Below, in pieces: positions 1-64,000 of a stretch of DNA of 64,000 nt. Made by a program: the position numbers and the translations under genes. Source of the stretch: Rhizobium sp. N324 (GTDB lineage: Bacteria > Pseudomonadota > Alphaproteobacteria > Rhizobiales > Rhizobiaceae); contig NZ_CP013630.1 in the NCBI RefSeq assembly GCF_001664485.1, forward strand, positions 2,545,001-2,609,000, read 5' to 3'. Position 1 is the first letter of the stretch; each line of letters opens with the position of its first letter. The notes beneath the pieces were generated by a model. That model saw nothing but the letters and a program-made list of their open reading frames with translations, was not told the DNA's origin and searched no databases.

Positions 1-342
1 CTTCAGTTCGTCGGCGGTAAAGGTCTTGGCGTAGGTGAGCGCCGCCTCCTTCTCCAGATCGCCGCGGCGGGGCGCCAGCGCCAGCGCCTGCGCGTCGACC
101 GTCGACGAAATGATGTCCTGGTAGTTCGGCGAATCCTGGATCAGGCCGGCCTTCAGTCGCTCGGCAAGACCGGGCAGAATGTTGTCGAACTGGGCCGTGG
201 CGCCGATGGCGTCGATCGCCGCGCGAGACGCCTTCAGCTGCTCCTCGGAGACCTCCTGCGCCTTGACGGCGGAGCCGAAGGCAAGCCCGGAAAGAACGAT
301 CGTCGCAGCGGCAAAACGGCCAAGACCTGCAATGTTCATCAT
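1..342 (-). CDS. DUF2059-type exported protein, partial (3' end outside window)
   Basis: Reading leftward from an ATG-ATG pair at 342, 114 codons remain open to the window edge, so the C-terminus is missing. The N-terminus is a clear signal peptide (MMNIAGLGRFAAATIVLSGL, then a likely cleavage after AVKA/AQE). The mature part is helical and Asp/Glu/Ala-rich with NILPGLAERLK and LTYAKTFTADEL segments, which fits the DUF2059 family of small periplasmic proteins of unknown function that often sit next to rpiA in rhizobia. It lies 15 bases downstream of the rpiA stop on the same strand, so it is probably co-transcribed with rpiA. Family assignment is from the visible part only. Confidence 0.7.
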   Translation of the reverse strand, partial: MMNIAGLGRFAAATIVLSGLAFGSAVKAQEVSEEQLKASRAAIDAIGATAQFDNILPGLAERLKAGLIQDSPNYQDIISSTVDAQALALAPRRGDLEKEAALTYAKTFTADELK

Positions 343-357
343 GAGTGTATGCTCCTG

Positions 358-1056
358 TTATCTGTTTGCCTGCAGCGTGCGCGCACCTGCAGGACCGGCA
401 ATGATCGCAAGTGCCGCCATATTGATAAAGAGCCCGTGTTCGACGACGCCGGGTATGGAATTCAGCTCGCTCGAAAGCGCCTCTGCATCAGGAATGCGGC
501 CAAAAGATGCATCGATGATGTGATGGCCGCCATCCGTGGTAAACTCTCCGTCACCGGATTGGCGCAGGCTGAGTTCGCCGGAAAGGCCGAGCCGGGCCGC
601 GACCTTCTCGATCGCGATCCGTGTCGAGACGAGCCCGAATGGATTGACCTCGATCGGCAGCGCGTAGGCGCCGAGCGTGTCCACAAGCTTGCTCTCGTCG
701 GCAATGACGATCATCCGCTCGGAAGCGGCCGCGACGATCTTTTCGCGCAGCAGCGCGCCGCCGCCGCCCTTGATCAATCTGAGCGCCGGATCGACCTCGT
801 CGGCGCCGTCGATCGTCAGATCGAGTGCCGGCAGTTCATCGAGCGATTTCAGCGGCACGCCGAGTTCGACGCAAAGCCGCGCCGTTCTTTCTGACGTCGG
901 AACGCCTTCGACCCTGAAGCCGCCCGCGACCTTCTCCGCCAGCAGGCGAACGAATTCTTCCGCCGTGCTGCCTGTGCCGATGCCGAGGCGCATTTCGTCT
1001 TCGACATGGGCGAGTGCGGCTGCGGCGGCCTTGATCTTCATTTCGCGGGCATCCAT
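358..1056 (-). CDS. rpiA: Ribose-5-phosphate isomerase A
   Basis: Interconverts ribose 5-phosphate and ribulose 5-phosphate in the non-oxidative pentose phosphate pathway. The 232-residue protein has the family landmarks in order: GTGST phosphate loop (about residues 27-31), DGADEVD (83-89) and [11 protein letters not shown] (96-106) carrying the catalytic Asp and Lys, and EVNPFG further on. Length is normal for RpiA. The reading frame is open far upstream (to 1581), but similarity begins at [11 protein letters not shown], so the ATG at 1056 was chosen; the extra upstream part overlaps gph antisense and is not family-like. Divergent from gph across 270 bases with no other gene. Confidence 0.95.
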
Positions 1057-1326
1057 GCGCCGCCAACTCCGAATTATTGCGTTGGATGTGCTGTTTACAC
1101 GGCTCGCCTGGCAAACGAAAGTCAAAATCATCACGGAAAATGAAAAGCCGAAACAAATGCCTGTGGCCTTCCCGACGAGCCTCCCGACGTTGCTTTCTGC
1201 CGCGCGATCGCCTACCTCAGAAACCATCATCTTTCCGGGGCGACCTGTCGTTCCCTTGAACGACATTCGTTCCGCCGGGACCACCCGTCGCTCTCCAGAA
1301 CGACCCATCGCGCAAAGAGGCAACCC

Positions 1327-2037
1327 TTGACCCCTTCCCCTGTCCGCCCGGCACTCATTGTCTTCGATCTCGACGGCACCCTTCTCGACACCCATACGGA
1401 TCTGGTCGAGAGCCTGAACCACACGATCGCAGCCCTTGGGCTCGAACCGGTCAGCTATGACGACCTCACCCATCTCGTCGGCAACGGCGCGCGCGTGATG
1501 ATCGAGCGCGCCTGCCGCTTGCGCGGCCATCCGCTCGAAAGCGACGCCCTGCCGCCGCTCGTCGAGCGCTTCGTCATCCATTATGCCGGCAACATGCCCG
1601 GCCGCACCGAGCCCTATCCCGGCCTCCTCGCGGCGATGGACCGGCTTAAATCTGCCGGTTACCGCCTCGCCGTCTGCACCAACAAGATGGAAAGCCTGGC
1701 GCTCGGCCTGCTCGAAAAACTCGACCTCGTCAGCTATTTCGACGCCATATCAGGCGGCGACAGCTTCCCCGTGCGCAAGCCCGACGCCCGCCACCTCACC
1801 GGCACCATCGACCGCGCCGGCGGCGACATCGCCCGCACCGTGATGATCGGCGACAGCATCAACGACATCGCCGTCGCCCGGAATGCCGGCGTACCGTCGA
1901 TCGCCGTCCCCTTCGGTTATTCCGACGTGCCGGTCTCCAACCTCGATCCGGATATGATCATCACCCATTACGATGAGCTGACGCCTGATCTGGTGGAGAG
2001 GCTGTTGCAGGAATATGCGGTGAAGGTCGCGGTGTAA
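1327..2037 (+). CDS. gph: Phosphoglycolate phosphatase, HAD superfamily
   Basis: Hydrolyses 2-phosphoglycolate, a by-product of DNA 3'-end repair and of Rubisco oxygenation where present. The 236-residue protein has the HAD motif [10 protein letters not shown] (about residues 14-22, both catalytic Asp present), motif II in AVCTNK, and motif [12 protein letters not shown] near residue 174. The cap region and length match bacterial Gph. The start is a TTG at 1327; no better ATG precedes the HAD motif. Divergent from rpiA and followed by a palindromic repeat. A broader HAD phosphatase specificity cannot be excluded. Confidence 0.88.
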
Positions 2038-2073
2038 GACTGATAAATCAGGCTGAAGCGATTGCGGTTTTGG

Positions 2074-2261
2074 CCCCCTCATCCGACCCTTCGGGCCACC
2101 TTCTCCCCGCTGGGGAGAAGAGGGGAGCAAGTTGCTTCCGACACTGCAAAAACGAACCCACCTGCTTAATGGTATACCATTCGATGGGGCGATGACGAAG
2201 CGGCGTTCGCCCTCTTCTCCCCAGCGGGGAGAAGGCGGCCCGAAGGGTCGGATGAGGGGGG
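2074..2261. repeat. Inverted pair of rhizobial palindromic repeats (RIME-like)
   Basis: Left arm 2074-2125 (CCCCCTCATCCGACCCTTCG then a CTCCCCGCTGGGGAG hairpin) and right arm 2210-2261 are near-perfect reverse complements of about 52 bases separated by 84 bases. The same core recurs at 15311-15360, 15422-15473, 29532-29579 and 29643-29727. It resembles the intergenic mosaic elements described in rhizobia. It fills the 313-base gap between gph and the L,D-transpeptidase; no gene is seen there. Confidence 0.85.
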
Positions 2262-2294
2262 CCACACGGCACAGCCTTTACCAAAAAACCACTC

Positions 2295-2326
2295 CAAAAC
2301 AAAACGGGCGGCCCGAAGACCGCCCG
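2295..2326 (-). terminator. Rho-independent terminator of the L,D-transpeptidase gene
   Basis: Stem CGGGCGG (2305-2311) pairs with CCGCCCG (2320-2326) around an 8-base loop. Read on the minus strand the hairpin is followed by TTTTGTTTTGG (2304 down to about 2294), a good U-tract, 24 bases past the stop of the leftward gene. Confidence 0.8.
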
Positions 2327-2350
2327 CTGCATAACCCGCTAAACCCTACG

Positions 2351-4264
2351 TCAAATCTGCGCACCACGCGCCTTCGTCGTCGCGTCGAAAGCCTTGTCGA
2401 CATAGGCGTCACGGCCATAGACGTCGTCGAAATACTCCACCACGCCGTCCTTGTTCGGCCAGGCGGTGAAGTAGGACACGTAGACCGGGATCTTCTGCGG
2501 CACCTTCACCGCATGGTTCTGCCCGCTGGCGATCTGCTTGGCGACGTCGTCGACCGACGTGCCGAGCACGGCGGCGGCCATTGCGCGCGGATTGGAAAGA
2601 CGCACGCAGCCGTGGCTCAGAGCCCGCATATCACGCTTGAAAAAGCTCTTCGACGGCGTGTCGTGCATGTAGATCGCGTGGCTGTTCGGGAACAGGATCT
2701 TCAGTTCACCGAGCGCATTGTCGCTGCTCGGCGGCTGGCGCACCGAAACATTATTGGTCGAGCCGTACCAGTCGACACTCGACGAGGCGACGGCATGGCC
2801 GTTCACTTCGACTTCATAGCCGAGCTGGTCGAGATAGTTCGGGTCCGAGCGCAGCTTCGGCAGCATCTCGTTGATGATGATCGACTGCGGCACGCCCCAG
2901 AACGGGTTGAACTCCACCGTCTCGATCTCGTCGTCGAAGAAATAGGTCTGGTTGTTCTTGCCGCCGACAACGACGCGCATCGACAGCTGTTCCTTGCCGT
3001 CATTGTGGTAATAGGCCATGAAGGCCGGCTGGTTGATCATCACGTAGCGTGAACCGAGATCCTCCGGCAGCCAACGCGCCTGCTCCATGGCGACATCGAG
3101 CTTGTCGATCTTCGAGGCATTGGTATCGCCGCCGGTCATGGCGCGCACGGTCGCCTGGCCGATGACACCATCGGCCTTCAGTCCCCGCTCTTGCTGGAAG
3201 GCCTCGACCAGCGAGACGATATCGGGCGAGTAGTCACTGCTGCCTGCGTAAGCGGCAAGCGTTGCCGCGTGGTCGGTCTTCAGCGTTTCGGACCCATGCT
3301 TGCCGATCGCCTTGACGATATTGGCGATCTCGGGCGAGCTGTCGCCAGGCTTCAGCAGTTTGTCGAGCGAAACGACGATTCGCTCCTCATTGCCGCCATC
3401 GGCGGCGCGAAGCTTGGCAAGCTCCGCTTTCAGCGCCTCGAACTGCGGACCATCGGGCGAGCGGCTGGCTATATAGGCGCCGGCATCGGGGCTCATACGG
3501 GCAAGCTTCAGCACCGGCGTCAGATTGACCACCTTGCGCTGGAAATCGTGATAGCCGGAAATCTTGTTCGGATCGATGCGGCCGCGCACCGTATCCTGCA
3601 CAAAGGCCAGCACCTTGGCCGAGAGTTCGAGTTCGAACTGCGTCAGCGCCCGGTCGCGGGCGGCGGGATCGGGATTGGCAGGATCGATATCCGGCGTCTG
3701 GACAGCGTAATCGGCCGGGTCGAGACCGACCGAAGCCACATCGGCAAGTGCCGCCATCGCCGACTTGGCGCGGTCGTTGACCTGGTTGCCCTCGACCCAG
3801 ACAAGCGGATTGCGGCTGTCGCCGTAATAGGCTTCGAGCGCCTTTGCGACGTCAGCATTGGCGCGCACCTTGGCCTGCGCCAGGAAACGGCGCTGCACGG
3901 CGGGTTCGGCGCCGGCATCGCCACCGCTCGCCGAAACATCGGCGACCGCGCCGGTGACGACAGGATCGGCAAACTTGCTGGTGTCGACGAACTGCAGCGT
4001 CTCGGTCTTATAGGTGTAGTAACGCGGGCCGCTGACCTTCGGCAGCGGCGCTTCCGGATCGAGCCCGCCGAGCGAGCCGCCATCGGCGCCGCGCGGCACC
4101 GGACGGCCGGGCGCCTGATCCATGAAGATGGTGCTTTGGGTCCGCTGCCTGTCGCCGCGCAGCATGTCCATCAAAGTATAAGCATGCGCGGGTGCGGCAC
4201 TCATAACCGCTACGCCGCAGGAAATTGCCAATGCGGATGCCGCGCTTTTCAAAACGAACGTCAT
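2351..4264 (-). CDS. Exported L,D-transpeptidase (YcbB/LdtD type)
   Basis: Forms 3-3 cross-links in peptidoglycan or attaches proteins to it, in the periplasm. The 637-residue protein starts with a signal peptide (hydrophobic stretch ending SAAPAHA, about residue 28), then a scaffold domain with AYYGDSRNPLVW, a peptidoglycan-binding helical domain (VEAFQQERGLKADGVIG), and a YkuD catalytic domain with HDTPSK and SHGCVRLSNP, the catalytic Cys at about residue 553. Order and length fit the YcbB/LdtD group. It stands alone between a palindromic repeat and fumC, with its own terminator. Target cross-link is inferred from the family. Confidence 0.92.
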   Translation of the reverse strand: MTFVLKSAASALAISCGVAVMSAAPAHAYTLMDMLRGDRQRTQSTIFMDQAPGRPVPRGADGGSLGGLDPEAPLPKVSGPRYYTYKTETLQFVDTSKFADPVVTGAVADVSASGGDAGAEPAVQRRFLAQAKVRANADVAKALEAYYGDSRNPLVWVEGNQVNDRAKSAMAALADVASVGLDPADYAVQTPDIDPANPDPAARDRALTQFELELSAKVLAFVQDTVRGRIDPNKISGYHDFQRKVVNLTPVLKLARMSPDAGAYIASRSPDGPQFEALKAELAKLRAADGGNEERIVVSLDKLLKPGDSSPEIANIVKAIGKHGSETLKTDHAATLAAYAGSSDYSPDIVSLVEAFQQERGLKADGVIGQATVRAMTGGDTNASKIDKLDVAMEQARWLPEDLGSRYVMINQPAFMAYYHNDGKEQLSMRVVVGGKNNQTYFFDDEIETVEFNPFWGVPQSIIINEMLPKLRSDPNYLDQLGYEVEVNGHAVASSSVDWYGSTNNVSVRQPPSSDNALGELKILFPNSHAIYMHDTPSKSFFKRDMRALSHGCVRLSNPRAMAAAVLGTSVDDVAKQIASGQNHAVKVPQKIPVYVSYFTAWPNKDGVVEYFDDVYGRDAYVDKAFDATTKARGAQI

Positions 4265-4662
4265 ATATCTTCCAGTCCCGGTGTCATGCTGTTCTCAGCT
4301 CAAATCCCGCGAAACTCAGCGTCCGGCTCATTGATCAGAAACCGGCCTGCGCCGCCAGCGCCGGCGGACTCAATTCTGTGTGACGGAGTTCCTGCATGGC
4401 GCCGCGCAGAAGTTCACACAAAATTATGAAATTATTAGTTAATTTTTTACCGAATTTTCGCATCCGGGCCAGTGGGACGAATTCGCCCGGACGCATAAAA
4501 TTTTCAAAGTGGCCGAAAAAGCACGCCGCACAACCCATCAAAACATGACTGCCAATTTCAATATTTCCTATCGCGTCCGGTTTTCTTGTCGGACGTTCCA
4601 ACCTATAAGACCTCATCTTTCTCAGATGACCGAAAACAGCATGTAAAGGGAAGGCAAGGCCG
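4265..4662. other. 398-base divergent promoter region, no gene seen
   Basis: Between the leftward L,D-transpeptidase and rightward fumC. It contains an AT-rich block at about 4415-4460 that stands out from the surrounding GC-rich DNA and probably holds one or both promoters. No convincing ORF, hairpin terminator or repeat was found. Confidence 0.5.
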
Positions 4663-6054
4663 ATGACCGCAACCCGCACCGAAACCGATACTTTTGGCCC
4701 GATCGACGTCGCCGCCGACCGATATTGGGGCGCCCAGGCCGAACGTTCGCTCGGCAATTTCAAAATCGGCTGGGAAAAGCAGCCGCTGTCGATCGTGCGC
4801 GCGCTCGGCATCGTCAAGCAGGCCGCCGCCCGCGCCAACATGTCGCTCGGCCAGCTCGACCCTGCGCTTGGCAAGGCAATCGTCGACGCCGCCCAGGAAG
4901 TGATCGACGGGAAGCTCGACGAGCATTTTCCGCTTGTCGTCTGGCAGACCGGTTCGGGCACGCAGTCCAACATGAATGCCAATGAGGTGATCTCCAATCG
5001 TGCTATAGAAATGCTCGGCGGCGTCATGGGTTCCAAAAAGCCGGTGCATCCGAACGATCACGTCAATATGAGCCAGTCGTCGAACGACACCTATCCGACG
5101 GCGATGCACATCGCCTGCGCCGAACGGATCGCCCATCACCTGCTGCCATCCCTGAAGCACCTGCATGCCGCCCTCGACATGAAGGTCACCGAATTCAGCC
5201 ACATCATCAAGATCGGCCGCACCCACACCCAGGATGCGACGCCGCTGACGCTCGGCCAGGAATTTTCCGGTTATGCCGCCCAGGTCGGCTCCGCCATCAA
5301 GCGCATCGAAATGACCCTGCCCGGCCTCTGCGAACTCGCCCAGGGCGGCACCGCCGTCGGTACCGGCCTCAATGCGCCGGTGGGCTTTGCCGAAAGGGTC
5401 GCCGAAGAGATCGCCGCCATAACGGCCATGCCCTTCGTCACCGCGCCGAACAAGTTCGAGGCGCTCGCCTCTCATGACAGCATGGTCTTTTCCCATGGCG
5501 CCATCAATGCGGCCGCCGCCGCCCTCTTCAAAATCGCCAACGACATCCGCCTGCTCGGCTCCGGCCCGCGCGCCGGTCTCGGCGAACTGGCGCTGCCGGA
5601 AAACGAACCCGGCTCGTCGATCATGCCCGGCAAGGTCAACCCGACCCAGTGCGAGGCACTGACGCAGGTCTGCATCCACATCTTCGGCAATCACGCCGCG
5701 CTGACCTTCGCCGACAGCCAGGGCCATTTCGAGCTCAATGTCTACAATCCGATGATGGCCTATAATTTCCTGCAGTCGGTGCAACTGCTGGCCGACGCCG
5801 CCGTCTCCTTCACCGACAATTGCGTCGTCGGCATCGAGGCGCGCGAGGACAATATCAAGGCCGGCCTCGAACGCTCGCTGATGCTGGTCACCGCCCTCGC
5901 CCCGAAGATCGGCTACGACGCAGCCGCCAAGATCGCCAAGACCGCCCACAAGAACGGCACGACGCTGAAGGAAGAAGCGCTTGCGAGTGGACTGGTCTCG
6001 GCGGAAGATTACGATGCGATCGTCCGGCCGGAAACAATGATCGGGCCGAAGTAA
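4663..6054 (+). CDS. fumC: Fumarate hydratase, class II
   Basis: Hydrates fumarate to L-malate in the TCA cycle; this class is iron-free and oxygen-stable. The 463-residue protein shows all class II signatures: [11 protein letters not shown] (about residues 97-107), [11 protein letters not shown] (near 139), [16 protein letters not shown] with the catalytic His (near 186) and the fumarase/aspartase signature [11 protein letters not shown] (near 318). The ATG at 4663 follows AAGGGAAGG. Standing 1.3 kb upstream of a class I fumarase, it gives the cell two unrelated enzymes for the same step. Long open frames on the opposite strand are shadows. Confidence 0.97.
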
Positions 6055-6077
6055 GACGTTGGGGGGTACCGCCCACC

Positions 6078-6212
6078 TCTCCCTCATTCCTGTGCTCGTC
6101 ACAGGAATTCAGCCACGGCGCGTCCGCGCCATGATTGAATCATACTTCAAGGGAGTCTTTCGCGCCCAAGGACTTGGGCGCACTGGATTCCTGTGACGAG
6201 CACAGGAGGGAG
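6078..6212. repeat. Long inverted repeat element after fumC
   Basis: Arms at 6078-6110 and 6184-6212 are reverse complements of about 28 matching bases; each contains its own small palindrome (CCTGTG-CTCGT-CACAGG). The centre holds another hairpin, GCGCCCAAGGACTTGGGCGC at about 6162-6181. The structure occupies the whole fumC to VCBS-gene gap and could also act as a terminator for both convergent genes. Confidence 0.75.
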
Positions 6213-6232
6213 ATGATGCGCCCCGGCAAACG

Positions 6233-7059
6233 TCAAACCAACAGCGAAAAATTGTCCATCACGACAGAATTTCCCATGAAATCGAAGCGGATTTCGTCGA
6301 TGTCTTCGATGCTGACCTCGAGATTGGGACCGGTAACCTCGAGTTCCTGCTGATAGACGATCTGGCCGTCGTTCATGGCCGTCAGCGTCAGGTGAAACGG
6401 CGATGCCGCCAGTCGGCGATCGAGACGCCCTGAAAGGTGAACTCCCCGCCGTCGACCATTTTCAACGTCACGGGCGCTGAACCCGGGGATAGGACGGTAT
6501 CGCTGAAGCCGTCCTCGGTGATGGCGTCGACGCCTGGGATGGTATCGTAGACGATACCGTTCAGAAGCGTCAGTTCCTGACTGCCGTTCACAAAGAGTGC
6601 AAAGCCCCGATAGTCGGGAAGGAAGAAATTATCCGCCCTCGACGTGACGCCCATGTCGTCGAAATCCAGGACCTCGTGGTATTTTTCGCCTTCGTTGACG
6701 CCGTCGATCGCGAGCGTCAGCACGCCTAGGTCCGTGCCTCCTGAGCCATCGGACATCTTGTAGCTCAGCGTCTCGATGAGCTGATCGTATTTCCCTAAAT
6801 TCCTCACCACGTCGAGCGTGTAGTCCAACTCGTATGTGAAATGACCGTCAGGTTTCACTTTGAAGGTTCCGTACTCGCCCTCAATGATCGTTTCGTGGTC
6901 AGGCCCATGTTTGGCGTCGATACGCACGCCATTGACGAAGCGGGCATACATCTGCGCTCCCTCAGGATCGCTGGCGAGGCGTAGCAGATTGCCCCTGATC
7001 CAGTCATGCTCGAAAAAAACGAGAAGGTCGTCGACAGCAGTTGGCTTTGCATTTGGCAT
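6233..7059 (-). pseudogene. VCBS/cadherin-like repeat protein broken by a single-base frameshift
   Basis: From the ATG at 7059, 223 codons read as a VCBS-type Ig-like protein: YGTFKVKPDGHFTYELD and SYKMSDGSGGTD are typical of the family, found in secreted adhesins. The frame then stops at 6388. Switching frame by one base in the run around 6415 continues a sensible sequence (SPFHLTLTAMNDGQIVYQQ ... VVMDNFSLLV) to a stop at 6233, giving about 275 residues in total. The total span of 827 bases is one base short of a whole number of codons, as expected for a one-base deletion. No signal peptide is visible, as in type I-secreted relatives. A sequencing error is possible. Confidence 0.72.
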
Positions 7060-7313
7060 TGGAAGCCCCGGCAGGTTAACGCTGCGGGAATATGAACCGG
7101 GCTCGAACCGAAAGCAACCTGAAGTCGGTCTCTTCGCACCAAATGTCGATGTCCCCTTTCTTTTACTCGCCTAGCGCGTGTGACATGCCGACGGCAAAAT
7201 GCAGCACGACATGGCCGCAACGCCAAACTCCGCCGCATGCAGATTGCTTTTGCCCGACAGGGGATTTAGATCGGTTCCAATTTAGCGACGCGCCCACCAG
7301 AAAGGTCACTTCG

Positions 7314-8921
7314 ATGGCTGACGATCTCTTTCCCCTTGGCAAGGATGCCACTGCCTATCGCAAGATCAGCAGCGATTATGTGTCGGTCGATACCTTCAAG
7401 GGTCAGGAGATCCTGACTGTCGAGCCGGAAGGCATCCGCCTGCTCGCCGAAACCGCCTTTGCCGACATCAACCACCTGCTGCGCCCCGGCCATCTGAAGC
7501 AGCTCGCCTCGATCCTCGACGACCCCGAGGCGACCGACAATGATCGCTTCGTCGCCTACGACCTCCTGAAGAATGCCAATATCGCTGCCGGCGGCGTATT
7601 GCCCATGTGCCAGGATACCGGCACGGCAATCATCATGGGCAAGAAGGGTCGCAGGGTCTGGACCGAAGGCGGCGACAGCGCCGCCCTCGCCCGCGGCGTC
7701 ATGGATGCCTATGAGAAGAAGAACCTGCGTTATTCGCAGCTCGCGCCGGTGAAAATGTTCGAGGAGAAGAACACCAGGAACAATCTGCCGGCCCAGATCG
7801 ATATCTATGAGGAAGGCACCGACGCCTATGAATTTCTCTTCGTCGCCAAGGGCGGCGGCTCGGCCAACAAGACCTTCCTCTACCAGGGCACGCCCTCGCT
7901 TTTGACGCATGACCGGATGATCGACTTCCTCAAGGAGAAGATCCTGACGTTGGGTACGGCCGCCTGTCCGCCCTACCATCTGGCAATCGTCATCGGCGGC
8001 ACTTCGGCCGAGATGAACCTGAAGACCGTCAAGCTCGCCTCGACCCGCTATCTCGACGAGTTGCCGACCGAAGGCTCCGAGAGCGGCCACGCCTTCCGCG
8101 ATCTCGAGATGGAGAAGGAAATCCACAAGCTGACACAGCAGATGGGTGTCGGCGCCCAGTTCGGCGGCAAGTATTTCTGTCATGACGTGCGTGTCATCCG
8201 CCTGCCCCGCCATGGCGCCTCGCTGCCGATCGGCCTTGGCGTCTCCTGTTCCGCCGACCGCCAGGCCAAGGGCAAGATCACCCGCGACGGCATCTTCATC
8301 GAACAGCTCGAAACCGATCCGTCGAAATACATGCCCGAGATCGATGAAGCGAAACTGTCTGAATCGACCGTCCATATCGACCTCAACCGGCCGATGGCCG
8401 AAGTGCTGGCCGAACTCTCCAGGCATCCGGTCAAGACGCGCCTGTCGCTCACCGGCACCATCATCGTTGCCCGCGACTTGGCGCACGCCAAGATCCGCGA
8501 GCGCCTGGAAAAGGGCGAAGGCATGCCCGATTACCTGAAAAACCACCCGGTCTATTATGCCGGTCCCGCCAAGACGCCTGTAGGTTACGCCTCCGGCTCC
8601 TTCGGCCCGACGACGGCCGGCCGCATGGACAGCTACGTCGACCAGTTCCAGTCCTTCGGCGGCTCGATGGTGATGCTCGCCAAGGGCAACCGCTCGCGCG
8701 CCGTACGCGAGGCCTGCAAGAAACATGGCGGCTTCTACCTCGGCTCGATCGGCGGCCCCGCCGCCCGCCTCGCCCAGGACTGCATCCGCAAGGTCGAAGT
8801 GTTCGAATATCCCGAACTCGGCATGGAAGCGGTCTGGAAGATCGAGGTTGAAGACTTCCCCGCCTTCATCGTCATCGACGACAAGGGCAATGATTTCTTC
8901 CAGGAATTGAACCTGGGGTGA
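7314..8921 (+). CDS. Fumarate hydratase, class I (4Fe-4S, FumA/FumB type)
   Basis: Iron-sulphur fumarase of about 535 residues, the usual length for the fused class I enzyme. The N-terminal part holds [17 protein letters not shown], followed by [26 protein letters not shown] and [20 protein letters not shown], which carry the conserved cysteines of the cluster. The C-terminal beta-like domain shows [25 protein letters not shown] and [12 protein letters not shown]. The frame is open upstream to 7092, but family similarity begins at MADDLFPL, so the ATG at 7314 with AAAGG in front was chosen. Both fumarase classes close together suggests backup under iron or oxygen stress, an inference. Confidence 0.93.
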
Positions 8922-9085
8922 TATCGACAAGTCGAATACGACCTCCGGCAGAGAAGAACTGTAAGTTTTTCGGACAGCTCCTTCACATAACCAGCCTGCG
9001 CCGACCCCGAAAAAGATAGATTTTTCCGTGCAGAATCATAGGCATGAAAGAAGTATTGACCTATAGGGCAATTGTCGCATGTAGT

Positions 9086-9136
9086 ATTTGGTATATGTCG
9101 CTTTAATCTTTTCCCAAGAAATTTAAGCTACCAAAT
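9086..9136. promoter_or_regulatory. Inverted repeat upstream of the GGDEF gene
   Basis: ATTTGGTA (9086-9093) and TACCAAAT (9129-9136) form a perfect 8-base inverted repeat in an AT-rich 250-base gap before the diguanylate cyclase gene. It could be a regulator site or a leader hairpin; nothing in the sequence decides. Confidence 0.35.
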
Positions 9137-9172
9137 AGAATATTGCCTTTGAATATATGAGGAGTTCGCCGG

Positions 9173-10240
9173 ATGAATACGGCTGTCGCGCCCAAGGTGC
9201 AGGTTCCCGATGTTGCGGGCCAGATCACCTATGCCATGCGCTCGATGGGCGTTGCGCCGATACCGCGCAATTACGAACTCTTCTACGAGGCCTATATCGG
9301 CTCCAATCCGGCGCTCACCCGCGAACTAGCCGCCCTTGGCAGCCAGGCGACGCAGGCCGAACTCGACGCGCTCGGCGCGCAATATTTCACCAGCAGCCCG
9401 GCCCGCGTCGTCGACGACGCCCATAGCCGCATATCGGGCGAACTCGACGGCCTGCTCAGGATCCTGCGGCAGGAGCAGAGTTCGCTGGAAAGCTATACCA
9501 GGCTGCTTGGCGAAACCCATAAGCGCATCACCTCCAAGAGCAACGCCAGCGTCGAACTGATCGAGAACGCCATCGAGCTTTTGAGCCAGGCGACGGGCGA
9601 CACCATGGCGCATGGGGAACGCACCGTCGAAGACGTCGTTCAGCGCTCGCAGGAGATGGACCAGGTCCGCAAGGAACTGGACGAATACAAGCGTATCGCC
9701 AACACCGATTCGCTGACGCGCCTTTCCAACCGCCGCGCCTTCGACGAGCGCCTCGCCGCCGTCTTCAACAATCCCGGCATGCGGCCGGTGACGGCGCTGC
9801 TGCTCGCCGATATCGACAACTTCAAGAAGATCAACGACACCTACGGCCATCCCGTCGGCGACAAGATCCTCGCCACCGTCGCCTCGGTCATCCGCAGCAA
9901 TGTCCGCCGCGATGTCTTCGTCGCCCGTGCCGGCGGCGAGGAATTCGCGCTGATCATCGACGGCAATACGCCCGAGGAAATCACCGCGATCGCCGAGCGC
10001 ATCCGCCGCACGCTGGAAACGACACCGTTCAAAAACTCCCGCACGCGGGTGAATTACGGCCCGATCACCGTCTCGATCGGCATCTGCATGGCCTCCAGCG
10101 CCGAGGATGCCGGCGAACTCTACAGCAAGACCGACATCGCCCTTTACGGCGCCAAGAATGCCGGCCGCAACTGCACCATCCTCTATCAGGACGGCATGCA
10201 GAAGGATTTCACCAAGAGCTGGCTGATCTACAAAAGCTGA
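9173..10240 (+). CDS. GGDEF-domain diguanylate cyclase
   Basis: Predicted to make cyclic di-GMP. The 355-residue soluble protein has an N-terminal helical region (residues 1-180, with a likely coiled coil around RSQEMDQVRKELDEYKR) that leads into a GGDEF domain beginning NTDSLTRLSNRRAFDE. The active-site loop is GGEEF at residues 254-258, which supports catalysis. The usual inhibitory RxxD site five residues before it is degenerate (VRRD), so product feedback may be weak. No membrane segments. The ATG at 9173 follows GAGGAG-like bases. It is monocistronic and its signal is unknown. Confidence 0.93.
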   Translation: MNTAVAPKVQVPDVAGQITYAMRSMGVAPIPRNYELFYEAYIGSNPALTRELAALGSQATQAELDALGAQYFTSSPARVVDDAHSRISGELDGLLRILRQEQSSLESYTRLLGETHKRITSKSNASVELIENAIELLSQATGDTMAHGERTVEDVVQRSQEMDQVRKELDEYKRIANTDSLTRLSNRRAFDERLAAVFNNPGMRPVTALLLADIDNFKKINDTYGHPVGDKILATVASVIRSNVRRDVFVARAGGEEFALIIDGNTPEEITAIAERIRRTLETTPFKNSRTRVNYGPITVSIGICMASSAEDAGELYSKTDIALYGAKNAGRNCTILYQDGMQKDFTKSWLIYKS

Positions 10241-10288
10241 CGGCGAACCGCCGCCGCAGGCGCGCTGTCACCCACAGGTGACAGCGGC

Positions 10289-10900
10289 TTACCACATCGT
10301 CTTCGCCGCCCGTCCCGGCCATTCGCGGTCGTAGGTTTCCTGGTCGAAATCGCCGACCGCCGCCTTCAGCATCTGGCCGGGGGTCGGCAGGCCTGCGGGA
10401 TCGGCGAAATGCCCGGCATTCCAGAGTTCGGCCCGCATCACCGCACGGGCGCATTGAAAATAGACCTCGTCGATCGAAATGACGATGACGGTGCGCGGAT
10501 GTTTGCCGTCCATCTCGAAACCTGCAAGCAGCGCCTCGTCGTTGGAAACGACGCCGCGTCCGTTGATGCGCATCGTGGTGTTCGAGCCGGGGATCAGGAA
10601 CATCAGCGCGAGCCGCGGATCGCGCACGATATTGGAAAGCGAATCGACGCGGTTGTTGCCGCGCCAGTCCGGCAGATGCAGCGTCCCGTCGTCGACGACG
10701 CGCACCACCCCGCCGAGATCGCCGCGCGGTGAACAGTCGAGCCCTTCCGGCCCGACGGTTGCAAGCGCCGCGAACGGCGAGATCTCGATCATCTCGCGAT
10801 AAAGCGGCGTCAGCCGCCTGGTCACCTTGTCGACCGAGGCCTGTGACAGGCCGGCGCCGTAGATCGTGTTGAGCTCTTCGATGCTGCTGATGATTTTCAT
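10289..10900 (-). CDS. Pyridoxamine-phosphate-oxidase-fold protein (MSMEG_1061-like)
   Basis: A 203-residue flavin-binding split-barrel protein. LATVGPEGLDCSPRGD, LPDWRGNNRVDSLSNI and RINGRG are typical of the pyridoxamine 5'-phosphate-oxidase-like group whose members reduce flavins or small substrates; the true substrate is unknown. The frame extends upstream to 11278 over the alpha/beta hydrolase gene, but the family begins at MKIISSIEEL, so the start at 10900 was taken. It lies 37 bases downstream of the leftward alpha/beta hydrolase, probably in the same transcript. Confidence 0.82.
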   Translation of the reverse strand: MKIISSIEELNTIYGAGLSQASVDKVTRRLTPLYREMIEISPFAALATVGPEGLDCSPRGDLGGVVRVVDDGTLHLPDWRGNNRVDSLSNIVRDPRLALMFLIPGSNTTMRINGRGVVSNDEALLAGFEMDGKHPRTVIVISIDEVYFQCARAVMRAELWNAGHFADPAGLPTPGQMLKAAVGDFDQETYDREWPGRAAKTMW

Positions 10901-10937
10901 GAGGCGTCCCGCCGCGGCTTGATCTTCGCGCCGGACG

Positions 10938-11918
10938 CTACAATGTCGCGCGCCGCGCCGGAAGCTCAAAAAACGGAATGATCTCCGCAACTTTTTTGAT
11001 GCTTTCGTCAAACGCGCCCTCTTCACCCCGATCGCCGTCGAGAAAAGCCGCAATCGCGCCAAACACCGGCGCTGCGCCCACGATGCGCCGGTGCCCGAAG
11101 CCGTTCGCCCAGAACAGGCGCACACTTGCACCCGCCGCACCGTACCGCCTGGCATGGGCCGGCGGCACCTCCTTGTCGTCCTCGGCATGGATGACGAGCA
11201 CCGGCCGGCCGATGCCGCCTGCCGTATTGTCCGCGTCGAACGCCTCAAGTCGCCTCCCGGTGACGCGATAAACCTCATTCTCCAGCGCAGCCTGCGCCGC
11301 GGGGCGAAGGCCGATCATCCGGCCGAAATCGACAAACAGCCAGCGCATCTCGCTTGGCGCGCCGATCAGCACCAGCCGTTCGCAGGCAACAGGCCCCATG
11401 TCGGGCAGCAGGCCGGCCGCCGAGACCATCAGCGCCGCACCGCCAAAGGAATGGCCGATGACCGCATCGAAGGTGCCGAACCGCTCCCCGGCCGCGGCGA
11501 TCGCACCGACCGCAAGCCCCATATGCAGGGAACACCCGCCGGCGCGCCCGTGGCCGGGAAAATCGAGCGCCACCACTTCCGCACCGGTTGCCGCAAGCAT
11601 CGAGACGAGCTCGGCCATATATTCGCCACTCGAGCCCCAGCCATGCGTCACCAGGAAACGCGGGCGTTTTCCCCTCGCCCCGCCGTTCAGCCGATAGGCA
11701 TGCGCTTTCGCCCCGCTGGCAAGCTTGAGGGTAAAATGCTCGGCGCCGGCAAGCCGGGCCGCGCCCGCGGCGTGCGCCGCCTTTGCCTTCGCGCCCTTCG
11801 GCCGCGGCGACGGTGTGCGGCAGAACAGCCGGAATGCCATCCTGCCGGCCAGCTCCGGTGAAACCGCCTGCAGAGCCGAAAAACCCAGACGGGTGACCTC
11901 CAGCGCAAAATTTGCCAT
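10938..11918 (-). CDS. Alpha/beta hydrolase
   Basis: A 326-residue serine hydrolase of unknown substrate. THGWGSSG forms the oxyanion region, GHSFGG the nucleophile elbow, HAEDDKEV supplies the acid and NGFGHRR the catalytic His, so the triad looks complete. No signal peptide is evident; the N-terminal 70 residues are an Ala/Lys-rich extension. Divergent from a MarR regulator with a shared palindrome between them, so it is probably the regulator's target. Followed by the flavin-fold protein gene. Confidence 0.85.
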   Translation of the reverse strand: MANFALEVTRLGFSALQAVSPELAGRMAFRLFCRTPSPRPKGAKAKAAHAAGAARLAGAEHFTLKLASGAKAHAYRLNGGARGKRPRFLVTHGWGSSGEYMAELVSMLAATGAEVVALDFPGHGRAGGCSLHMGLAVGAIAAAGERFGTFDAVIGHSFGGAALMVSAAGLLPDMGPVACERLVLIGAPSEMRWLFVDFGRMIGLRPAAQAALENEVYRVTGRRLEAFDADNTAGGIGRPVLVIHAEDDKEVPPAHARRYGAAGASVRLFWANGFGHRRIVGAAPVFGAIAAFLDGDRGEEGAFDESIKKVAEIIPFFELPARRATL

Positions 11919-11936
11919 AGTGAGAATCCAAAAGAC

Positions 11937-11952
11937 TGTTCAACACTGAACA
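11937..11952. promoter_or_regulatory. Candidate MarR operator
   Basis: TGTTCA-ACAC-TGAACA, an exact inverted repeat in the 47-base gap between the hydrolase start (11918) and the MarR start (11966). A further TGAACA half-site lies at the MarR start itself. Placement in the shared promoter fits autoregulation and control of the hydrolase. Confidence 0.65.
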
Positions 11953-11965
11953 ATAAAGTACAACG

Positions 11966-12433
11966 ATGAACAAAAATCAATCCCTTCCCTGGGATCATCC
12001 GCGTTTTCGCAGCTGGATCGCGGTGGCGCGCGCCTGCCAGCTGATGCAGCAGTCGCTGACCCGCTCGCTGGCCGATCTCGACATCAAGCCGCCGCACCTC
12101 GATATTCTGGTCAATCTCTATCGTTTCGAAGGCATCTCGCAGCAGGAGCTGGCGCGCAAGCTGCTGGTCGGCCGCTCCAATATGAGCATGCTCTTGCCGC
12201 AGATGGAAAAACGGGAGCTGATAGAGCGGCGCGGCGACGCGCGCGACAAGCGCGTGCTGCGCCTCTACCTCACCGGGGAAGGCCGCCGGCTGACCGAGGC
12301 GGCGATGGCGATCCAGACCGACCTCATCGAACGCACGCTCTCCGACGAACCGATCGAACAATGCATGGCGACGGCCATCTCGATGGAGCGCATCATCGCC
12401 ACCCTGCTCAAGGATCTCAGCGACGACGACTGA
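11966..12433 (+). CDS. MarR-family transcriptional regulator
   Basis: A 155-residue winged-helix protein. LDILVNLYRFEGISQQELARKLLVGRSNMSMLLPQMEKREL is the helix-turn-helix region (residues 49-90) and RRGDARDKRVLRLYLT the wing, both family hallmarks. It usually represses neighbouring genes until a phenolic or oxidant ligand binds. The divergent alpha/beta hydrolase operon is the likely target. Its stop is 3 bases from the stop of the convergent ltrA-like gene. Confidence 0.9.
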   Translation: MNKNQSLPWDHPRFRSWIAVARACQLMQQSLTRSLADLDIKPPHLDILVNLYRFEGISQQELARKLLVGRSNMSMLLPQMEKRELIERRGDARDKRVLRLYLTGEGRRLTEAAMAIQTDLIERTLSDEPIEQCMATAISMERIIATLLKDLSDDD

Positions 12434-12436
12434 TGA

Positions 12437-13627
12437 TCAATGCAGCGTCGGCGCCGGCGATGTACCGCTCAGCGAGCGGTATTCCCAGGCGGCGACGACG
12501 ATCAGCACCAGCGTCGCCAGAATGCCCAGCAGATAGATCTCGATGAAGGGGGCTGAGAAGGCGAGCAGGATCAGCAACACGAGGCCGGCAAGATGCGACA
12601 GCGGCAGCTGCCCGCTGGTCGCGCCCTTGAACCAGAGATTGCCGATCAGGAACAGGCCGGAGCCGCCGAGCACCGCCGCAGCAATGCCGAAATCGCCGGT
12701 CTCGTGCGGATGCGAGAACATGAACTCGACGGCCACCGCATGCACGATGATGCCGGCCAAGATCGGGATATGTCCATAGGTGAAGGCCTGCCGCGCCAAC
12801 GCCCCCGGCGTCGCCTCATGTTCGATGCGGTGGGCGGCGCGCCCGTGGCCGAAACGGAAATAAAGCCACCACATGGCGACCGTGCCGACGAAGCCGGTGA
12901 CGAAGACGATCCCGGTCAATCCTGAAACCGGCAGCTCCGAAAAGGTGCGTCCGGAAACCAGGATCGCTTCGCCGAGGCAGATGATGACGAAGAGCGCGCA
13001 GCGCTCGGCCATATGCGCGCCGGAGACATCCCAGTCGCTGGGAACGGAGCGGCCGAGGCCCGGCACCGCAAAGCCCGCGGCCGGCCCGGCATATTCGATC
13101 GCCAGCGCGATCACCCAGGCGATCAGCCGGGCTTCATGCTCCAGCAGCCCGCCGGCAATCCAGAAGACGCCTGCAACGATGAGCCAGGTGGTGATGCGGA
13201 CGAAATTCAGCGTATTGGCGCGGTCGACGCGTGTCATCGCATAGGTCGCAAACAGCGAGCGCCCGACCTGCATCGCCACATAGGCACCGGCAAAGAGCAA
13301 CCCCTTGTCGCCGAAGGCCTCGGGAAGGGAGGCCGACAGCAGCAGCCCCAGCATCATCAGCGCCACAAGCATGCCGCGCACCGGCATCTTGTCGGGATCG
13401 AGCCAGTTGGTCACCCAGGCGGTGAAGATCCATACCCACCAGACCGCAAAGGTCATCAGCGCCGCTTCGGCGGCACCAAGCGGCGTATAATGAGCGGCAA
13501 GCGCATGCGAAAGCTGCGAGATCGAAAAGACGAAGACCAGGTCGAAGAACAGTTCGAGGAAGGTCACCTTGCTGCCGGCCGCACTCCCCTTGGCGCGCAG
13601 CCAGTTCTTTCCGTTCGCTTTTGTCAT
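12437..13627 (-). CDS. ltrA: Low temperature requirement protein A (LtrA) family membrane protein
   Basis: A 396-residue protein with about ten hydrophobic helices. The N-terminal signature FLELFFDLVFVFSISQLSH and the following WWVWIFTAWVTNWLDPD are the landmarks of LtrA proteins, first named for cold growth in Listeria; the molecular function is not settled. It sits convergent with the MarR gene and 23 bases downstream of the DUF971 gene on the same strand. Confidence 0.9.
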   Translation of the reverse strand: MTKANGKNWLRAKGSAAGSKVTFLELFFDLVFVFSISQLSHALAAHYTPLGAAEAALMTFAVWWVWIFTAWVTNWLDPDKMPVRGMLVALMMLGLLLSASLPEAFGDKGLLFAGAYVAMQVGRSLFATYAMTRVDRANTLNFVRITTWLIVAGVFWIAGGLLEHEARLIAWVIALAIEYAGPAAGFAVPGLGRSVPSDWDVSGAHMAERCALFVIICLGEAILVSGRTFSELPVSGLTGIVFVTGFVGTVAMWWLYFRFGHGRAAHRIEHEATPGALARQAFTYGHIPILAGIIVHAVAVEFMFSHPHETGDFGIAAAVLGGSGLFLIGNLWFKGATSGQLPLSHLAGLVLLILLAFSAPFIEIYLLGILATLVLIVVAAWEYRSLSGTSPAPTLH

Positions 13628-13650
13628 GTATCCCCCGATACCCGTTGATT

Positions 13651-14025
13651 TCAGCGCGGCTTTTCCGCCGTGTCGCGGTTCATGCCTTTTTCGCGGAGCT
13701 CGTCCTCATAGGCCGAAAACAGCTCCGCGCCCCGTTCGCCGAGTTCGCGCAGATAAGTCCAGGTATAGATGCCGGTATCGTGCATGTCGTCGAAACCGAT
13801 CCTGACGGCATAATTGCCGGTCGGCGTCATCGAGATGATCGCGACGTTGCGCTTGCCCGGCACCGTCACCCGCTGTCCCGGCCCGTGGCCCTGCACCTCG
13901 GCCGACGGCGACAGCACGCGCAAAAGCTCAGCCGACAGCTCGAAGCTCCGGCCGTCGTCGAAGGTCACCGCCAACCGCTGCCGGTCTTTCGAAACGCGAA
14001 TTTCGCTCGGCCAGATATCGCTCAT
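13651..14025 (-). CDS. DUF971 (gamma-butyrobetaine hydroxylase-like N-terminal domain) protein
   Basis: A 124-residue protein. WPSEIRVSKDRQRLAVTFDDG and YAVRIGFDDMHDTGIYTWTYLR match the small DUF971 domain, also found at the N-terminus of gamma-butyrobetaine hydroxylase and in proteins linked with Fe-S assembly. The frame is open to 14250, but similarity begins at MSDIWP. Two adjacent ATGs lie at 14028 and 14025; the second has the better distance from GAGG. It is divergent from moaA, and rhizobia often keep these two together. Confidence 0.85.
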   Translation of the reverse strand: MSDIWPSEIRVSKDRQRLAVTFDDGRSFELSAELLRVLSPSAEVQGHGPGQRVTVPGKRNVAIISMTPTGNYAVRIGFDDMHDTGIYTWTYLRELGERGAELFSAYEDELREKGMNRDTAEKPR

Positions 14026-14161
14026 CATTTTGTCCTCTTCTCCTGCGAGGAGTAGGCGCTGATGTTTTTCAGCGCAAGCTGAAATTGGCATGCGCGCACC
14101 GGCTGTTTCCCTTGACGCGACAATAGCATATGCCCACATTGAAGAGAGTACGGAGATCCAG

Positions 14162-15208
14162 TTGAATACCAGGGTAGGAACGATAGGCGATGCATCGCCG
14201 CTCACGGCGGATGCACATCCGATGATCGACCCGTTCGGCCGGGCCGTCACCTATCTGCGCGTCTCCGTCACCGACCGCTGCGATTTCCGCTGCACCTATT
14301 GCATGGCCGAGAACATGACCTTCCTGCCGAAGAAGGACCTGTTGACGCTGGAAGAGCTCGACCGGCTCTGTTCCGCCTTCGTCGCCAAGGGTGTGAGGAA
14401 GATCCGGCTGACCGGCGGCGAACCGCTGGTGCGCAAGAACATCATGTATCTTGTCCGCCAGCTCGGCGAAAAAATCGGTTCCGGCCTCGACGAGCTGACG
14501 CTGACCACCAATGGCTCGCAGCTCTCCCGCCATGCCGAGGAGCTCTACGAGTGCGGCGTGCGCCGCATCAACGTCTCGCTCGATACGCTCGATCCCGATA
14601 AGTTCCGCAAGATCACCCGCTGGGGCGATTTCGCCAAGGTGATGGAAGGCATCGACGCGGCGCAGAAGGCCGGCATCAAGATCAAGCTCAACGCCGTGGC
14701 GCTGAAGGATTTCAACGACGCCGAGATGCCCGATCTCCTGCGCTTCGCCCATGGCCGCGGCATGGACCTGACGGTGATCGAAACCATGCCGATGGGCGAG
14801 ATAGACGAGGACCGCACCGACCAGTACCTGCCTCTCTCCGAGCTGCGCACCGATCTGGAAAAGCAGTTCACCCTCAGCGATATCGATTACCACACCGGCG
14901 GCCCGGCCCGTTACGTCAGGGTCACGGAGACCGGCGGCCGCCTCGGCTTCATCACGCCGATGACCCATAATTTCTGCGAGAGCTGCAATCGCGTCCGCCT
15001 GACCTGCACCGGCACGCTCTATATGTGCCTCGGCCAGAACGACGCCGCCGATCTTCGCACCGCACTGCGCGCCACCGAAGACGATTCCCTCCTCCACACC
15101 GCCATCGACGAGGCCATCACCCGCAAACCGAAGGGCCACGACTTCATCATCGACCGCACGCACAATAGGCCGGCCGTGGCGCGGCATATGAGTGTCACTG
15201 GTGGGTGA
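14162..15208 (+). CDS. moaA: GTP 3',8-cyclase MoaA (molybdenum cofactor synthesis)
   Basis: Radical SAM enzyme for the first step of molybdopterin synthesis. CDFRCTYCM gives the radical cluster cysteines at residues 40, 44 and 47; the C-terminal cluster is in [14 protein letters not shown]; the protein ends in Thr-Gly-Gly, as MoaA requires for activity. An ORF start exists at 14090, but the TTG at 14162 with GGAG ten bases before it gives a 348-residue protein of normal length. The other Moco genes in this window, mobA and mobB, lie 18 kb away. Confidence 0.94.
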
Positions 15209-15216
15209 GGCCCGGT

Positions 15217-15473
15217 CCCCGCAAAGCGGGGAGCGATCGATCCAGTGAATCGATCGCAGGGCCGAACGCCCTGAGCCCAAGCGGAGGGCCGGGATACGGT
15301 GCGGAAATTTCCCTCTTCTCCCCAGCGGGGAGAAGATGCCCTTCAGGGCAGATGAGGGGGGAGCGACGACAGGAGCGAATGCGCTGAGCGCAAGCGAAGG
15401 GCATTAAATGCAGTGCCGCGGCCCCCCTCATCCGACCCTGCGGGCCACCTTCTCCCCGCTGGGGAGAAGAGGG
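15217..15473. repeat. Cluster of palindromic repeats downstream of moaA
   Basis: From left to right: CCCCGCAAAGCGGGG (15217-15231), a GCGATCGAT/ATCGATCGC hairpin (15233-15257), a RIME-like unit at 15311-15360 and an inverted variant at 15422-15473 with the same CTCCCC-GCTGGGGAG core seen at 2074. The first hairpins may terminate moaA, but lack a U-tract. No gene in the 282-base gap. Confidence 0.8.
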
Positions 15474-15490
15474 AGAAGCCGCAGCCCTCA

Positions 15491-16276
15491 TCACCCAGGC
15501 TTACGCGCACAAATCGCAAACCGCTCCTGCACCATCCGCTCCAGCCCCCTGAGAAACGGCATCTTGCGCGCCTGCGCCCAATGAATGTCCCCAAGCTTGC
15601 GGTCGACGACGATGTCCACAAATCCGGCCTTGCGCAGAAGCTCGACGACCGCTTCGGCCGGCATGTCATGGGAGAAATGCACGCGCGAGCGGATCTTCTG
15701 GTGCCGCGCCATCATCTCCGGCGACATATGGCTCGCAGCCGGCTTGCCAGTGATCTTCGTCCAAAGCTTCTGCAGGCCCTTGACCCAGGTCTCCTTGCCC
15801 ATATTGCCGTCGAGGATCAGCACTTTGCCGCCTGGCTTCAGCACCGCGAACCATTCCTTGAAGGCCGAGGCTGGGTCCACCAGCGTCCAGACAAGGTGCC
15901 GGTTGGTGATGACGTCGTAGCTGTCCCGCGGCTCCATGGTGCTTTCGGCGTCGCCGGAGATGAAGCGGATATCGGTGCCGCGCTTCTTCGCCTTGGCGCG
16001 CGCCTTCGCCAGCATCGCGTCCGACCAGTCGAGCCCGGTGACCCTGAAGCCGACATCATTCATCAGATGCGATATCACGGCGGTGCCGCAGGCGAGATCG
16101 AGTGCTGCGCGCCCCTGCCCTTCGCCGAGATGCTTCCGGATCAGCCGCTGCCAGCCCTTCCGCTCGCCTTCCGAAAAGATTTCATGGCCGACGCTCTGGT
16201 CGAAGGTCTCAGCCCGCTCCGACCAGAAATCGCGAATTTCGTCGCGGATCGAGTAGTTGGTATTCATCGAATTCAT
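15491..16276 (-). CDS. SAM-dependent class I methyltransferase
   Basis: A protein of about 261 residues with motif I LDLACGTAVISHLM, motif II VTGLDWSDAMLAKARAKA and DVITNRHLVWTL, the Rossmann methyltransferase pattern. Substrate unknown. Three in-frame ATGs lie within 30 bases (16294, 16276, 16267); none has a strong ribosome site and the middle one is used here. It is divergent from an iron-complex-type ABC importer across a 116-base gap with an iron-box candidate, so a role in modifying or releasing the imported chelate is possible but unproven. Confidence 0.82.
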   Translation of the reverse strand: MNSMNTNYSIRDEIRDFWSERAETFDQSVGHEIFSEGERKGWQRLIRKHLGEGQGRAALDLACGTAVISHLMNDVGFRVTGLDWSDAMLAKARAKAKKRGTDIRFISGDAESTMEPRDSYDVITNRHLVWTLVDPASAFKEWFAVLKPGGKVLILDGNMGKETWVKGLQKLWTKITGKPAASHMSPEMMARHQKIRSRVHFSHDMPAEAVVELLRKAGFVDIVVDRKLGDIHWAQARKMPFLRGLERMVQERFAICARKPG

Positions 16277-16329
16277 CGCAAGGCACCCCGGCATGGCATC
16301 AGTTTGGAAAGGCTCTAAAACATATAACT

Positions 16330-16344
16330 TGATTCACAAAGTCA
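16330..16344. promoter_or_regulatory. Candidate iron-responsive operator (RirA box, TGA-N9-TCA)
   Basis: TGATTCACAAAGTCA matches the TGA-N9-TCA form of the IRO box bound by RirA in rhizobia. It lies in the gap between the methyltransferase and the binding-protein gene, 48 bases before the ATG at 16393. The motif is short, so support comes mainly from its position. Confidence 0.5.
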
Positions 16345-16392
16345 TATTTCTTATGCCTGCGGACATTATTCAGACGTCAGGGGAATTTCCAG

Positions 16393-17529
16393 ATGAATTT
16401 CGCAAAACTGCTCGCAGTGTCCGCAGCTGCGATTGCCGGCTTGATGCCGCTTTCGGCCTGGGCGCAGTCCTTCACCGTCAAGGATGTCGCCGGCCGCGAA
16501 GTCAGCTTCGACAAGCCGGTCGAGCGTGTGATCCTTGGGGAAGGCCGCATGCTCTACGCCGTCGCGCCGATCGAGAAGGAAGATCCCTTCGCCAAGATCG
16601 TCGGCTGGCGCAACGATCTCTGGACCACCGATAAGGACGGCTTCAACGCCTATGTCGCGAAGTTTCCCAAAGGCAAGGACCTGCCCTTCCTCGGCAATCT
16701 GACGGATGGCACGCTACAGACCGAGACCGTCGTCAAGCTACATCCCGATGTGCTTTTGCTGCCGATCGGCAACAAGACGGCAGCCGACGAAGTCAAGCTC
16801 AAGGACATGCTCGCCGGTATCGGCGTGAAGATCGTCTATATCGATTTTCGCGAGCATATTCTCGCCAACACCGAGCCGAGCCTGAAGATCCTCGGCCAGC
16901 TCTTTGGCCATGAGGACCGCGCCGAAGCCGTCGCTGCCTACTGGAAAGAGCAGATGGCGCGCGTCACCGACAGGCTGAAGGCCGCCAATCCGCCGAAGCC
17001 GAATGTCTTCATGTACCGCGCCGCCGGCCTGGTGGAATGCTGCGGCACCTTCGGCCCCGATAATTTCGGCCTGATGGTCGATCTGGCCGGCGGCCATAAC
17101 CTCGGCTCCGATTTCCTGCCGGGCTATACCGGTTCGATCAATGCCGAACAGGTCGTCGCCTCCAATCCCGATGTCATCGTCGTCACCGGCTCCAACTGGA
17201 GCCAGACCAAGGATGCCAAGGACTTCGTCAATGTCGGCCCGAATGCGGCCGCGACCTTCACCGACAGCCGCAAGGCGCTGAACACGCTGATGGAAAACCC
17301 GGCTTTCACCGGCTCCAGGGCAGTTGCCGGCGGCAACGTCCATGCGATCTGGCACCAGTTCTATACCAGCCCCTATCAATTCGTCGCCGTGCAGCAGCTC
17401 GCCAAGTGGTTCCACCCGAACCTCTTTGCCGATCTCGATCCGGATGCCACCTTCAAGGAATTCCACGAAAAATTCCTGCCGGTCGCCTATCAGCCGGGTT
17501 ATTGGGTCGATGCCAAGGCGAGCCAGTAG
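16393..17529 (+). CDS. Iron-complex-type ABC importer, periplasmic binding protein
   Basis: A 378-residue FecB/BtuF-type (PF01497-like) binding protein. The signal peptide ends at about residue 25 (LSAWAQ/SF). The opening FTVKDVAGREVSFDKPVERV is typical of siderophore, haem or cobalamin binders, and LHPDVLLLPIG with NPDVIVVTGS are the paired lobes. Longer than most, with an insertion around DGFNAYVAKFPKGKD. First gene of a three-gene operon; an RirA-like box upstream points to iron, but no ligand can be read from sequence. Confidence 0.9.
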   Translation: MNFAKLLAVSAAAIAGLMPLSAWAQSFTVKDVAGREVSFDKPVERVILGEGRMLYAVAPIEKEDPFAKIVGWRNDLWTTDKDGFNAYVAKFPKGKDLPFLGNLTDGTLQTETVVKLHPDVLLLPIGNKTAADEVKLKDMLAGIGVKIVYIDFREHILANTEPSLKILGQLFGHEDRAEAVAAYWKEQMARVTDRLKAANPPKPNVFMYRAAGLVECCGTFGPDNFGLMVDLAGGHNLGSDFLPGYTGSINAEQVVASNPDVIVVTGSNWSQTKDAKDFVNVGPNAAATFTDSRKALNTLMENPAFTGSRAVAGGNVHAIWHQFYTSPYQFVAVQQLAKWFHPNLFADLDPDATFKEFHEKFLPVAYQPGYWVDAKASQ

Positions 17530-17535
17530 TCCGAA

Positions 17536-18606
17536 ATGGCCGAGATCGCCGCCATATCGGTTGAAGGAGAAGCTGGGAGGGAGCGCTACCGCGCCCTCAC
17601 CCGGCGCAAGCTTTTGATCCTAGCCGCCATGACGGCGGCGCTCTGCCTGTCCTTCTCAGTCGATCTCGCCTGGGGACCGGCCCGCTACAGCCTCAGTGAG
17701 GTCGTCGCCGCCCTCCTCGACCCCTCCTCCGTTTCCGATCAGGTGCGGGCCGTCGTCTGGAATATCCGCATGCCGGTCGCCGTGATGGCGATCGTCGTCG
17801 GTGCCTCGCTCTCCGTCGCCGGTGCGCAGATGCAGACGATCCTCGCCAATCCGCTGGCCAGCCCCTTCACGCTCGGCATCTCGGCGGCGGCAAGCTTCGG
17901 CGCGGCTCTGGCGATCGTCACCAGCGTTCCGCTGCTGCCGGTCGCCGCCGGCCTGCTCGTGCCGGTCAATGCCTTCATCATGGCGCTGATTGCGACACTT
18001 TTCATCCATTTCGTCTCGCAGGCCCGCGGCGTCTCGGTGCAAACAGTGGTGCTGCTCGGCATCGCCCTGGTTTTCACCTTCAACGCGGCCCTCGCCTTCC
18101 TGCAATATCTCGCCTCCGAACAGGCGCTGTCGGCAGTCGTCTTCTGGACGATGGGCAGCCTCACAAAAGCCACCTGGCCGAAGATCTGGGTGACGCTCGC
18201 CGTTCTGCTGATTGCCCTTCCGCTCTTCGCCCGCAATGCCTGGGCGCTGACCGCCATCCGCCTCGGCGAGGACAAGGCCGCGAGCTTCGGCGTCAATGTC
18301 CGCCGCATTCGGCTGGAAACCATGCTTGTCGTCTCGCTGCTGGCCGCAGTCCCCGTCAGCTTCGTCGGCACCATCGGTTTCGTCGGCCTCGTTGGCCCCC
18401 ATATCGCCCGCATGATTCTCGGCGAGGATCAGCGCTTCTTCCTGCCGGGCTCGATTCTGTCAGGCGCGCTGCTGCTGTCGCTGACCTCGATCGTCTCGAA
18501 GTCGATCATCCCCGGCGTCGTCTTCCCGATCGGCATCATCACCGCGCTGGTCGGCGTGCCCTTCTTCTTCTCGCTCATCCTCTCGAACAGGAGCCGGTCA
18601 TGGTAG
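17536..18606 (+). CDS. Iron-complex-type ABC importer, FecCD permease
   Basis: A 356-residue membrane protein with about nine to ten helices. WNIRMPVAVMAIVVGASLSVAGAQMQTILANPLASP is the FecCD hallmark (R-x-P-R/A ... NPLA..P), and GFVGLVGPHIARMILG near the C-terminus is the ATPase-contact region. It begins 6 bases after the binding-protein stop and overlaps the ATPase gene by 7 bases. A single permease would act as a homodimer. Confidence 0.93.
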   Translation: MAEIAAISVEGEAGRERYRALTRRKLLILAAMTAALCLSFSVDLAWGPARYSLSEVVAALLDPSSVSDQVRAVVWNIRMPVAVMAIVVGASLSVAGAQMQTILANPLASPFTLGISAAASFGAALAIVTSVPLLPVAAGLLVPVNAFIMALIATLFIHFVSQARGVSVQTVVLLGIALVFTFNAALAFLQYLASEQALSAVVFWTMGSLTKATWPKIWVTLAVLLIALPLFARNAWALTAIRLGEDKAASFGVNVRRIRLETMLVVSLLAAVPVSFVGTIGFVGLVGPHIARMILGEDQRFFLPGSILSGALLLSLTSIVSKSIIPGVVFPIGIITALVGVPFFFSLILSNRSRSW

Positions 18607-19352
18607 CGCTTCAGTTGCAATCGGTCGGCGCCTATCACGGCCGCAAGCTCTTCGTCGAAGATGTGACGACGCCGGTGATGAAATCGGGCGAGATCGTCGC
18701 TGTCATCGGCCCGAACGCCGCCGGCAAGTCGACGCTGTTCAAACGCATCACCGGCCTGCTCAAGGGTCCGGGCGATGTTGTCGTCGAAGGCTCGAAGGCG
18801 AAGAACGCCATCAGCTACATGCCGCAGGATACCTCCGCCAATGCGGTGCTGACCGTCTACGAATCCATTCTCCTCGCCCGCAAGCAGGGCCAGTCCTGGG
18901 CCGTCGGCGACAATGACCTGCACTTCATCGACGAGATCATGGCGGCGCTCGATATCGCAGCACTCGCCTTCCGCGATCTCGGGGCGCTGTCCGGAGGCCA
19001 GCGCCAGCTCGTCTCGATCGCCCAGGCGCTCGTCCGCGAACCGGAAATCATGCTGATGGACGAACCCACCAGCGCCCTCGACCTCCACCGCCAGGTCGAA
19101 GTCCTCGACTTCATGCGCCGCCGCGCCCGTGCCAAAGGCATGATCGTCCTCGTCGCCATCCACGACCTCAACCAGGCGCTGCGCTTCGCCGACAAAGTCC
19201 TCCTCATCGCCAACGGCCGCATGCGCGCCTGCGGCACCCCCAGGGACGTCGTCACCGCCGAAATGCTGCGGGAGATTTATAGGGTCGAAGCCCGCGTGGA
19301 GAAATGCTCGCTGGACCATGATCATGTGATCGTGGATGGGACGGCGCATTGA
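18600..19352 (+). CDS. Iron-complex-type ABC importer, ATPase
   Basis: A 250-residue ABC ATPase of the FecE/BtuD kind. Walker A GPNAAGKSTL (about residues 38-47), signature LSGGQRQLV, Walker B IMLMDEPTSALD and switch His in VAIHDLNQ are all present. It overlaps the permease stop by 7 bases, indicating translational coupling. It ends 22 bases before the convergent stop of the SorC-type regulator. Confidence 0.94.
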   Translation: MVALQLQSVGAYHGRKLFVEDVTTPVMKSGEIVAVIGPNAAGKSTLFKRITGLLKGPGDVVVEGSKAKNAISYMPQDTSANAVLTVYESILLARKQGQSWAVGDNDLHFIDEIMAALDIAALAFRDLGALSGGQRQLVSIAQALVREPEIMLMDEPTSALDLHRQVEVLDFMRRRARAKGMIVLVAIHDLNQALRFADKVLLIANGRMRACGTPRDVVTAEMLREIYRVEARVEKCSLDHDHVIVDGTAH

Positions 19353-19374
19353 GGCTGGCAATCAGCCTGCCTGA

Positions 19375-20325
19375 TCAATCGATCAATCGCTGCGCCGTAA
19401 ACTTGTCCGTAACAAGCATGTCGATGACCCCGACGCGCAGCGCCCCTGCAATAGCGTCAGTCTTTTTGGCTCCGCCGGCGAGCGCAATGACCCGGTCCAC
19501 GCGCTCCAAATCCTCGAGCGGCAGCCCGATGACCCGGTCATCCAGGGGCGTCTTGACCGGCTTGCCGTTTTTATCGAAGAAGCGAAGCGAAATATCGCCG
19601 ACGGCGCCCGCTTCCGCGAGATCGGAGAGTTCGCGAGACGAAAAGATGTTGCCGGAGCGTGCGAGAAGTTCGGAGGGTTCGACAGCTCCTATACCGACGA
19701 TCGCAAGCGTTATGCTGCCGAATAGATCCATCGTCTCGCGGACGAACGGGTCGGCCTGCATCAGAAGCTTTGCCTCCCTCGACGTCGTCACGCCCTGCAC
19801 GGGGAGCAGTTTCGGCTCGGCGCCGGTCAGCCGTGCAAGCCGCGTGGTCAGCTGTGTAGCGTGCGTCTGCACCGAAGGATCGCCCATGCCGCCAAGGGTC
19901 TGGACGACGTATTTCACCTGAGCGCTCTTCTGCGGATGAATATTCTCGACCATCTTGAAAATGGTCTGGCTCCAGCTCGAAACGCCGATGATCTCCCCCG
20001 GCGCCAGCGTCACCTCCAGGAGATGCGCCGCTGCCTCGCCGATACGGGCCATGATGGCGCCGTCCCGGTCTTCCGTGCACTCCACGACGATCGCCTCCGG
20101 CAGATCGTATTTTTCGCGAAGCGCGCTCTCGAGTTCGCTGTAGGTGCCGACGGGAGGAATGACGCTGGTTCGCACGATATCTTCAGCCTCGGCACGCTTG
20201 AGCATGCGCGACACCGTCGCCTGCGACAGGCGAAGGTGCTGTGCGATCTCCGCCTGCCGCCGACCCTCGATGTGGTACATCTGGGCGACCCTTGAAATGA
20301 GGCGGAGTTCGTTGAGGCGAGTCAT
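19375..20325 (-). CDS. SorC/DeoR-type sugar-binding transcriptional regulator
   Basis: A 316-residue regulator. The N-terminal helix-turn-helix reads YHIEGRRQAEIAQHLRLSQATVSRML (about residues 17-42); the rest is the SorC sugar-phosphate-binding fold (GVSSWSQTIFKMVE, SLRFFDKNGKPV, GGAKKTDAIAGALR). Such proteins respond to phosphorylated sugars. It is the last gene of the leftward operon after the kinase and two transketolase subunits. A perfect GTGAAT-N4-ATTCAC palindrome lies 14 bases upstream of its start, and related sites lie in the divergent promoter, so it very likely controls both operons and itself. Confidence 0.9.
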   Translation of the reverse strand: MTRLNELRLISRVAQMYHIEGRRQAEIAQHLRLSQATVSRMLKRAEAEDIVRTSVIPPVGTYSELESALREKYDLPEAIVVECTEDRDGAIMARIGEAAAHLLEVTLAPGEIIGVSSWSQTIFKMVENIHPQKSAQVKYVVQTLGGMGDPSVQTHATQLTTRLARLTGAEPKLLPVQGVTTSREAKLLMQADPFVRETMDLFGSITLAIVGIGAVEPSELLARSGNIFSSRELSDLAEAGAVGDISLRFFDKNGKPVKTPLDDRVIGLPLEDLERVDRVIALAGGAKKTDAIAGALRVGVIDMLVTDKFTAQRLID

Positions 20326-20338
20326 CGCTAATCCCAGA

Positions 20339-20354
20339 GTGAATTTTTATTCAC
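20339..20354. promoter_or_regulatory. Candidate SorC operator 1 (perfect palindrome)
   Basis: GTGAATTTTTATTCAC, a perfect inverted repeat (GTGAAT/ATTCAC, 4-base spacer) in front of the regulator gene and overlapping the last codons of the kinase gene. It is the best copy of a motif also found at 23656 and 23796. Confidence 0.72.
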
Positions 20355-21813
20355 CTTTAGCCTGTGTTTCGCGGGACGTCGAGCGGGCGAGCGCATCATT
20401 CCAGGTCTGCAGAAGCGCTGCTCGATCGACGGGTTGCGGCTGAATGGTCTGGGTGTTTCGCGGCAAGCCCGCGACCATGTGGAGGTCGCTCCACAAGCCG
20501 AGGGACAACCCCGCCAGATAGGCGGCGCCCAGCGCCGACGCCTCGGGTGCTTCGCATTGGATGACGGGATGTTGGATGAGGTTCGAGACGCACTGCATCA
20601 GGAAGCGGTTCTGGCTCGGTCCGCCATCCACATGGAGCGCGCCGAGTTCGCCGCCGCTTTGCGCCCGCATCGCCGCGATCACGTCATGCACCTGGAAGGC
20701 GATGGAATCGGTGACCGACCGCGCCATTTGCGCCCGTGTCGTGTTGAAGTTGATCTGCGAGAACAGGGCACGGGCGTCGGAATGCCAGTAAGGCGCCCCC
20801 AGTCCGACGAAGGCCGGCACGAAACCGGGTCCGCCAGGCGCAGCGCTCGCAGCGAGTTCGACAAGGGCCGCCACATCTTCAAGGCCGAGAATATCCGCCA
20901 TCCAGGGAAGGCTGGCGGCGCAAACCAGAATATTGCCTTCGAAGGCGAAAGTCGGTTTTCCCCCGATACGCCATGCGACGGTGGTTGTGACCCCGTTGCG
21001 CGGGGCAATGAATTGCGGCAGCGTCGTCATGATAGAAGAGCCGGTTCCGAAGGTCACCTTGCCGTCGCCCGGCTTGAAGGCTCCATGGCCGAACAAGGCT
21101 GCGTGGCTGTCTCCGATCGCGGCCATGATTGGAGTGCCATCCGGCACCCCTGGCAATCCTTGCGTCCTGCCGAAATCGGCGGAACTGTCGAGCACCTCGG
21201 GCAGGAGCGCGATATCGACGCCGAAGATCTCGCCAAGCTCCTCGCTCCATTTCTGTTCCCGCAGATCGAACAGCTGGCTCCTGGCGGCGTTGGAAGCGTC
21301 GCAGACATGCCGGCGTCCGCCCGTCAGGCAGTGGACGAGCCAACTGTCGATCGTTCCCAGCCGCACTGGCCGCTCGGCTGGAATCCGGTCGAGCAGCCAT
21401 CGGAGTTTCGAACCCGGGAACATCGGATCCAATGGCAGGCCGGTCAGCGCCTGCACACGGTCAGCGCGGCCTTCGGCAATCAGACGTTCGCAATCCTGCG
21501 CGGTTCGACGGCACTGCCAGCTGACCACCGGTCCGAGCGGCTCTCCCGTTTCGGCGTCCCAGGCGGTGACGGACTCGCGCTGGTTGGAAATGGCGACCGC
21601 CTCGATGCTTACAGCCGGGCTGGCCTTCAGGCAGGCGTCGATCGCTTCGCAGACCGATGCGTAGAGCCGGCGCGGGTCTTGTTCGACCCAGCCCGGCTTC
21701 GGATAGGAGATGCCGACAGGAGCCGAACCCCTTCCGACGATGTCTCCCTGTTCGGAAACGAGAACTGCTTTCGAATTGGTCGTGCCCTGGTCGATTGCCA
21801 GAATTGCCCGCAT
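20347..21813 (-). CDS. FGGY-family carbohydrate kinase, glycerol-kinase-like
   Basis: A 488-residue sugar or polyol kinase. DQGTTNSKAV is the N-terminal phosphate loop; SYPKPGWVEQDP, SNQRESVTAWD and WQCRRTAQDCE closely follow glycerol kinase; GDSHAALFGHGAFKPG, GTGSSIM and VDGGPSQNRFLMQ complete the fold. A longer start at 21849 is possible, but the ATG at 21813 has GGGAGG at the right distance. Its neighbours (transketolase subunits, SorC regulator, sugar importer, dehydrogenases) suggest it phosphorylates a ketose rather than glycerol; this is inferred from context. Confidence 0.9.
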   Translation of the reverse strand: MRAILAIDQGTTNSKAVLVSEQGDIVGRGSAPVGISYPKPGWVEQDPRRLYASVCEAIDACLKASPAVSIEAVAISNQRESVTAWDAETGEPLGPVVSWQCRRTAQDCERLIAEGRADRVQALTGLPLDPMFPGSKLRWLLDRIPAERPVRLGTIDSWLVHCLTGGRRHVCDASNAARSQLFDLREQKWSEELGEIFGVDIALLPEVLDSSADFGRTQGLPGVPDGTPIMAAIGDSHAALFGHGAFKPGDGKVTFGTGSSIMTTLPQFIAPRNGVTTTVAWRIGGKPTFAFEGNILVCAASLPWMADILGLEDVAALVELAASAAPGGPGFVPAFVGLGAPYWHSDARALFSQINFNTTRAQMARSVTDSIAFQVHDVIAAMRAQSGGELGALHVDGGPSQNRFLMQCVSNLIQHPVIQCEAPEASALGAAYLAGLSLGLWSDLHMVAGLPRNTQTIQPQPVDRAALLQTWNDALARSTSRETQAKGE

Positions 21814-21879
21814 TCCATCCTCCCGGATCAGGTGGCGGCCGGGCGACAAAAACCTCCCGGCCGGTCACGCCATCCCAGT

Positions 21880-22836
21880 TTACTTACGCTTGATCAGCGA
21901 CTGTGCAGCGTCGGCGATTGCCGATGGCGACATCCCGTATTCGTCGAGCAGGAATTCTGCCGAACCTGTGGGGGCATAGACGCCGGGAACGCCGAGACGC
22001 TTCATCGGCACCGGAGCATTGTCGACCACCACTTCGGCGACCGCGGAACCGAGCCCGCCAAAGATCGAATGCTCTTCGGCGGTGACGATCGCTCCGGTTT
22101 CCCTCGCCGCGGCGATGATGGCTTCCTCGTCGATCGGACGAACCGTGGCGAGGTTGAGCACTCTGGCATTGATGCCGCGGCCAGCGAGAATCTCTGCCGC
22201 CTTGACAATCCGATGGGTCAAGGTGCCGTTGGCGATAAGCGTGACGTCGGAACCCTGGCGAAGCAGATTGGCCTTGCCGAGTTCGAACCTATGCCCCTCC
22301 GGAAGCAGATCCGGCACACCGACCCGCGACAGACGCAGGAAACATGGCCCGTTATAGGCCGCGGCCCACTCGACCGCGGCAGCGGTTTCGATGCGGTCAC
22401 AGGGCGCAATGACCGGAAGATTGGGCAGGACCCGCAGCCAGGCGAAATCCTCGATGGAGTGATGCGTCGGACCGAGTTCGCCATATGCCATTCCGGAGGA
22501 AATGCCGACCAGCTTGACGTTGGCATTCGAGTAGGAAATATCAGCCTTGATCTGCTCCAGCGACCGTCCCGTGAGAAACGGCGCAGCGGCGCACACGAAT
22601 GGAAGACGCCCGCCATTGGCAAGGCCCGCTCCAACGCCGACCATGTTCTGCTCGGCAATGCCGACGTTGACGAGGCGCTCTCCAAACTTCGACTTGAAAC
22701 CGCCGAGCTTGGAGGAACCGACGGAGTCGTTGCAGACGGCAACGATCGTTTCGTTTTCAGCTGCCAGCCGCTCGAGCGTGGAGGCAAAGGCGTCGCGGCA
22801 ATCGTGGAGCTTGGGTGGGTTTACTGGCGCGTTCAT
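21880..22836 (-). CDS. Transketolase, C-terminal subunit
   Basis: A 318-residue protein equal to the pyrimidine-binding and C-terminal domains of transketolase. FASTLERLAAENETIVAVCNDS, RLVNVGIAEQNMVGVGAGLA (the conserved Glu of thiamin activation), HHSIEDFAWLRVLP and YEWAA-like segments are typical of the split transketolase/DXS-like family. Its ATG overlaps the stop of the N-terminal subunit by one base (TAATG), so the two are made together. With a dedicated kinase it likely transfers a two-carbon unit from a phosphorylated ketose, as the AptAB pair does with apulose 4-phosphate in D-apiose catabolism. Confidence 0.9.
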   Translation of the reverse strand: MNAPVNPPKLHDCRDAFASTLERLAAENETIVAVCNDSVGSSKLGGFKSKFGERLVNVGIAEQNMVGVGAGLANGGRLPFVCAAAPFLTGRSLEQIKADISYSNANVKLVGISSGMAYGELGPTHHSIEDFAWLRVLPNLPVIAPCDRIETAAAVEWAAAYNGPCFLRLSRVGVPDLLPEGHRFELGKANLLRQGSDVTLIANGTLTHRIVKAAEILAGRGINARVLNLATVRPIDEEAIIAAARETGAIVTAEEHSIFGGLGSAVAEVVVDNAPVPMKRLGVPGVYAPTGSAEFLLDEYGMSPSAIADAAQSLIKRK

Positions 22837-23645
22837 TAGAGTGCCTCCGACAATTCTGCCAATGCGATTTCGTATTGTTCCTTATTGGGCACCTTGTGGT
22901 GCCAGTCGACCCGGTCCTGCATGAACGAAATTCCATGGCCCTTGTTGGTATGGGCAACAATACAATGCGGTCTCGATCCCCGGTGTTCGAGCGCCGGAAC
23001 GATCTCGCTCATATCGTTGCCGTTGATCTCGGTGACGTCCCAATCGAAGGCCTCGAGCTTCGGCCGAAGCGGAGCGAGATCGTTGGTTTCCGAAAGCGCC
23101 GCACCCTGCTGGAACCTGTTGTGGTCGATCACCAGCGTCAAGTTGTCGAGCTTGAACTGCGCGGCCGCCATGATCGCCTCCCAGTTGGAGCCCTCCTGCA
23201 TCTCACCGTCGCCGGTGACGACATAAGTGTGATATCCAGCGCCGGCGAGTTTGGCGGCTTTCGCCATTCCGACGGCGACCGGAAGACCGTGGCCGAGCGG
23301 CCCGGTATTCGTTTCGACGCCGGGAACCTTGTTGCAATTCGGATGCCCGTTCAGCCTCGAATGCGGCTGCAAAAAGGTGGAAATCTCCTCCTCCGGAATG
23401 AAGCCGCGTTTGGCGAGCGTCACATAGAGAGCGCAGGCCGTATGTCCCTTTGAAAGAACGAACCTGTCGCGGTCGGGATGCTTCGGCTGATCCGGCCAGA
23501 CCTTCAGCACACGAAAATAGAGCGCCGTCAAAATGTCGATGACCGACATCTCCCCGCCAATATGGCCGGCGCCCGCTTCGAAGACCGCCTGAAGATCGCG
23601 CAATCGGATCTCGCGGGCGATGCGCTCAAGTTCTGTCCTATCCAT
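22836..23645 (-). CDS. Transketolase, N-terminal (thiamin-diphosphate) subunit
   Basis: A 269-residue protein matching the first domain of transketolase. GAGHIGGEMSVIDILTALYF, LSKGHTACALYVTLA, NTGPLGHGLPVAVGMA and the thiamin-diphosphate motif GDGEMQEGSNWEAIMAA are present in order. The frame is open to 23678, but the ATG at 23645 with GAGGA before it gives the usual N-terminus MDRTELERIA. First gene of the leftward operon; a candidate SorC site lies 11 bases upstream. Split transketolases of this sort occur in sugar-specific catabolic loci. Confidence 0.91.
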   Translation of the reverse strand: MDRTELERIAREIRLRDLQAVFEAGAGHIGGEMSVIDILTALYFRVLKVWPDQPKHPDRDRFVLSKGHTACALYVTLAKRGFIPEEEISTFLQPHSRLNGHPNCNKVPGVETNTGPLGHGLPVAVGMAKAAKLAGAGYHTYVVTGDGEMQEGSNWEAIMAAAQFKLDNLTLVIDHNRFQQGAALSETNDLAPLRPKLEAFDWDVTEINGNDMSEIVPALEHRGSRPHCIVAHTNKGHGISFMQDRVDWHHKVPNKEQYEIALAELSEAL

Positions 23646-23655
23646 GATTCCTCGC

Positions 23656-23671
23656 GTGCATAAATATTCAC
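23656..23671. promoter_or_regulatory. Candidate SorC operator 2
   Basis: GTGCATAAATATTCAC matches GTGAAT-N4-ATTCAC with one mismatch. It lies just upstream of the transketolase N-subunit gene, where binding would block the leftward promoter. Confidence 0.62.
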
Positions 23672-23795
23672 TATCCAATATTTTTGCACAACATACCGAT
23701 TAGTCAAGCCCCTTAAACGAGGCTGCCAGCGTAAGCGCCGCCAGAAATCTTGTTGACAGCTGGAAAGCAAGTTGTTAATGAATTTTCCAGCAGGA

Positions 23796-23811
23796 GTGAA
23801 TAATTATTCTA
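23796..23811. promoter_or_regulatory. Candidate SorC operator 3
   Basis: GTGAATAATTATTCTA matches GTGAAT-N4-ATTCAC except for the last two bases. It lies 46 bases before the permease gene, and 125 bases from operator 2, placing one site near each divergent promoter. Confidence 0.6.
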
Positions 23812-23856
23812 ACCTGAGCGAATATTGAAATACAAGCCTAGGCAGAGGGAGGAGCA

Positions 23857-24837
23857 ATGGTGGCGCTCGATATCAATGAACACGGGCTTTCGTCCGGCGC
23901 CTGGCTGAGCAAGCTCAAGGGAGCGACAGGTCCGCTCGTGGGATTGCTGGCGCTGTGCGTCTTTCTGAGCCTCAGCACGGACACGTTTCTTTCGGTTCGA
24001 AACGGCCTCAACATCCTCGACCAGATCACCGTTCTCGGCATCATGGCTGTTGGAATGACCTTCGTCATCCTGATTGGCGGCATCGATCTCTCCGTCGGCT
24101 CGGCACTCGCCCTGGCCATGATGGTCATGGGCTGGACCGCCAACGTCGCCGGCCTGCCGCTGCCGGTCGGGATCGTCTTTGCGCTGATCGCATCGGCATT
24201 TTCCGGCCTGATCGTCGGACTTCTGGTCACCCAGTTCAGGGTCCCAGCCTTCATCGCCACGCTTGCGATGATGTCTGCGGCGCGCGGCGTCGCCAACATG
24301 ATCACGGACGGCCAGCAGATCGTCGGATTCCCTGACTGGTTCATGATGCTGGCAATCGATCGCCATTTCGGCGTCATGACGGCCACGGTCTTTCTCATGC
24401 TCGCGGTTGTTCTCGCGGCCTGGCTCTTCCTGCACTTCCGCTCCGAGGGACGCATGCTCTATGCGGTGGGCGGAAACGCCGAAGTCGCGCGGCTGGCCGG
24501 CATCAACGTGCCCCTCGTGACGATATCAGTCTATGTCGTGAGTGCCGTCCTTGCGGGGCTTGCGGGCATCGTGCTCGCCGCCCGGCTGGATTCCGTCCAA
24601 CCATCAAGCGGTCTCGGCTACGAGCTGGACACCATTGCCGCTGTCGTCATCGGCGGGACTTCGCTCTCCGGCGGCGCGGGCGGCATCGGCGGAACGCTGA
24701 TCGGCGTCCTGATCATCGGCGTGCTGCGCAACGGGCTCAATCTTCTCAACGTCTCGCCGTTCCTGCAGCAGGTGATCATCGGCATCGTCATCGTGCTCGC
24801 GGTCGGCGCGGAGACCATTCGTCGGCGTCGCGCCTGA
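23857..24837 (+). CDS. Ribose-type sugar ABC importer, permease
   Basis: A 326-residue RbsC-like permease with about eight to ten helices. ILDQITVLGIMAVGMTFVILIGGIDLSVGS is the family hallmark near the N-terminus; GGNAEVARLAGINV and GTSLSGGAGGIGGTLIGVLIIGVLRNGLNLL are C-terminal landmarks. First gene of the rightward operon, ahead of the binding protein and ATPase, an order unlike rbsDACB. Transports a monosaccharide or polyol across the inner membrane. Confidence 0.93.
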   Translation: MVALDINEHGLSSGAWLSKLKGATGPLVGLLALCVFLSLSTDTFLSVRNGLNILDQITVLGIMAVGMTFVILIGGIDLSVGSALALAMMVMGWTANVAGLPLPVGIVFALIASAFSGLIVGLLVTQFRVPAFIATLAMMSAARGVANMITDGQQIVGFPDWFMMLAIDRHFGVMTATVFLMLAVVLAAWLFLHFRSEGRMLYAVGGNAEVARLAGINVPLVTISVYVVSAVLAGLAGIVLAARLDSVQPSSGLGYELDTIAAVVIGGTSLSGGAGGIGGTLIGVLIIGVLRNGLNLLNVSPFLQQVIIGIVIVLAVGAETIRRRRA

Positions 24838-24953
24838 CGAGCAGGGTCCGCCGCGTTGGCGGGCCCAAAATTCCGCCCCGAAATTGGGGGCGGATCAGTG
24901 CCCCGAGGGGGAGGACATACCCGAGGGTTCCATCAAACAACGGAGGAAATACA

Positions 24954-25883
24954 ATGAAAATAGCGCGCACCATGCTCGCATCTGCTGCACTGCTCGGTCT
25001 CATGCTCGGCCCCGTGCACGCGGCGGAACTGAAGAAGCTCGGCCTCGCCGTTGCCAATCTTCAGGCAAACTTCTTCAACCAGATCAAGCAATCGGTCGAG
25101 GCCGAAGCCAAGAAGCGCGGCATCGAAGTCATCACGGTCGACGCAAAGGGCGACGGACCGACGCAGGTCAACCAGATCCAGGATCTTCTGACCCAGAAAA
25201 TCGACGCGCTGATCTACATTCCGGCAGGTGCAGCGGCCGCGACCGTTCCGGTCAAGCTGGCCAAGAGCGCCGGCATCCCGGTCGTTAACGTCGACCGCAA
25301 CGCCGAGGGTGCACCGGGCGATACCTTCCTCGCAACGGATTCCGTCGCCTCAGCCAAGGCGGTGTGCGACTACATTCTGAAGGAAGCCGGCGGCAAGGGG
25401 AAGATGGTCATCATCCACGGCCAGAAGGGCACGACGCCGGAAGTCGATCGCTCGAAGGGCTGCGCTGAATCCCTCAAGGCCTATCCTGACGTGAAGGTTG
25501 TCGCCGAGCAGTTCTCGAACATCTGGAGCCAGGACGAAGGCTTCCAGATCATGCAGAACATGCTGCAGGCAAACCCGGACGTTTCGATCGTTTTCGCACA
25601 GGCCGACGGTCTCGCCCTTGGCGCTGCCCAGGCGATCAAGGTCGCCAATCCGTCGCAGAAGATCGTGGTTGGCGGTTTCGATGGCGACACCGCGGCTCTC
25701 GAAGCCCTCAGCAAGGGTGTCTTCAACGTAACGGCGACACAGCAGACGCAGAAGATGGGTCGCGATGCGGTTGAAAACGCAGCCAAGCTTGTCGCCGGAG
25801 AAAAGGTACCCCCGGTCCAGCTGATGGATGCGACGCTGACGACCAAGGAAAACGTCGCAGGCTTCATCGCCAACCATCCCTAA
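24954..25883 (+). CDS. Ribose-type sugar ABC importer, periplasmic binding protein
   Basis: A 309-residue RbsB-like binding protein. The signal peptide (MKIARTMLASAALLGLMLG, cleavage after VHAA) is followed by LGLAVANLQANFFNQIKQ, the usual first strand and hinge, then IYIPAGAAAATVPVKLA and GGFDGDTAALEAL. Periplasmic-binding-protein-like domain 4 family. Ligand not readable. The ATG follows GGAGGAAA at 24941. The 116-base gap before it holds GC-rich inverted stretches that may balance binding-protein expression. Confidence 0.93.
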   Translation: MKIARTMLASAALLGLMLGPVHAAELKKLGLAVANLQANFFNQIKQSVEAEAKKRGIEVITVDAKGDGPTQVNQIQDLLTQKIDALIYIPAGAAAATVPVKLAKSAGIPVVNVDRNAEGAPGDTFLATDSVASAKAVCDYILKEAGGKGKMVIIHGQKGTTPEVDRSKGCAESLKAYPDVKVVAEQFSNIWSQDEGFQIMQNMLQANPDVSIVFAQADGLALGAAQAIKVANPSQKIVVGGFDGDTAALEALSKGVFNVTATQQTQKMGRDAVENAAKLVAGEKVPPVQLMDATLTTKENVAGFIANHP

Positions 25884-25995
25884 AGCATGTCGCGCAAAAG
25901 TGTGCCGCGGTTTTGCGGCAACGACATGCGTAAAAACAAAGAGCTAAAGCGCGTCGCATGAATCAAGTTTGACGCGACGCGCTTTAGCGCATCGC
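25884..25995. repeat. Rhizobial mosaic palindromes between binding protein and ATPase
   Basis: Two stems: GCATGTCG (25885-25892) with CGACATGC (25922-25929), and CTAAAGCGCGTCG (25944-25956) with CGACGCGCTTTAG (25975-25987). A common intergenic mosaic in Rhizobium. Its place inside an operon may damp expression of the downstream ATPase relative to the binding protein. Confidence 0.78.
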
Positions 25996-26118
25996 GCCGA
26001 AAGTCGGGAAGGATTTTCGGAAAGCACGATGCGAGGATTGAAAGTGTTAGAGCGTCCTTTGTCCGTCCGAAAGGACGCACGGCGCTCCAATGAAGTCGAG
26101 GTCTTGAGGAGGTGTGCC

Positions 26119-27597
26119 ATGACTGACCCGGTTCTTTCCCTGAAGGGCATATCCAAGTGGTATGGGCCGCTCCAGGTTCTGAAGAATGTCAGCCTGGACG
26201 TCTATCCGGGCGAAGTGGTTGCTCTGCTCGGTGAAAACGGAGCGGGCAAGTCGACCCTGTCGGGCATCATCGCCGGGTCACGCACACCGTCCGAAGGATC
26301 GATGACATGGCTGGGGCAGCCTTATGCCCCGGCCACCCCCCGGGAAGCGATCGACAAGGGCGTTGTGCTGATCCATCAGGAACTGCAGCTTCTGCCGCAG
26401 CTGTCGATCGCGGAAAACGTCTTCATCGGACGCTGGCCGATGAAGAACGGCGTCGTCGACCGTGCCCAGATGGTTCGCCGGGCGCAGGACCAGCTCGCGC
26501 GTTTGAACCTTCACATACCCGCCACGCGGACGGTCGCCGGCCTTTCCACCGCAAATCAACAACTGATCGAGATCGCCAAGGCGCTGGCTCTCAACGCCAA
26601 GCTGCTGATCCTCGATGAACCGACAGCCGCCCTCGGCGGCGCGGAGACCGAAGCGCTGTTCGAACAGGTTCGTAAGCTCCGGTCGGAGGGTGTCGGCATC
26701 GTTTACATTTCCCACCGTATGGAAGAGATCAAGCAGATAACCGACCGGATCGTCGTTCTTCGCGACGGGGAGCGGGTGCAGGAATTCTCAGACAGCGCCA
26801 CCCCGGTGCGAACGATTGTCGAGAGCATGGTCGGGCGCCCGCTTGACCGCCTGTTCCCGACTCTGCCGGTGCCGACAGACCGTCCGGTCCTTGAGGTGTC
26901 CGGGCTGAGTTCGCCGGATAATTCGTTCCGCGACGTGACCTTCGAGGTGCGGGCCGGAGAAATTCTGGGCATTGCCGGATTGGTCGGCGCCGGCCGCACC
27001 GAACTGGTGCGGGCGATTTCGGGCGCCGATCCGATCAGTGCAGGTTCGATCAAGCTGGAAGGCGAGGAACTCAGGCTGCGCGATCCGGCGGACGCGATCG
27101 CCAAGGGCATCGTGATGGTTCCGGAAGACCGCAAGGAGCAGGGTCTGATCGTCGGGCACCGGATCAGCGAAAACGTCATCTACGCCAATTTGGACAAACT
27201 CGGCGGTGGCTGGATTACGCCGCGGGTCAAGCGCTCGTTTGCGGAAAAGGCAGTTGCCAAGTTCGGCGTCAAGGGCCGTGCCGAGCAATATGCCTCGGAC
27301 CTTTCCGGCGGCAACCAGCAGAAAGTCGTCATCGCCAAGTGGCTGATGCGCGATCCCAAGGTCGTCGTGCTGGACGAACCGACGAGAGGCATCGACGTCG
27401 GCGCCCGCGCCGGCATCTACGATATCATCGTCAATCTCGCCAAACAGGGCGTCGCGGTCATCGTCGTAAGCTCGGACCTCGAGGAAGTTCTCGGGGTCTC
27501 CAATCGCATCCTCGTGCTTGCGCAAGGCAAGCAGGCGGGCATCCTCAATCGTGACCAGGCAAATGACGTTTCGGTCATGGAGCTGGCCACCATCTAA
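26119..27597 (+). CDS. Ribose-type sugar ABC importer, double-domain ATPase
   Basis: A 492-residue RbsA/MglA-like protein with two ABC domains. Domain 1: Walker A GENGAGKSTL, signature-like LSTANQQLIEIAKAL, Walker B LLILDEPTAALGG. Domain 2 begins VLEVSGLSSPDN with degenerate Walker A GLVGAGRTEL, signature LSGGNQQKVVIAKWL and Walker B VVVLDEPTRGID, the usual arrangement where one site is weak. The frame is open to 25969, but the ATG at 26119 follows AGGAGG and starts at the conserved MTDPVLSLKGISKWYG. Confidence 0.95.
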   Translation: MTDPVLSLKGISKWYGPLQVLKNVSLDVYPGEVVALLGENGAGKSTLSGIIAGSRTPSEGSMTWLGQPYAPATPREAIDKGVVLIHQELQLLPQLSIAENVFIGRWPMKNGVVDRAQMVRRAQDQLARLNLHIPATRTVAGLSTANQQLIEIAKALALNAKLLILDEPTAALGGAETEALFEQVRKLRSEGVGIVYISHRMEEIKQITDRIVVLRDGERVQEFSDSATPVRTIVESMVGRPLDRLFPTLPVPTDRPVLEVSGLSSPDNSFRDVTFEVRAGEILGIAGLVGAGRTELVRAISGADPISAGSIKLEGEELRLRDPADAIAKGIVMVPEDRKEQGLIVGHRISENVIYANLDKLGGGWITPRVKRSFAEKAVAKFGVKGRAEQYASDLSGGNQQKVVIAKWLMRDPKVVVLDEPTRGIDVGARAGIYDIIVNLAKQGVAVIVVSSDLEEVLGVSNRILVLAQGKQAGILNRDQANDVSVMELATI

Positions 27598-27619
27598 ACA
27601 GACAAAGAAAGGAAGAGCG

Positions 27620-28408
27620 GTGCCCGACATCACTCTGAACGCCCCGAAGCTTTTCGATCTCAGCGGCCAGGTTGCCATCGTGACCGGCGCCGGGAGCGGC
27701 ATTGGGCAGCGCATTGCCATCGGCCTTGCGCAATGCGGCGCCGACGTGGCGCTGCTCGACCGTCGAACCGACGACGGACTGGCCAATACGGCTGAACATA
27801 TTCGCGCCGCCGGCCGCCGCGCGATCGAGATCGCGGCTGACGTCACGAGCAAGTCTTCCCTCGGAGAAGCAGTCGCACGGACCGAAGCCGATCTCGGCGC
27901 CTTGACCCTTGCCGTCAACGCCGCAGGCATCGCCAACGCGAACGCCGCCGAAGAGATGGAAGAGGATCAATACCAGACGTTGATGGATATCAACCTGAAG
28001 GGCATCTTTCTTTCCTGCCAGGCCGAGGCCCGCGCCATGCTGAAGAATGGACGCGGCTCCATCGTCAACATCGCTTCCATGTCCGGCGTGATCGTCAACC
28101 GGGGCCTGAGCCAGGCGCATTACAACGCCTCCAAGGCGGGCGTCATCCATATGTCGAAGTCTATGGCGATGGAATGGGTCGGCCGCGGCATTCGCGTCAA
28201 CACCATCTCCCCCGGCTACACGGCAACGCCGATGAACACCCGTCCGGAGATGGTTCATCAGACCAAGCTTTTCGAGGAGCAGACGCCGATGCAGCGCATG
28301 GCAGCGGTCGACGAGATGGTCGGTCCGGCGGTGTTCCTGCTGTCGAATGCGGCAAGTTTCGTCACCGGCGTCGATCTTCTCGTCGACGGTGGTTTCTGCT
28401 GCTGGTGA
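27620..28408 (+). CDS. Short-chain dehydrogenase/reductase
   Basis: A 262-residue classical SDR. TGAGSGIGQ is the nucleotide-binding loop, NAAG follows, catalytic Ser in IASMSG and YNASKAG gives the Tyr-Lys pair; VNTISPGYTATPM fits polyol or ketose dehydrogenases. The start is a GTG at 27620 with AAAGGAAGAG in front; the frame upstream overlaps the ATPase gene and is not SDR-like. Its TGA overlaps the ATG of the tpi remnant (TGATG). Predicted to oxidise the imported polyol or sugar to a ketose; inferred from the operon. Confidence 0.9.
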   Translation: MPDITLNAPKLFDLSGQVAIVTGAGSGIGQRIAIGLAQCGADVALLDRRTDDGLANTAEHIRAAGRRAIEIAADVTSKSSLGEAVARTEADLGALTLAVNAAGIANANAAEEMEEDQYQTLMDINLKGIFLSCQAEARAMLKNGRGSIVNIASMSGVIVNRGLSQAHYNASKAGVIHMSKSMAMEWVGRGIRVNTISPGYTATPMNTRPEMVHQTKLFEEQTPMQRMAAVDEMVGPAVFLLSNAASFVTGVDLLVDGGFCCW

Positions 28409-28602
28409 TGCGGATTACAAAGCTCGTTGCCGGCAACTGGAACATGAACCGATCTCGCTTCCTCCCTGGCTGAGATCGAGGCGCTGAAGGGACCAACGGG
28501 CACGACGGCGCGATATCGCCGCCTGCCCGCCCTTCCCGCCGATAGAACGAGCTGAGGCCGACGCCGTCACTGGCGCTCAAGACCGCGCGAATCCGTTGAG
28601 CG
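28408..28602 (+). pseudogene. Remnant of a triose-phosphate isomerase gene (tpiA-like)
   Basis: Starting at the ATG that overlaps the preceding stop, codons read MRITKLVAGNWNMN, closely matching the TpiA N-terminus. After one base of frameshift (near 28450-28465) the sequence LAEIEALKG appears, and after another shift (from 28512) DIAACPPFPPIERAEAD and GAQDRANP, matching the CPP and GAQD segments of TpiA in the right order and spacing. About the first 65 of some 250 codons remain, then the next SDR gene begins. The TGATG junction implies the intact gene was once coupled to the dehydrogenase. Confidence 0.75.
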
Positions 28603-28640
28603 GATTTGCGGCCCTCGACGGATACCCGAAAGGAAAGAGC

Positions 28641-29423
28641 ATGAAACGCTTTGAGCAAAAGACTGTCGTCATTACCGGAGGCAGCCGCGGCATCGGCGCT
28701 GCCATCGCCAGGCGTTTTGCCCGCGAAGGCGCCAATCTCGTCGTTTCGGCCAACGAGGATCTGGTCCACGGCGTTGCCGAGCAGATCCGGGCCGAAGGCG
28801 GCAAGGCGATCTCCTTCATCGGCGACGTGACCGACAAAACAAGCGTCATCGCCCTCTACGATGCGGCCGAGACGGAATTCGGCTCTGTCGACGTCTCGAT
28901 CCAGAATGCCGGCGTCATCACCATCGCCCGCGTCGAGGACCTCACCGAGAACGAGTGGGACAAGGTCATGGCCGTCAACACCAAGGGCGTCTTCCTCTGC
29001 GCCCAGGAGGCGATATCGCGCATGCGCAAACACAAGCGGGGCGGCCGCATCATCAACACCGCCTCTGGCCAGGCCCGCGACGGCTTCATTTTCACGCCGC
29101 ACTACGCCGCCTCGAAAATGGGCGTGGTCGGCGTCACCCAGAGCCTGGCCAAGGAAGTCGCGACCGAAAACATCACCGTAAACGCCTTCTGCCCCGGCAT
29201 CATCGAGACCGACATGTGGGCCTATAACGACGAGGCCTGGGGCAAGCTGCTGGGCAACTACGCCCCCGGCGAACTGATGAAGGAATGGGTCGAAGGCATC
29301 CCGATGAAACGCGCCGGCTCCGGCGAGGACGTTGCCGGCCTGGTCACCTTCCTCGCCAGCGACGACGCCGCCTACATCACCGGCCAGACGATCAATGTCG
29401 ATGGCGGGTTGATTATGTCGTAG
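28641..29423 (+). CDS. Short-chain dehydrogenase/reductase
   Basis: A 260-residue classical SDR. Nucleotide loop TGGSRGIGA, NAG in QNAGVITIA, catalytic Ser in NTASGQARDG and YAASKMG for Tyr-Lys, then NAFCPGIIETDMW. It differs clearly from the other SDR in the operon, so the two probably act on different substrates or positions. The ATG at 28641 follows AAAGGAAAGAG. Last gene of the rightward sugar operon, followed by a repeat cluster. Confidence 0.9.
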   Translation: MKRFEQKTVVITGGSRGIGAAIARRFAREGANLVVSANEDLVHGVAEQIRAEGGKAISFIGDVTDKTSVIALYDAAETEFGSVDVSIQNAGVITIARVEDLTENEWDKVMAVNTKGVFLCAQEAISRMRKHKRGGRIINTASGQARDGFIFTPHYAASKMGVVGVTQSLAKEVATENITVNAFCPGIIETDMWAYNDEAWGKLLGNYAPGELMKEWVEGIPMKRAGSGEDVAGLVTFLASDDAAYITGQTINVDGGLIMS

Positions 29424-29830
29424 GTGGGATGGAGGCTTTCGGCGGGACGGCACTGAAGCTAAATGTGAAATAATTTCGCAGCCATATGCCTTTCGCTTGC
29501 CGCTCAAGGCGTTCGTCGCTGCCGCTCCTCACCCCTCATCTGCCCTGAAGGGCATCTTCTCCCCGCTGGGAGAAGGGGGGCAAGCTGCACGATCAACATC
29601 CCTGCACCAAAGGTCTCAAGAGGAGTGAGACGCCACCACGATTCCCCTTCTCCCCAGCGGGGGTCCGAAGGACGGGTCGAGACCGACGGCTCGACCCCGG
29701 TCGATGCCGGCAGGCAGATGAGGGGGTGAGCGGCAAAGCCGCGAATGCGCTGAGCGAAAGCAAAGGGCAAGAGAAGCAGGCACCAGGGCAGTGGCCGACC
29801 CCGTCCTTCGAGGCCCCTGCGGGGCACCTC
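29424..29830. repeat. Repeat-rich gap before the insertion sequence
   Basis: Contains RIME-like units at 29532-29579 and 29643-29727, the latter carrying an inserted GGGTCGAGACCGACGGCTCGACCC palindromic tract split over 29670-29700, and the left half of a REP-type palindrome (29802-29830) cut by the IS element. No gene is supported. Confidence 0.75.
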
Positions 29831-31361
29831 AGAGCTTGTGAAGCTTTTGAATCCGGCGCGTTTTTGGCCGATCTTGGCTGGCCGATGCAGTCGAGCGTCA
29901 GGCGATTGCGCGCTGCGTTCGGATGGTCGCGTGTTGGTGTCTGGGTGGTGACAGTGGCTCAGCCCTTGGCAAGCCGATGGCCTTGCAAGATATTGTTGGT
30001 GAGTGCGTAGCAGAGCACGACGGCCTGGACCTTTTCGATGCCGCGCACCGTCAATTGTCGCAGATTCCAGTTGCGCCAGCGGGCATGGACGCATTCGCAG
30101 ATCGATCGGGGTTTGTACTGAGCCTTGCCCGCCTCGCTTGCCATGCGGGCCCGCCAGGCCGACACACCCGGACCGTCGCCGCGGCGCGGCAAGAAGGGAT
30201 CGGTTCCGTGCTTGGACTGAGTGGGCGGACAAAAGACCTCAACCCCTTCGCCGTGCGCCCACTCGATATCTTCAGCGCTGCCAAAGCCGCCATCGGCGAG
30301 ATAGCGCCGCGGCAGATGGCCGCTTAGCGCGCGCAACCGCTCCAGCATCGGCCGCATGAGGCCGCGATCGGAGCCGGCATTGGTCACCTCGAGCCCGACC
30401 ACGAACTGCTCACCGGCCGTGCTCGCAACCTGCACATTATAACCCGGGCGGAAGCCGCCGTCGGCCATCTTCATCACCCGCGCCTGTGCATCCGTGCTGG
30501 AGGCGCGCGGCTCCTTCGGCTTTTTGCCATTGCCGCGCTTTTCTTCGCGCGCCTGGCGATGGCGCTCGATCTCGTCAAGAGCGACCTGGGCTGCTCTGAG
30601 CCGCTCGCCGCGCTCGCGCGCCGCCCGCTCCCTGGCCGCCTCGATGCGCCGAGTGCTGGCATCCGAACGCGCATCGACCTCGTGCTTGAGCTGATCCACA
30701 ACCGCCTCGGCAATGGAAAGATGCCGATCAAGCGTCGCTTTGCGGCCGAACGAGGCCGCACCCGCGCTTGCCCGGACCCGCACGCCATCCTGCGCCAGAC
30801 AATCGAGAGTGACGAGGCCGGCACCGGCAAGCGCCGCCAGATGCTCGGCAAGCAGCCGGTCGAGCAAATCGGCGCAACCAACCCGAAAATCCGACAGTGT
30901 GTGATAGTTCACCGAGACACCGCCGCACAGCCAGCGATAGACGTCGTGGCTCCCGCACTGCCGTTCCAGCGCCCGCGCGCTGCCGACGCCGTCGCTGCTG
31001 GCATAGAGCCACAGCGCCAGCAAAAGCCGTGGCGAAATCGGTGGATGGCCTGGCCGGTGCTCACGCGCCTTGATCCGATCTTCGAGCGTGCTCAGATCCA
31101 GTCCCTCGACATAGTTCCAAATGACCCGCACCGCATGATCCTGGCCGATCAAGCTGTCGATATCGACGGCACGCAACTCGATCTGATCGCGCACCGGCTC
31201 ACGCATGCGCGCCGCTCCGCGTCCCACCTGAGCACTTCGCCGCGCTCCATGCACCGGCAATCCTTCGAACAGGTCGTCGCCCACCATCATCCCCCAAGCA
31301 AATCAACGACCCAACAGAATCACAATCCAATCGCCTCCGCTACCAAACATTCACAGGCTCT
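29831..31361 (-). mobile_element. IS1182-like insertion sequence, about 1.53 kb, apparently intact
   Basis: The ends carry imperfect inverted repeats: AGAGCTTGTGAA at 29831-29842 and TTCACAGGCTCT at 31350-31361, differing at one position over 12 bases with further matches inward. A single transposase fills most of it. Outside, the left flank (ending GGGGCACCTC) and the right flank (CAGGATGAGG) join to re-create a REP palindrome like that at 31503-31553. The exact ends, and hence a 1- to 3-base duplication (C or CTC), are ambiguous. Confidence 0.82.
29959..31290 (-). CDS. IS1182-family transposase
   Basis: A 443-residue DDE transposase. The N-terminal domain includes LRAVDIDSLIGQDHAVRVIW and SPRLLLALWLYASSDGVGSAR, typical of the IS1182 group; acidic residues appear in LDCLAQDGVRVRAS, YLADGGFGSAEDIE and ECVHARWRNW (Y-(2)-R-(3)-E-(6)-K-like region). 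A Lys/Arg-rich insertion near residues 215-270 separates the catalytic parts. No stop or frameshift, so the element may be active. The leftward gene sits wholly inside the inverted repeats. Confidence 0.9.
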   Translation of the reverse strand: MMVGDDLFEGLPVHGARRSAQVGRGAARMREPVRDQIELRAVDIDSLIGQDHAVRVIWNYVEGLDLSTLEDRIKAREHRPGHPPISPRLLLALWLYASSDGVGSARALERQCGSHDVYRWLCGGVSVNYHTLSDFRVGCADLLDRLLAEHLAALAGAGLVTLDCLAQDGVRVRASAGAASFGRKATLDRHLSIAEAVVDQLKHEVDARSDASTRRIEAARERAARERGERLRAAQVALDEIERHRQAREEKRGNGKKPKEPRASSTDAQARVMKMADGGFRPGYNVQVASTAGEQFVVGLEVTNAGSDRGLMRPMLERLRALSGHLPRRYLADGGFGSAEDIEWAHGEGVEVFCPPTQSKHGTDPFLPRRGDGPGVSAWRARMASEAGKAQYKPRSICECVHARWRNWNLRQLTVRGIEKVQAVVLCYALTNNILQGHRLAKG

Positions 31362-31502
31362 CAGGATGAGGTCGGAGAGAGGGCGCTGCTTGTGGTTCAC
31401 CGGAGAGCGAAGCGGCAAGCCAGATCCCACTCTGCGTGGCACACAGGGTGGCCTCCAGCCACTCGCCACAAGATCAATCAAGCCAAACAGCACCACAATC
31501 AG

Positions 31503-31553
31503 CCCTCATCCTGAGGTGTGCAGGCCGCAGGCCGGAGCCTCGAAGGACGAGGG
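31503..31553. repeat. REP-type palindrome
   Basis: CCCTCATCCTGAGGTG ... CCTCGAAGGACGAGGG with a GGCCGCAGGCC centre forms a long imperfect hairpin. It is the uninterrupted counterpart, in the opposite orientation, of the palindrome split by the insertion sequence. The 307-base gap 31291-31597 otherwise shows only the IS right end and no gene. Confidence 0.75.
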
Positions 31554-31597
31554 CGGGTGGCTCGACCTGCAACACGCCGATCCCACCCTCGCCCAGC

Positions 31598-32365
31598 CTA
31601 CGTCCGGCTGATCGAAACCCCGCCATCCGCCAGCATTGCCGTCCCCGTCACGAAGCTCGCCATATCCGACGCCAGGAACAGCGCCGCATTGGCGATCTCT
31701 TCCGGCCGGGCCATGCGCTTCAGCGCATGCAGCCCCTCGACGAAGGCGAGCAGTTCCGGCGTCGCATCGGGTGCGTTGGTGATCGCAGCCGGCGTATCGG
31801 TGCCGCCGGGCAGCAGCGCGTTGACACGGATGTTCTGCCGGCCGAGTTCGGTCGCGAGCACCTGAACGAAGCCGATCAGCCCCGCCTTACCAGCCGCATA
31901 GGCGGCCATCCCGGGCATGCCGGCGGTGTGGCCGACGAAGGTCGAGGTGAAAATCAGCGACCCGCCGCCTTTTCCCATCGCCGCCGACTGGTGTTTGGCG
32001 CCGAGAAAGGCGGCGGTGAGGTTGGTCTCGATCGTTTCGCGCCAACCCTCCGGCGACAGTTCCGCCACCGGGCCCATTTCGCCGACGCTGCCGGCATTGT
32101 TGAAGGCGATATCGAGCTTGCCGAACCGCGAAACCGCCGTATCGGTGAGCCTTGCCTGCAGCGCCTCGTCCCGGACATCGCCCGATATGGCGACAGCCTG
32201 CCCGCCCTCCGCTTCGATTTCGGCGACGACGGCATTGAGCGCCTCCTGTCGCCGTCCGGTGACCACGAGCTTAGCACCCTCCCGTGCAAACAGCTTGGCC
32301 GCCGCGCGGCCGATGCCGGAGCTTGCGCCGGTGATGATCGCGACCTTGTCGTTCAGAAGTGTCAT
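31598..32365 (-). CDS. Short-chain dehydrogenase/reductase
   Basis: A 255-residue classical SDR. TGASSGIGR, NNAGSVGEMG, catalytic Ser in FTSTFVG and YAAGKAG supply cofactor and active-site motifs; the C-terminus FVTGTAMLADGGVSI is standard. Substrate unknown. It stands alone, leftward, and is divergent from the DMT exporter gene over 342 bases. An Arg in TGRR after the second strand suggests NADP preference, an inference. Confidence 0.88.
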   Translation of the reverse strand: MTLLNDKVAIITGASSGIGRAAAKLFAREGAKLVVTGRRQEALNAVVAEIEAEGGQAVAISGDVRDEALQARLTDTAVSRFGKLDIAFNNAGSVGEMGPVAELSPEGWRETIETNLTAAFLGAKHQSAAMGKGGGSLIFTSTFVGHTAGMPGMAAYAAGKAGLIGFVQVLATELGRQNIRVNALLPGGTDTPAAITNAPDATPELLAFVEGLHALKRMARPEEIANAALFLASDMASFVTGTAMLADGGVSISRT

Positions 32366-32707
32366 GTCCGTTTCTCCTCTGTTGTCGAGGCATCAGGGAT
32401 CGCAAACATCAGGCAAGACAGCCACCCGATTCCCGCGCGGACGAACGAAAACCGGCGGCGATCGATGATTTCGGCCGGCAATCAGCTCCATCGCCAAACG
32501 AGGACGGAAACCTCGATCGACGCATCGGAAATACCGGAATTCGCATTGTAAAACGTTCACTTGCCGCGGTTTTTAAACATGCACCTGCCGCAGCGTCAGC
32601 ACCATTGTGCGCCGCATCATCGATTTATCCCGGGTGTGACATTCATCCGATTCCCTTCATGGTTCTTCCCGACTAAGAAGGGGCGCACAGGTAAAGGGAA
32701 TCTCTTC
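32366..32707. other. 342-base divergent promoter region, no gene seen
   Basis: Between the leftward SDR and the rightward DMT transporter. A locally AT-richer stretch at about 32540-32585 (TTGTAAAACG ... TTTTTAAACAT) may hold promoter elements. No credible ORF or repeat. Confidence 0.4.
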
Positions 32708-33616
32708 ATGCCGCGGTCACGCAACACTCAGGGCGCCATCTATATGAGCATGGCGATGGCCGGCTTTTCCGCGAGTGATGCTCTCTCCAAATCTGTGATT
32801 GCCTATATGAACGCCGGCGAGATCATGTTCCTGCGCGGCCTCTTCACCAGCCTGCTCGTCTATCTGATCGCCAGGAAAATGGGCGCGCTGCGCTCCTGGC
32901 GCCTGGTGCTTAAGCCGATCATCATTCTCCGCATCGTCTGCGAGATGCTCTCCGCCGTCACCTATATCACCGCGCTCGGCGTGATGCCGATTGCCAACGC
33001 CTCGGCGATCCTGCAGTCGCTGCCGCTGGTCGTCACCTTCGGTGCTGCACTCTTCTTCCGCGAGCCGGTCGGCTGGCGGCGCTGGTCGGCGATCTTGGTC
33101 GGCCTCGTCGGCGTGATGATCATCATCCGCCCCGGACCGGAGGGGTTTACACCAGCCGCCCTGCTCTGCGTCGGCGCGGTGCTGACGACGGCCGGCCGCG
33201 ATCTCGCCACCCGCTCGATCGATCCGGAGATTCCCTCGCTGATGATCACCGTCATCACCGCCGTCTCTATCTCCTTCTTCGGGGCTTTGCTCATCCCGGT
33301 GCTCGGCGGCTGGCAGCCGGTCAGCGCGACGTCGCTCGGGCATCTCCTGCTCGCCTCGGTGCTGGTGCTCGTCGGCTATCAGTCGGTCATCCTCGCCATG
33401 CGTACCGGCGAAATCTCCTTCGTCGCGCCATTCCGTTATACCAGCCTGATCTTTTCCTCCCTGCTCGGCTTCTTCTTCTTCGCCGAAGTGCCCGACAGCC
33501 TGATGCTGCTCGGCGCTGCGATCGTCATCGCTTCCGGCCTCTATACGTTCTATCGTGAGGCCAAGCGCCGCGTATCGCCGATCGCGCAGGAATCCGCGCC
33601 GCGCTCACCGGTTTGA
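32708..33616 (+). CDS. DMT-family transporter (EamA domains)
   Basis: A 302-residue membrane protein with ten predicted helices in two EamA repeats: YMSMAMAGFSASDALSKSVI opens the first, and LLCVGAVLTTAGRDLATRSI the second. RILRG-like FLRGLFTSL and ALGVMPIANASAILQSLPL are typical. Exports metabolites or takes up small solutes; substrate unknown. The frame extends upstream to 32561, but the ATG at 32708 with AAGGGA before it gives a normal N-terminus. It ends 6 bases before mobA, so the three rightward genes may be one transcript. Confidence 0.88.
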   Translation: MPRSRNTQGAIYMSMAMAGFSASDALSKSVIAYMNAGEIMFLRGLFTSLLVYLIARKMGALRSWRLVLKPIIILRIVCEMLSAVTYITALGVMPIANASAILQSLPLVVTFGAALFFREPVGWRRWSAILVGLVGVMIIIRPGPEGFTPAALLCVGAVLTTAGRDLATRSIDPEIPSLMITVITAVSISFFGALLIPVLGGWQPVSATSLGHLLLASVLVLVGYQSVILAMRTGEISFVAPFRYTSLIFSSLLGFFFFAEVPDSLMLLGAAIVIASGLYTFYREAKRRVSPIAQESAPRSPV

Positions 33617-33622
33617 GGCAGG

Positions 33623-34255
33623 ATGATGACTGAATTCTCGCTCGACAGATCCGATATAGCAGGCGTGGTGCTGGCCGGCGGCCGCTCGCAGCGCATGGGC
33701 CGCGACAAGGCGGACGTGATGCTCGGGACCGAAAGCCTGCTCCGCCATGTGCTGACCCGCCTCTCGCAGCAGGTCGTTCCCGTTGCCGTCAATGCCGATA
33801 CCGCCACTGAGGATGTTCCCGTCGTTCCCGACCGTTTCCCCGGCAAGGCCGGGCCATTGGCCGGCATTCATGCGGCCATGGTCTATGCCGCCGGCCTGCC
33901 CGCGGTCACCCATGTCGTCACCGTCTCCGTGGATTGCCCGTTCTTTCCGGCCGATCTCGTCGCCCGGCTGGCGGCAGCGCTCGAACGCCCGTCGCAGATC
34001 GCCATCGCCGCCTCCGAGGGCCGCAGCCATCCCGTCTTCGGTCTCTGGCCGGTGACGCTCGCCGCCGATCTCGAAACCTGGATCGCCGCCGACGAAAAGC
34101 GCCGCGTGCGTGACTTCCTGTTACGGCATGACGTAACGGAAGTCGCGTTTCCGCTGCATCCGACCCGCGCCAGCCTGCTCGATCCCTTCTTCAACATCAA
34201 CACGCCCGATGATCTCGTCGAGGCGCAACGCTGGCTGGAGGCCCTTCGCGCATGA
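33623..34255 (+). CDS. mobA: Molybdenum cofactor guanylyltransferase MobA
   Basis: Attaches GMP to molybdopterin to give the MGD cofactor used by DMSO-reductase-type enzymes such as nitrate reductase. The 210-residue protein opens with VVLAGGRSQRMGRDKADV, the nucleotide-binding signature, followed by PDRFPGKAGPLAGIHAAM and SVDCPFFPADLV. NINTPDDL near the end is a MobA landmark. Overlaps mobB by 4 bases (ATGA). Confidence 0.95.
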   Translation: MMTEFSLDRSDIAGVVLAGGRSQRMGRDKADVMLGTESLLRHVLTRLSQQVVPVAVNADTATEDVPVVPDRFPGKAGPLAGIHAAMVYAAGLPAVTHVVTVSVDCPFFPADLVARLAAALERPSQIAIAASEGRSHPVFGLWPVTLAADLETWIAADEKRRVRDFLLRHDVTEVAFPLHPTRASLLDPFFNINTPDDLVEAQRWLEALRA

Positions 34256-34770
34256 CCGCCCCGAAAATCTTCGGCATCGCCGGCTGGAAAAACTCTGGCA
34301 AGACCGGCCTCGCCGTCCGGCTGGTGACCGAGTTCACCCGCCGCGGCTACACGATCTCGACGATCAAGCACGCCCATCATGATTTCGACATCGACAAGGT
34401 CGGCGCCGACAGTTATCGCCACCGCCAGGCCGGCGCCCACGAGGTCACCATTGTCTCCGGCACGCGCTACGCCATCATGCACGAGCTGCGCGGCGCCCCC
34501 GAACCCGAATTCGAGGAAATTCTCGCCCGTCTCGCCCCCTGCGATCTCGTGCTGATCGAAGGCTACAAGCGCGAATCGATCCCGAAGATCGAGGCCCGCC
34601 GCCTGGAGGCCGCCAATCGCCAGCCGCTGGCGCCGAGCGACCCTCATATCCGCGCCATCGCCGCCGATCATGCCGTTGCGGATACGGCCCTGCCCGTCTT
34701 TGATCTAGACGACACAAGCGCCATCGCCGATTTCATCGCAGCGATCGTCGGCCTTGAACAGCAGCCCTGA
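34252..34770 (+). CDS. mobB: Molybdopterin-guanine dinucleotide adapter MobB
   Basis: A GTP-binding partner of MobA. The 172-residue protein begins IFGIAGWKNSGKTGLAVRL, a P-loop of the MobB type, with STIKHAHHDFDIDKVGADSYRHRQAGA and LVLIEGYKRESIPKIEA following, all family signatures. Translationally coupled to mobA. Its last 66 bases overlap the 3' end of the convergent hybrid kinase gene. Confidence 0.95.
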   Translation: MTAPKIFGIAGWKNSGKTGLAVRLVTEFTRRGYTISTIKHAHHDFDIDKVGADSYRHRQAGAHEVTIVSGTRYAIMHELRGAPEPEFEEILARLAPCDLVLIEGYKRESIPKIEARRLEAANRQPLAPSDPHIRAIAADHAVADTALPVFDLDDTSAIADFIAAIVGLEQQP

Positions 34771-36912
34771 ACCCCGCGCGCGGCCCGATCCGAGCACTTG
34801 AGAAGTCTCGCCGGCCACCGCCCTGGCGATTTCCTTGGCGAGCTGGGCCTGATCATAAGGTTTTCCCAACCTCGGAAGATCGATATCGGTGCCGGCGGGA
34901 AGATCGGCATAACCTGTCGCCAGCACGATCGGCAGCGCCGGATGAATGTCCCGCGCCGCCGCGGCGAGCTGTGCGCCGGTCATACCGGGCATCGAATAGT
35001 CGGTGATCACAAGATCGAACTGCTGACCGCTCCTGATCAGCTCCAGCGCCTGCGCGCCGGAATTTGCCTCGACGACCTCATGGCCGAGATCTTCGAGCAT
35101 GTCGACCGAGCTCATGGCGATCAAGGCGTCGTCGTCGACCAGCAGGATCTTCAGCCTGGATGCGGCCGGCGAAGCGGGCAGTTCGGGCTCGGCGCGCCGC
35201 TCGGGCCACCGTTCGGTCGCCGGAAGCCACAATTCCGCGGTCGTTCCCACCCCAAGCTGACTTTTCAGAATAAGTGCGCCATTGAGCTGAACGGCAAGAC
35301 CGTGGATCATCGACAATCCCAGGCCCGTGCCCTTTCCGAGTTCCTTGGTCGAGAAAAACGGATCGACGGCCTTCTTCAGCGTCTCCGCGTCCATGCCGGT
35401 GCCGCCGTCGGTCACCGCTAGGACAAGATAGGCTCCCTCGCCGAGATGGTCGTTACCACAGACGACCTCTTCCTCGCGCAGCGAAATGGACACGGCGCCC
35501 CCATCCGGCATCGCATCGCGGGCATTGACGGCAAGGTTGAGCAGCGCCAATTCGAGCTGGTTCGCATCAACCAGTGCCGGCGGCAATCTTGCCGGCAGGG
35601 TGGTTTCGATGCTGACCGAAGTGCCGACCGAGCGCCGCAGCAGGTCGTTCATGCCGGAAACCAGCTCGGCCAGATCGACGGGCTTGACCTGCAAATCCTG
35701 CTGTCTGGCAAAAGCCAGGAGCCGTTGCGTCAGCGCCGCCCCGCGGCGCGCGCCCTGAAGCGCCCCGTCGACGAGACGCGTCGCCTTGGCGTCTCCGGCC
35801 ACGTGTTTGCCGAGCAGCTCCAGATTTCCGAGAACGACCATCAGCAGATTGTTGAAGTCGTGGGCGACGCCGCCCGTGAGTTGACCGATCGCTTCCATTT
35901 TTTGGGATTGGCGAAGCTGCTCTTCGGCTCTTTCACGCTGTGCGACCTCTTCAAGCAGGGTCTGGTGGGCGGCATTGACCTCCCTGGTCCGCTCCCTGAC
36001 GCGTTCTTCGAGGGTTTCATTGAGCCGTCTCAGATTTTCCTCGATGGTCTTGCGGGCGGTGGTATCGGAGCAGACGCCGACGAGCTTCCTGGCGGAACCG
36101 TATCTGTCGGCATAAAGCTGGGCATGAACCTCGGTCCAATGCAGTGATCCATCAGGCCAGAGCGTCCTGTGCTCCAACGAATAGTCGCGGCCGGTATCGA
36201 TTGTCTGGCGCAGGCGCGCCAGCACAAAGTCGCGATCGTCGGGATGGATGCTTGCGATCAGATCGTCACGCGTCACCTCATCATCCGGCCCTCGGCCGAA
36301 GACTGCCTTACAGGTCGCCGAAGCCGACAAGACCATCGAGGACAGCTCCAGCTCCCACGCCCCGAGACGACCGGCGGCGAGCGCTGTCTGCAGCCGCCGC
36401 TCTCCCTCTCCCAAAGCTTCCAGCCGGGCGCGCGCTTCATACTGGCGAAGCCGCCCCTTCAGTGCGGTCCGCGCAACGCTGATGAAGGACGTGGCATGGA
36501 ACGGCCTCTCCAGAAAAGTCACGTTGCCGAGGAGCTCGGAAAGCCTGGCGGCGGCAGGATTTCGGTCAGGTCCGCCGCCACGCTGGGTGAGGACGATGAA
36601 CGGCAGATCGGACCAGCTTGGCTGAGCGGCAACCCATGCAGCAATCGGTGTCAGGTCACACCCGCGGACGGCCTCTTCCGTCAAAATGCCAACCGCGACT
36701 TCGTCGTCGAGGGATGATGCGAAAACAGTGAGGTCGGCAACAGCTATCGAGGCTAGTCCGGCCTCATCGGTCAACGATGCCGCGACCTGGGCGTCGCGTC
36801 CGGCCGGTGCGTAGATCAGCGCCTTCGGGTCTTGGAGATTAGGAATTGCCGCCGTCCTCGCTGTCAGTGGGCAAAAGCGGAGCGGTCGCTGCGACGAACT
36901 CCGGAACACCAC
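34705..36912 (-). CDS. Hybrid sensor histidine kinase with C-terminal receiver
   Basis: About 735 residues. Order: receiver-like N-terminal region lacking a clear phospho-Asp (ALIYAPAGRDAQVAASL to about residue 150), PAS_3 domain (GRLGAWELELS ... TTARKTIEENL), coiled coil, His-kinase core with GGVAHDFNNLL (His), NLAVNARDAMPDGG, GGTGMD and GKGTGLGLSMIHG, then a receiver (ILLVDDDALIA, phospho-Asp in VITDYSMPG, Lys in LGKPYD). No membrane segments. The GTG at 36912 gives a 74-base overlap with the KaiC gene; the real start could be slightly later, but no better codon exists before the domain. Likely partner of the KaiC-like ATPase. Confidence 0.88.
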   Translation of the reverse strand: MVFRSSSQRPLRFCPLTARTAAIPNLQDPKALIYAPAGRDAQVAASLTDEAGLASIAVADLTVFASSLDDEVAVGILTEEAVRGCDLTPIAAWVAAQPSWSDLPFIVLTQRGGGPDRNPAAARLSELLGNVTFLERPFHATSFISVARTALKGRLRQYEARARLEALGEGERRLQTALAAGRLGAWELELSSMVLSASATCKAVFGRGPDDEVTRDDLIASIHPDDRDFVLARLRQTIDTGRDYSLEHRTLWPDGSLHWTEVHAQLYADRYGSARKLVGVCSDTTARKTIEENLRRLNETLEERVRERTREVNAAHQTLLEEVAQRERAEEQLRQSQKMEAIGQLTGGVAHDFNNLLMVVLGNLELLGKHVAGDAKATRLVDGALQGARRGAALTQRLLAFARQQDLQVKPVDLAELVSGMNDLLRRSVGTSVSIETTLPARLPPALVDANQLELALLNLAVNARDAMPDGGAVSISLREEEVVCGNDHLGEGAYLVLAVTDGGTGMDAETLKKAVDPFFSTKELGKGTGLGLSMIHGLAVQLNGALILKSQLGVGTTAELWLPATERWPERRAEPELPASPAASRLKILLVDDDALIAMSSVDMLEDLGHEVVEANSGAQALELIRSGQQFDLVITDYSMPGMTGAQLAAAARDIHPALPIVLATGYADLPAGTDIDLPRLGKPYDQAQLAKEIARAVAGETSQVLGSGRARGSGLLFKADDRCDEIGDGACVV

Positions 36913-38350
36913 GAAGCACGCCCTGGAAACCGACGATGGGATCTCCGAATGTCAGGCCGCCAGCGTCGATCCGATATTCCCGGATGGTGTCCTCGTGGTG
37001 GCCGGTCCTTTTCTTGATGATGGAGACCGCCCGCCGCACGCGCCCGACCGCCTCGAAATATCGCAGCAGGATGACGGTGTCGGCGAGATAGGTCACATCA
37101 ACAGGTGCCTTCATGTCGCCGACCAGTCCATGCTGGGCAACGGTGAGGAAGGTGTTGGCGCCCTGCCTGTTCAGATACTGCAGCAGCTCGTGCATATGCA
37201 ATATCAGCGAATTCTCGTCCGGCATCGAGGCCTGGTAGCCGTTGATGCTGTCGATGACGACGGTCTTCGCTCCCGATCTGTCAACGGAAGCACAGACCCG
37301 ATGGGCGAACTCACCCGGTGACAGTTCCGCGGCATCGAGTTGCTCGATATGCAGCAGACCCTGATCCCTCAGGGCCTCAAGATCCATGCCGAGCGCTTTC
37401 AGGCGCGTGAAGAGCAAACCAAGCTCCTCGTCGAAGATGAAGGCAGCCGCCCGTTCGCCGCGTGCGATGGCCGCCATCAGAAATTGAAACGAGAAAGTAC
37501 TCTTGCCGGTACCGGCCGGACCCAGGATCAATGTACTCGACCCTCGTTCGAGCCCGCCGCCGAGAAGCAGGTCCAGCCGGGCAATACCGCTGGAAAGCTG
37601 ATTGCGAGCATAATTCGACCTGTGTTCGGCGGCGACGAGACGCGGAAACACGACGACACCGCCGGTCTGGATGGTGAAATCGTGATAGCCGCCGCGGAAC
37701 GCCTGCCCACGATATTTCGTCACCCGCAGGCGTCGCCGCTCGGCGCCGTAATTCGGCGCCAGCTCGTCGAGATGAATGACCCCGTGCACGACGCTGTGCA
37801 CTGTTTTGTCAAGCGTGTCGGAGGTCAGATCGTCGAGGAGAAGGACGGTCGCCCCTTGGCGCGCAAAATAATGTTTGAGCGCAAGAATCTGCCGGCGGTA
37901 GCGCAGCGAGCTCTGTGCGAGCAGCCTTATTTCGGAAAGGCTGTCGAGAACCACCCGGCTCGGCTTGACCCGCTCGAAGGCTGCGAAGATTTCTTGTGTC
38001 GACTCACCGAGTTCAAGATCCGACGAATAAAGCAGGCTCTGTTGCTGGTCGGCATCCAGCAGGCTTTCCGGCGGCACGAGCTCGAAGACTTCGATATTGC
38101 CGTCGACCACCATGCCGTGCGATGAGGCACCGGCCCTAAGCTCGCTCTCGGTTTCCGAAAGGGTGATGTAGAGCCCCTGCTCTCCGAGCCGCGCCCCTTC
38201 GATCAGAAACTGCAATGCGATGGTCGTCTTGCCCGCTCCGGGATTTCCCTCCAGGAGAAACACGTGGCCAGTGGAAAGGCCGCCCGCCAGAATTGTGTCC
38301 AAACCGGACACTCCGGTCCGGGCTTTCGTGGCAGGTGCCGCAGTATTCAT
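36839..38350 (-). CDS. KaiC-like circadian-clock-type ATPase, two KaiC domains
   Basis: A 503-residue RecA-fold protein with duplicated KaiC domains. Domain 1 Walker A GNPGAGKTT (residues 35-43) and acidic pair in LSETESE; domain 2 Walker A GPAGTGKST (near 279) and FIFDEELG. The remaining strands (VVLDSLSEIRLL, VVIDSINGYQASMP) fit. Alphaproteobacteria lacking full clocks carry such KaiC homologues beside hybrid histidine kinases, where they likely gate stress or diurnal signalling. No kaiA or kaiB is seen here. First gene of a two-gene operon overlapping the kinase. Confidence 0.92.
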   Translation of the reverse strand: MNTAAPATKARTGVSGLDTILAGGLSTGHVFLLEGNPGAGKTTIALQFLIEGARLGEQGLYITLSETESELRAGASSHGMVVDGNIEVFELVPPESLLDADQQQSLLYSSDLELGESTQEIFAAFERVKPSRVVLDSLSEIRLLAQSSLRYRRQILALKHYFARQGATVLLLDDLTSDTLDKTVHSVVHGVIHLDELAPNYGAERRRLRVTKYRGQAFRGGYHDFTIQTGGVVVFPRLVAAEHRSNYARNQLSSGIARLDLLLGGGLERGSSTLILGPAGTGKSTFSFQFLMAAIARGERAAAFIFDEELGLLFTRLKALGMDLEALRDQGLLHIEQLDAAELSPGEFAHRVCASVDRSGAKTVVIDSINGYQASMPDENSLILHMHELLQYLNRQGANTFLTVAQHGLVGDMKAPVDVTYLADTVILLRYFEAVGRVRRAVSIIKKRTGHHEDTIREYRIDAGGLTFGDPIVGFQGVLRGVPEFVAATAPLLPTDSEDGGNS

Positions 38351-38501
38351 GCATTGTTTCCTCAGTTTTAATGGGAATTAGCGGCGAGCGATGGAATGTC
38401 AAATCGCCGGTAGGCGTGATTTTGCTTCCGGTAAAAGCCGATCGATCGAACGCCTGCGGCTCGGATGCGCGCCCGTCCGCGCCGTTCGAAACTGCCGGCG
38501 T

Positions 38502-39395
38502 CTATCCTCGATAACGAAGCGCATCGACGACGACGGCAAAGGCCGGCGACGTGTGCCGGCGGCTCGGATAATAGAGATGATAGCCGGGAAACGGCAGGCA
38601 CCAGTCCTCGAGCACGCGCACCAGCCGCCCGTCGGCCAGATGCGCCGCGACCACGTCCTCCGGCATGTAGGCAAGCCCCAGGCCTGCCAGCACCGCGCTT
38701 AACCGCAGCGCTATATTGTTGAAGACCAATTGTCCTTCGACGCGAACCCTGAGTTCACGCCCGTCCTTCTCGAACTCCCAGGCATAGACGCTGCCATAGG
38801 TCGGCAGGCGCAGATTGATGCAATTGTGGTCGGTCAGTTCCTGCGGCGTCAGCGGCTTCGCCCTGGTGTGGAAATAGTCGGGAGCGCCGACCACGGCCAT
38901 GCGCATGTCCGGGCCGATGCGCACCGCGATCATGTCCTTCGCCACCTGTTCTCCAAGCCGCACCCCCGCATCGTAGCGCTCGGCGACGATGTCGGTCAGG
39001 CCGTAGTCGACGATGATTTCGACATTGATATCGGGATAATCAGCCAGGAGCTTTTCCAAGGCCGGCCAGAGTACGGCATCGGCCGCATGCTCGCCGGCAT
39101 TGATGCGGACGGTGCCGGCCGGCTTCTCCCGGAACGCGCTCAAGGCCGCAAGCTCGGTCTCGATCTCGTCGATGCGCGGGCCTATGGTAAGAAGCAGCCG
39201 TTCCCCGGCCTCCGTCGGCGAGACGCTGCGCGTTGTCCGTGTCAGCAAGCGCAGTCCAAGCCTTTCCTCCAGCCCGCGGATGGTGTGGCTGAGCGCCGAT
39301 TGCGAAACCCCCAGCTTGCCCGCCGCCTTGGTGAAGCTCTGCGCGCGCGCAACGGCAAGAAAGGCGATCAGGTCGTTGACGGCGGGACGCGACAT
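38502..39395 (-). CDS. LysR-family transcriptional regulator
   Basis: A 297-residue regulator. N-terminal helix-turn-helix QSFTKAAGKLGVSQSALSHT (about residues 19-38) and TRTTRSVSPTEAGERLL after it; a periplasmic-binding-like effector domain follows (VDYGLTDIVAERYDAGVRLG). Divergent from the cupin and aldo/keto reductase genes, with four tandem palindromes between, so these are the likely targets. This subgroup often sits next to aldo/keto reductases and oxidoreductases. Confidence 0.9.
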   Translation of the reverse strand: MSRPAVNDLIAFLAVARAQSFTKAAGKLGVSQSALSHTIRGLEERLGLRLLTRTTRSVSPTEAGERLLLTIGPRIDEIETELAALSAFREKPAGTVRINAGEHAADAVLWPALEKLLADYPDINVEIIVDYGLTDIVAERYDAGVRLGEQVAKDMIAVRIGPDMRMAVVGAPDYFHTRAKPLTPQELTDHNCINLRLPTYGSVYAWEFEKDGRELRVRVEGQLVFNNIALRLSAVLAGLGLAYMPEDVVAAHLADGRLVRVLEDWCLPFPGYHLYYPSRRHTSPAFAVVVDALRYRG

Positions 39396-39477
39396 TTATG
39401 AAATTTCCTCATGAGTTCTTGCCGTTTATACCACCTAATCACGACCGGGCCCACGCGCTAAATAGCTTCTCATCCCA

Positions 39478-39546
39478 GGCAGACATGTCTGCCCCCGGCG
39501 GACCTGTCCGCCCAAGCGACATGTCCGCCGAAGCGGACTGTCTGCC
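39478..39546. repeat. Four tandem imperfect palindromes in the LysR-cupin gap
   Basis: GGCAGACATGTCTGCC (39478-39493, perfect), GGCGGACCTGTCCGCC (39497-39512), AAGCGACATGTCCGCC (39514-39529) and a shortened AGCGGACTGTCTGCC (39532-39546). Spacing is 17-19 bases. They lie in the 192-base region between divergent genes, upstream of the cupin start at 39588, and may be stacked regulator sites or a small slippage array. Confidence 0.7.
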
Positions 39547-39587
39547 CCGGCGGAAACCGCACCCCAACAACAGGAAAGGAAGACGAG

Positions 39588-40986
<1,399 letters not shown>

Positions 40987-40991
40987 GAAAA

Positions 40992-41021
40992 GAAGCGGCC
41001 GCCATCGTTTGCGGCCGCTTC
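40992..41021. terminator. Bidirectional hairpin terminator
   Basis: GAAGCGGCCGC (40992-41002) pairs exactly with GCGGCCGCTTC (41011-41021) over an 8-base loop, in the 44-base gap between the convergent aldo/keto reductase and glutathione transferase genes. T-rich tracts follow on both strands (TTCTTC to the right, TTCTTTTCTC on the minus strand). Confidence 0.85.
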
Positions 41022-41030
41022 TTCATCGCG

Positions 41031-41666
41031 TCATCGTCTCGGCGCCGGCGCGTTCTCCTGGAAAGCCGGGATCGCCTCGAGCCTGCCGACAATCTCGGCA
41101 ATATTGGGCCACCGGGCGAGATCGAAGCCCATGCGGCGGGCGCTGATCGCCTGCGGGAAGAGAAAGATATCGGCAACGCCAGGCCGGTCGCCGATGGCGA
41201 AGACGCCCTGCCTCCGGCCGGCAATCATCGTCTCCACAGCTGCCATTCCCTCACCGACCCAATGGCGGCTCCAGGCGGCAATGGCATCGGCATCGGCCTG
41301 GAAGGTCGTTTTCAGATGCAGCCCGATCCGCGGCGGCAGCAGCGCATGGATCTCGGCTGCGATCGCCAGCGCGATCGACCGCGCCAGTGCCCGGCCCTCC
41401 GCTGTGTCGGGCAGCAGCGCCGGTTGCGGCTGGACCTCGTCGAGATATTCGACGATCGCCAGCGACTGGGTGATGAGAACGCCGTCATCCGTAAGCAAGG
41501 CCGGCACCAGCCCTTGCGGATTGACGCTGCGATATCCGTCCTGCCGGCTCTCGGCCTCTTCGCCGAGAATGCTGACCGGCAGCGCCTCGGCCGTCAGCCC
41601 CTTCAGGGCGAGCGCGATGCGAACTCTTGAGGTCGCCGAGGAAATTTCATTCTGATAGAGTTTCAC
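41031..41666 (-). CDS. Glutathione S-transferase, maleylacetoacetate-isomerase-like (zeta class)
   Basis: A 211-residue GST. SSATSRVRIALALKGL is the zeta-class active-site region, SVNPQGLVPALL and ITQSLAIVEYLDE the glutathione contacts; the C-terminal domain has DRPGVADIFLFPQ. Zeta GSTs isomerise maleylacetoacetate in tyrosine breakdown, but no other homogentisate genes are here, so another substrate is possible. Start is a GTG at 41666 with GGAG in front. Confidence 0.87.
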   Translation of the reverse strand: MKLYQNEISSATSRVRIALALKGLTAEALPVSILGEEAESRQDGYRSVNPQGLVPALLTDDGVLITQSLAIVEYLDEVQPQPALLPDTAEGRALARSIALAIAAEIHALLPPRIGLHLKTTFQADADAIAAWSRHWVGEGMAAVETMIAGRRQGVFAIGDRPGVADIFLFPQAISARRMGFDLARWPNIAEIVGRLEAIPAFQENAPAPRR

Positions 41667-41814
41667 AGTCTTTCTCCCTGATGGCCTGAAACGAAACCGT
41701 GGATGCCGCCGTCACGAGGCCGGCAAGCGGCGAAGGTTCCCGCGAGCTTACGTCGTAGATGCAGGGCGCGGCGAAAACCGCCCCTCCCAGAATGCAGATG
41801 ATCATCAATCGCAT
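41647..41814 (-). CDS. Possible small exported protein of 55 residues
   Basis: An ATG at 41814 has GGAGG at ideal distance. The peptide starts MRLMIICILGGAVFAAPC, resembling a signal peptide or membrane anchor, then a short hydrophilic tail with two Cys in all. It overlaps the start of the glutathione transferase by 20 bases, so coupling is possible. No family recognised and no second line of support. Confidence 0.35.
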   Translation of the reverse strand: MRLMIICILGGAVFAAPCIYDVSSREPSPLAGLVTAASTVSFQAIREKDCETLSE

Positions 41815-41982
41815 CAAATCCTCCATGGCTGCTGCCGCGACCGGCTTGAACGGAGTGTGTTTGACCGACTGTTGTATCCGGCATGTTTCCGACATCGGCC
41901 GTGATGTCACAAAACGTAGCATCCGTTATCCAGGGTATTTTCCCATACAAGAAACGCCGGAAACTCTCCGGCGGCCCCATCG

Positions 41983-43305
41983 TCACCGAAGAGTGATTTC
42001 CGCCGCCAGCCCGCCGCCGGGGCGATTGTAGAGCCGAAGGGATCCGCCGATTTTGGCGGTCAGCTGCTGGGCGATCGCAAGACCGAGACCGGTGCCGCCG
42101 GTCTCCCGGTTGCGGGATTGCTCCAGCCGGAAGAAAGGCTGCATGGCGGCTTCGAGCATCTCGTCAGGAATTCCAGGCCCCCGATCCATCACGGTGATGA
42201 CGACATCGTTTTCCGCGTTGTGCCCGACGCTGATTTCGGCAGCACCCGCAAACTTCAAGGCATTGTCGATGAAGTTCGACAGGATACGGCGAAGAGCGTG
42301 CGGCTTGGTCGAGGCGGCGCCCTGAACCGGCCCGACGACCGTCACCGCCTTGCCGGTGTCCTGGTAGTCGTAGGCTATGCTGTCGATGAACGAGGCGAGA
42401 TCGATGCGGGCATTATTCTCGCCGCTGCCGTGGGCGCTGCGCGCATAGGCTATGCCGTCCTGGACGAGGCGCTGGATCTCGCCGAGATCATGTATCAGCT
42501 TGTCTTTCTCGGGCGAATCCTCCGCCATATCGGCGCGCAGCCGCATGCGGGTGATCGGCGTCTGCAGGTCGTGCGAGATGGCCGCCAGGATCTGCACGCG
42601 CTCCTCGAGATAATGGGCGATCCTCTCCCGCATCGCGTTGAATGCCCTCGCCGCATGCGCGACCTCGCTCGGACCGGCCTCACTCAAGGCGGAACCGTCC
42701 TTGTTGGGATCGAGGGCATCGGCGGCGGCAGCAAGCGTGCCGAGCGGCCGGATCGCCTGGCGAACCGCAAACCAGGTGCAGAGGATGAGCAGCAGCATCT
42801 GGACGATGAAGACATAGGGCAGCCATGCGGCGATCGGCATGACGCCCTTCGGGGTGACGTCGATCGTCAGCGGGCTTCCGTCGCTCAGCGTCAGATGCGC
42901 CTGCAACCGGTTCACCTCACCTGGTATCCGTTCGATGCTGATCGGAAAACGATGCCCGATCGCCTCCTCGATCTTGCCTGATATCTCCGCCCCCTTGCTT
43001 GATGTGTCAGGCACCCCGGGAAGTCCGGTCCCGAGCACGAAACGGTAGTTGCCCCGGCTCAGCCGATCCAGAAGATCGCCGCGCTCGCCAGGCGGGAGCC
43101 GGTCGAGAACGGCGATCGACGTTGCAACGTCATTCTCCAGCGTGCCGAGCATCACAGCTTTGGCCGACATGGTGCGCTCCATGTAGAGCACGCCGAAGGA
43201 CAGCCCGTAGGCAAGGGCGAGACCGATCAGAAGGATGAGGAAGATCCGCGACCGCAACGTCCTCGGCCATACAGAACCCACCAACGAAGGGATGGCCGCC
43301 CTCAT
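41983..43305 (-). CDS. Membrane sensor histidine kinase (EnvZ-like)
   Basis: A 440-residue sensor. Two membrane helices (about residues 20-42 and 163-184) enclose a periplasmic loop of some 120 residues; HAMP follows, then HisKA with ISHDLQTPITRMRLR (phospho-His), N box NFIDNALKFAG, G boxes DRGPGIPDEM and GGTGLGLAIAQQL. The start ATG at 43305 overlaps the response-regulator stop (ATGA); the longer frame upstream is a shadow of that gene. Signal unknown. Confidence 0.93.
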   Translation of the reverse strand: MRAAIPSLVGSVWPRTLRSRIFLILLIGLALAYGLSFGVLYMERTMSAKAVMLGTLENDVATSIAVLDRLPPGERGDLLDRLSRGNYRFVLGTGLPGVPDTSSKGAEISGKIEEAIGHRFPISIERIPGEVNRLQAHLTLSDGSPLTIDVTPKGVMPIAAWLPYVFIVQMLLLILCTWFAVRQAIRPLGTLAAAADALDPNKDGSALSEAGPSEVAHAARAFNAMRERIAHYLEERVQILAAISHDLQTPITRMRLRADMAEDSPEKDKLIHDLGEIQRLVQDGIAYARSAHGSGENNARIDLASFIDSIAYDYQDTGKAVTVVGPVQGAASTKPHALRRILSNFIDNALKFAGAAEISVGHNAENDVVITVMDRGPGIPDEMLEAAMQPFFRLEQSRNRETGGTGLGLAIAQQLTAKIGGSLRLYNRPGGGLAAEITLR

Positions 43306-44042
43306 GGACGCAGCTCCGTGATTTCGACCGGAACCGAAAATACATAGCCTTCGCTGCGCACCGTCTTGATGTAGGTCGGTTCGCGCGCATCGTCGCCCAG
43401 CCGCTGGCGCAGCCGGCTGACCAGGAGATCGATCGAACGATCGAAGAGATCGGCGTCGCGGCCCTGCGTCAGGCTCAGAAGCTGATCGCGATTGAGCACC
43501 CGCTGCGGATGATCGATGAAGACGCGAAGCAGCCGGTACTCGGCGCCGCTGAGTGCAATCGCCGTCCCCTCCTTGTCGAGCAGATGCCGGGCGACCGTGT
43601 CGAGCCGCCAGTCGCCGAAGCTCAGCAGCTGCCCCGCTTCGCTGATCTGCAGGTTGGGCGGCAGCATGCGCGTGCGCCGCAGCACCGCCTTGATGCGGGC
43701 CAGCAGCTCGCGCGCGGCAAAGGGTTTGGCGAGATAGTCGTCGGCGCCCATCTCTAGCCCGAGGATCCTGTCCATCTCGTCGGTGCGCGCCGTCAGCATC
43801 AGGATCGGGATGGCCTTGTGCCGGCCGGAGCGCAATTCGCGGCACAGCACCAGCCCGTCGTCGCCGGGCATCATCACGTCGAGCACGATCAGGTCGACGG
43901 CGTTGGCTTCGAGAAAGCTGCGCATCTGCCGCCCGTCCGCGGCAACGCTGGTCCTCAGCCCGTTCTTCTGCAGATAGCCCGAGACCAGCTCGCGGATTTC
44001 GCGATCGTCATCGACGACCAGGATGTTATCGACATGATCCAT
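43302..44042 (-). CDS. OmpR-family response regulator
   Basis: A 246-residue two-domain regulator: receiver with acidic pocket VVDDDRE, phospho-Asp in LIVLDVMMPGDDG and Lys in YLAKPFAARELLARI, then a winged helix with LSGAEYRLLRVFIDHPQ and RSIDLLVSRLRQRLGDD. The ATG at 44042 starts MDHVDNILVVDDD; the frame upstream is not family-like. First gene of the pair with the EnvZ-like kinase, 114 bases downstream of the hydrolase gene, all leftward. Confidence 0.94.
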   Translation of the reverse strand: MDHVDNILVVDDDREIRELVSGYLQKNGLRTSVAADGRQMRSFLEANAVDLIVLDVMMPGDDGLVLCRELRSGRHKAIPILMLTARTDEMDRILGLEMGADDYLAKPFAARELLARIKAVLRRTRMLPPNLQISEAGQLLSFGDWRLDTVARHLLDKEGTAIALSGAEYRLLRVFIDHPQRVLNRDQLLSLTQGRDADLFDRSIDLLVSRLRQRLGDDAREPTYIKTVRSEGYVFSVPVEITELRP

Positions 44043-44156
44043 ATGTCCGTATTCCCTTACCGATAGAAGCAGTCGCGCCCTTCGCCTCGACATGGAGGCG
44101 CTGACGCGACCTACGCATATTCCGCCGGACGGAGCAATGCGGCCCCGCGCCTGCGA

Positions 44157-45191
44157 TCAGAAGCGGTCGACGTCGATGACCGCCTGCGCAAAAGCCTGCG
44201 GTGCCTCTTGCGGCAGGTTATGCCCGATGCCGCCGCCGATCGTGCGATGCTCGTATCGGCCGGAGAACTTTCCGGCATAGGCGGAGGGCTCCGGATGCGG
44301 CGCACCGTTTGCATCCCCCTCCATGGTGATCGTCGGCACCGAGATCATCGGCAATCCGGCAAGCGTCTTTTCATAGGCATCGTATTTGGCCTCGCCTTCG
44401 ACAAGCCCGAGGCGCCAGCGATAATTGTGAATGACGATCGCGACATGGTCGGGATTGTCGAAGGCGGCGGCCGACCTGTCGAAAGTCGCATCGTCGAAAT
44501 TCCACTTCGGCGAAGCCGTCTGCCAGATGAGCTTTGCGAAATCATGCGTATTGCTCTCGTAACCGAGCCGCCCACGTTCGGTTGCAAAATAGAACTGATA
44601 CCACCAGGCCAGTTCCGCCTTGGGCGGCAGCGGCTTGAGGTTGGCCTCCTGGCTGCCGATCAGGTAGCCGCTCACCGAGACCATCGCCTTGCAGCGCTCC
44701 GGCCACAATGCCGCCATAATGTTGGCCGTCCGCCCGCCCCAGTCATAACCGGCAATGACCGCCTTCTCGATATCGAGCGCATCGAGCAGCGCGATCATAT
44801 CGGCGGCGAGCGCCGACGGCTGACCGTTGCGCGGTGTCTGGTCGTCCAGGAAACGGGTCGTGCCGTAACCACGTAGATAGGGCACGATCACTCTATAGCC
44901 TGCCGAGGCCAGCAGCGGCGCAACATCGACGAAACTATAAATATCGTAGGGCCAGCCATGCAGCAGCAGAACAACGGGACCATCCGCGCTGCCGGCCTCG
45001 GCATAACCAATATCGAGCACGCCCGCCTTCGCCTGCTTCAGCGCTTCAAAAGACGTATTGGTTCCGGCCTTCACGGCCGGCAGCGCCGACTGGGCGACGG
45101 CTGTGCCGGCCACGCCGAATTCGACGGCAGCAAGGGCGATTGCCGTCATGCCGAAGAAGCGGCGGCGGTGATGGTTGATTTGCTCTGACAT
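44157..45191 (-). CDS. Tat-exported epoxide-hydrolase-like alpha/beta hydrolase
   Basis: A 344-residue protein with a twin-arginine leader (HHRRRFFGMTAIAL, residues 7-20; hydrophobic stretch to about 34, AVAQ end). The core shows LLHGWPYD (oxyanion region), GYDWGGR with Asp as nucleophile, as in epoxide hydrolases and haloalkane dehalogenases, and GHNLPQE with the catalytic His. Folded export to the periplasm is implied. Divergent from the DipZ-like gene and upstream of the two-component pair on the same strand. Confidence 0.88.
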   Translation of the reverse strand: MSEQINHHRRRFFGMTAIALAAVEFGVAGTAVAQSALPAVKAGTNTSFEALKQAKAGVLDIGYAEAGSADGPVVLLLHGWPYDIYSFVDVAPLLASAGYRVIVPYLRGYGTTRFLDDQTPRNGQPSALAADMIALLDALDIEKAVIAGYDWGGRTANIMAALWPERCKAMVSVSGYLIGSQEANLKPLPPKAELAWWYQFYFATERGRLGYESNTHDFAKLIWQTASPKWNFDDATFDRSAAAFDNPDHVAIVIHNYRWRLGLVEGEAKYDAYEKTLAGLPMISVPTITMEGDANGAPHPEPSAYAGKFSGRYEHRTIGGGIGHNLPQEAPQAFAQAVIDVDRF

Positions 45192-45494
45192 CGGTCTCTC
45201 CTGTCGAATGGATCACGTCCTCAAAAGACGTTCCACTTGTATCAGCGATATGTCATGAGCGACCATTATTGAATGCTGATGTAGCTTCCGGCCGCCGGGA
45301 TACATTTTGATACAATCGCGCGGTGCGACCCCGTTTGTGTCGCTCTGTATCGCGATCGCCCATCTGCAAACTTCGGTACATTTTCCCGCGAAACCGGACA
45401 CATCCGGGATACGTCGACCCGGCCATATCCCCGTCGTTGCTGGTTCAGGCCCATCGCCGTCCAGAGCCCGATCAATCGGTTTCAAAGGAAAACG
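45192..45494. other. 303-base divergent promoter region, no gene seen
   Basis: Between the Tat-exported hydrolase and the DipZ-like gene. It holds repeated TGTATC/GATACA-like fragments (for example TTTGATACAATC near 45306 and CTCTGTATCGCG near 45341) and no convincing ORF. These may be regulator half-sites for the two divergent operons. Confidence 0.4.
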
Positions 45495-47267
45495 ATGATG
45501 ACACTGCTGATCATTGCCTACCTCGGAGGCGCGCTGACGATCCTCAGCCCGTGCATCCTGCCCATCCTCCCCTTCGTCTTCGCCCGTGCCGGACAGCCAT
45601 TTGTTCGCAGCACCCTGCCGATGCTGGCCGGCATGGCCGCCACCTTCGCCCTTGTCGCCACCCTTGCCGCGGTCGGCGGCAGATGGGCCATCCGCGCCAA
45701 TGAATATGGCCGCCTCGCCGCGATCGTCCTGCTGGCGCTCTTCGGCGCCAGCCTTCTGTCGCCGCGCTTTGCAAGCACCCTTGCCCGGCCGATCGTCGAT
45801 CTCGGCAACAATCTTCTGAACGCCAACGGCAGTGGACGCGCCGCGCCGACGGTCAAGAGCGCCCTCATCCTCGGCGTCGCCACCGGCCTGCTCTGGGCGC
45901 CTTGCGCCGGGCCGATCCTCGGCCTCGTCCTGACCGGCGCCGCCCTGCAGGGCGCCAATCTGCAGACGACGTTCCTGCTCGCCGCCTATGCCGCCGGTGC
46001 CGCAACGTCGCTTGCCGTCGCCCTGCTTGTCGGCGGCAGGATATTCGCCGCCATGAAGCGTTCCCTAGGCCTCGGTGACCGGATTCGCCAAGGTCTCGGT
46101 GCTGCGGTCATCGCGGGCGTCGCCGTCATCGCGCTCGGCCTCGACACCAGCCTGCTGTCGCGGCTTTCCTATGCCAGCACCGCCTCGCTGGAACAGGCAG
46201 TGCTCGACCGGCTGCATACCAAGCCCGCCACCGGCGCAGCCGCCGAGGTCGCCGGCAAAGACGTAGTGATCGCCGACGCGAAGAAACCATTCCTCAGCGA
46301 TCTGCCGGTCGAAGGTTATGCACCGTCGCTCGACGGCGCCATCGAATGGCTGAACTCCAAGCCTCTGACCACGGAGCAGTTGCGGGGCAAAGTGGTGCTC
46401 GTCGACTTCTGGACCTATTCTTGCATCAACTGCATTCGCACGATCCCCTATGTCAGGGCCTGGGCGGAAAAATACGCGGATCAGGGCCTCGTGGTGATCG
46501 GCGTCCACGCGCCGGAATTCGCCTTCGAAAAGAAGATCGACAACGTCAAGAAGGCGCTCAGTGATTTCCAGATCGGCTATCCCGTTGCGATCGACAATGA
46601 TTACAAAATCTGGCGCGCCTTCGAAAACAGCTACTGGCCTGCCGGCTATCTGATCGACGCCAAGGGGCAGATCCGCTACCACCATTTCGGCGAAGGCAAT
46701 TACGGCAGGACCGAAAAAGCCATTCAGGACCTGCTGCGCGAGGCCGGCAGCCAGATGACGTCAAGTGCGCCGGTCGCGCCCAATGCCAGGGGCGTGGAAG
46801 CAGGTCCGGACCTCGGCAATATCCGCTCCGGCGAAACCTATCTCGGCTACGAACAGGCGGCGAATTTCGCCTCGCCCGAGGGGCTGCAGGCCGACGCCCC
46901 GCAGAACTATTCGATCGCCGAACCCGACCTCAACGGCTGGGGCCTGTCGGGAACCTGGACTGTCGGCAAGGATCAGGCGACGCTTGACCAGGCCGGCGGC
47001 GGCATCACCTATCGCTTCAGCGCCCGCGACCTGCATCTTGTTCTCGGGCCCGGCGGCGACGGCAAGCCGATCCGCTTCCAGGTGACGGTCGACGGCAAGA
47101 TGCCCGGGCCGGACCACGGCTCCGACATCGATGCCGATGGCAAAGGCACGGTCACGGCGACCAGGCTTTATCAGCTCGTCCGCCAGTCCGGCACGGTCGG
47201 AGCCCGCAATTTCGAGATCCACTTCCTCGATCCCGGGGTGCGGGCCTACGCCTTCACCTTCGGCTGA
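45495..47267 (+). CDS. DipZ-like CcdA-thioredoxin fusion with C-terminal carbohydrate-binding-like domain
   Basis: A 590-residue protein. Residues 1-225: CcdA-type membrane domain with six or so helices and paired cysteines in LSPCILPILPF and WAPCAGPILGL. Residues 270-430: extracytoplasmic thioredoxin/TlpA domain with active site YSCINCIRTIPY. The final 150 residues form a beta-rich domain (WGLSGTWTVGKDQATL). The layout is that of mycobacterial DipZ, which carries reducing power across the membrane to exported proteins. Starts at MMTLL (45495). Next to two exported hydrolases and divergent from one, so these may share control. Confidence 0.9.
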   Translation: MMTLLIIAYLGGALTILSPCILPILPFVFARAGQPFVRSTLPMLAGMAATFALVATLAAVGGRWAIRANEYGRLAAIVLLALFGASLLSPRFASTLARPIVDLGNNLLNANGSGRAAPTVKSALILGVATGLLWAPCAGPILGLVLTGAALQGANLQTTFLLAAYAAGAATSLAVALLVGGRIFAAMKRSLGLGDRIRQGLGAAVIAGVAVIALGLDTSLLSRLSYASTASLEQAVLDRLHTKPATGAAAEVAGKDVVIADAKKPFLSDLPVEGYAPSLDGAIEWLNSKPLTTEQLRGKVVLVDFWTYSCINCIRTIPYVRAWAEKYADQGLVVIGVHAPEFAFEKKIDNVKKALSDFQIGYPVAIDNDYKIWRAFENSYWPAGYLIDAKGQIRYHHFGEGNYGRTEKAIQDLLREAGSQMTSSAPVAPNARGVEAGPDLGNIRSGETYLGYEQAANFASPEGLQADAPQNYSIAEPDLNGWGLSGTWTVGKDQATLDQAGGGITYRFSARDLHLVLGPGGDGKPIRFQVTVDGKMPGPDHGSDIDADGKGTVTATRLYQLVRQSGTVGARNFEIHFLDPGVRAYAFTFG

Positions 47268-47320
47268 GCCGCAGACCGATCAATTCCGATCCTCAACGAC
47301 GACCAAAGGAGTAATCCCTC

Positions 47321-48079
47321 ATGAACAGACGTTTTCTTTTCACCGCAGCCCTTGCCTTCGCCACCACCGCCATCGCCTTCGCAGCAGAGGCTGCCGCGGT
47401 GAAGAACATCGTCATCGTCCACGGCGCGCTCGCCGACGGCTCGGGATGGCGCAAGGCGACGGAGATTCTCGAGAAGCGCGGCTTCAACGTCACCATCGTC
47501 CAGGAGCCCATTACGTCGCTCGACGATGATGTGGCGGCAACGAAGCGCGTTCTCGACCTCCAGGACGGACCGAGCCTGCTCGTCGGCCACAGCTATGGCG
47601 GCATGGTCATTACCGAAGCCGGCAATGACCCCAATGTCGCAGGCCTCGTCTATGTCGCGGCCTTCCAGCCCGACAAGGGCGAAAGCCTGCTGAGCCTCGC
47701 GAGCTCCAAGCCGGCCGGCAGCATGGATATCAAGGAAACGAAGGACGGCAAGTATCTCTATCTCGATCCGGGCGCCTTCGCCGCCGATTTCGCAGCCGAC
47801 CTTCCGCAAGCCGACGCGGATTTCATGGCAAGGTCGCAGGTCTTCGCCGCCAAGCAGGCTTTTTCTGCCAAGATTGGCCAGGCGGCGTGGCGGACAAAGC
47901 CGAGCTGGTCGATCGTCGCCACCGAGGATCGTTCCATTAATCCCGAACTGGAGCGTGACATGGCAAAGCGCGCCGGCAGTGAAGTGACCGAGATCAAGGC
48001 CAGCCACGCCGTCTTCGCCTCTCACCCGGAAAAAGTCGCCGACATTATCGAAAAGGCGGCGAGGCAAGCCGGGGAGTAG
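47321..48079 (+). CDS. Secreted alpha/beta hydrolase (esterase/EstC-like)
   Basis: A 252-residue protein. Signal peptide MNRRFLFTAALAFATTAIAF ending AEA; then IVIVHGALADGSGWRK (oxyanion), VGHSYGGMV (nucleophile Ser), TEDRSINPE (acid) and SHAVFASHPE (His). The family includes salicylate-ester-like esterases and is often induced under stress. It follows the DipZ-like gene by 53 bases, so probably the same transcript; the sequence shows no Cys to be a DipZ client. Substrate unknown. Confidence 0.88.
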   Translation: MNRRFLFTAALAFATTAIAFAAEAAAVKNIVIVHGALADGSGWRKATEILEKRGFNVTIVQEPITSLDDDVAATKRVLDLQDGPSLLVGHSYGGMVITEAGNDPNVAGLVYVAAFQPDKGESLLSLASSKPAGSMDIKETKDGKYLYLDPGAFAADFAADLPQADADFMARSQVFAAKQAFSAKIGQAAWRTKPSWSIVATEDRSINPELERDMAKRAGSEVTEIKASHAVFASHPEKVADIIEKAARQAGE

Positions 48080-48192
48080 CGCCGCGAATGCGCTGAGGCA
48101 CGCGACAGGCAAATCATGAATGGCGCGCCTTGCGGTCCCGACCCTGCGGGCCTCTTCTCCCGATGCGGAGAAGTGGACAAGTCGAAAGCGAA

Positions 48193-48226
48193 AGGCGCCC
48201 CTCCCCATTCCTGGAGAGGGGCGCCT
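48193..48226 (-). terminator. Strong hairpin downstream of the OmpA-like gene
   Basis: AGGCGCCCCTC (48193-48203) pairs with GAGGGGCGCCT (48216-48226) over a 12-base loop, just past the stop at 48232 on the minus strand. The following bases are CTTTCGCTTTCG, a weak U-tract. The preceding gap 48125-48180 holds a worn copy of a RIME-like unit. Confidence 0.65.
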
Positions 48227-48231
48227 GTTCA

Positions 48232-50439
48232 TCACTTGTTGGCAGCAACCGGGCGGACCAGCGCCGTCACGCGGCGAATGGTGACGCGGCGGTTTTCCTG
48301 CTCTGGGCCCGATGTGTTGACCTTCAGGTATTGCTCGCCATAGCCCTGCGTCGCCAGGTTCTCCGGTGCGATGCCGTAGACGTCGGAGAGCACGTTGGCG
48401 ACCGATTCCGCCCGCTGGTCGGAGAGGACCAGGTTACTCTGGTCGGAGCCCACGGCATCGGTATGACCTTCGATCAGGAAGGTCTCGCTCGGATCCTTCT
48501 CGAGCACCTGGTTGATCGCGTCGGCGACCTTGCGCAGCGTACGCGCCTGCGTCATCGGGATATCGGCGCTGCCGGTTGCGAAGGTGATGGTGTCGAGGTC
48601 GATGCGGCGCACCTTGTCGCGGATACGAGCCGAATACTTCACCTCGTCAAGCGAATAGACACGCTCGACCGGCTCCACCGGCGGCTCGCTCAGGAACTCG
48701 TAATAGTCCCGGTTCGGATCGCTGCGGGTATCGATGATATAATCGCTGAGCGGTACGCGCAGCCGCATCGGCGGCAGGTCGGCGCCCGGATCCTCGAAAT
48801 AGTCGCGGTCCGGATCGTCGTAGAGATCCTGTGAGTAATAGAGCACATGCTCGCGCCCGCGGGCATCGACACGCGACCGCTGGATGATGTCACCGTAGCG
48901 ATTGCGGATCGTGACGATGCGATAGCCCTCCGGCCGCGTGATCGTCTCACGGTAGCGATCGCCCGAGAGTTCCTCGTAGCTGGGTCGCTCGCCGTCACGC
49001 AGGAACCGCCTGTCATCGTCGCCGCGCACGATCACCCGATTGTCGTACTGGATAATCACACGACCGTCGTCGCTGCGGTCGTCGAAGCGGGCGCCGTCGG
49101 GACGGACGAATTGCGGCCGCTCGCCGAGCTTCCGGCCCTTCTCGCTGGTTACCGCCTCGAGCTTGATCGTCGGCGCCTTGCCGGCGGTAGCAGCCTGCGC
49201 ATCGGCATCCGAGGTCGGCACCTTCACCTCCTGGCTGTCGGCGCGCTGCCTGTCGCGATCGCGGCGGCCTTCCCGGCCCTTGCTGCGGTCGGCATCCTTA
49301 TCGCTGTCGAGCACGGCTGCACCGTTCTCGACTGGCAGCACGACGGTCTCATTGCTCTTGGCCGGGTCTGCGGCGACCTTCTTGCGGCGCTCCAGCTCTT
49401 CCGGCGAAACCTTTTCCGGCGCCGGAATGGCCTGTTCCACCTGCTGGCCGCCGCTGGCGTCCGGCAGCGGCTGGGCGGTGTCGGTCGCTGGCGCGGCCGA
49501 CTTGCCGCCGGCGGGCTGTTCGCCGGCAGGCTTTGCCGCGGTGCCGTCCTGCGGCTTTTCAGCGGGTGCGGCCTCCGGTGCCGCTGCCTTATCTTCGGGC
49601 GCTTCGGTCACCTTGCCGTCAGTCGATTTGCCTTCGGTCGGCTTCTCCGCAGGTGCTGCGGCTTCACCCTTTGCCGGCTTCTTCTCAGCCGGCGCCTCGG
49701 CGGCGGGTTTTGCCTCCGGCTTGACTTCGGGTTTGGCCTGCTCCTCGGCCGGCGTCAAGGCCTCGGGAGCGGCGGTCTCAGCTTTGCCCTTGCCTTTATC
49801 TTTGCCCTGGGCCTTGTCCTGACCTTTGGCCCGCTTGCCGCCTTCCGGCTTGGCTTCCGGCTGCGCCTGTTCCGTCTCCGGCTGCGCTTCCTTTGCTGCC
49901 GGCTGCTGTTCGGGCTGCGGCTGAGCCTCCGGCTCGGCCTGCTTCTTCGGCTTCCTCGGCTTTTCCTGTGTTACAGGCTGCTCCTGCTGCGGCGCGGCTT
50001 CCGGCTTTGCCTCGGGCTGGGCTTCCTGCTTGGATTTTCGCTCGGGCTTGCTTTCCGCCTTCGGCGCAGGCTGCTCTTTCGGCGCGGCTTCGGCCTTCGG
50101 CGGCTCCGGTTCGGCCTTGGGTTCGGGCGCGGGCGCCTCCTTCCGCTCGGCCTTCGGTTTTTCGCCGGGTGCCTCCTTCGGCTTCTCGGCGGCCGGCGCC
50201 TGCTCGGCTGGAGCCTCTTCCTTCTGCTTGCGCTTCTTCTTCAGCAACTCCTCCTCGGAAGGCGCATCCTGAGGCGCGTCCTGCGCCACCTCGAAGCTGC
50301 CCTGCTCGACCTGGCGCACGGACTGAGCCTGCGTCGCGACGTCGCGCACAGCGGCCATTGCCGATGCCGGCTGGAACGCCAGCGAAAGGGAAAGCAGCGG
50401 AAAAGCCGCGCTTGCGAATAATCTTGATTTCATGCCCAT
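48232..50439 (-). CDS. OmpA-family protein with very long Lys/Pro/Glu/Ala linker
   Basis: A 735-residue exported protein. Signal peptide (MGMKSRLFASAAFPLLSLSL, end FQPASA). Residues about 60-340 are a low-complexity array of KPEA, PAEKP and QPEAK units with no fold. Then an RDR-rich basic stretch and a middle domain (YRETITRPEGYRIVTIRNRYG). The C-terminus is a peptidoglycan-binding OmpA domain: TITFATGSADIPMTQ, IEGHTDAVGSDQSNLVLSDQ and NRRVTIRRV. The linker could span the periplasm. Divergent from the amino acid importer. Confidence 0.9.
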   Translation of the reverse strand: MGMKSRLFASAAFPLLSLSLAFQPASAMAAVRDVATQAQSVRQVEQGSFEVAQDAPQDAPSEEELLKKKRKQKEEAPAEQAPAAEKPKEAPGEKPKAERKEAPAPEPKAEPEPPKAEAAPKEQPAPKAESKPERKSKQEAQPEAKPEAAPQQEQPVTQEKPRKPKKQAEPEAQPQPEQQPAAKEAQPETEQAQPEAKPEGGKRAKGQDKAQGKDKGKGKAETAAPEALTPAEEQAKPEVKPEAKPAAEAPAEKKPAKGEAAAPAEKPTEGKSTDGKVTEAPEDKAAAPEAAPAEKPQDGTAAKPAGEQPAGGKSAAPATDTAQPLPDASGGQQVEQAIPAPEKVSPEELERRKKVAADPAKSNETVVLPVENGAAVLDSDKDADRSKGREGRRDRDRQRADSQEVKVPTSDADAQAATAGKAPTIKLEAVTSEKGRKLGERPQFVRPDGARFDDRSDDGRVIIQYDNRVIVRGDDDRRFLRDGERPSYEELSGDRYRETITRPEGYRIVTIRNRYGDIIQRSRVDARGREHVLYYSQDLYDDPDRDYFEDPGADLPPMRLRVPLSDYIIDTRSDPNRDYYEFLSEPPVEPVERVYSLDEVKYSARIRDKVRRIDLDTITFATGSADIPMTQARTLRKVADAINQVLEKDPSETFLIEGHTDAVGSDQSNLVLSDQRAESVANVLSDVYGIAPENLATQGYGEQYLKVNTSGPEQENRRVTIRRVTALVRPVAANK

Positions 50440-50768
50440 CGGGTTTCCTCGATCCTGTTTGAGCTTCCTGAAGGCCGATAGGCCCTGCTTCCGCCCCTAG
50501 CGTCGCAATGAGGCGAAACGGCGAAATGGCAATTGCCGAACCGCCGATTTGTTCCGGTTCTAGGAAGCCGAGGATTAACCTCGCGTGAATGTTGCAGTCT
50601 GCCGACGTTCATCTCGCCTGTTATTTGCACCGCCCAATTGCGATGGGATTTGTGTTGCAATTCCATGAAAAAAAGTCTGATTATCGTCGCAAGGCGGTCT
50701 CGGTACCGTTGAACTGCGGCCGTCAGCCACGAGAAAAAGAGCGGCGGCTACCAACTGAGAGGATCCTC
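50440..50768. other. 329-base divergent promoter region, no gene seen
   Basis: Between the leftward OmpA-like gene and the rightward amino acid binding protein. An open frame continues upstream of the binding protein to 50589, but it lacks family similarity or a good start. No repeat or strong palindrome found. Confidence 0.4.
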
Positions 50769-51542
50769 ATGCATATCTCCACCCGTATTTTCGCGGCAGC
50801 CTCGATCGCGGCGATGTCCCTTTTCGCCGGCTCGGCCATGGCCGATGGCGAGAAGTATGTGATCGGCACCGATTCGACCTATCCGCCCTTCGAATTCGTC
50901 GACGCGAGCGGCACGATCCAGGGCTTCGACATCGACATCACCAAAGCGCTCTGTGCCGAGATGAAGGCCGAATGCTCCTTTGTCAGCACCGACTGGGACG
51001 GCATCATTCCGGCGCTCAACGCCAAGAAGTTCGACATGATCGTTTCCTCCATGTCGATCACGCCGGAGCGTCTGAAGCTCGTCGACTTCTCCAACAAGTA
51101 CTACAACACCCCGCCGGCCATCGCCGTGCCGAAGGATTCGAAGATCACCGACGTTGCCGGCCTCAAAGGCAAGGTCATCGGCGCGCAGACCTCTACGACG
51201 CACGCCAACTATGCCGAGAAGCATCTGGCCGACACCGAGCTGAAGCTCTATCCCACAGCTGACGAATACAAGCTCGACGTTGCCAGCGGCCGTGTCGACG
51301 CCGTCATCGACGACGTCGTCGTGCTCTCCGAATGGGTCAAGTCCGACGCCGGCGCCTGCTGCAAGATCCTGACGACCCTGCCGGTCGACAAGGAAATCAA
51401 CGGCAACGGCGCAGGCATTGCCATCCGCAAGGGCGATCCGCTCAAGGAAAAGCTGAACACGGCAATTGCTGCGATCCGCGCCAGCGGGGAATATAAGAAG
51501 ATCCAGGACAAGTACTTCGACTTCGACGTTTACGGCGAATAA
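50769..51542 (+). CDS. Polar amino acid ABC importer, periplasmic binding protein
   Basis: A 257-residue HisJ/LAO-like binding protein. Signal peptide MHISTRIFAAASIAAMSLFA, cut at AMA/DG. The mature part starts YVIGTDSTYPPFEFVDASG, with GFDIDITKALCAEM, SMSITPERLKLVDFS (ligand Arg) and GAQTSTTHANY typical for basic or polar amino acid binders. ATG at 50769 follows AGAGGA; an upstream frame to 50589 is not used. First gene of a three-gene operon without ATPase. Confidence 0.93.
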   Translation: MHISTRIFAAASIAAMSLFAGSAMADGEKYVIGTDSTYPPFEFVDASGTIQGFDIDITKALCAEMKAECSFVSTDWDGIIPALNAKKFDMIVSSMSITPERLKLVDFSNKYYNTPPAIAVPKDSKITDVAGLKGKVIGAQTSTTHANYAEKHLADTELKLYPTADEYKLDVASGRVDAVIDDVVVLSEWVKSDAGACCKILTTLPVDKEINGNGAGIAIRKGDPLKEKLNTAIAAIRASGEYKKIQDKYFDFDVYGE

Positions 51543-51655
51543 GAAATTCGCTATCTGGCCGATCAAGGTAATGGCGGAAGGCTTGCTCTTCCGCCATTTT
51601 TGTTTGACAAAGATGGCAAGATCAAAACGGCAAAAGCCGTGAGGGGAATTCACGC

Positions 51656-52462
51656 ATGGGCGGATCGTTTTCCGCGCTCGGCTCCTTCTGGAGCTCACTT
51701 GTGCACATTTTCGATCCGCTGTGCGGACCCGTTGGCATCTTCACCTGGTTGGGACAGTCGACGATCCTTGCCTGTGGCGATACCGGCTGGGGCGACGAGA
51801 TTGCAGTTGGCCTGCAGGTCACGGTTTCGGTGGCGATCGTCACCCTGCCGATCGGCCTCGCCATCGGCTTCCTGGTGGCGCTCGGCCAGCAGTCTGAAGA
51901 AAAGTCGCTGCGTCTGGCGGCCGGCATCTACACGACGATCTTCCGCGGCCTGCCGGAACTTCTGACGCTCTTTATCATCTATTACGGCATGCAGATGCTG
52001 ATCCAGTCTCTGCTGACCTTCGTCGGTTATGACGGACCGCCGGTCGAGATCAATGCCTTCCTCGCCGGCGTCATCGCGCTTTCGGTGGTTTTTTCAGCCT
52101 ATTGTTCGGAAGTGCTGCTCTCGGCCTTTCGCGCCATTCCGAAGGGGCAATATGAGGCGGGCGACGCGCTCGGGCTGCATCACGGCCGCACGCTGCGCCT
52201 GATCATCCTGCCGCAGCTCGTGCGCATCGCGCTGCCCGGACTGACGAACCTCTGGATGGTGCTCCTGAAGGACACCTCCTACGTGTCGATCATCAGCCTT
52301 GCCGATATCCTGCGCCAGACGAGCGTTGCCGTGCGCGTCACCAAGGAACCCTTCTTCTTCTATGGCCTGGCCTGCTGCCTCTATCTGGTGCTCGCCATCC
52401 TCTCCTCCTTTCTGCTCGTCTATGTCGAGCGTTGGGCCAAACGTTCGGAGGTCCGCCGATGA
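51656..52462 (+). CDS. Polar amino acid ABC importer, permease 1 (HisQ-like)
   Basis: A 268-residue permease with about five helices. GLQVTVSVAIVTLPIGLAIG and IFRGLPELLTLFIIYYG start the transmembrane core; EAGDALGLHHGRTLRLIILPQ is the EAA loop that contacts the ATPase. The N-terminal 50 residues include a Cys-bearing loop not usual for the family. It overlaps the next permease by 4 bases (ATGA). Confidence 0.92.
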   Translation: MGGSFSALGSFWSSLVHIFDPLCGPVGIFTWLGQSTILACGDTGWGDEIAVGLQVTVSVAIVTLPIGLAIGFLVALGQQSEEKSLRLAAGIYTTIFRGLPELLTLFIIYYGMQMLIQSLLTFVGYDGPPVEINAFLAGVIALSVVFSAYCSEVLLSAFRAIPKGQYEAGDALGLHHGRTLRLIILPQLVRIALPGLTNLWMVLLKDTSYVSIISLADILRQTSVAVRVTKEPFFFYGLACCLYLVLAILSSFLLVYVERWAKRSEVRR

Positions 52463-53289
52463 GCTACGCCGAAACGCTGATCCCGCCGCAGCCCGCACCG
52501 CGTGAAGTGGTGAAGCCGATGACGCCGGCGCGCATGGCCGGCTATATTCTCGTCTCCGTCTGGGCAGTATTCGGCGCGCTGCTGGTGATCTCCGTGGTCA
52601 ACGGCTGGGATCCGGAAAAATTCACCCGCTACGGACCGCGCTATCTCCACGGTCTCGGGGTTACACTCAGCCTCGTTTTCATTTCCGTCATCGGCGGCGC
52701 AGTTCTGTCGCTGCCGCTCGCCGCGGCGCGCATGTCGAAAAACCGGCTGCTGAATGCGCTCGCCTACGGCTATATCTATTTCTTCCGGGGCACGCCGCTG
52801 CTTGCCCAGCTTTTTCTGGTCTATTACGGCCTCGGCGTATTTCGCCCGCAGCTTGAGGCCGTCGGCATCTGGTGGTTCTTTCGCGATGCCTGGTATTGCG
52901 GCCTTTTTGCCATGACCATCAATACCGCAGCCTATCAGGCAGAGATCCTGCGGGGCGCCATTGAAAGCGTGCCGCGCGGCCAGCACGAGGCGGCCGCTGC
53001 CCTCGGCATCCATAGGTTCATCGCCTTCCGCAAGATCACTCTGCCGCAGGCTCTCATCGTCGCCCTTCGCCCTTACGGCAACGAGATCATTCTTTTGATC
53101 AAAGGCTCGGCTGTCGTCGCCATCATCACCGTGCTCGACCTGATGGGCGAAACCCGCTACGCCTTCTCCCGCACCTTCGACTATCAGACCTATCTCTGGG
53201 CGGCGATCTTCTACCTCGCCATCGTCGAAGCGCTACGCCATCTCTGGGCCTGGATCGAACGCCGCCTGACCCGGCATCTCAAGCGTTGA
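52459..53289 (+). CDS. Polar amino acid ABC importer, permease 2 (HisM-like)
   Basis: A 276-residue permease. GLGVTLSLVFISVIGGAVLS, YFFRGTPLLAQLFLVYYGLG and the EAA loop HEAAAALGIHRFIAFRKITLP match HisM/ArtM-like proteins. Starts with ATG overlapping the stop of permease 1. No ATP-binding gene follows; the next gene is usg, so an ATPase from another locus must serve this importer. Confidence 0.92.
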   Translation: MSYAETLIPPQPAPREVVKPMTPARMAGYILVSVWAVFGALLVISVVNGWDPEKFTRYGPRYLHGLGVTLSLVFISVIGGAVLSLPLAAARMSKNRLLNALAYGYIYFFRGTPLLAQLFLVYYGLGVFRPQLEAVGIWWFFRDAWYCGLFAMTINTAAYQAEILRGAIESVPRGQHEAAAALGIHRFIAFRKITLPQALIVALRPYGNEIILLIKGSAVVAIITVLDLMGETRYAFSRTFDYQTYLWAAIFYLAIVEALRHLWAWIERRLTRHLKR

Positions 53290-53462
53290 TGACTTCGATC
53301 TGACTTTGGCAGCACTCTCGGAGACCTGCTGCCAAGTTATTGATATCAAAAATGAATTGTCCTTTTATGAGGTATCTGTAAAGCTTTCGTTAACCACTCG
53401 CATGTTTCCATATCAAGCAGCGCTAATAAGCGCGCGAGTGGGAACGAGAAGAAGTGAACACG

Positions 53463-53729
53463 ATGCACAAGGACATGGAAAAACAACTACAGGGCTATGG
53501 TCTAACGACAGCCCAGATTCTCTACCACCTGCCGGATCATCCGGCGATCCTGCAGACATATGTCTGGCAGGAATATGATCTCGCCCCCGATTTTCCCGAA
53601 ATGCGCGGCTTCCTGAAATTCTGGGAAGAGAAGCTCGACGGACCGCTGCATTCGGTGCGCTACATCCACCGCAAGCTGATCTCGGCGACCGAGTGGCGGG
53701 CGCTGAAGGGCGAGTTCATCCTGCACTGA
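53463..53729 (+). CDS. Usg family protein
   Basis: An 88-residue protein of the Usg family, small alphaproteobacterial proteins first noticed near trp genes; function unknown. LTTAQILYHLPDHPAIL, YVWQEYDLAPDFPEM and LDGPLHSVRYIHRKLI are conserved features. A GTG at 53454 would add three residues; the ATG at 53463 was chosen. Stands alone after the importer, across 173 bases. Confidence 0.85.
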   Translation: MHKDMEKQLQGYGLTTAQILYHLPDHPAILQTYVWQEYDLAPDFPEMRGFLKFWEEKLDGPLHSVRYIHRKLISATEWRALKGEFILH

Positions 53730-53745
53730 TCCGGCTTGCGCAGCA

Positions 53746-54471
53746 TCAGACATGCGCCTCGCCATGGCCGAATTCGCCTTGATCACGGGCCGGGCGGAGC
53801 GCAAAACTGAGGATGGCGAGGTAGAAGGCGACGACGATGACGATAACGGCAAGGCCGGGAATGGGCCCGAGCACAGCATTGTCGATGACATAGGTCCAGG
53901 ACTGCGCCTGCAACGCCGGCATGCCCTCCGTCTGCAGTTTTGGCGTCGAGATCTTCAGGCACCAGGCAAGAAACAAGATGGAATACATCCAGCCGAAGTT
54001 GCGTTTGAGCCGACGGTGCATCGCATCCCGATAGCTGAGCAGGAAACGCGGCTTGCGCAGGCTGCTGGCGACCACCGCGGCCCATTCGCTGCTGGCCCCC
54101 GCCTGCGGCGCCAGGATCTGCGCGAAATAGCTGCGCTCGATCTGGCGGATGCGGGCGCGATAGATATCGAAGAAGCGGTAGCGCCGCGCCTCGATAATCA
54201 GAAGCAGCGTCACCAGCATCATCCCGAACAGCAGCACCCCATGATGCGAGGTCGGCGTCGACAGCGACACCGAGAGCAGCGCCGCCACCACGGTGATCGC
54301 CCAGTTCGACGTCCGGTCGATGCGATCGCGCCAGCTCGTCATCCGCCCGAGTTCGCCGCGATAATAATGGCTGAGTGTATTGGTAATCTCGCCCGGCGTA
54401 CCGGGCAGCAGCAACGCCCGCACAGCCTCTCCTTCAAGGGCCGATGACGGCCTATCCTGTTCCGATTTCAT
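53746..54471 (-). CDS. DUF2270 membrane protein
   Basis: A 241-residue protein with about four helices. SHYYRGELGRMTSWRDRIDRTSNWAI, EARRYRFFDIYRARIRQIERSYFAQIL and NFGWMYSILFLAWCLK are landmarks of DUF2270, whose function is unknown. The frame is open to 54762, but the ATG at 54471 has GGGAGG in front and begins the family. It is divergent from the TPR-methyltransferase over 113 bases and ends 16 bases from the usg stop. Confidence 0.85.
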   Translation of the reverse strand: MKSEQDRPSSALEGEAVRALLLPGTPGEITNTLSHYYRGELGRMTSWRDRIDRTSNWAITVVAALLSVSLSTPTSHHGVLLFGMMLVTLLLIIEARRYRFFDIYRARIRQIERSYFAQILAPQAGASSEWAAVVASSLRKPRFLLSYRDAMHRRLKRNFGWMYSILFLAWCLKISTPKLQTEGMPALQAQSWTYVIDNAVLGPIPGLAVIVIVVAFYLAILSFALRPARDQGEFGHGEAHV

Positions 54472-54584
54472 TGCTTTCCTCCCTTCATCTTCTTTGCCGC
54501 CATTCTGCGCCCGCAGCCACGCCATTGCAAAACATCGAAAGCCGCCGTAGACGCATGGCTGAAACAAAAGGACGATGGACTGCG

Positions 54585-55403
54585 ATGGCAAAGAAGATCG
54601 ACGAAGAAGCTCTCGGCGAGGCCTATAACCGCGCTCTGGCGCTGGAAAAGGCCGGCAATGTCGATGCGGCCGTTGCGGCCTATGAGGAAGTCCTGGCGAT
54701 CGATCCCGACGATCACGGCGGTGCCGCCGTGCGCATCGCCGCAATGGGCCGGGGCGAAACACCGGTCAGGGCGCCCGACGCCTATGTCGAGACCCTGTTC
54801 GACCAGCATGCCGAGGTTTTCGAGGACGTGCTCGTCGAGCAGCTCGGCTATCACGTGCCAATGCTGGTGCGCCAGCACCTGCAGGCGCTGAAGCTTGGGC
54901 CGTTCAAGCGGCTGCTCGATCTCGGCTGCGGCACGGGCCTGACCGGCGGCGCGCTGCGCGACCTCTGCGAGGATATGACCGGCATCGACCTTTCGGAGAA
55001 GATGGTCGAGATCGCCCATGAGAAGGATCTCTACGAGACGCTTTTCGTCGCCGAGGTCGAGGATTTTCTCGACGACAATGATGAGGAAGCCTTCGACATC
55101 ATCACCGCCACCGACGTGCTGCCCTATCTCGGCGCGCTCGAACCGCTGTTCTTCGGCGCCGCCGAGAACCTGACATCAGGCGGCCTGTTCATCTTCTCCT
55201 CGGAGACCCTGCCTGAAGAGACCCTCGCCGGCCGCGCCTATATGGTCGGCCCGCATCAGCGCTTCGCTCACGCCGACGCCTATGTGAGAGAAAGGCTGGC
55301 GGCCACCGGCTTCGAACTCGTCGAAATCTCGGATATCAACGTGCGCATGGAAGACGGCCAGCCGACACCCGGCCATCTGGTGATCGCCAGATATATCGGC
55401 TGA
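54585..55403 (+). CDS. TPR-containing methyltransferase
   Basis: A 272-residue protein. One TPR-like helix pair (YNRALALEKAGNVDAAVAAYEEVLAIDPDD, residues 12-43) precedes a class I methyltransferase domain with LLDLGCGTGLTGGALR, GIDLSEKMVEIAHEK and ATDVLPYLGAL. This arrangement is common in alphaproteobacteria and the target is unknown. ATGs at 54555 and 54585 are both possible; the second has AAGGA upstream and starts at the conserved MAKKIDEEAL. Confidence 0.86.
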   Translation: MAKKIDEEALGEAYNRALALEKAGNVDAAVAAYEEVLAIDPDDHGGAAVRIAAMGRGETPVRAPDAYVETLFDQHAEVFEDVLVEQLGYHVPMLVRQHLQALKLGPFKRLLDLGCGTGLTGGALRDLCEDMTGIDLSEKMVEIAHEKDLYETLFVAEVEDFLDDNDEEAFDIITATDVLPYLGALEPLFFGAAENLTSGGLFIFSSETLPEETLAGRAYMVGPHQRFAHADAYVRERLAATGFELVEISDINVRMEDGQPTPGHLVIARYIG

Positions 55404-55504
55404 TACAATAGTTACACAATCGGCGAACTATCTGTTGCGCATTCTTTTCTGATCTGATACTTAGTCGGTCGGTAAAGTTTCTGCCAAACAGGAAAGGTCG
55501 CCGC

Positions 55505-56191
55505 ATGTCGCTCGTGTTCTATGGGCATCCGCTCGCCTCCTTCTGCCACAAGGTGCTGATCGCGCTCTACGAAAACGGCACGCCGTTTGAAAATCGCCTT
55601 GTTGATCTGTCCGACGAAGCCTCGCGCGCCGATCTTTTCCGCTTCTGGCCGATCGGCAAGATGCCGCTGCTGCGGGACGAAGCGCGCGACAGCACGGTTC
55701 CCGAGACGTCGATCATCATCGAATATCTCGACCATTATTATCCCGGCCCCGTTTCCCTGCTGCCGCCGGAAATCGACCGGGCGCTGCAGGTTCGCCTCTG
55801 GGATCGCTTCTTCGACCATTATGTCCAAGCGCCGATGCAGACCATCGTCAGCAATCGCCGACGCCCCGAGGGCAAGGAGGACGAAATGGAAGTGGCCGCC
55901 TGCAAGGCGACGCTTGCCACCGCCTATGCGATGATTGAAAAACAGCTCTCCGAAAGCCCATGGATCTCGGGCGAGGCCTTCACCTTGGCCGATTGCGCCG
56001 CAGCTCCCGCCCTCTTCTACGCCGAGACGCTGGTCCCGTTTTTAGAGGAGCAGCCGAAGCTTCGCGCCTATTACGATCGGCTTCTCGCGCGCCCGTCCTT
56101 TGCAAGGGCGCTCGAGGAAGCCCGCCCCTATTTCAAGTTCTATCCCTACCATGACAGGCTGCCTGGCCGTTTCCGGGATACAGCGGGATGA
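55505..56191 (+). CDS. Glutathione S-transferase
   Basis: A 228-residue GST. SFCHKVLIALYENGTPFE is the thioredoxin-fold start with a Cys-His, WPIGKMPLLRDE and VPETSIIIEYLDHYYP the glutathione contacts, and GEAFTLADCAAAPALFYAE the C-terminal helix motif. Substrate unknown. Overlaps the ArsR gene by 4 bases (ATGA), forming one operon with the ArsR and SRPBCC genes. Confidence 0.9.
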   Translation: MSLVFYGHPLASFCHKVLIALYENGTPFENRLVDLSDEASRADLFRFWPIGKMPLLRDEARDSTVPETSIIIEYLDHYYPGPVSLLPPEIDRALQVRLWDRFFDHYVQAPMQTIVSNRRRPEGKEDEMEVAACKATLATAYAMIEKQLSESPWISGEAFTLADCAAAPALFYAETLVPFLEEQPKLRAYYDRLLARPSFARALEEARPYFKFYPYHDRLPGRFRDTAG

Positions 56192-56529
56192 TCGAAAGTC
56201 AGGCGGGTCTCGACCGCATGTTCCACGCGCTTTCCGACCGCAGCCGCCGCGGCATGATCGACCGCCTCGGCCGCGGCCCGGCGTCCGTCACCGAGCTGGC
56301 CGCACCGCTCGCCGTCGCCCTGCCGACGGTGATGAAACATCTGCAGGTGCTGGAGGATAGCGGCCTCGTACACTCCGAAAAATCCGGCCGGGTGCGAACC
56401 TACCGCCTGCAGCTGGATGCGCTCGCCGCCGTCGAGCGCTGGGTGGAACAACGAAAGAGCCGCTGGACCGCCAGCTTCGATAGGCTGGATCAATATCTTG
56501 CCGAAGAACCGGAGACCTTTTCCGAATGA
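56188..56529 (+). CDS. ArsR-family regulator (module 1)
   Basis: A 113-residue winged-helix repressor. FHALSDRSRRGMIDRLGRGPASVTELAAPLAVALPTVMKHLQVLEDSGL is the DNA-binding part. No metal-binding CxC motif, so it belongs to the metal-independent branch often paired with SRPBCC proteins. Overlaps both neighbours by 4 bases. Confidence 0.9.
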   Translation: MIESQAGLDRMFHALSDRSRRGMIDRLGRGPASVTELAAPLAVALPTVMKHLQVLEDSGLVHSEKSGRVRTYRLQLDALAAVERWVEQRKSRWTASFDRLDQYLAEEPETFSE

Positions 56530-57002
56530 CGACACACTCCACCGAACACGCCACGCTCGTCATCGAGCGCCAACTGAAGGCGCCGATCTCTCGCGTCTTC
56601 CGCGCCTGGTCGACGCCGGAGGCGAAGCGCCAATGGTTCGCCTGCCACGGCGAATGGGTGCCGCTGGAGTACACGCTTGATTTCCGTCCGGGCGGCGCGG
56701 AAAGAAACCACGTCGCAGACACCGATGGGCTTCTGCACGCCTATGACGCCCATTACATCGATATCGTGCCGGATAGCCGCATCATCTATGCCTATGAGAT
56801 GAAACTCGGCGAAAGGCGTATCTCCGCCTCGCTCACCACCGTCACCTTCAAAGCCGAACCTGCCGGCACAAGAATGACCTTCACCGAGCAGGTGGTCTTT
56901 CTCGACGGCTACGCCGACAACGGCGCCCGCCTCCAGGGCACCGAAATCGGCCTCGACAATCTCGAACTCTTTCTCGAGCGCGAGGCGAGCCCGATCCATT
57001 AG
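56526..57002 (+). CDS. SRPBCC (AHSA1-type) protein (module 1)
   Basis: A 158-residue START-like protein. LVIERQLKAPISRVFRAWSTPEAKRQWF and the end EQVVFLDGYADNGARLQGTEIGLDNL are typical AHSA1/polyketide-cyclase-like features. Binds hydrophobic ligands in relatives; function unknown here. Overlaps the ArsR gene, and is followed by a mosaic repeat at 57001. Confidence 0.88.
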   Translation: MTTHSTEHATLVIERQLKAPISRVFRAWSTPEAKRQWFACHGEWVPLEYTLDFRPGGAERNHVADTDGLLHAYDAHYIDIVPDSRIIYAYEMKLGERRISASLTTVTFKAEPAGTRMTFTEQVVFLDGYADNGARLQGTEIGLDNLELFLEREASPIH

Positions 57003-57113
57003 AACAGGATGATTTTAGGCCCGGTTGGCCTAAAATCTGAATCCTGTTCTAAAATAAAGAGTTAGAGCATGATGTCGTCCGAAACCGCTCACACTTTTCG
57101 GCATCATGCTCTA
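57001..57113. repeat. Mosaic palindromic repeats after module 1
   Basis: Nested stems AGAACAGGAT (57001-57010)/ATCCTGTTCT (57041-57050) and ATTTTAGGC (57012-57020)/GCCTAAAAT (57028-57036), then TAGAGCATGATG (57063-57074)/CATCATGCTCTA (57102-57113). Common rhizobial intergenic elements; they may end transcription between the convergent genes. Confidence 0.78.
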
Positions 57114-57124
57114 GATCGGGAGTC

Positions 57125-57577
57125 TCAGCTGCTCGCCTTCTTCCGCGCGCTGCCAGCCTTGGCTGACATATTCAGTGTCGCGGCAGCGCGAATGAGCGCC
57201 TTCAGCGCATCTTCATCGATTTTATCGCCCTCATGGAAATCGATGGCGCGCCTGGTATTGCCTTCGAGGCTGGAATTGAAAAGGTCCGTGGGGTCCTCCA
57301 GCGAGGCGCCCTTGGCGAAGGTCAGTTTCACCGCGCTTTTGTAGGTCTCGCCGGTGCAGATGATGCCGCCGCGCTCCCAAACCGGAACCCCTCGCCACTT
57401 CCATTCCTCGACCACTTCGGGCTCGGCTTGCTTGATGAGCGCCCGAACCCGGGCGAGCACTTCGCCGCGCCAATCCTTGAGCTCCTCGATCCTCGCATCG
57501 ATCAGTTGAGAGGGCGAAGCTCCGCCATTTTTGTCGCCGGAGTCGGTCTTCTTCATGGTTGCCGTCGCTTTCTTCAT
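57125..57577 (-). CDS. DUF1801 protein
   Basis: A 150-residue protein. WRGEVLARVRALIKQAEPEVVEEWKW, GIICTGETYKSAVKLTFAKGASL and DEDALKALIRAAATLN match DUF1801 (iron-chaperone YdhG-like fold) proteins of unknown function. The N-terminus is Lys-rich. Second of two adjacent leftward DUF1801 genes, facing module 1. Confidence 0.82.
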   Translation of the reverse strand: MKKATATMKKTDSGDKNGGASPSQLIDARIEELKDWRGEVLARVRALIKQAEPEVVEEWKWRGVPVWERGGIICTGETYKSAVKLTFAKGASLEDPTDLFNSSLEGNTRRAIDFHEGDKIDEDALKALIRAAATLNMSAKAGSARKKASS

Positions 57578-57610
57578 GTTTATCGCCTTCCATCACTCGC
57601 CATTGAGACC

Positions 57611-58081
57611 TCACATCCGCTCGCCGGGTAATCGGCTCGCCTGCTCCACCCAGGAAGCGATCAGCCCCTCATCGAACGGATCATTCTCGCGAATGTCGAG
57701 GTATCGCACTTCCTTCTGCTTGGACGCACCCGGCGGCTGCGGATGCAGCGATGCGCCCTGGAAGAAGGCAACCTTGACGTATTTCGTGTAGCAATGGATG
57801 GCGAGGAACCACGCCTCTCCTTCCATGCCATAGAAGGGCGAATTCCATTTGACCGCCTTGGAGACACCGGGCACGGTATGGGTAATCAGCGCATCGAGGC
57901 GGCGTCCAATATCGCTTTTCCATCCCGGCATGGCGGCGATATAGGCCTGCACGGGCGCCTCGCCATAGCCCTTGGGAATCTGCGGGTTGCCGCCTGAAAG
58001 AAGGGCCGGCTGCGCGGCGGCCTGTTTGGCAACCGTCTTTTTCGTAATCTTCTTCCTGGTCTCCGACGTTCTGCCCGTCAT
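57611..58081 (-). CDS. DUF1801 protein
   Basis: A 156-residue DUF1801 protein with GYGEAPVQAYIAAMPGWKSDIGRRLDALI and KWNSPFYGMEGEAWFLAIHCYTKYVKVAFFQGA. The Lys/Thr-rich start (KKITKKTVAK) resembles that of the neighbour, but the two are only distantly alike. The ATG at 58081 has AGGAGG; the frame continues to 58132 without support. Lies 33 bases upstream of the other DUF1801 gene. Confidence 0.84.
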   Translation of the reverse strand: MTGRTSETRKKITKKTVAKQAAAQPALLSGGNPQIPKGYGEAPVQAYIAAMPGWKSDIGRRLDALITHTVPGVSKAVKWNSPFYGMEGEAWFLAIHCYTKYVKVAFFQGASLHPQPPGASKQKEVRYLDIRENDPFDEGLIASWVEQASRLPGERM

Positions 58082-58176
58082 GGCGTCTCCTCCTATCGAC
58101 CGGTGCGTCCCATGCCCGCCGCTTCGCGGCACCTCCCCTCAAATATAGACCGGCGCGCCTCCTGCCGGCCAAGACC

Positions 58177-58587
58177 TCACTCCACCCGCACGAGCACCCG
58201 CTCCAGCCTTTCGAAGAACTGCGGCCAGCCGCTCCTGGCGCCGCCATACGCCTGCCGCTGATCCGGCTGGAAACCCGATTGCTCCATCCGCAGATGCGTG
58301 CCTGCGTTCGTCGGCGTGAGCGTCCAGGTAACGATGGTTTCGAGGCCGTAAGCGCCCCACGTATATGCTAACGTCTTGTTCGGCTCGACCTCTAGGACCC
58401 GGCAATCGACGGAGCCCCAATCGGCGTTGAAGTTGAAGCGATGATCGACGACCGGCCTGAAGTCGCTCTTCATCAGCCATTCCTCGATCAGATGCGGCTG
58501 GGTCAGCGCCCGCCAGATCTTTTCGGCTGGAAAAGGAATTTCCTTTTCGATCACGACGGAGCGTGTTTCGGTCGAAATATCGGTCAT
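58177..58587 (-). CDS. SRPBCC (AHSA1-type) protein (module 2)
   Basis: A 136-residue START-like protein. VVIEKEIPFPAEKIWRALTQPHLIEEWLM and YGLETIVTWTLTPTNAGTHLRMEQSGF are AHSA1 features. Its ATG overlaps the ArsR stop by 4 bases. Likely controlled by that repressor; role unknown. Confidence 0.88.
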   Translation of the reverse strand: MTDISTETRSVVIEKEIPFPAEKIWRALTQPHLIEEWLMKSDFRPVVDHRFNFNADWGSVDCRVLEVEPNKTLAYTWGAYGLETIVTWTLTPTNAGTHLRMEQSGFQPDQRQAYGGARSGWPQFFERLERVLVRVE

Positions 58588-58907
58588 TGATCCATCCTCT
58601 TCAGCAAATCTTCGAGAGCTTCGAAACGGCTTTGCCAGAAACTCGCCATCTCGCGGGTCCAGTCGACCAACGGCGCCAGCGCCCCAAGCTGCGCGCTATA
58701 ATGCGTCTGCCGGCCTTCATGGCGATCGCGCACCAGCCCGGCCTGCTTCAGGATTCCAAGATGCTTCGAAACGACAGGCTGCGAAACCCCGGCGCGCGCC
58801 GTCAGCGCGCCCACCGTCTTCTCCCCTTCCCGGCACAACCGCTCAAACAGCGCCCGCCGGGTCGGATCGGCAAGCGTCCTGAAGAGCACATCATGAGCGT
58901 TAGACAT
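58584..58907 (-). CDS. ArsR-family regulator (module 2)
   Basis: A 107-residue winged-helix repressor. FRTLADPTRRALFERLCREGEKTVGALTARAGVSQPVVSKHLGILKQAGLV is the DNA-binding domain; no metal-binding cysteines. ATGs at 58967, 58916 and 58907 are in frame; MSNAHDVLF at 58907 fits the family and has GAGG upstream. It heads a leftward operon with SRPBCC and perhaps both DUF1801 genes. CCATA/TATGG palindromes just upstream could be its operator. Confidence 0.9.
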   Translation of the reverse strand: MSNAHDVLFRTLADPTRRALFERLCREGEKTVGALTARAGVSQPVVSKHLGILKQAGLVRDRHEGRQTHYSAQLGALAPLVDWTREMASFWQSRFEALEDLLKRMDQ

Positions 58908-58913
58908 GCAATC

Positions 58914-58941
58914 CATACCTCTATAGCTATGGATAGCCATA
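58914..58941. promoter_or_regulatory. Candidate ArsR operator (module 2)
   Basis: Three linked boxes, CCATA (58914-58918), TATGG (58928-58932) and CCATA (58937-58941); the last two form TATGG-ATAG-CCATA. They overlap the start region of the ArsR gene, as expected for autorepression. Confidence 0.5.
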
Positions 58942-59118
58942 TAGTCAAAGAGGCATAGATGAGTCAAGCGCTATGTGCAAAACTGACTCTCGAGCGGATG
59001 TAGCGATCCGAATCCTGCAGAGCCGGCATAGCTCATCGGCTATGTATTTTTGGGGCCGCCGAGTCTCCAGGACAGCGATCGATGCCGAAGATTAAAGGCG
59101 CCTGTCATGATAACAAAT

Positions 59119-59144
59119 CGCCGAAAGCCGTGCGGCTTCCGGCG
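59119..59144 (-). terminator. Hairpin terminator downstream of the SsuD-like gene
   Basis: CGCCGAAAGCCG (59119-59130) and CGGCTTCCGGCG (59133-59144) pair at 11 of 12 positions. On the minus strand the hairpin is followed by ATTTGTTATC, giving a weak U-tract, 29 bases past the gene's stop. Confidence 0.65.
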
Positions 59145-59172
59145 ATGTCGGACTTACCTGCGTTGTTCGATC

Positions 59173-60348
59173 TCAGGAACCGGAAACGACCTTCAGATTA
59201 CCGCCGTGGCTGCCGCCTGCAAAGATCTGCTTGCGACCGAATTCGTTGTTGAAGGCTAGGCGCTGCTGCTCGCGGGTGATGCCAAGCTCGGGAAAGAGCA
59301 ACTCGGCGACGCGATAGGCTTCTTCCAGGTGCGGATAGCCGGAGCCGATCACCGTATCGATGCCGATCGCCTGGTATTCGGCAAGGCGTGCGGCCACCGT
59401 CTTCGGCGAGCCCACAAGCGCCGTGCCAGCACCAGCGCGCACCAGGCCGACGCCGGCCCAAAGATTCGGCGAGACCTCGAGCTTGTCGCGGCGGCCGCCG
59501 TGAAGGGCGGCCATCCGCTTCTGCCCGACCGAGTCGGATTCATGGACGAAGCGCTCCTGCGCCTCGCGGATGGTATCGTCGTCGAGATGACGGATAAGCC
59601 GTTCCGCCGCCTCCCATGCCTCCTCGTCGGTTTCGCGCACGATGAAGTGAAGGCGGATACCGAAGCTCACCTCGCGGCCGCGCTCGGCGGCGGCCTTGCG
59701 CACCTTGGCGACCTTTTCGGCCACCTGCGCCGGTGGCTCACCCCACGTCAGATACTTGTCGACGCGGCCGACCGAGAAATCGATGCCGGCATCCGACGAG
59801 CCGCCGAAATAGAGCGGCGGACGCGGGTTCTGCACTGAGGGAAAGCCGAGGCGCGCATTGGTCGCCTTGATATATTTGCCGTCGAAACTCGCCGTTCCCT
59901 TGTCCAGCAATTCCTCGAAGACGGTGAAAAACTCCTCGGCATGGGCATAACGCTCGTCATGCTCGAGATGGATGCCGTCACCGGCAAGCTCAGCCGGGCT
60001 GCCGCCGACGACGATGTTGAGCAGCAGGCGGCCATTGGAGATTCGATCGAGCGTCGTCGCCAGACGCGCGTAATAGGCCGGCGACGCCGTGCCAGGGCGG
60101 ATCGCCACCAGGAACTGCAATTTCTCGGTCTTGGCTGCCAGGGCGGCCGCCGTCACGAAAGACTCCTCGCAGGCAACCCCGGTCGGCAGCAGCACGCCGG
60201 AATAGCCCAGCCGGTCGACGGCCTGGGCGATCTGCGTGAGATAGCCAATTTCGGGCGCGCGGTTGAGATCGGCGGAGCCGAGATAGGTGCCGTCGCCCGA
60301 CGTCGGGATGAACCAGAGAAAATTGATGGGATCGGATGTGGCGGTCAT
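59173..60348 (-). CDS. FMNH2-dependent monooxygenase, alkanesulfonate monooxygenase (SsuD)-like
   Basis: A 391-residue LLM-class flavin monooxygenase. [67 protein letters not shown] and [13 protein letters not shown] agree with SsuD and its relatives, which release sulphite from alkanesulphonates using reduced FMN. No flavin reductase or sulphonate transporter is adjacent, so the substrate (sulphonate or dimethyl sulphone type) is uncertain. Monocistronic, leftward. Confidence 0.88.
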
Positions 60349-60697
60349 GGAAACGGTCCTTTGCTGCGAAATTCGAAAATCAGCCCGCGCGGTTTAGCTG
60401 GCTCCTGGCAAGCGACCACATGCAGAACGTCCCTGCGGGCGCCGCCAAGCGGATGCTTGAGAGGATGGCGGTGGCGACGGAAGGAATGCCGGGGCTAGTC
60501 TGCGCGTGAACATCTGAAATACCTGTCGATCGACGGCGGTTGGCCCGATGCCTTGAAGGCCATCGATCGCCAGAATACTGGCATAGACCATAAATTATAT
60601 CGACAATATCAATTTTCCATTGTCGTCCGCTTCGAGGAATAATTTTTCTCGTTCGGTCGCTCGCCTGCAAGCACCTGCTGATGGCGGCCGTCTTCCG
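60349..60697. other. 349-base upstream region of the SsuD-like gene, no gene seen
   Basis: Between the SsuD-like start and the stop of the next leftward gene. An AT-rich patch at about 60590-60650 (minus strand ATTGATATTGTCGATATAAT) could be the promoter of the monooxygenase. Open frames here have poor composition and no start signals. Confidence 0.4.
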
Positions 60698-61069
60698 CTA
60701 TCCCTCCCGGCGTTCAGCTGCCAGCCGCTCCCGGATAAAACCCGCCCCACCGGCAAGGCGCGTCGCCAGTAGGCTGGTGGGATCCACCATGCGCCAAAAA
60801 GGCGTGACCGTCGAAACCGGTTCGCCCTTTTGCAGCGCGAGGAAGGACAAATCGGCAATCGCGCGCAGATGCCGCTGCACGGTGACCGGACAACAGGCGT
60901 CCGCCCCGTATTCGGCAGCGAGGCGGCGGCGAAGGACGCCAAGCTGTGTGAAAACACCTTGCTGCGCCGATCGAATCTGCTCGGCGACCATCTGCTGCGA
61001 TGGAATAAGCATCGACTGCATTCCACTGCGGCCTTTACGCCGCGGCTCGATCGTCGGAACTTCGCGCAT
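60698..61069 (-). CDS. Conserved hypothetical protein of about 123 residues
   Basis: A soluble, Arg/Ala-rich protein with no domain I can name. It reads MREVPTIEPRRKG, then a helical stretch (MVAEQIRSAQQGVFTQLGVLRR), a DACCPVTVQRHLRAIADLSF segment with paired Cys and a TPFWRMVDPTS motif. Regular codon usage and a GGGGA before the ATG at 61069 argue that it is real. A GTG at 61084 would extend it by five codons. Divergent from the 3-hydroxyisobutyrate-dehydrogenase-like gene. Confidence 0.6.
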   Translation of the reverse strand: MREVPTIEPRRKGRSGMQSMLIPSQQMVAEQIRSAQQGVFTQLGVLRRRLAAEYGADACCPVTVQRHLRAIADLSFLALQKGEPVSTVTPFWRMVDPTSLLATRLAGGAGFIRERLAAERREG

Positions 61070-61230
61070 ATCATCCCCGTACACATTTGCCTGGTTCCCA
61101 TCTAGGGCTGAGGCGAACGGCGACCAGCCTCATCTCCGTCTATCGCAAGGAACTCCGTCTTCACGGCTTTTCTGCCCCGGCCGTTTCGGTTAATCCTCAG
61201 GGCCTCGCACTCCGGATAAGGACAGGACAT

Positions 61231-62100
61231 ATGGCTAAAGTCGCATTCATCGGTCTCGGCGTCATGGGTTTTCCCATGGCCGGTCATCTGAAGACGAAGG
61301 GCGGCCACGATGTCACCGTCTACAATCGTACGGCAGAAAAAGCCGCCGCCTGGGCAGAGAAATTCTCCGGCAAATCCGCCCCCACCCCGGCCGAGGCGGC
61401 CTCAGGCGCCGACTTCGTCTTCGTCTGCGTCGGCAATGATGAAGATCTCCGGTCGGTGACATCGGGCGAAAACGGCGTCCTGCACGGCATGAGGCCGCGG
61501 TCGGTGCTGATCGACAACACCACCGCCAGCGCCGAGGTCGCCCGCGAACTTTATGCCGCCGCCAAGGAAAAAGGGGTCGATTTCATCGATGCTCCCGTTT
61601 CCGGCGGCCAGGCCGGCGCTGAAAACGGCGTCCTGACCGTCATGTGCGGCGGCGACGAGGCCGTCTTCGATCGTGCCAGGCCCGTTATCGACGCCTATGC
61701 CCGCATGGTCGGCCTGATGGGGCCGGCAGGTTCTGGCCAGCTGACCAAGATGGTCAACCAGATCTGTATCGCCGGCCTCGTCCAGGGGCTTGCCGAAGGG
61801 CTGCATTTCGGCAAGCGCGCCGGCCTTGATATCGAAAAGGTCGTCGAGGTGATTTCCAAGGGTGCGGCGGGCTCCTGGCAGATGGAAAACCGCCACAAGA
61901 CCATGAACGCCGGCAAATATGATTTTGGCTTCGCGGTCGACTGGATGCGCAAGGATCTCGGCATCGTGCTCACCGAAGCTCGCCGCAATGGCGCCAAGCT
62001 GCCTGTCACCGCCGTCGTCGATCAGTTCTATGGCGACGTCCAGGCAATGGGCGGCAATCGCTGGGATACGTCCTCGCTGCTTGCGCGCCTCGAAAAATGA
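61231..62100 (+). CDS. 3-hydroxyisobutyrate-dehydrogenase family NAD(P)-dependent oxidoreductase
   Basis: A 289-residue beta-hydroxyacid dehydrogenase. FIGLGVMGFPMAGHL is the nucleotide fold, DAPVSGGQAGAENGVLTVMCGG the substrate signature, and KMVNQ carries the catalytic Lys. Candidates include 3-hydroxyisobutyrate, tartronate semialdehyde or similar substrates; sequence alone does not decide. The frame continues to 61087, but the ATG at 61231 with AAGGACAGGA was chosen. Overlaps the next gene by 4 bases. Confidence 0.9.
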   Translation: MAKVAFIGLGVMGFPMAGHLKTKGGHDVTVYNRTAEKAAAWAEKFSGKSAPTPAEAASGADFVFVCVGNDEDLRSVTSGENGVLHGMRPRSVLIDNTTASAEVARELYAAAKEKGVDFIDAPVSGGQAGAENGVLTVMCGGDEAVFDRARPVIDAYARMVGLMGPAGSGQLTKMVNQICIAGLVQGLAEGLHFGKRAGLDIEKVVEVISKGAAGSWQMENRHKTMNAGKYDFGFAVDWMRKDLGIVLTEARRNGAKLPVTAVVDQFYGDVQAMGGNRWDTSSLLARLEK

Positions 62101-62720
62101 TCGGCCCCTCCTCCGATGCAGCCGAACTGATCGCGCATCTCGAAACGCTGCGTTTGGAGGAGAACGTCGCCGGCATGGCGCGCTTCGGCATTGTCACCAC
62201 ACGTGCCCTCGGCATTTCCAATCCCGATATCAGGGCGGTCGCCAGACTGGCGAAGAAGAATCACGCCAGAGCGATCGAACTCTGGCGAAGCCATATCCGT
62301 GAAGCCCGTCTGCTCGCCCTTTATACCGCCGAGCGGAAACGGCTGACGGCGGAAGAAGCCCGGAATTGGGCCAATGATTTCAACTCCTGGGAGATCGTCG
62401 ATTGCGCCGCCGATCTCTTCGTCGAAGCCCGGCTGGACGAACTCGTCGCAGAATTCGCCGACGACGAGCGCGAATTTGTCAGGCGCACTGCCTTCGCCAT
62501 GATTGCAGGTGCCGCCGTCCATCGCAAGACAGAGCCCGACACCACCGTCCTTGCCTGGCTGCCGCTGATCGAGGCTCATGCCGACGACCCTCGAAACTTC
62601 GTGCGCAAGGCGATCAATTGGGCGCTCCGTAGCATCGGCAAGCGCAATCTCGCCTGCCATGCACCGGCGCTCGCCCTTGCAAGGGCGCTCGCGGAAAGCT
62701 CTGACAAAACTGCCTGCTGA
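62097..62720 (+). CDS. DNA alkylation repair (AlkD-like) HEAT-repeat protein, cut short by a stop codon
   Basis: A 207-residue AlkD-like protein of helical repeats: GISNPDIRAVARLAKKNHA, LWRSHIREARLLALY, SWEIVDCAADLFV, FVRRTAFAMIAGAAVH and NFVRKAINWALRSIGKRN. AlkD-type enzymes remove alkylated bases. The frame meets TGA at 62718, where relatives usually have Trp before IGKDAV; in-frame reading continues IGKDAVKELVGEKLLTRLK to a TAA at 62778. One base change (TGG to TGA) explains the loss of about 20 residues. ATG overlaps the preceding stop (ATGA). Confidence 0.85.
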   Translation: MIGPSSDAAELIAHLETLRLEENVAGMARFGIVTTRALGISNPDIRAVARLAKKNHARAIELWRSHIREARLLALYTAERKRLTAEEARNWANDFNSWEIVDCAADLFVEARLDELVAEFADDEREFVRRTAFAMIAGAAVHRKTEPDTTVLAWLPLIEAHADDPRNFVRKAINWALRSIGKRNLACHAPALALARALAESSDKTAC

Positions 62721-62828
62721 ATCGGCAAGGATGCAGTCAAGGAATTGGTCGGCGAAAAGCTGCTGACACGGCTGAAATAAACGCACGCAGGCCTCAAGCC
62801 GAAGCCCTTCTTCGTCAATGCTGCTTCA

Positions 62829-63725
62829 TCAATGCTGCCGGGATTTTTCGACCAGGAAATCGATCAGCACCCGCACTGCCGGCGGCATGCCCCTGGCCGT
62901 CGTGAAGACGATATAGAACTGGCTTTCCTCCGACTGCCAGTCCGGCAAAACCCGCACCAGTCTGCCGGCCTGGAGATCGGCTTCGCAGGCGCTTTCGAGC
63001 AAAAGCCCGAAGCCGAGACCGGCACGGGCCGCGTCGAGGATGGCGGTCATACTGCGGCAGGTAAGCCGCGGCTGATGCCGAATTACCCGTTTGGCATCAT
63101 TCGGTCCGATCAATTCCCAGCTGTGGAACGACACCCATGACGTCATGGCCAGCGTCGGAAGCTCGGCGAGTTCGTCCACGCAATTCAGGCCGCCGGTGCG
63201 CTCGACCAGCGAAGGACTTGCGACGAGAATGCGCCGCGCCCGTTCGAGCTTGCGCATCGTCAAGCTCGTCTGCGTCTCCGGCTCGTTGGTTGCCCTCACC
63301 TCAAGATCAATCCGTTCGTTGATGAGGTCGGCGCGCCGGTCGGAGCCAATGATCTGCAGCTTGATCTTCGGATAGCGCTCCAGGAATTCAGGCAGGATTC
63401 CGCCGACCGAGATATCGACGAGGCCGAGCGGGCAGCCCATCCGCACCACGCCTTGCGGATCGGATTGAGCCTCGCTGACGATTGACTTGGCGCGGTCGGC
63501 CTCCTGCAAAATGGTCTGGCATCTTTCGTAGAAAGCCTGACCGATCTCCGTCACCCGGAAGTGACGAGTCGAGCGTTCTATCAGCCTCGCGCCAAGCCCG
63601 TCTTCGAGCCGGCTGACCCGCCTGCTCAGCTTCGAACGCGGTATCTTCAGATCGCGACTTGCGGATGCGAAGCCGCCGCTGGAGACGACAGCGGCGAAAT
63701 AATAGTAGTCGTTGAGATCGTCCAT
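62829..63725 (-). CDS. LysR-family transcriptional regulator
   Basis: A 298-residue regulator. The helix-turn-helix lies in GGFASASRDLKIPRSKLSRRVSRLED (about residues 17-42), with RLIERSTRHFRVTEIGQAFYERC next; the effector domain includes VRMGCPLGLVDI and LEVRATNEPETQTSL. Target genes are unknown: the divergent neighbour lies outside the window. Convergent with the AlkD-like gene, 108 bases away. Confidence 0.9.
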   Translation of the reverse strand: MDDLNDYYYFAAVVSSGGFASASRDLKIPRSKLSRRVSRLEDGLGARLIERSTRHFRVTEIGQAFYERCQTILQEADRAKSIVSEAQSDPQGVVRMGCPLGLVDISVGGILPEFLERYPKIKLQIIGSDRRADLINERIDLEVRATNEPETQTSLTMRKLERARRILVASPSLVERTGGLNCVDELAELPTLAMTSWVSFHSWELIGPNDAKRVIRHQPRLTCRSMTAILDAARAGLGFGLLLESACEADLQAGRLVRVLPDWQSEESQFYIVFTTARGMPPAVRVLIDFLVEKSRQH

Positions 63726-64000
63726 CAGAACAAGCTATCCGCGAGAAGGAATGAAATAGCCCCCTGCAAAGGTTGTATCCCCTCTCCAAAAAAGCTGTAA
63801 TCACATTGTCGGCATTGGATTTTTTCGCGACCTGTTGCGGCAAAGCCGACCGACGCCGAATAAGGAACGATCCAACAGCTCCGTCTACGCGACGATTCTG
63901 TCGGTCGATCCAGCTCGCTTGAAATTGAGAAAGAAGTGCCTCGATAGACGTGGCAAGAAGCCGGCGTGCGCGACGAGCCGGTTCGACTCATCTGAAAGGC
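63726..64000. other. Upstream region of the LysR gene to the window end, no gene seen
   Basis: 275 bases with ordinary composition; probably the promoter region shared with a gene beyond the window. No rightward start with supported coding was found, and the leftward frame is unlike a protein. Confidence 0.35.

What the first reader, a model, noticed from the sequence alone, without database searches (positions are those of the whole stretch)
19375..29423. Divergent catabolic locus: sugar ABC importer, two SDRs, FGGY kinase and a split transketolase under one SorC regulator
The sequence shows an importer, two oxidoreductases, a kinase and a two-subunit transketolase with a SorC regulator. From family knowledge this predicts: uptake, oxidation of a polyol to a ketose, phosphorylation, two-carbon transfer to give a C3-C5 phosphate. 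The closest described analogue I can name is D-apiose breakdown, where a kinase and the transketolase AptAB act on apulose 4-phosphate; here an isomerase is absent and dehydrogenases take its place, so the starting substrate may be a polyol (possibly branched). Not recognised as a described pathway.
Basis: partly seen in the sequence, partly recalled or inferred. Interest (0 to 1): 0.85.

Follow-up and report, generated by a model that had tools for sequence, protein, structure and literature searches.

The report
Rhizobial apiose-type sugar breakdown locus
A nine-gene Rhizobium cluster, whose importer was so far guessed to carry arabinogalactan, looks like a relative of the E. coli cluster for the branched plant sugar apiose, with two dehydrogenases in place of the usual isomerase and a different importer that may prefer the sugar-alcohol form.

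Summary
Best explanation: an apulose-type pathway. A branched C5 sugar or polyol becomes apulose (two SDRs), apulose 4-phosphate (kinase), then xylulose 5-phosphate plus dihydroxyacetone phosphate (AptAB-like transketolase).

The E. coli SE15 cluster has the same enzymes and regulator. Strains with this cluster type grow on D-apiose, and its authors suggested that the two oxidoreductases replace the isomerase ApsI (PMC13001218). Window SDRs match that pair at 65 and 62%, transketolase at 48/41%, SorC at 44%, kinase at 40%. A palindrome found in rhizobia, TGAATA-NN-TATTCA, recurs in the E. coli cluster and in 25 of 26 scanned SorC-bearing clusters. Relatives carry a triosephosphate isomerase gene between the SDRs; the window keeps a remnant.

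The importer is not shared. It occurs in 12 of 398 genomes, each time beside the SDR pair, and this genome has a 99% match to R. etli's p42f binding protein, which lies beside apionate-pathway genes. Apiitol is therefore a serious candidate substrate. No substrate is proven.

The parts
19375..20325 (-). SorC/DeoR-type sugar-binding transcriptional regulator
   Evidence: PF04198 220.6 bits; 44% to the regulator of the E. coli SE15 D-apiose cluster
20340..20353 (.). operator-like palindrome upstream of sorC, one mismatch to TGAATA-NN-TATTCA
20347..21849 (-). FGGY kinase, inferred apulose kinase; likely start ATG at 21813
   Evidence: PF00370/PF02782; below GlpK cut-offs; 40% to E. coli AplK; own clade and GDSH/GTGSS signature
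21880..22836 (-). transketolase C-terminal half (AptB-like)
   Evidence: PF02779/PF02780; 41% to E. coli AptB
22836..23678 (-). transketolase N-terminal half (AptA-like); likely start ATG at 23645
   Evidence: PF00456; 48% to E. coli AptA; one of the 22 top-tier AptA-like hits in 398 genomes
23657..23670 (.). operator-like palindrome in the divergent region, tkN side
   Evidence: conserved in rhizobia
23753..23781 (+). candidate promoter of the importer-SDR operon: TTGACA, 17-base spacer, TAATGA
   Evidence: TTGACA conserved in 31 divergent rhizobial loci; position; consensus match only
23797..23810 (.). operator-like palindrome just downstream of the candidate promoter
23857..24837 (+). CUT2 ABC importer permease
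   Evidence: PF02653
24954..25883 (+). CUT2 periplasmic binding protein
   Evidence: PF13407; ribose-binding-protein fold in the predicted model; ribose-pocket positions partly changed
26119..27597 (+). CUT2 ATPase
   Evidence: two PF00005 stretches; start checked
27620..28408 (+). SDR1, inferred NAD-linked apiitol dehydrogenase
   Evidence: NF004774 506.4 bits, cut-off 360; 65% to an SDR of the E. coli cluster; NAD-type motif
28419..28583 (+). remnant of a triosephosphate isomerase gene
   Evidence: tblastn of L027/L034 TPI, E about 1e-8; near-full-length in 15 relatives
28641..29423 (+). SDR2, inferred NADPH-linked apiose reductase
   Evidence: 62% to the other SDR of the E. coli cluster; NADP-type motif

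Best explanation
A catabolic locus for a branched five-carbon plant sugar or polyol (D-apiose and/or apiitol) that funnels into apulose. (1) The CUT2 importer takes up the substrate. (2) SDR2 reduces apiose to apiitol and SDR1 oxidises apiitol to apulose, together replacing an aldose-ketose isomerase. (3) The FGGY kinase makes apulose 4-phosphate. (4) The two-subunit transketolase moves the ketol unit to glyceraldehyde 3-phosphate, giving xylulose 5-phosphate and dihydroxyacetone phosphate. (5) Triosephosphate isomerase, in the operon in relatives and elsewhere in the genome here, recycles dihydroxyacetone phosphate. (6) The SorC protein controls the two operons and itself through TGAATA-NN-TATTCA palindromes. 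Shown by sequence: families, synteny, homology to the growth-tested type of E. coli cluster, the shared palindrome, the tpi remnant. Inferred: the substrate, the direction and cofactor of each SDR, the chemistry of kinase and transketolase, and that SorC binds the palindrome.
For: Same enzymes and regulator as the E. coli SE15 cluster with SDRs 65 and 62% identical; growth of strains with that cluster type on D-apiose (PMC13001218). Palindrome found in rhizobia and recurring in 17 of 17 SorC-bearing clusters outside the set it was found in; three of the four one-mismatch places in the whole genome are in this locus. Beside AptA-like transketolase, 15 of 22 genomes have the SDR pair, and of the 7 without it 4 have an isomerase-family gene next to the kinase. 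Kinase signature GDSH/GTGSS in 30 of 30 cluster kinases and 0 of 13 other kinases. Operon triosephosphate isomerase in relatives. Complementary NAD-type and NADP-type motifs.
Against: The importer is not orthologous to that of the E. coli cluster (25-37%). Kinase and transketolase are only 40-48% identical to the E. coli ones. Four of the 19 SDR1-like hits (60-62% identity) lie outside any such cluster, so identity of that order does not fix the function. The genome already holds the p42f binding protein whose R. etli neighbours are apionate-pathway genes, so a second apiose route would be redundant. Published expression shows response to arabinogalactan; apiose was not tested.
Confidence: 0.7

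Rival explanations
1. The natural substrate is the polyol apiitol (D and/or L), imported by this CUT2 system, while D-apiose enters by the p42f importer and goes down the oxidative apionate route; SDR1 is then the key entry enzyme. This is a sharper form of the best explanation.
For: Window-type binding protein in 12 of 398 genomes, the same 12 that carry this importer in an SDR-pair cluster, and in none of the isomerase clusters seen; L119 carries both importers; Fisher p 0.0007 by genome and 0.026 by genus; p42f binding protein 99% in this genome.
Against: On independent tree pairs the link is 4 to 0 with about one tie, p 0.125, so shared descent or transfer as a block is not excluded. A polyol alone needs one SDR, yet both are kept. 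E. coli-type clusters use the same SDR pair with the DUF2291-type importer.
Confidence: 0.35
2. The substrate is another sugar or polyol, unbranched or differently branched (a pentitol, a tetritol, hamamelose-like), handled by the same enzyme families.
For: Nearest solved relatives of SDR1 include galactitol and polyol dehydrogenases; kinase and transketolase families are broad.
Against: Kinase signature and operator are shared with the E. coli apiose cluster and with isomerase-type clusters. The operon triosephosphate isomerase suggests a dihydroxyacetone phosphate product, which a transketolase gives from a tertiary carbinol such as apulose 4-phosphate (chemical inference).
Confidence: 0.18
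3. It is an arabinogalactan (or oligosaccharide) uptake and breakdown cluster, as proposed for R. leguminosarum RL2718-RL2725.
For: RL2720-2 up 4- to 25-fold with arabinogalactan (one replicate) and not on arabinose or galactose (passages of PMC3333776).
Against: No glycosidase among the nine genes; CUT2 importers carry monosaccharides (general knowledge); enzymes match an apiose cluster. A minor component of the polymer preparation could be the inducer (inference).
Confidence: 0.05

Closest known systems
Escherichia D-apiose cluster, E. coli SE15 ECSF_RS02670-02715 (PMC13001218, 2026)
   Same: Two SDRs (65, 62%), FGGY kinase (40%), SorC-type regulator (44%), split transketolase (48, 41%), CUT2-class importer, same palindrome
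   Different: Importer not orthologous (25-37%) and without the DUF2291 protein; tpi remnant between the SDRs; different gene order
Isomerase-type D-apiose cluster (Pectobacterium, ApsI; MetaCyc PWY-8089, as cited in PMC13001218; Carter et al. 2018 recalled, not held)
   Same: Kinase, split transketolase, SorC regulator and palindrome, as seen in L139 and L140
   Different: Isomerase-family gene instead of the SDR pair; DUF2291-type importer
R. etli p42f apionate (oxidative apiose) locus
   Same: CUT2 importer class; lies in the same species group and its binding protein is 99% identical in this genome
   Different: OiaX, four-carbon acid sugar kinase, RpiB and TPI instead of FGGY kinase and transketolase; no SDR pair; window binding protein 32% identical
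Glycerol kinase GlpK
   Same: Closest solved family (2dpn, 349.9 bits)
   Different: Below the GlpK cut-offs, separate clade, changed substrate positions

Membership tests
Two-SDR D-apiose cluster (Escherichia type) | SDR pair orthologous to the E. coli pair | tested here: met
   65 and 62%; SDR1 and the E. coli SDR both score 506 bits to NF004774 with cut-off 360; each groups with its counterparts
Two-SDR D-apiose cluster (Escherichia type) | AplK-type kinase and AptAB split transketolase | tested here: met
   40, 48 and 41%; kinase clade; top tier of 22 AptA-like hits
Two-SDR D-apiose cluster (Escherichia type) | SorC regulator with shared operator | tested here: met
   44%; palindrome in both clusters; binding itself not tested
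Two-SDR D-apiose cluster (Escherichia type) | DUF2291-type D-apiose importer in the cluster | tested here: not met
   permease 34%, binding protein 26%, ATPase 37%; no DUF2291 gene among the nine
Two-SDR D-apiose cluster (Escherichia type) | growth on D-apiose that depends on the cluster | not testable with these tools
   shown for E. coli strains by growth of carriers only
Isomerase-type D-apiose cluster (PWY-8089) | D-apiose isomerase gene in the cluster | tested here: not met
   no PF01261 or PF02952 protein among the nine genes
Glycerol kinase GlpK | curated GlpK score and glycerol-contact residues | tested here: not met
   431.6 and 421.7 bits against cut-offs 590.35 and 498; Met, Ser, Ser at Tyr135, Gln246, Phe270 (residue numbers recalled)
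Arabinogalactan utilisation | glycoside hydrolase in the cluster | tested here: not met
   none among the locus genes; genes elsewhere in the genome not tested

The most novel reading that the evidence does not exclude
The rhizobial importer is an apiitol importer and the locus is an 'apulose funnel': apulose is achiral, so D- and L-apiitol and apiose can all converge on it. R. etli would then hold two parallel routes for apiose-derived plant carbon, oxidative on p42f and apulose-based on the chromosome, and SDR2 and SDR1 would give genes to the orphan activities apiose reductase (EC 1.1.1.114, recalled) and apiitol dehydrogenase.
Probability: 0.35. Interest if true: 0.7.

Novelty: new variant of a known kind. 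Interest (0 to 1): 0.55.

Why it matters
It gives a testable assignment to a conserved rhizobial locus that responds to the alfalfa rhizosphere and whose importer is called a possible arabinogalactan transporter in print (PMC3333776). That label has been carried on by homology to infer solutes in bean nodules (passage of PMC6421345; I did not check that the gene named there is the ortholog of this one). It offers a second, distant lineage in which to test whether two dehydrogenases replace the apiose isomerase, an operator with which to define the regulon, and a link between rhizobia and branched plant sugars.

Tried and rejected
Rejected: glycerol kinase function; arabinogalactan import (see rivals); membership in the unit of SDR3 (31598-32365), the IS element (29959-31290) and the iron-type ABC genes (16393-19352), which are absent beside the locus in distant relatives.

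Dropped rows: the L064 kinase fell out of the kinase tree because my start choice gave a fragment; L115 and L116 fell out of the transketolase tree because their TkC lay outside the fetched stretch. The label 'no TK beside' rests on loci of only 4-20 kb. All trees are 'quick' ones without bootstrap and carry long-branch warnings.
Full report
WHAT IS THERE. The window lies on contig C1 of a 6.97-Mb genome of the R. etli/R. leguminosarum group, judging by its best-matching loci. They form two divergent blocks: sorC, kinase, tkC and tkN on the minus strand; permease, binding protein, ATPase, SDR1 and SDR2 on the plus strand. All nine lie together in 62 of 77 loci retrieved with the kinase, while the genes on both sides change. 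Between SDR1 and SDR2, 15 of those 77 loci have a near-full-length triosephosphate isomerase (TPI) match, one a 171-residue match, and 19 only short remnants. The window has such a remnant in its 232-base gap. L027 and L034 TPI pass the TIGR00419 cut-off. G107 and G325 have the operon copy besides two and one further TPI genes; the window genome has two TPI genes, both elsewhere.

WHAT IT MATCHES. A paper of February 2026 (PMC13001218; section 19 read whole, other passages by term search) describes an Escherichia D-apiose cluster with aplK, aptA, aptB and two putative oxidoreductases that its authors suppose replace the isomerase ApsI. Carriers of the cluster grew on D-apiose and K-12 did not. 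I fetched the cluster of E. coli SE15, the paper's query strain: two SDRs, permease, ATPase, DUF2291 protein, binding protein, FGGY kinase, SorC-type regulator, TkN, TkC. Identities to the window: SDR1 65%, SDR2 62%, TkN 48%, SorC 44%, TkC 41%, kinase 40%, and only 25-37% for the importer genes. The SDR pair is thus the best conserved part.

SURVEY. In an even draw of 398 Pseudomonadota genomes, SDR1 homologs at E 1e-95 or better occur in 19: 15 lie in a kinase-transketolase cluster and 4, at 60-62% identity, do not. AptA-like TkN gives 22 genomes at 404 bits or more, then a drop to 346 (I set the line at that gap). Of the 22, 15 have the SDR pair. Of the 7 without it, G222 and G334 have a gene of one xylose-isomerase-like family next to the kinase (PF01261 tested for G222, the other by resemblance), G199 and G258 a fucose-isomerase-like gene next to the kinase (PF02952 tested for G199), and G377, G178 and G223 show neither within the fetched 20 kb; G178 has a fucose-isomerase-like gene elsewhere on the same contig. 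Outside the draw, L062 and L064 also have the fucose-isomerase-like gene. On the transketolase tree the entry module changes at least four times. Exchange of an isomerase for the SDR pair beside the same kinase and transketolase supports the pair performing a net aldose-to-ketose conversion. One variant, L145 (G249, second-tier TkN), has an SDR2-like gene (70%), an unrelated second SDR, a DUF2291-type importer and no SorC gene.

COENZYME MOTIFS. SDR1 has Asp at the end of the second strand in 20 of 20 cluster rows (L145, whose nearest SDR is only 37% identical, set aside). SDR2 lacks an acidic residue at that place and has Arg or Lys in the glycine motif in 21 of 21 rows. By the usual SDR rule (recalled) these are NAD- and NADP-type, which suits an NADPH-driven reduction followed by an NAD-driven oxidation. 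It is a motif rule, not a measurement, and EC 1.1.1.114 is recalled as an NAD enzyme, which would speak against a simple match with SDR2.

KINASE. The closest solved relatives are glycerol kinases, but the protein is below both GlpK cut-offs, groups with 28 other cluster kinases apart from 12 glycerol-kinase-like ones (L145 is unplaced on a long branch), and has Met, Ser, Ser where E. coli GlpK has Tyr135, Gln246 and Phe270 (alignment; numbering recalled). GDSH and GTGSS are in 30 of 30 cluster kinases, that of E. coli included, and GTGSS in 0 of 13 others.

REGULATION. The divergent intergenic region of rhizobial loci shows two conserved palindromes and a TTGACA box. TGAATA-NN-TATTCA with up to two mismatches hits the window three times, all in this locus (expected 0.49; 2 of 100 shuffles reach three). 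With one mismatch the whole genome has four places, three of them here, and the reversed control none. The E. coli stretch has 7 matches at two mismatches (expected 1.32; 1 of 100 shuffles reaches seven), 6 of them in the two intergenic regions beside its regulator gene. Of 29 cluster loci scanned at one mismatch, 25 have a site. The four without are L060, which has a SorC gene, and L064, L137 and L145, in which none was found: 25 of 26 with SorC, 0 of 3 without. Seventeen of these SorC-bearing loci were not in the alignment from which the motif was read, and all 17 have a site. Fourteen stretches without the cluster have none. That SorC binds here is inferred.

IMPORTER. The window-type binding protein occurs in 12 of 398 genomes, the same 12 that have this importer in an SDR-pair cluster (and the window). 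DUF2291-type importers accompany both isomerase clusters and SDR clusters; L119 has both importer types. They resemble the R. etli p42f binding protein, whose structure is 4ry0 and 5ibq (4ry0's title names RHE_PF00037; that 5ibq holds apiose is recalled). The window genome has that protein at 99%, and in R. etli it lies beside oiaX and sugar-phosphate genes. A different substrate for the window-type importer, apiitol, is therefore plausible. Against E. coli ribose-binding protein the recalled contacts Asn13, Phe164 and Asn190 become Ala38, Trp191 and Ala217 while the others are kept, and these are invariant in six window-type proteins. The importer-SDR association has Fisher p 0.0007 by genome and 0.026 by genus, but 4 to 0 with about one tie, p 0.125, on independent tree pairs.

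PUBLISHED DATA. In R. leguminosarum 3841 the corresponding genes, judged by content and the nearby moaA gene (tags not matched by coordinates), are RL2718-19 and RL2720-2. RL2720-2 rose 4- to 25-fold with arabinogalactan (one replicate) and RL2719 12-fold in alfalfa rhizosphere, without a rise on arabinose or galactose (passages). RL2718 and RL2719 are listed as growth-neutral in an insertion screen (passage), and only cbbT among the transketolases was commonly needed on roots (passage).

CONCLUSION. An apulose-type catabolic locus of the two-SDR kind, with a distinct importer and a decayed tpi gene. Families, synteny, palindrome and remnant are shown; substrate and each reaction are inferred.

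Noticed in passing
window 29959-31290: IS5-type transposase gene (PF01609, PF05598) inserted downstream of SDR2, between the locus and SDR3.
   Followed up: no
window 31598-32365: A third SDR (NF005681, 414.7 bits, cut-off 267) beside the locus in many R. etli/leguminosarum-group loci but not in distant relatives; not part of the unit.
   Followed up: partly
window 14090-15208: moaA-type gene; the R. leguminosarum moaA2 (RL2711) lies near the corresponding locus and its mutant had a relative colonisation index of 0.73 in pea rhizosphere (passage of PMC3333776).
   Followed up: no
L123, L124, L125, L126 (about 9620-10420 in each): SDR1 homologs of 60-62% identity outside any kinase-transketolase cluster; in L123 and L126 neighbouring ORFs look like ABC transporter and monooxygenase genes. 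Another use of the same SDR family.
   Followed up: partly
L121 8114-9397: Between the two SDRs of G039 lies a 427-residue protein that looks like a membrane permease (by eye, no profile run), perhaps a third kind of importer for the same pathway.
   Followed up: no
L145 8553-18817: Variant cluster with an SDR2-like gene (70%), an unrelated SDR, DUF2291-type importer, kinase, more distant split transketolase and a DeoR-like regulator (by eye).
   Followed up: partly
L062 424-1890, L064 6771-8237, L130 9315-10733: Fucose-isomerase-like proteins (PF02952) near the same kinase and split transketolase: possibly a second, unrelated kind of apiose isomerase.
   Followed up: partly
L068: A contig titled Mycobacterium sp. 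KBS0706 carries the full cluster in the same order and at almost the same identities as Inquilinus limosus L067; mislabelled or contaminated record, or transfer.
   Followed up: no
G000:C1:3835001-3835014: The only other one-mismatch match to the palindrome in the genome (TGAATAGCTTTTCA); context not read.
   Followed up: no
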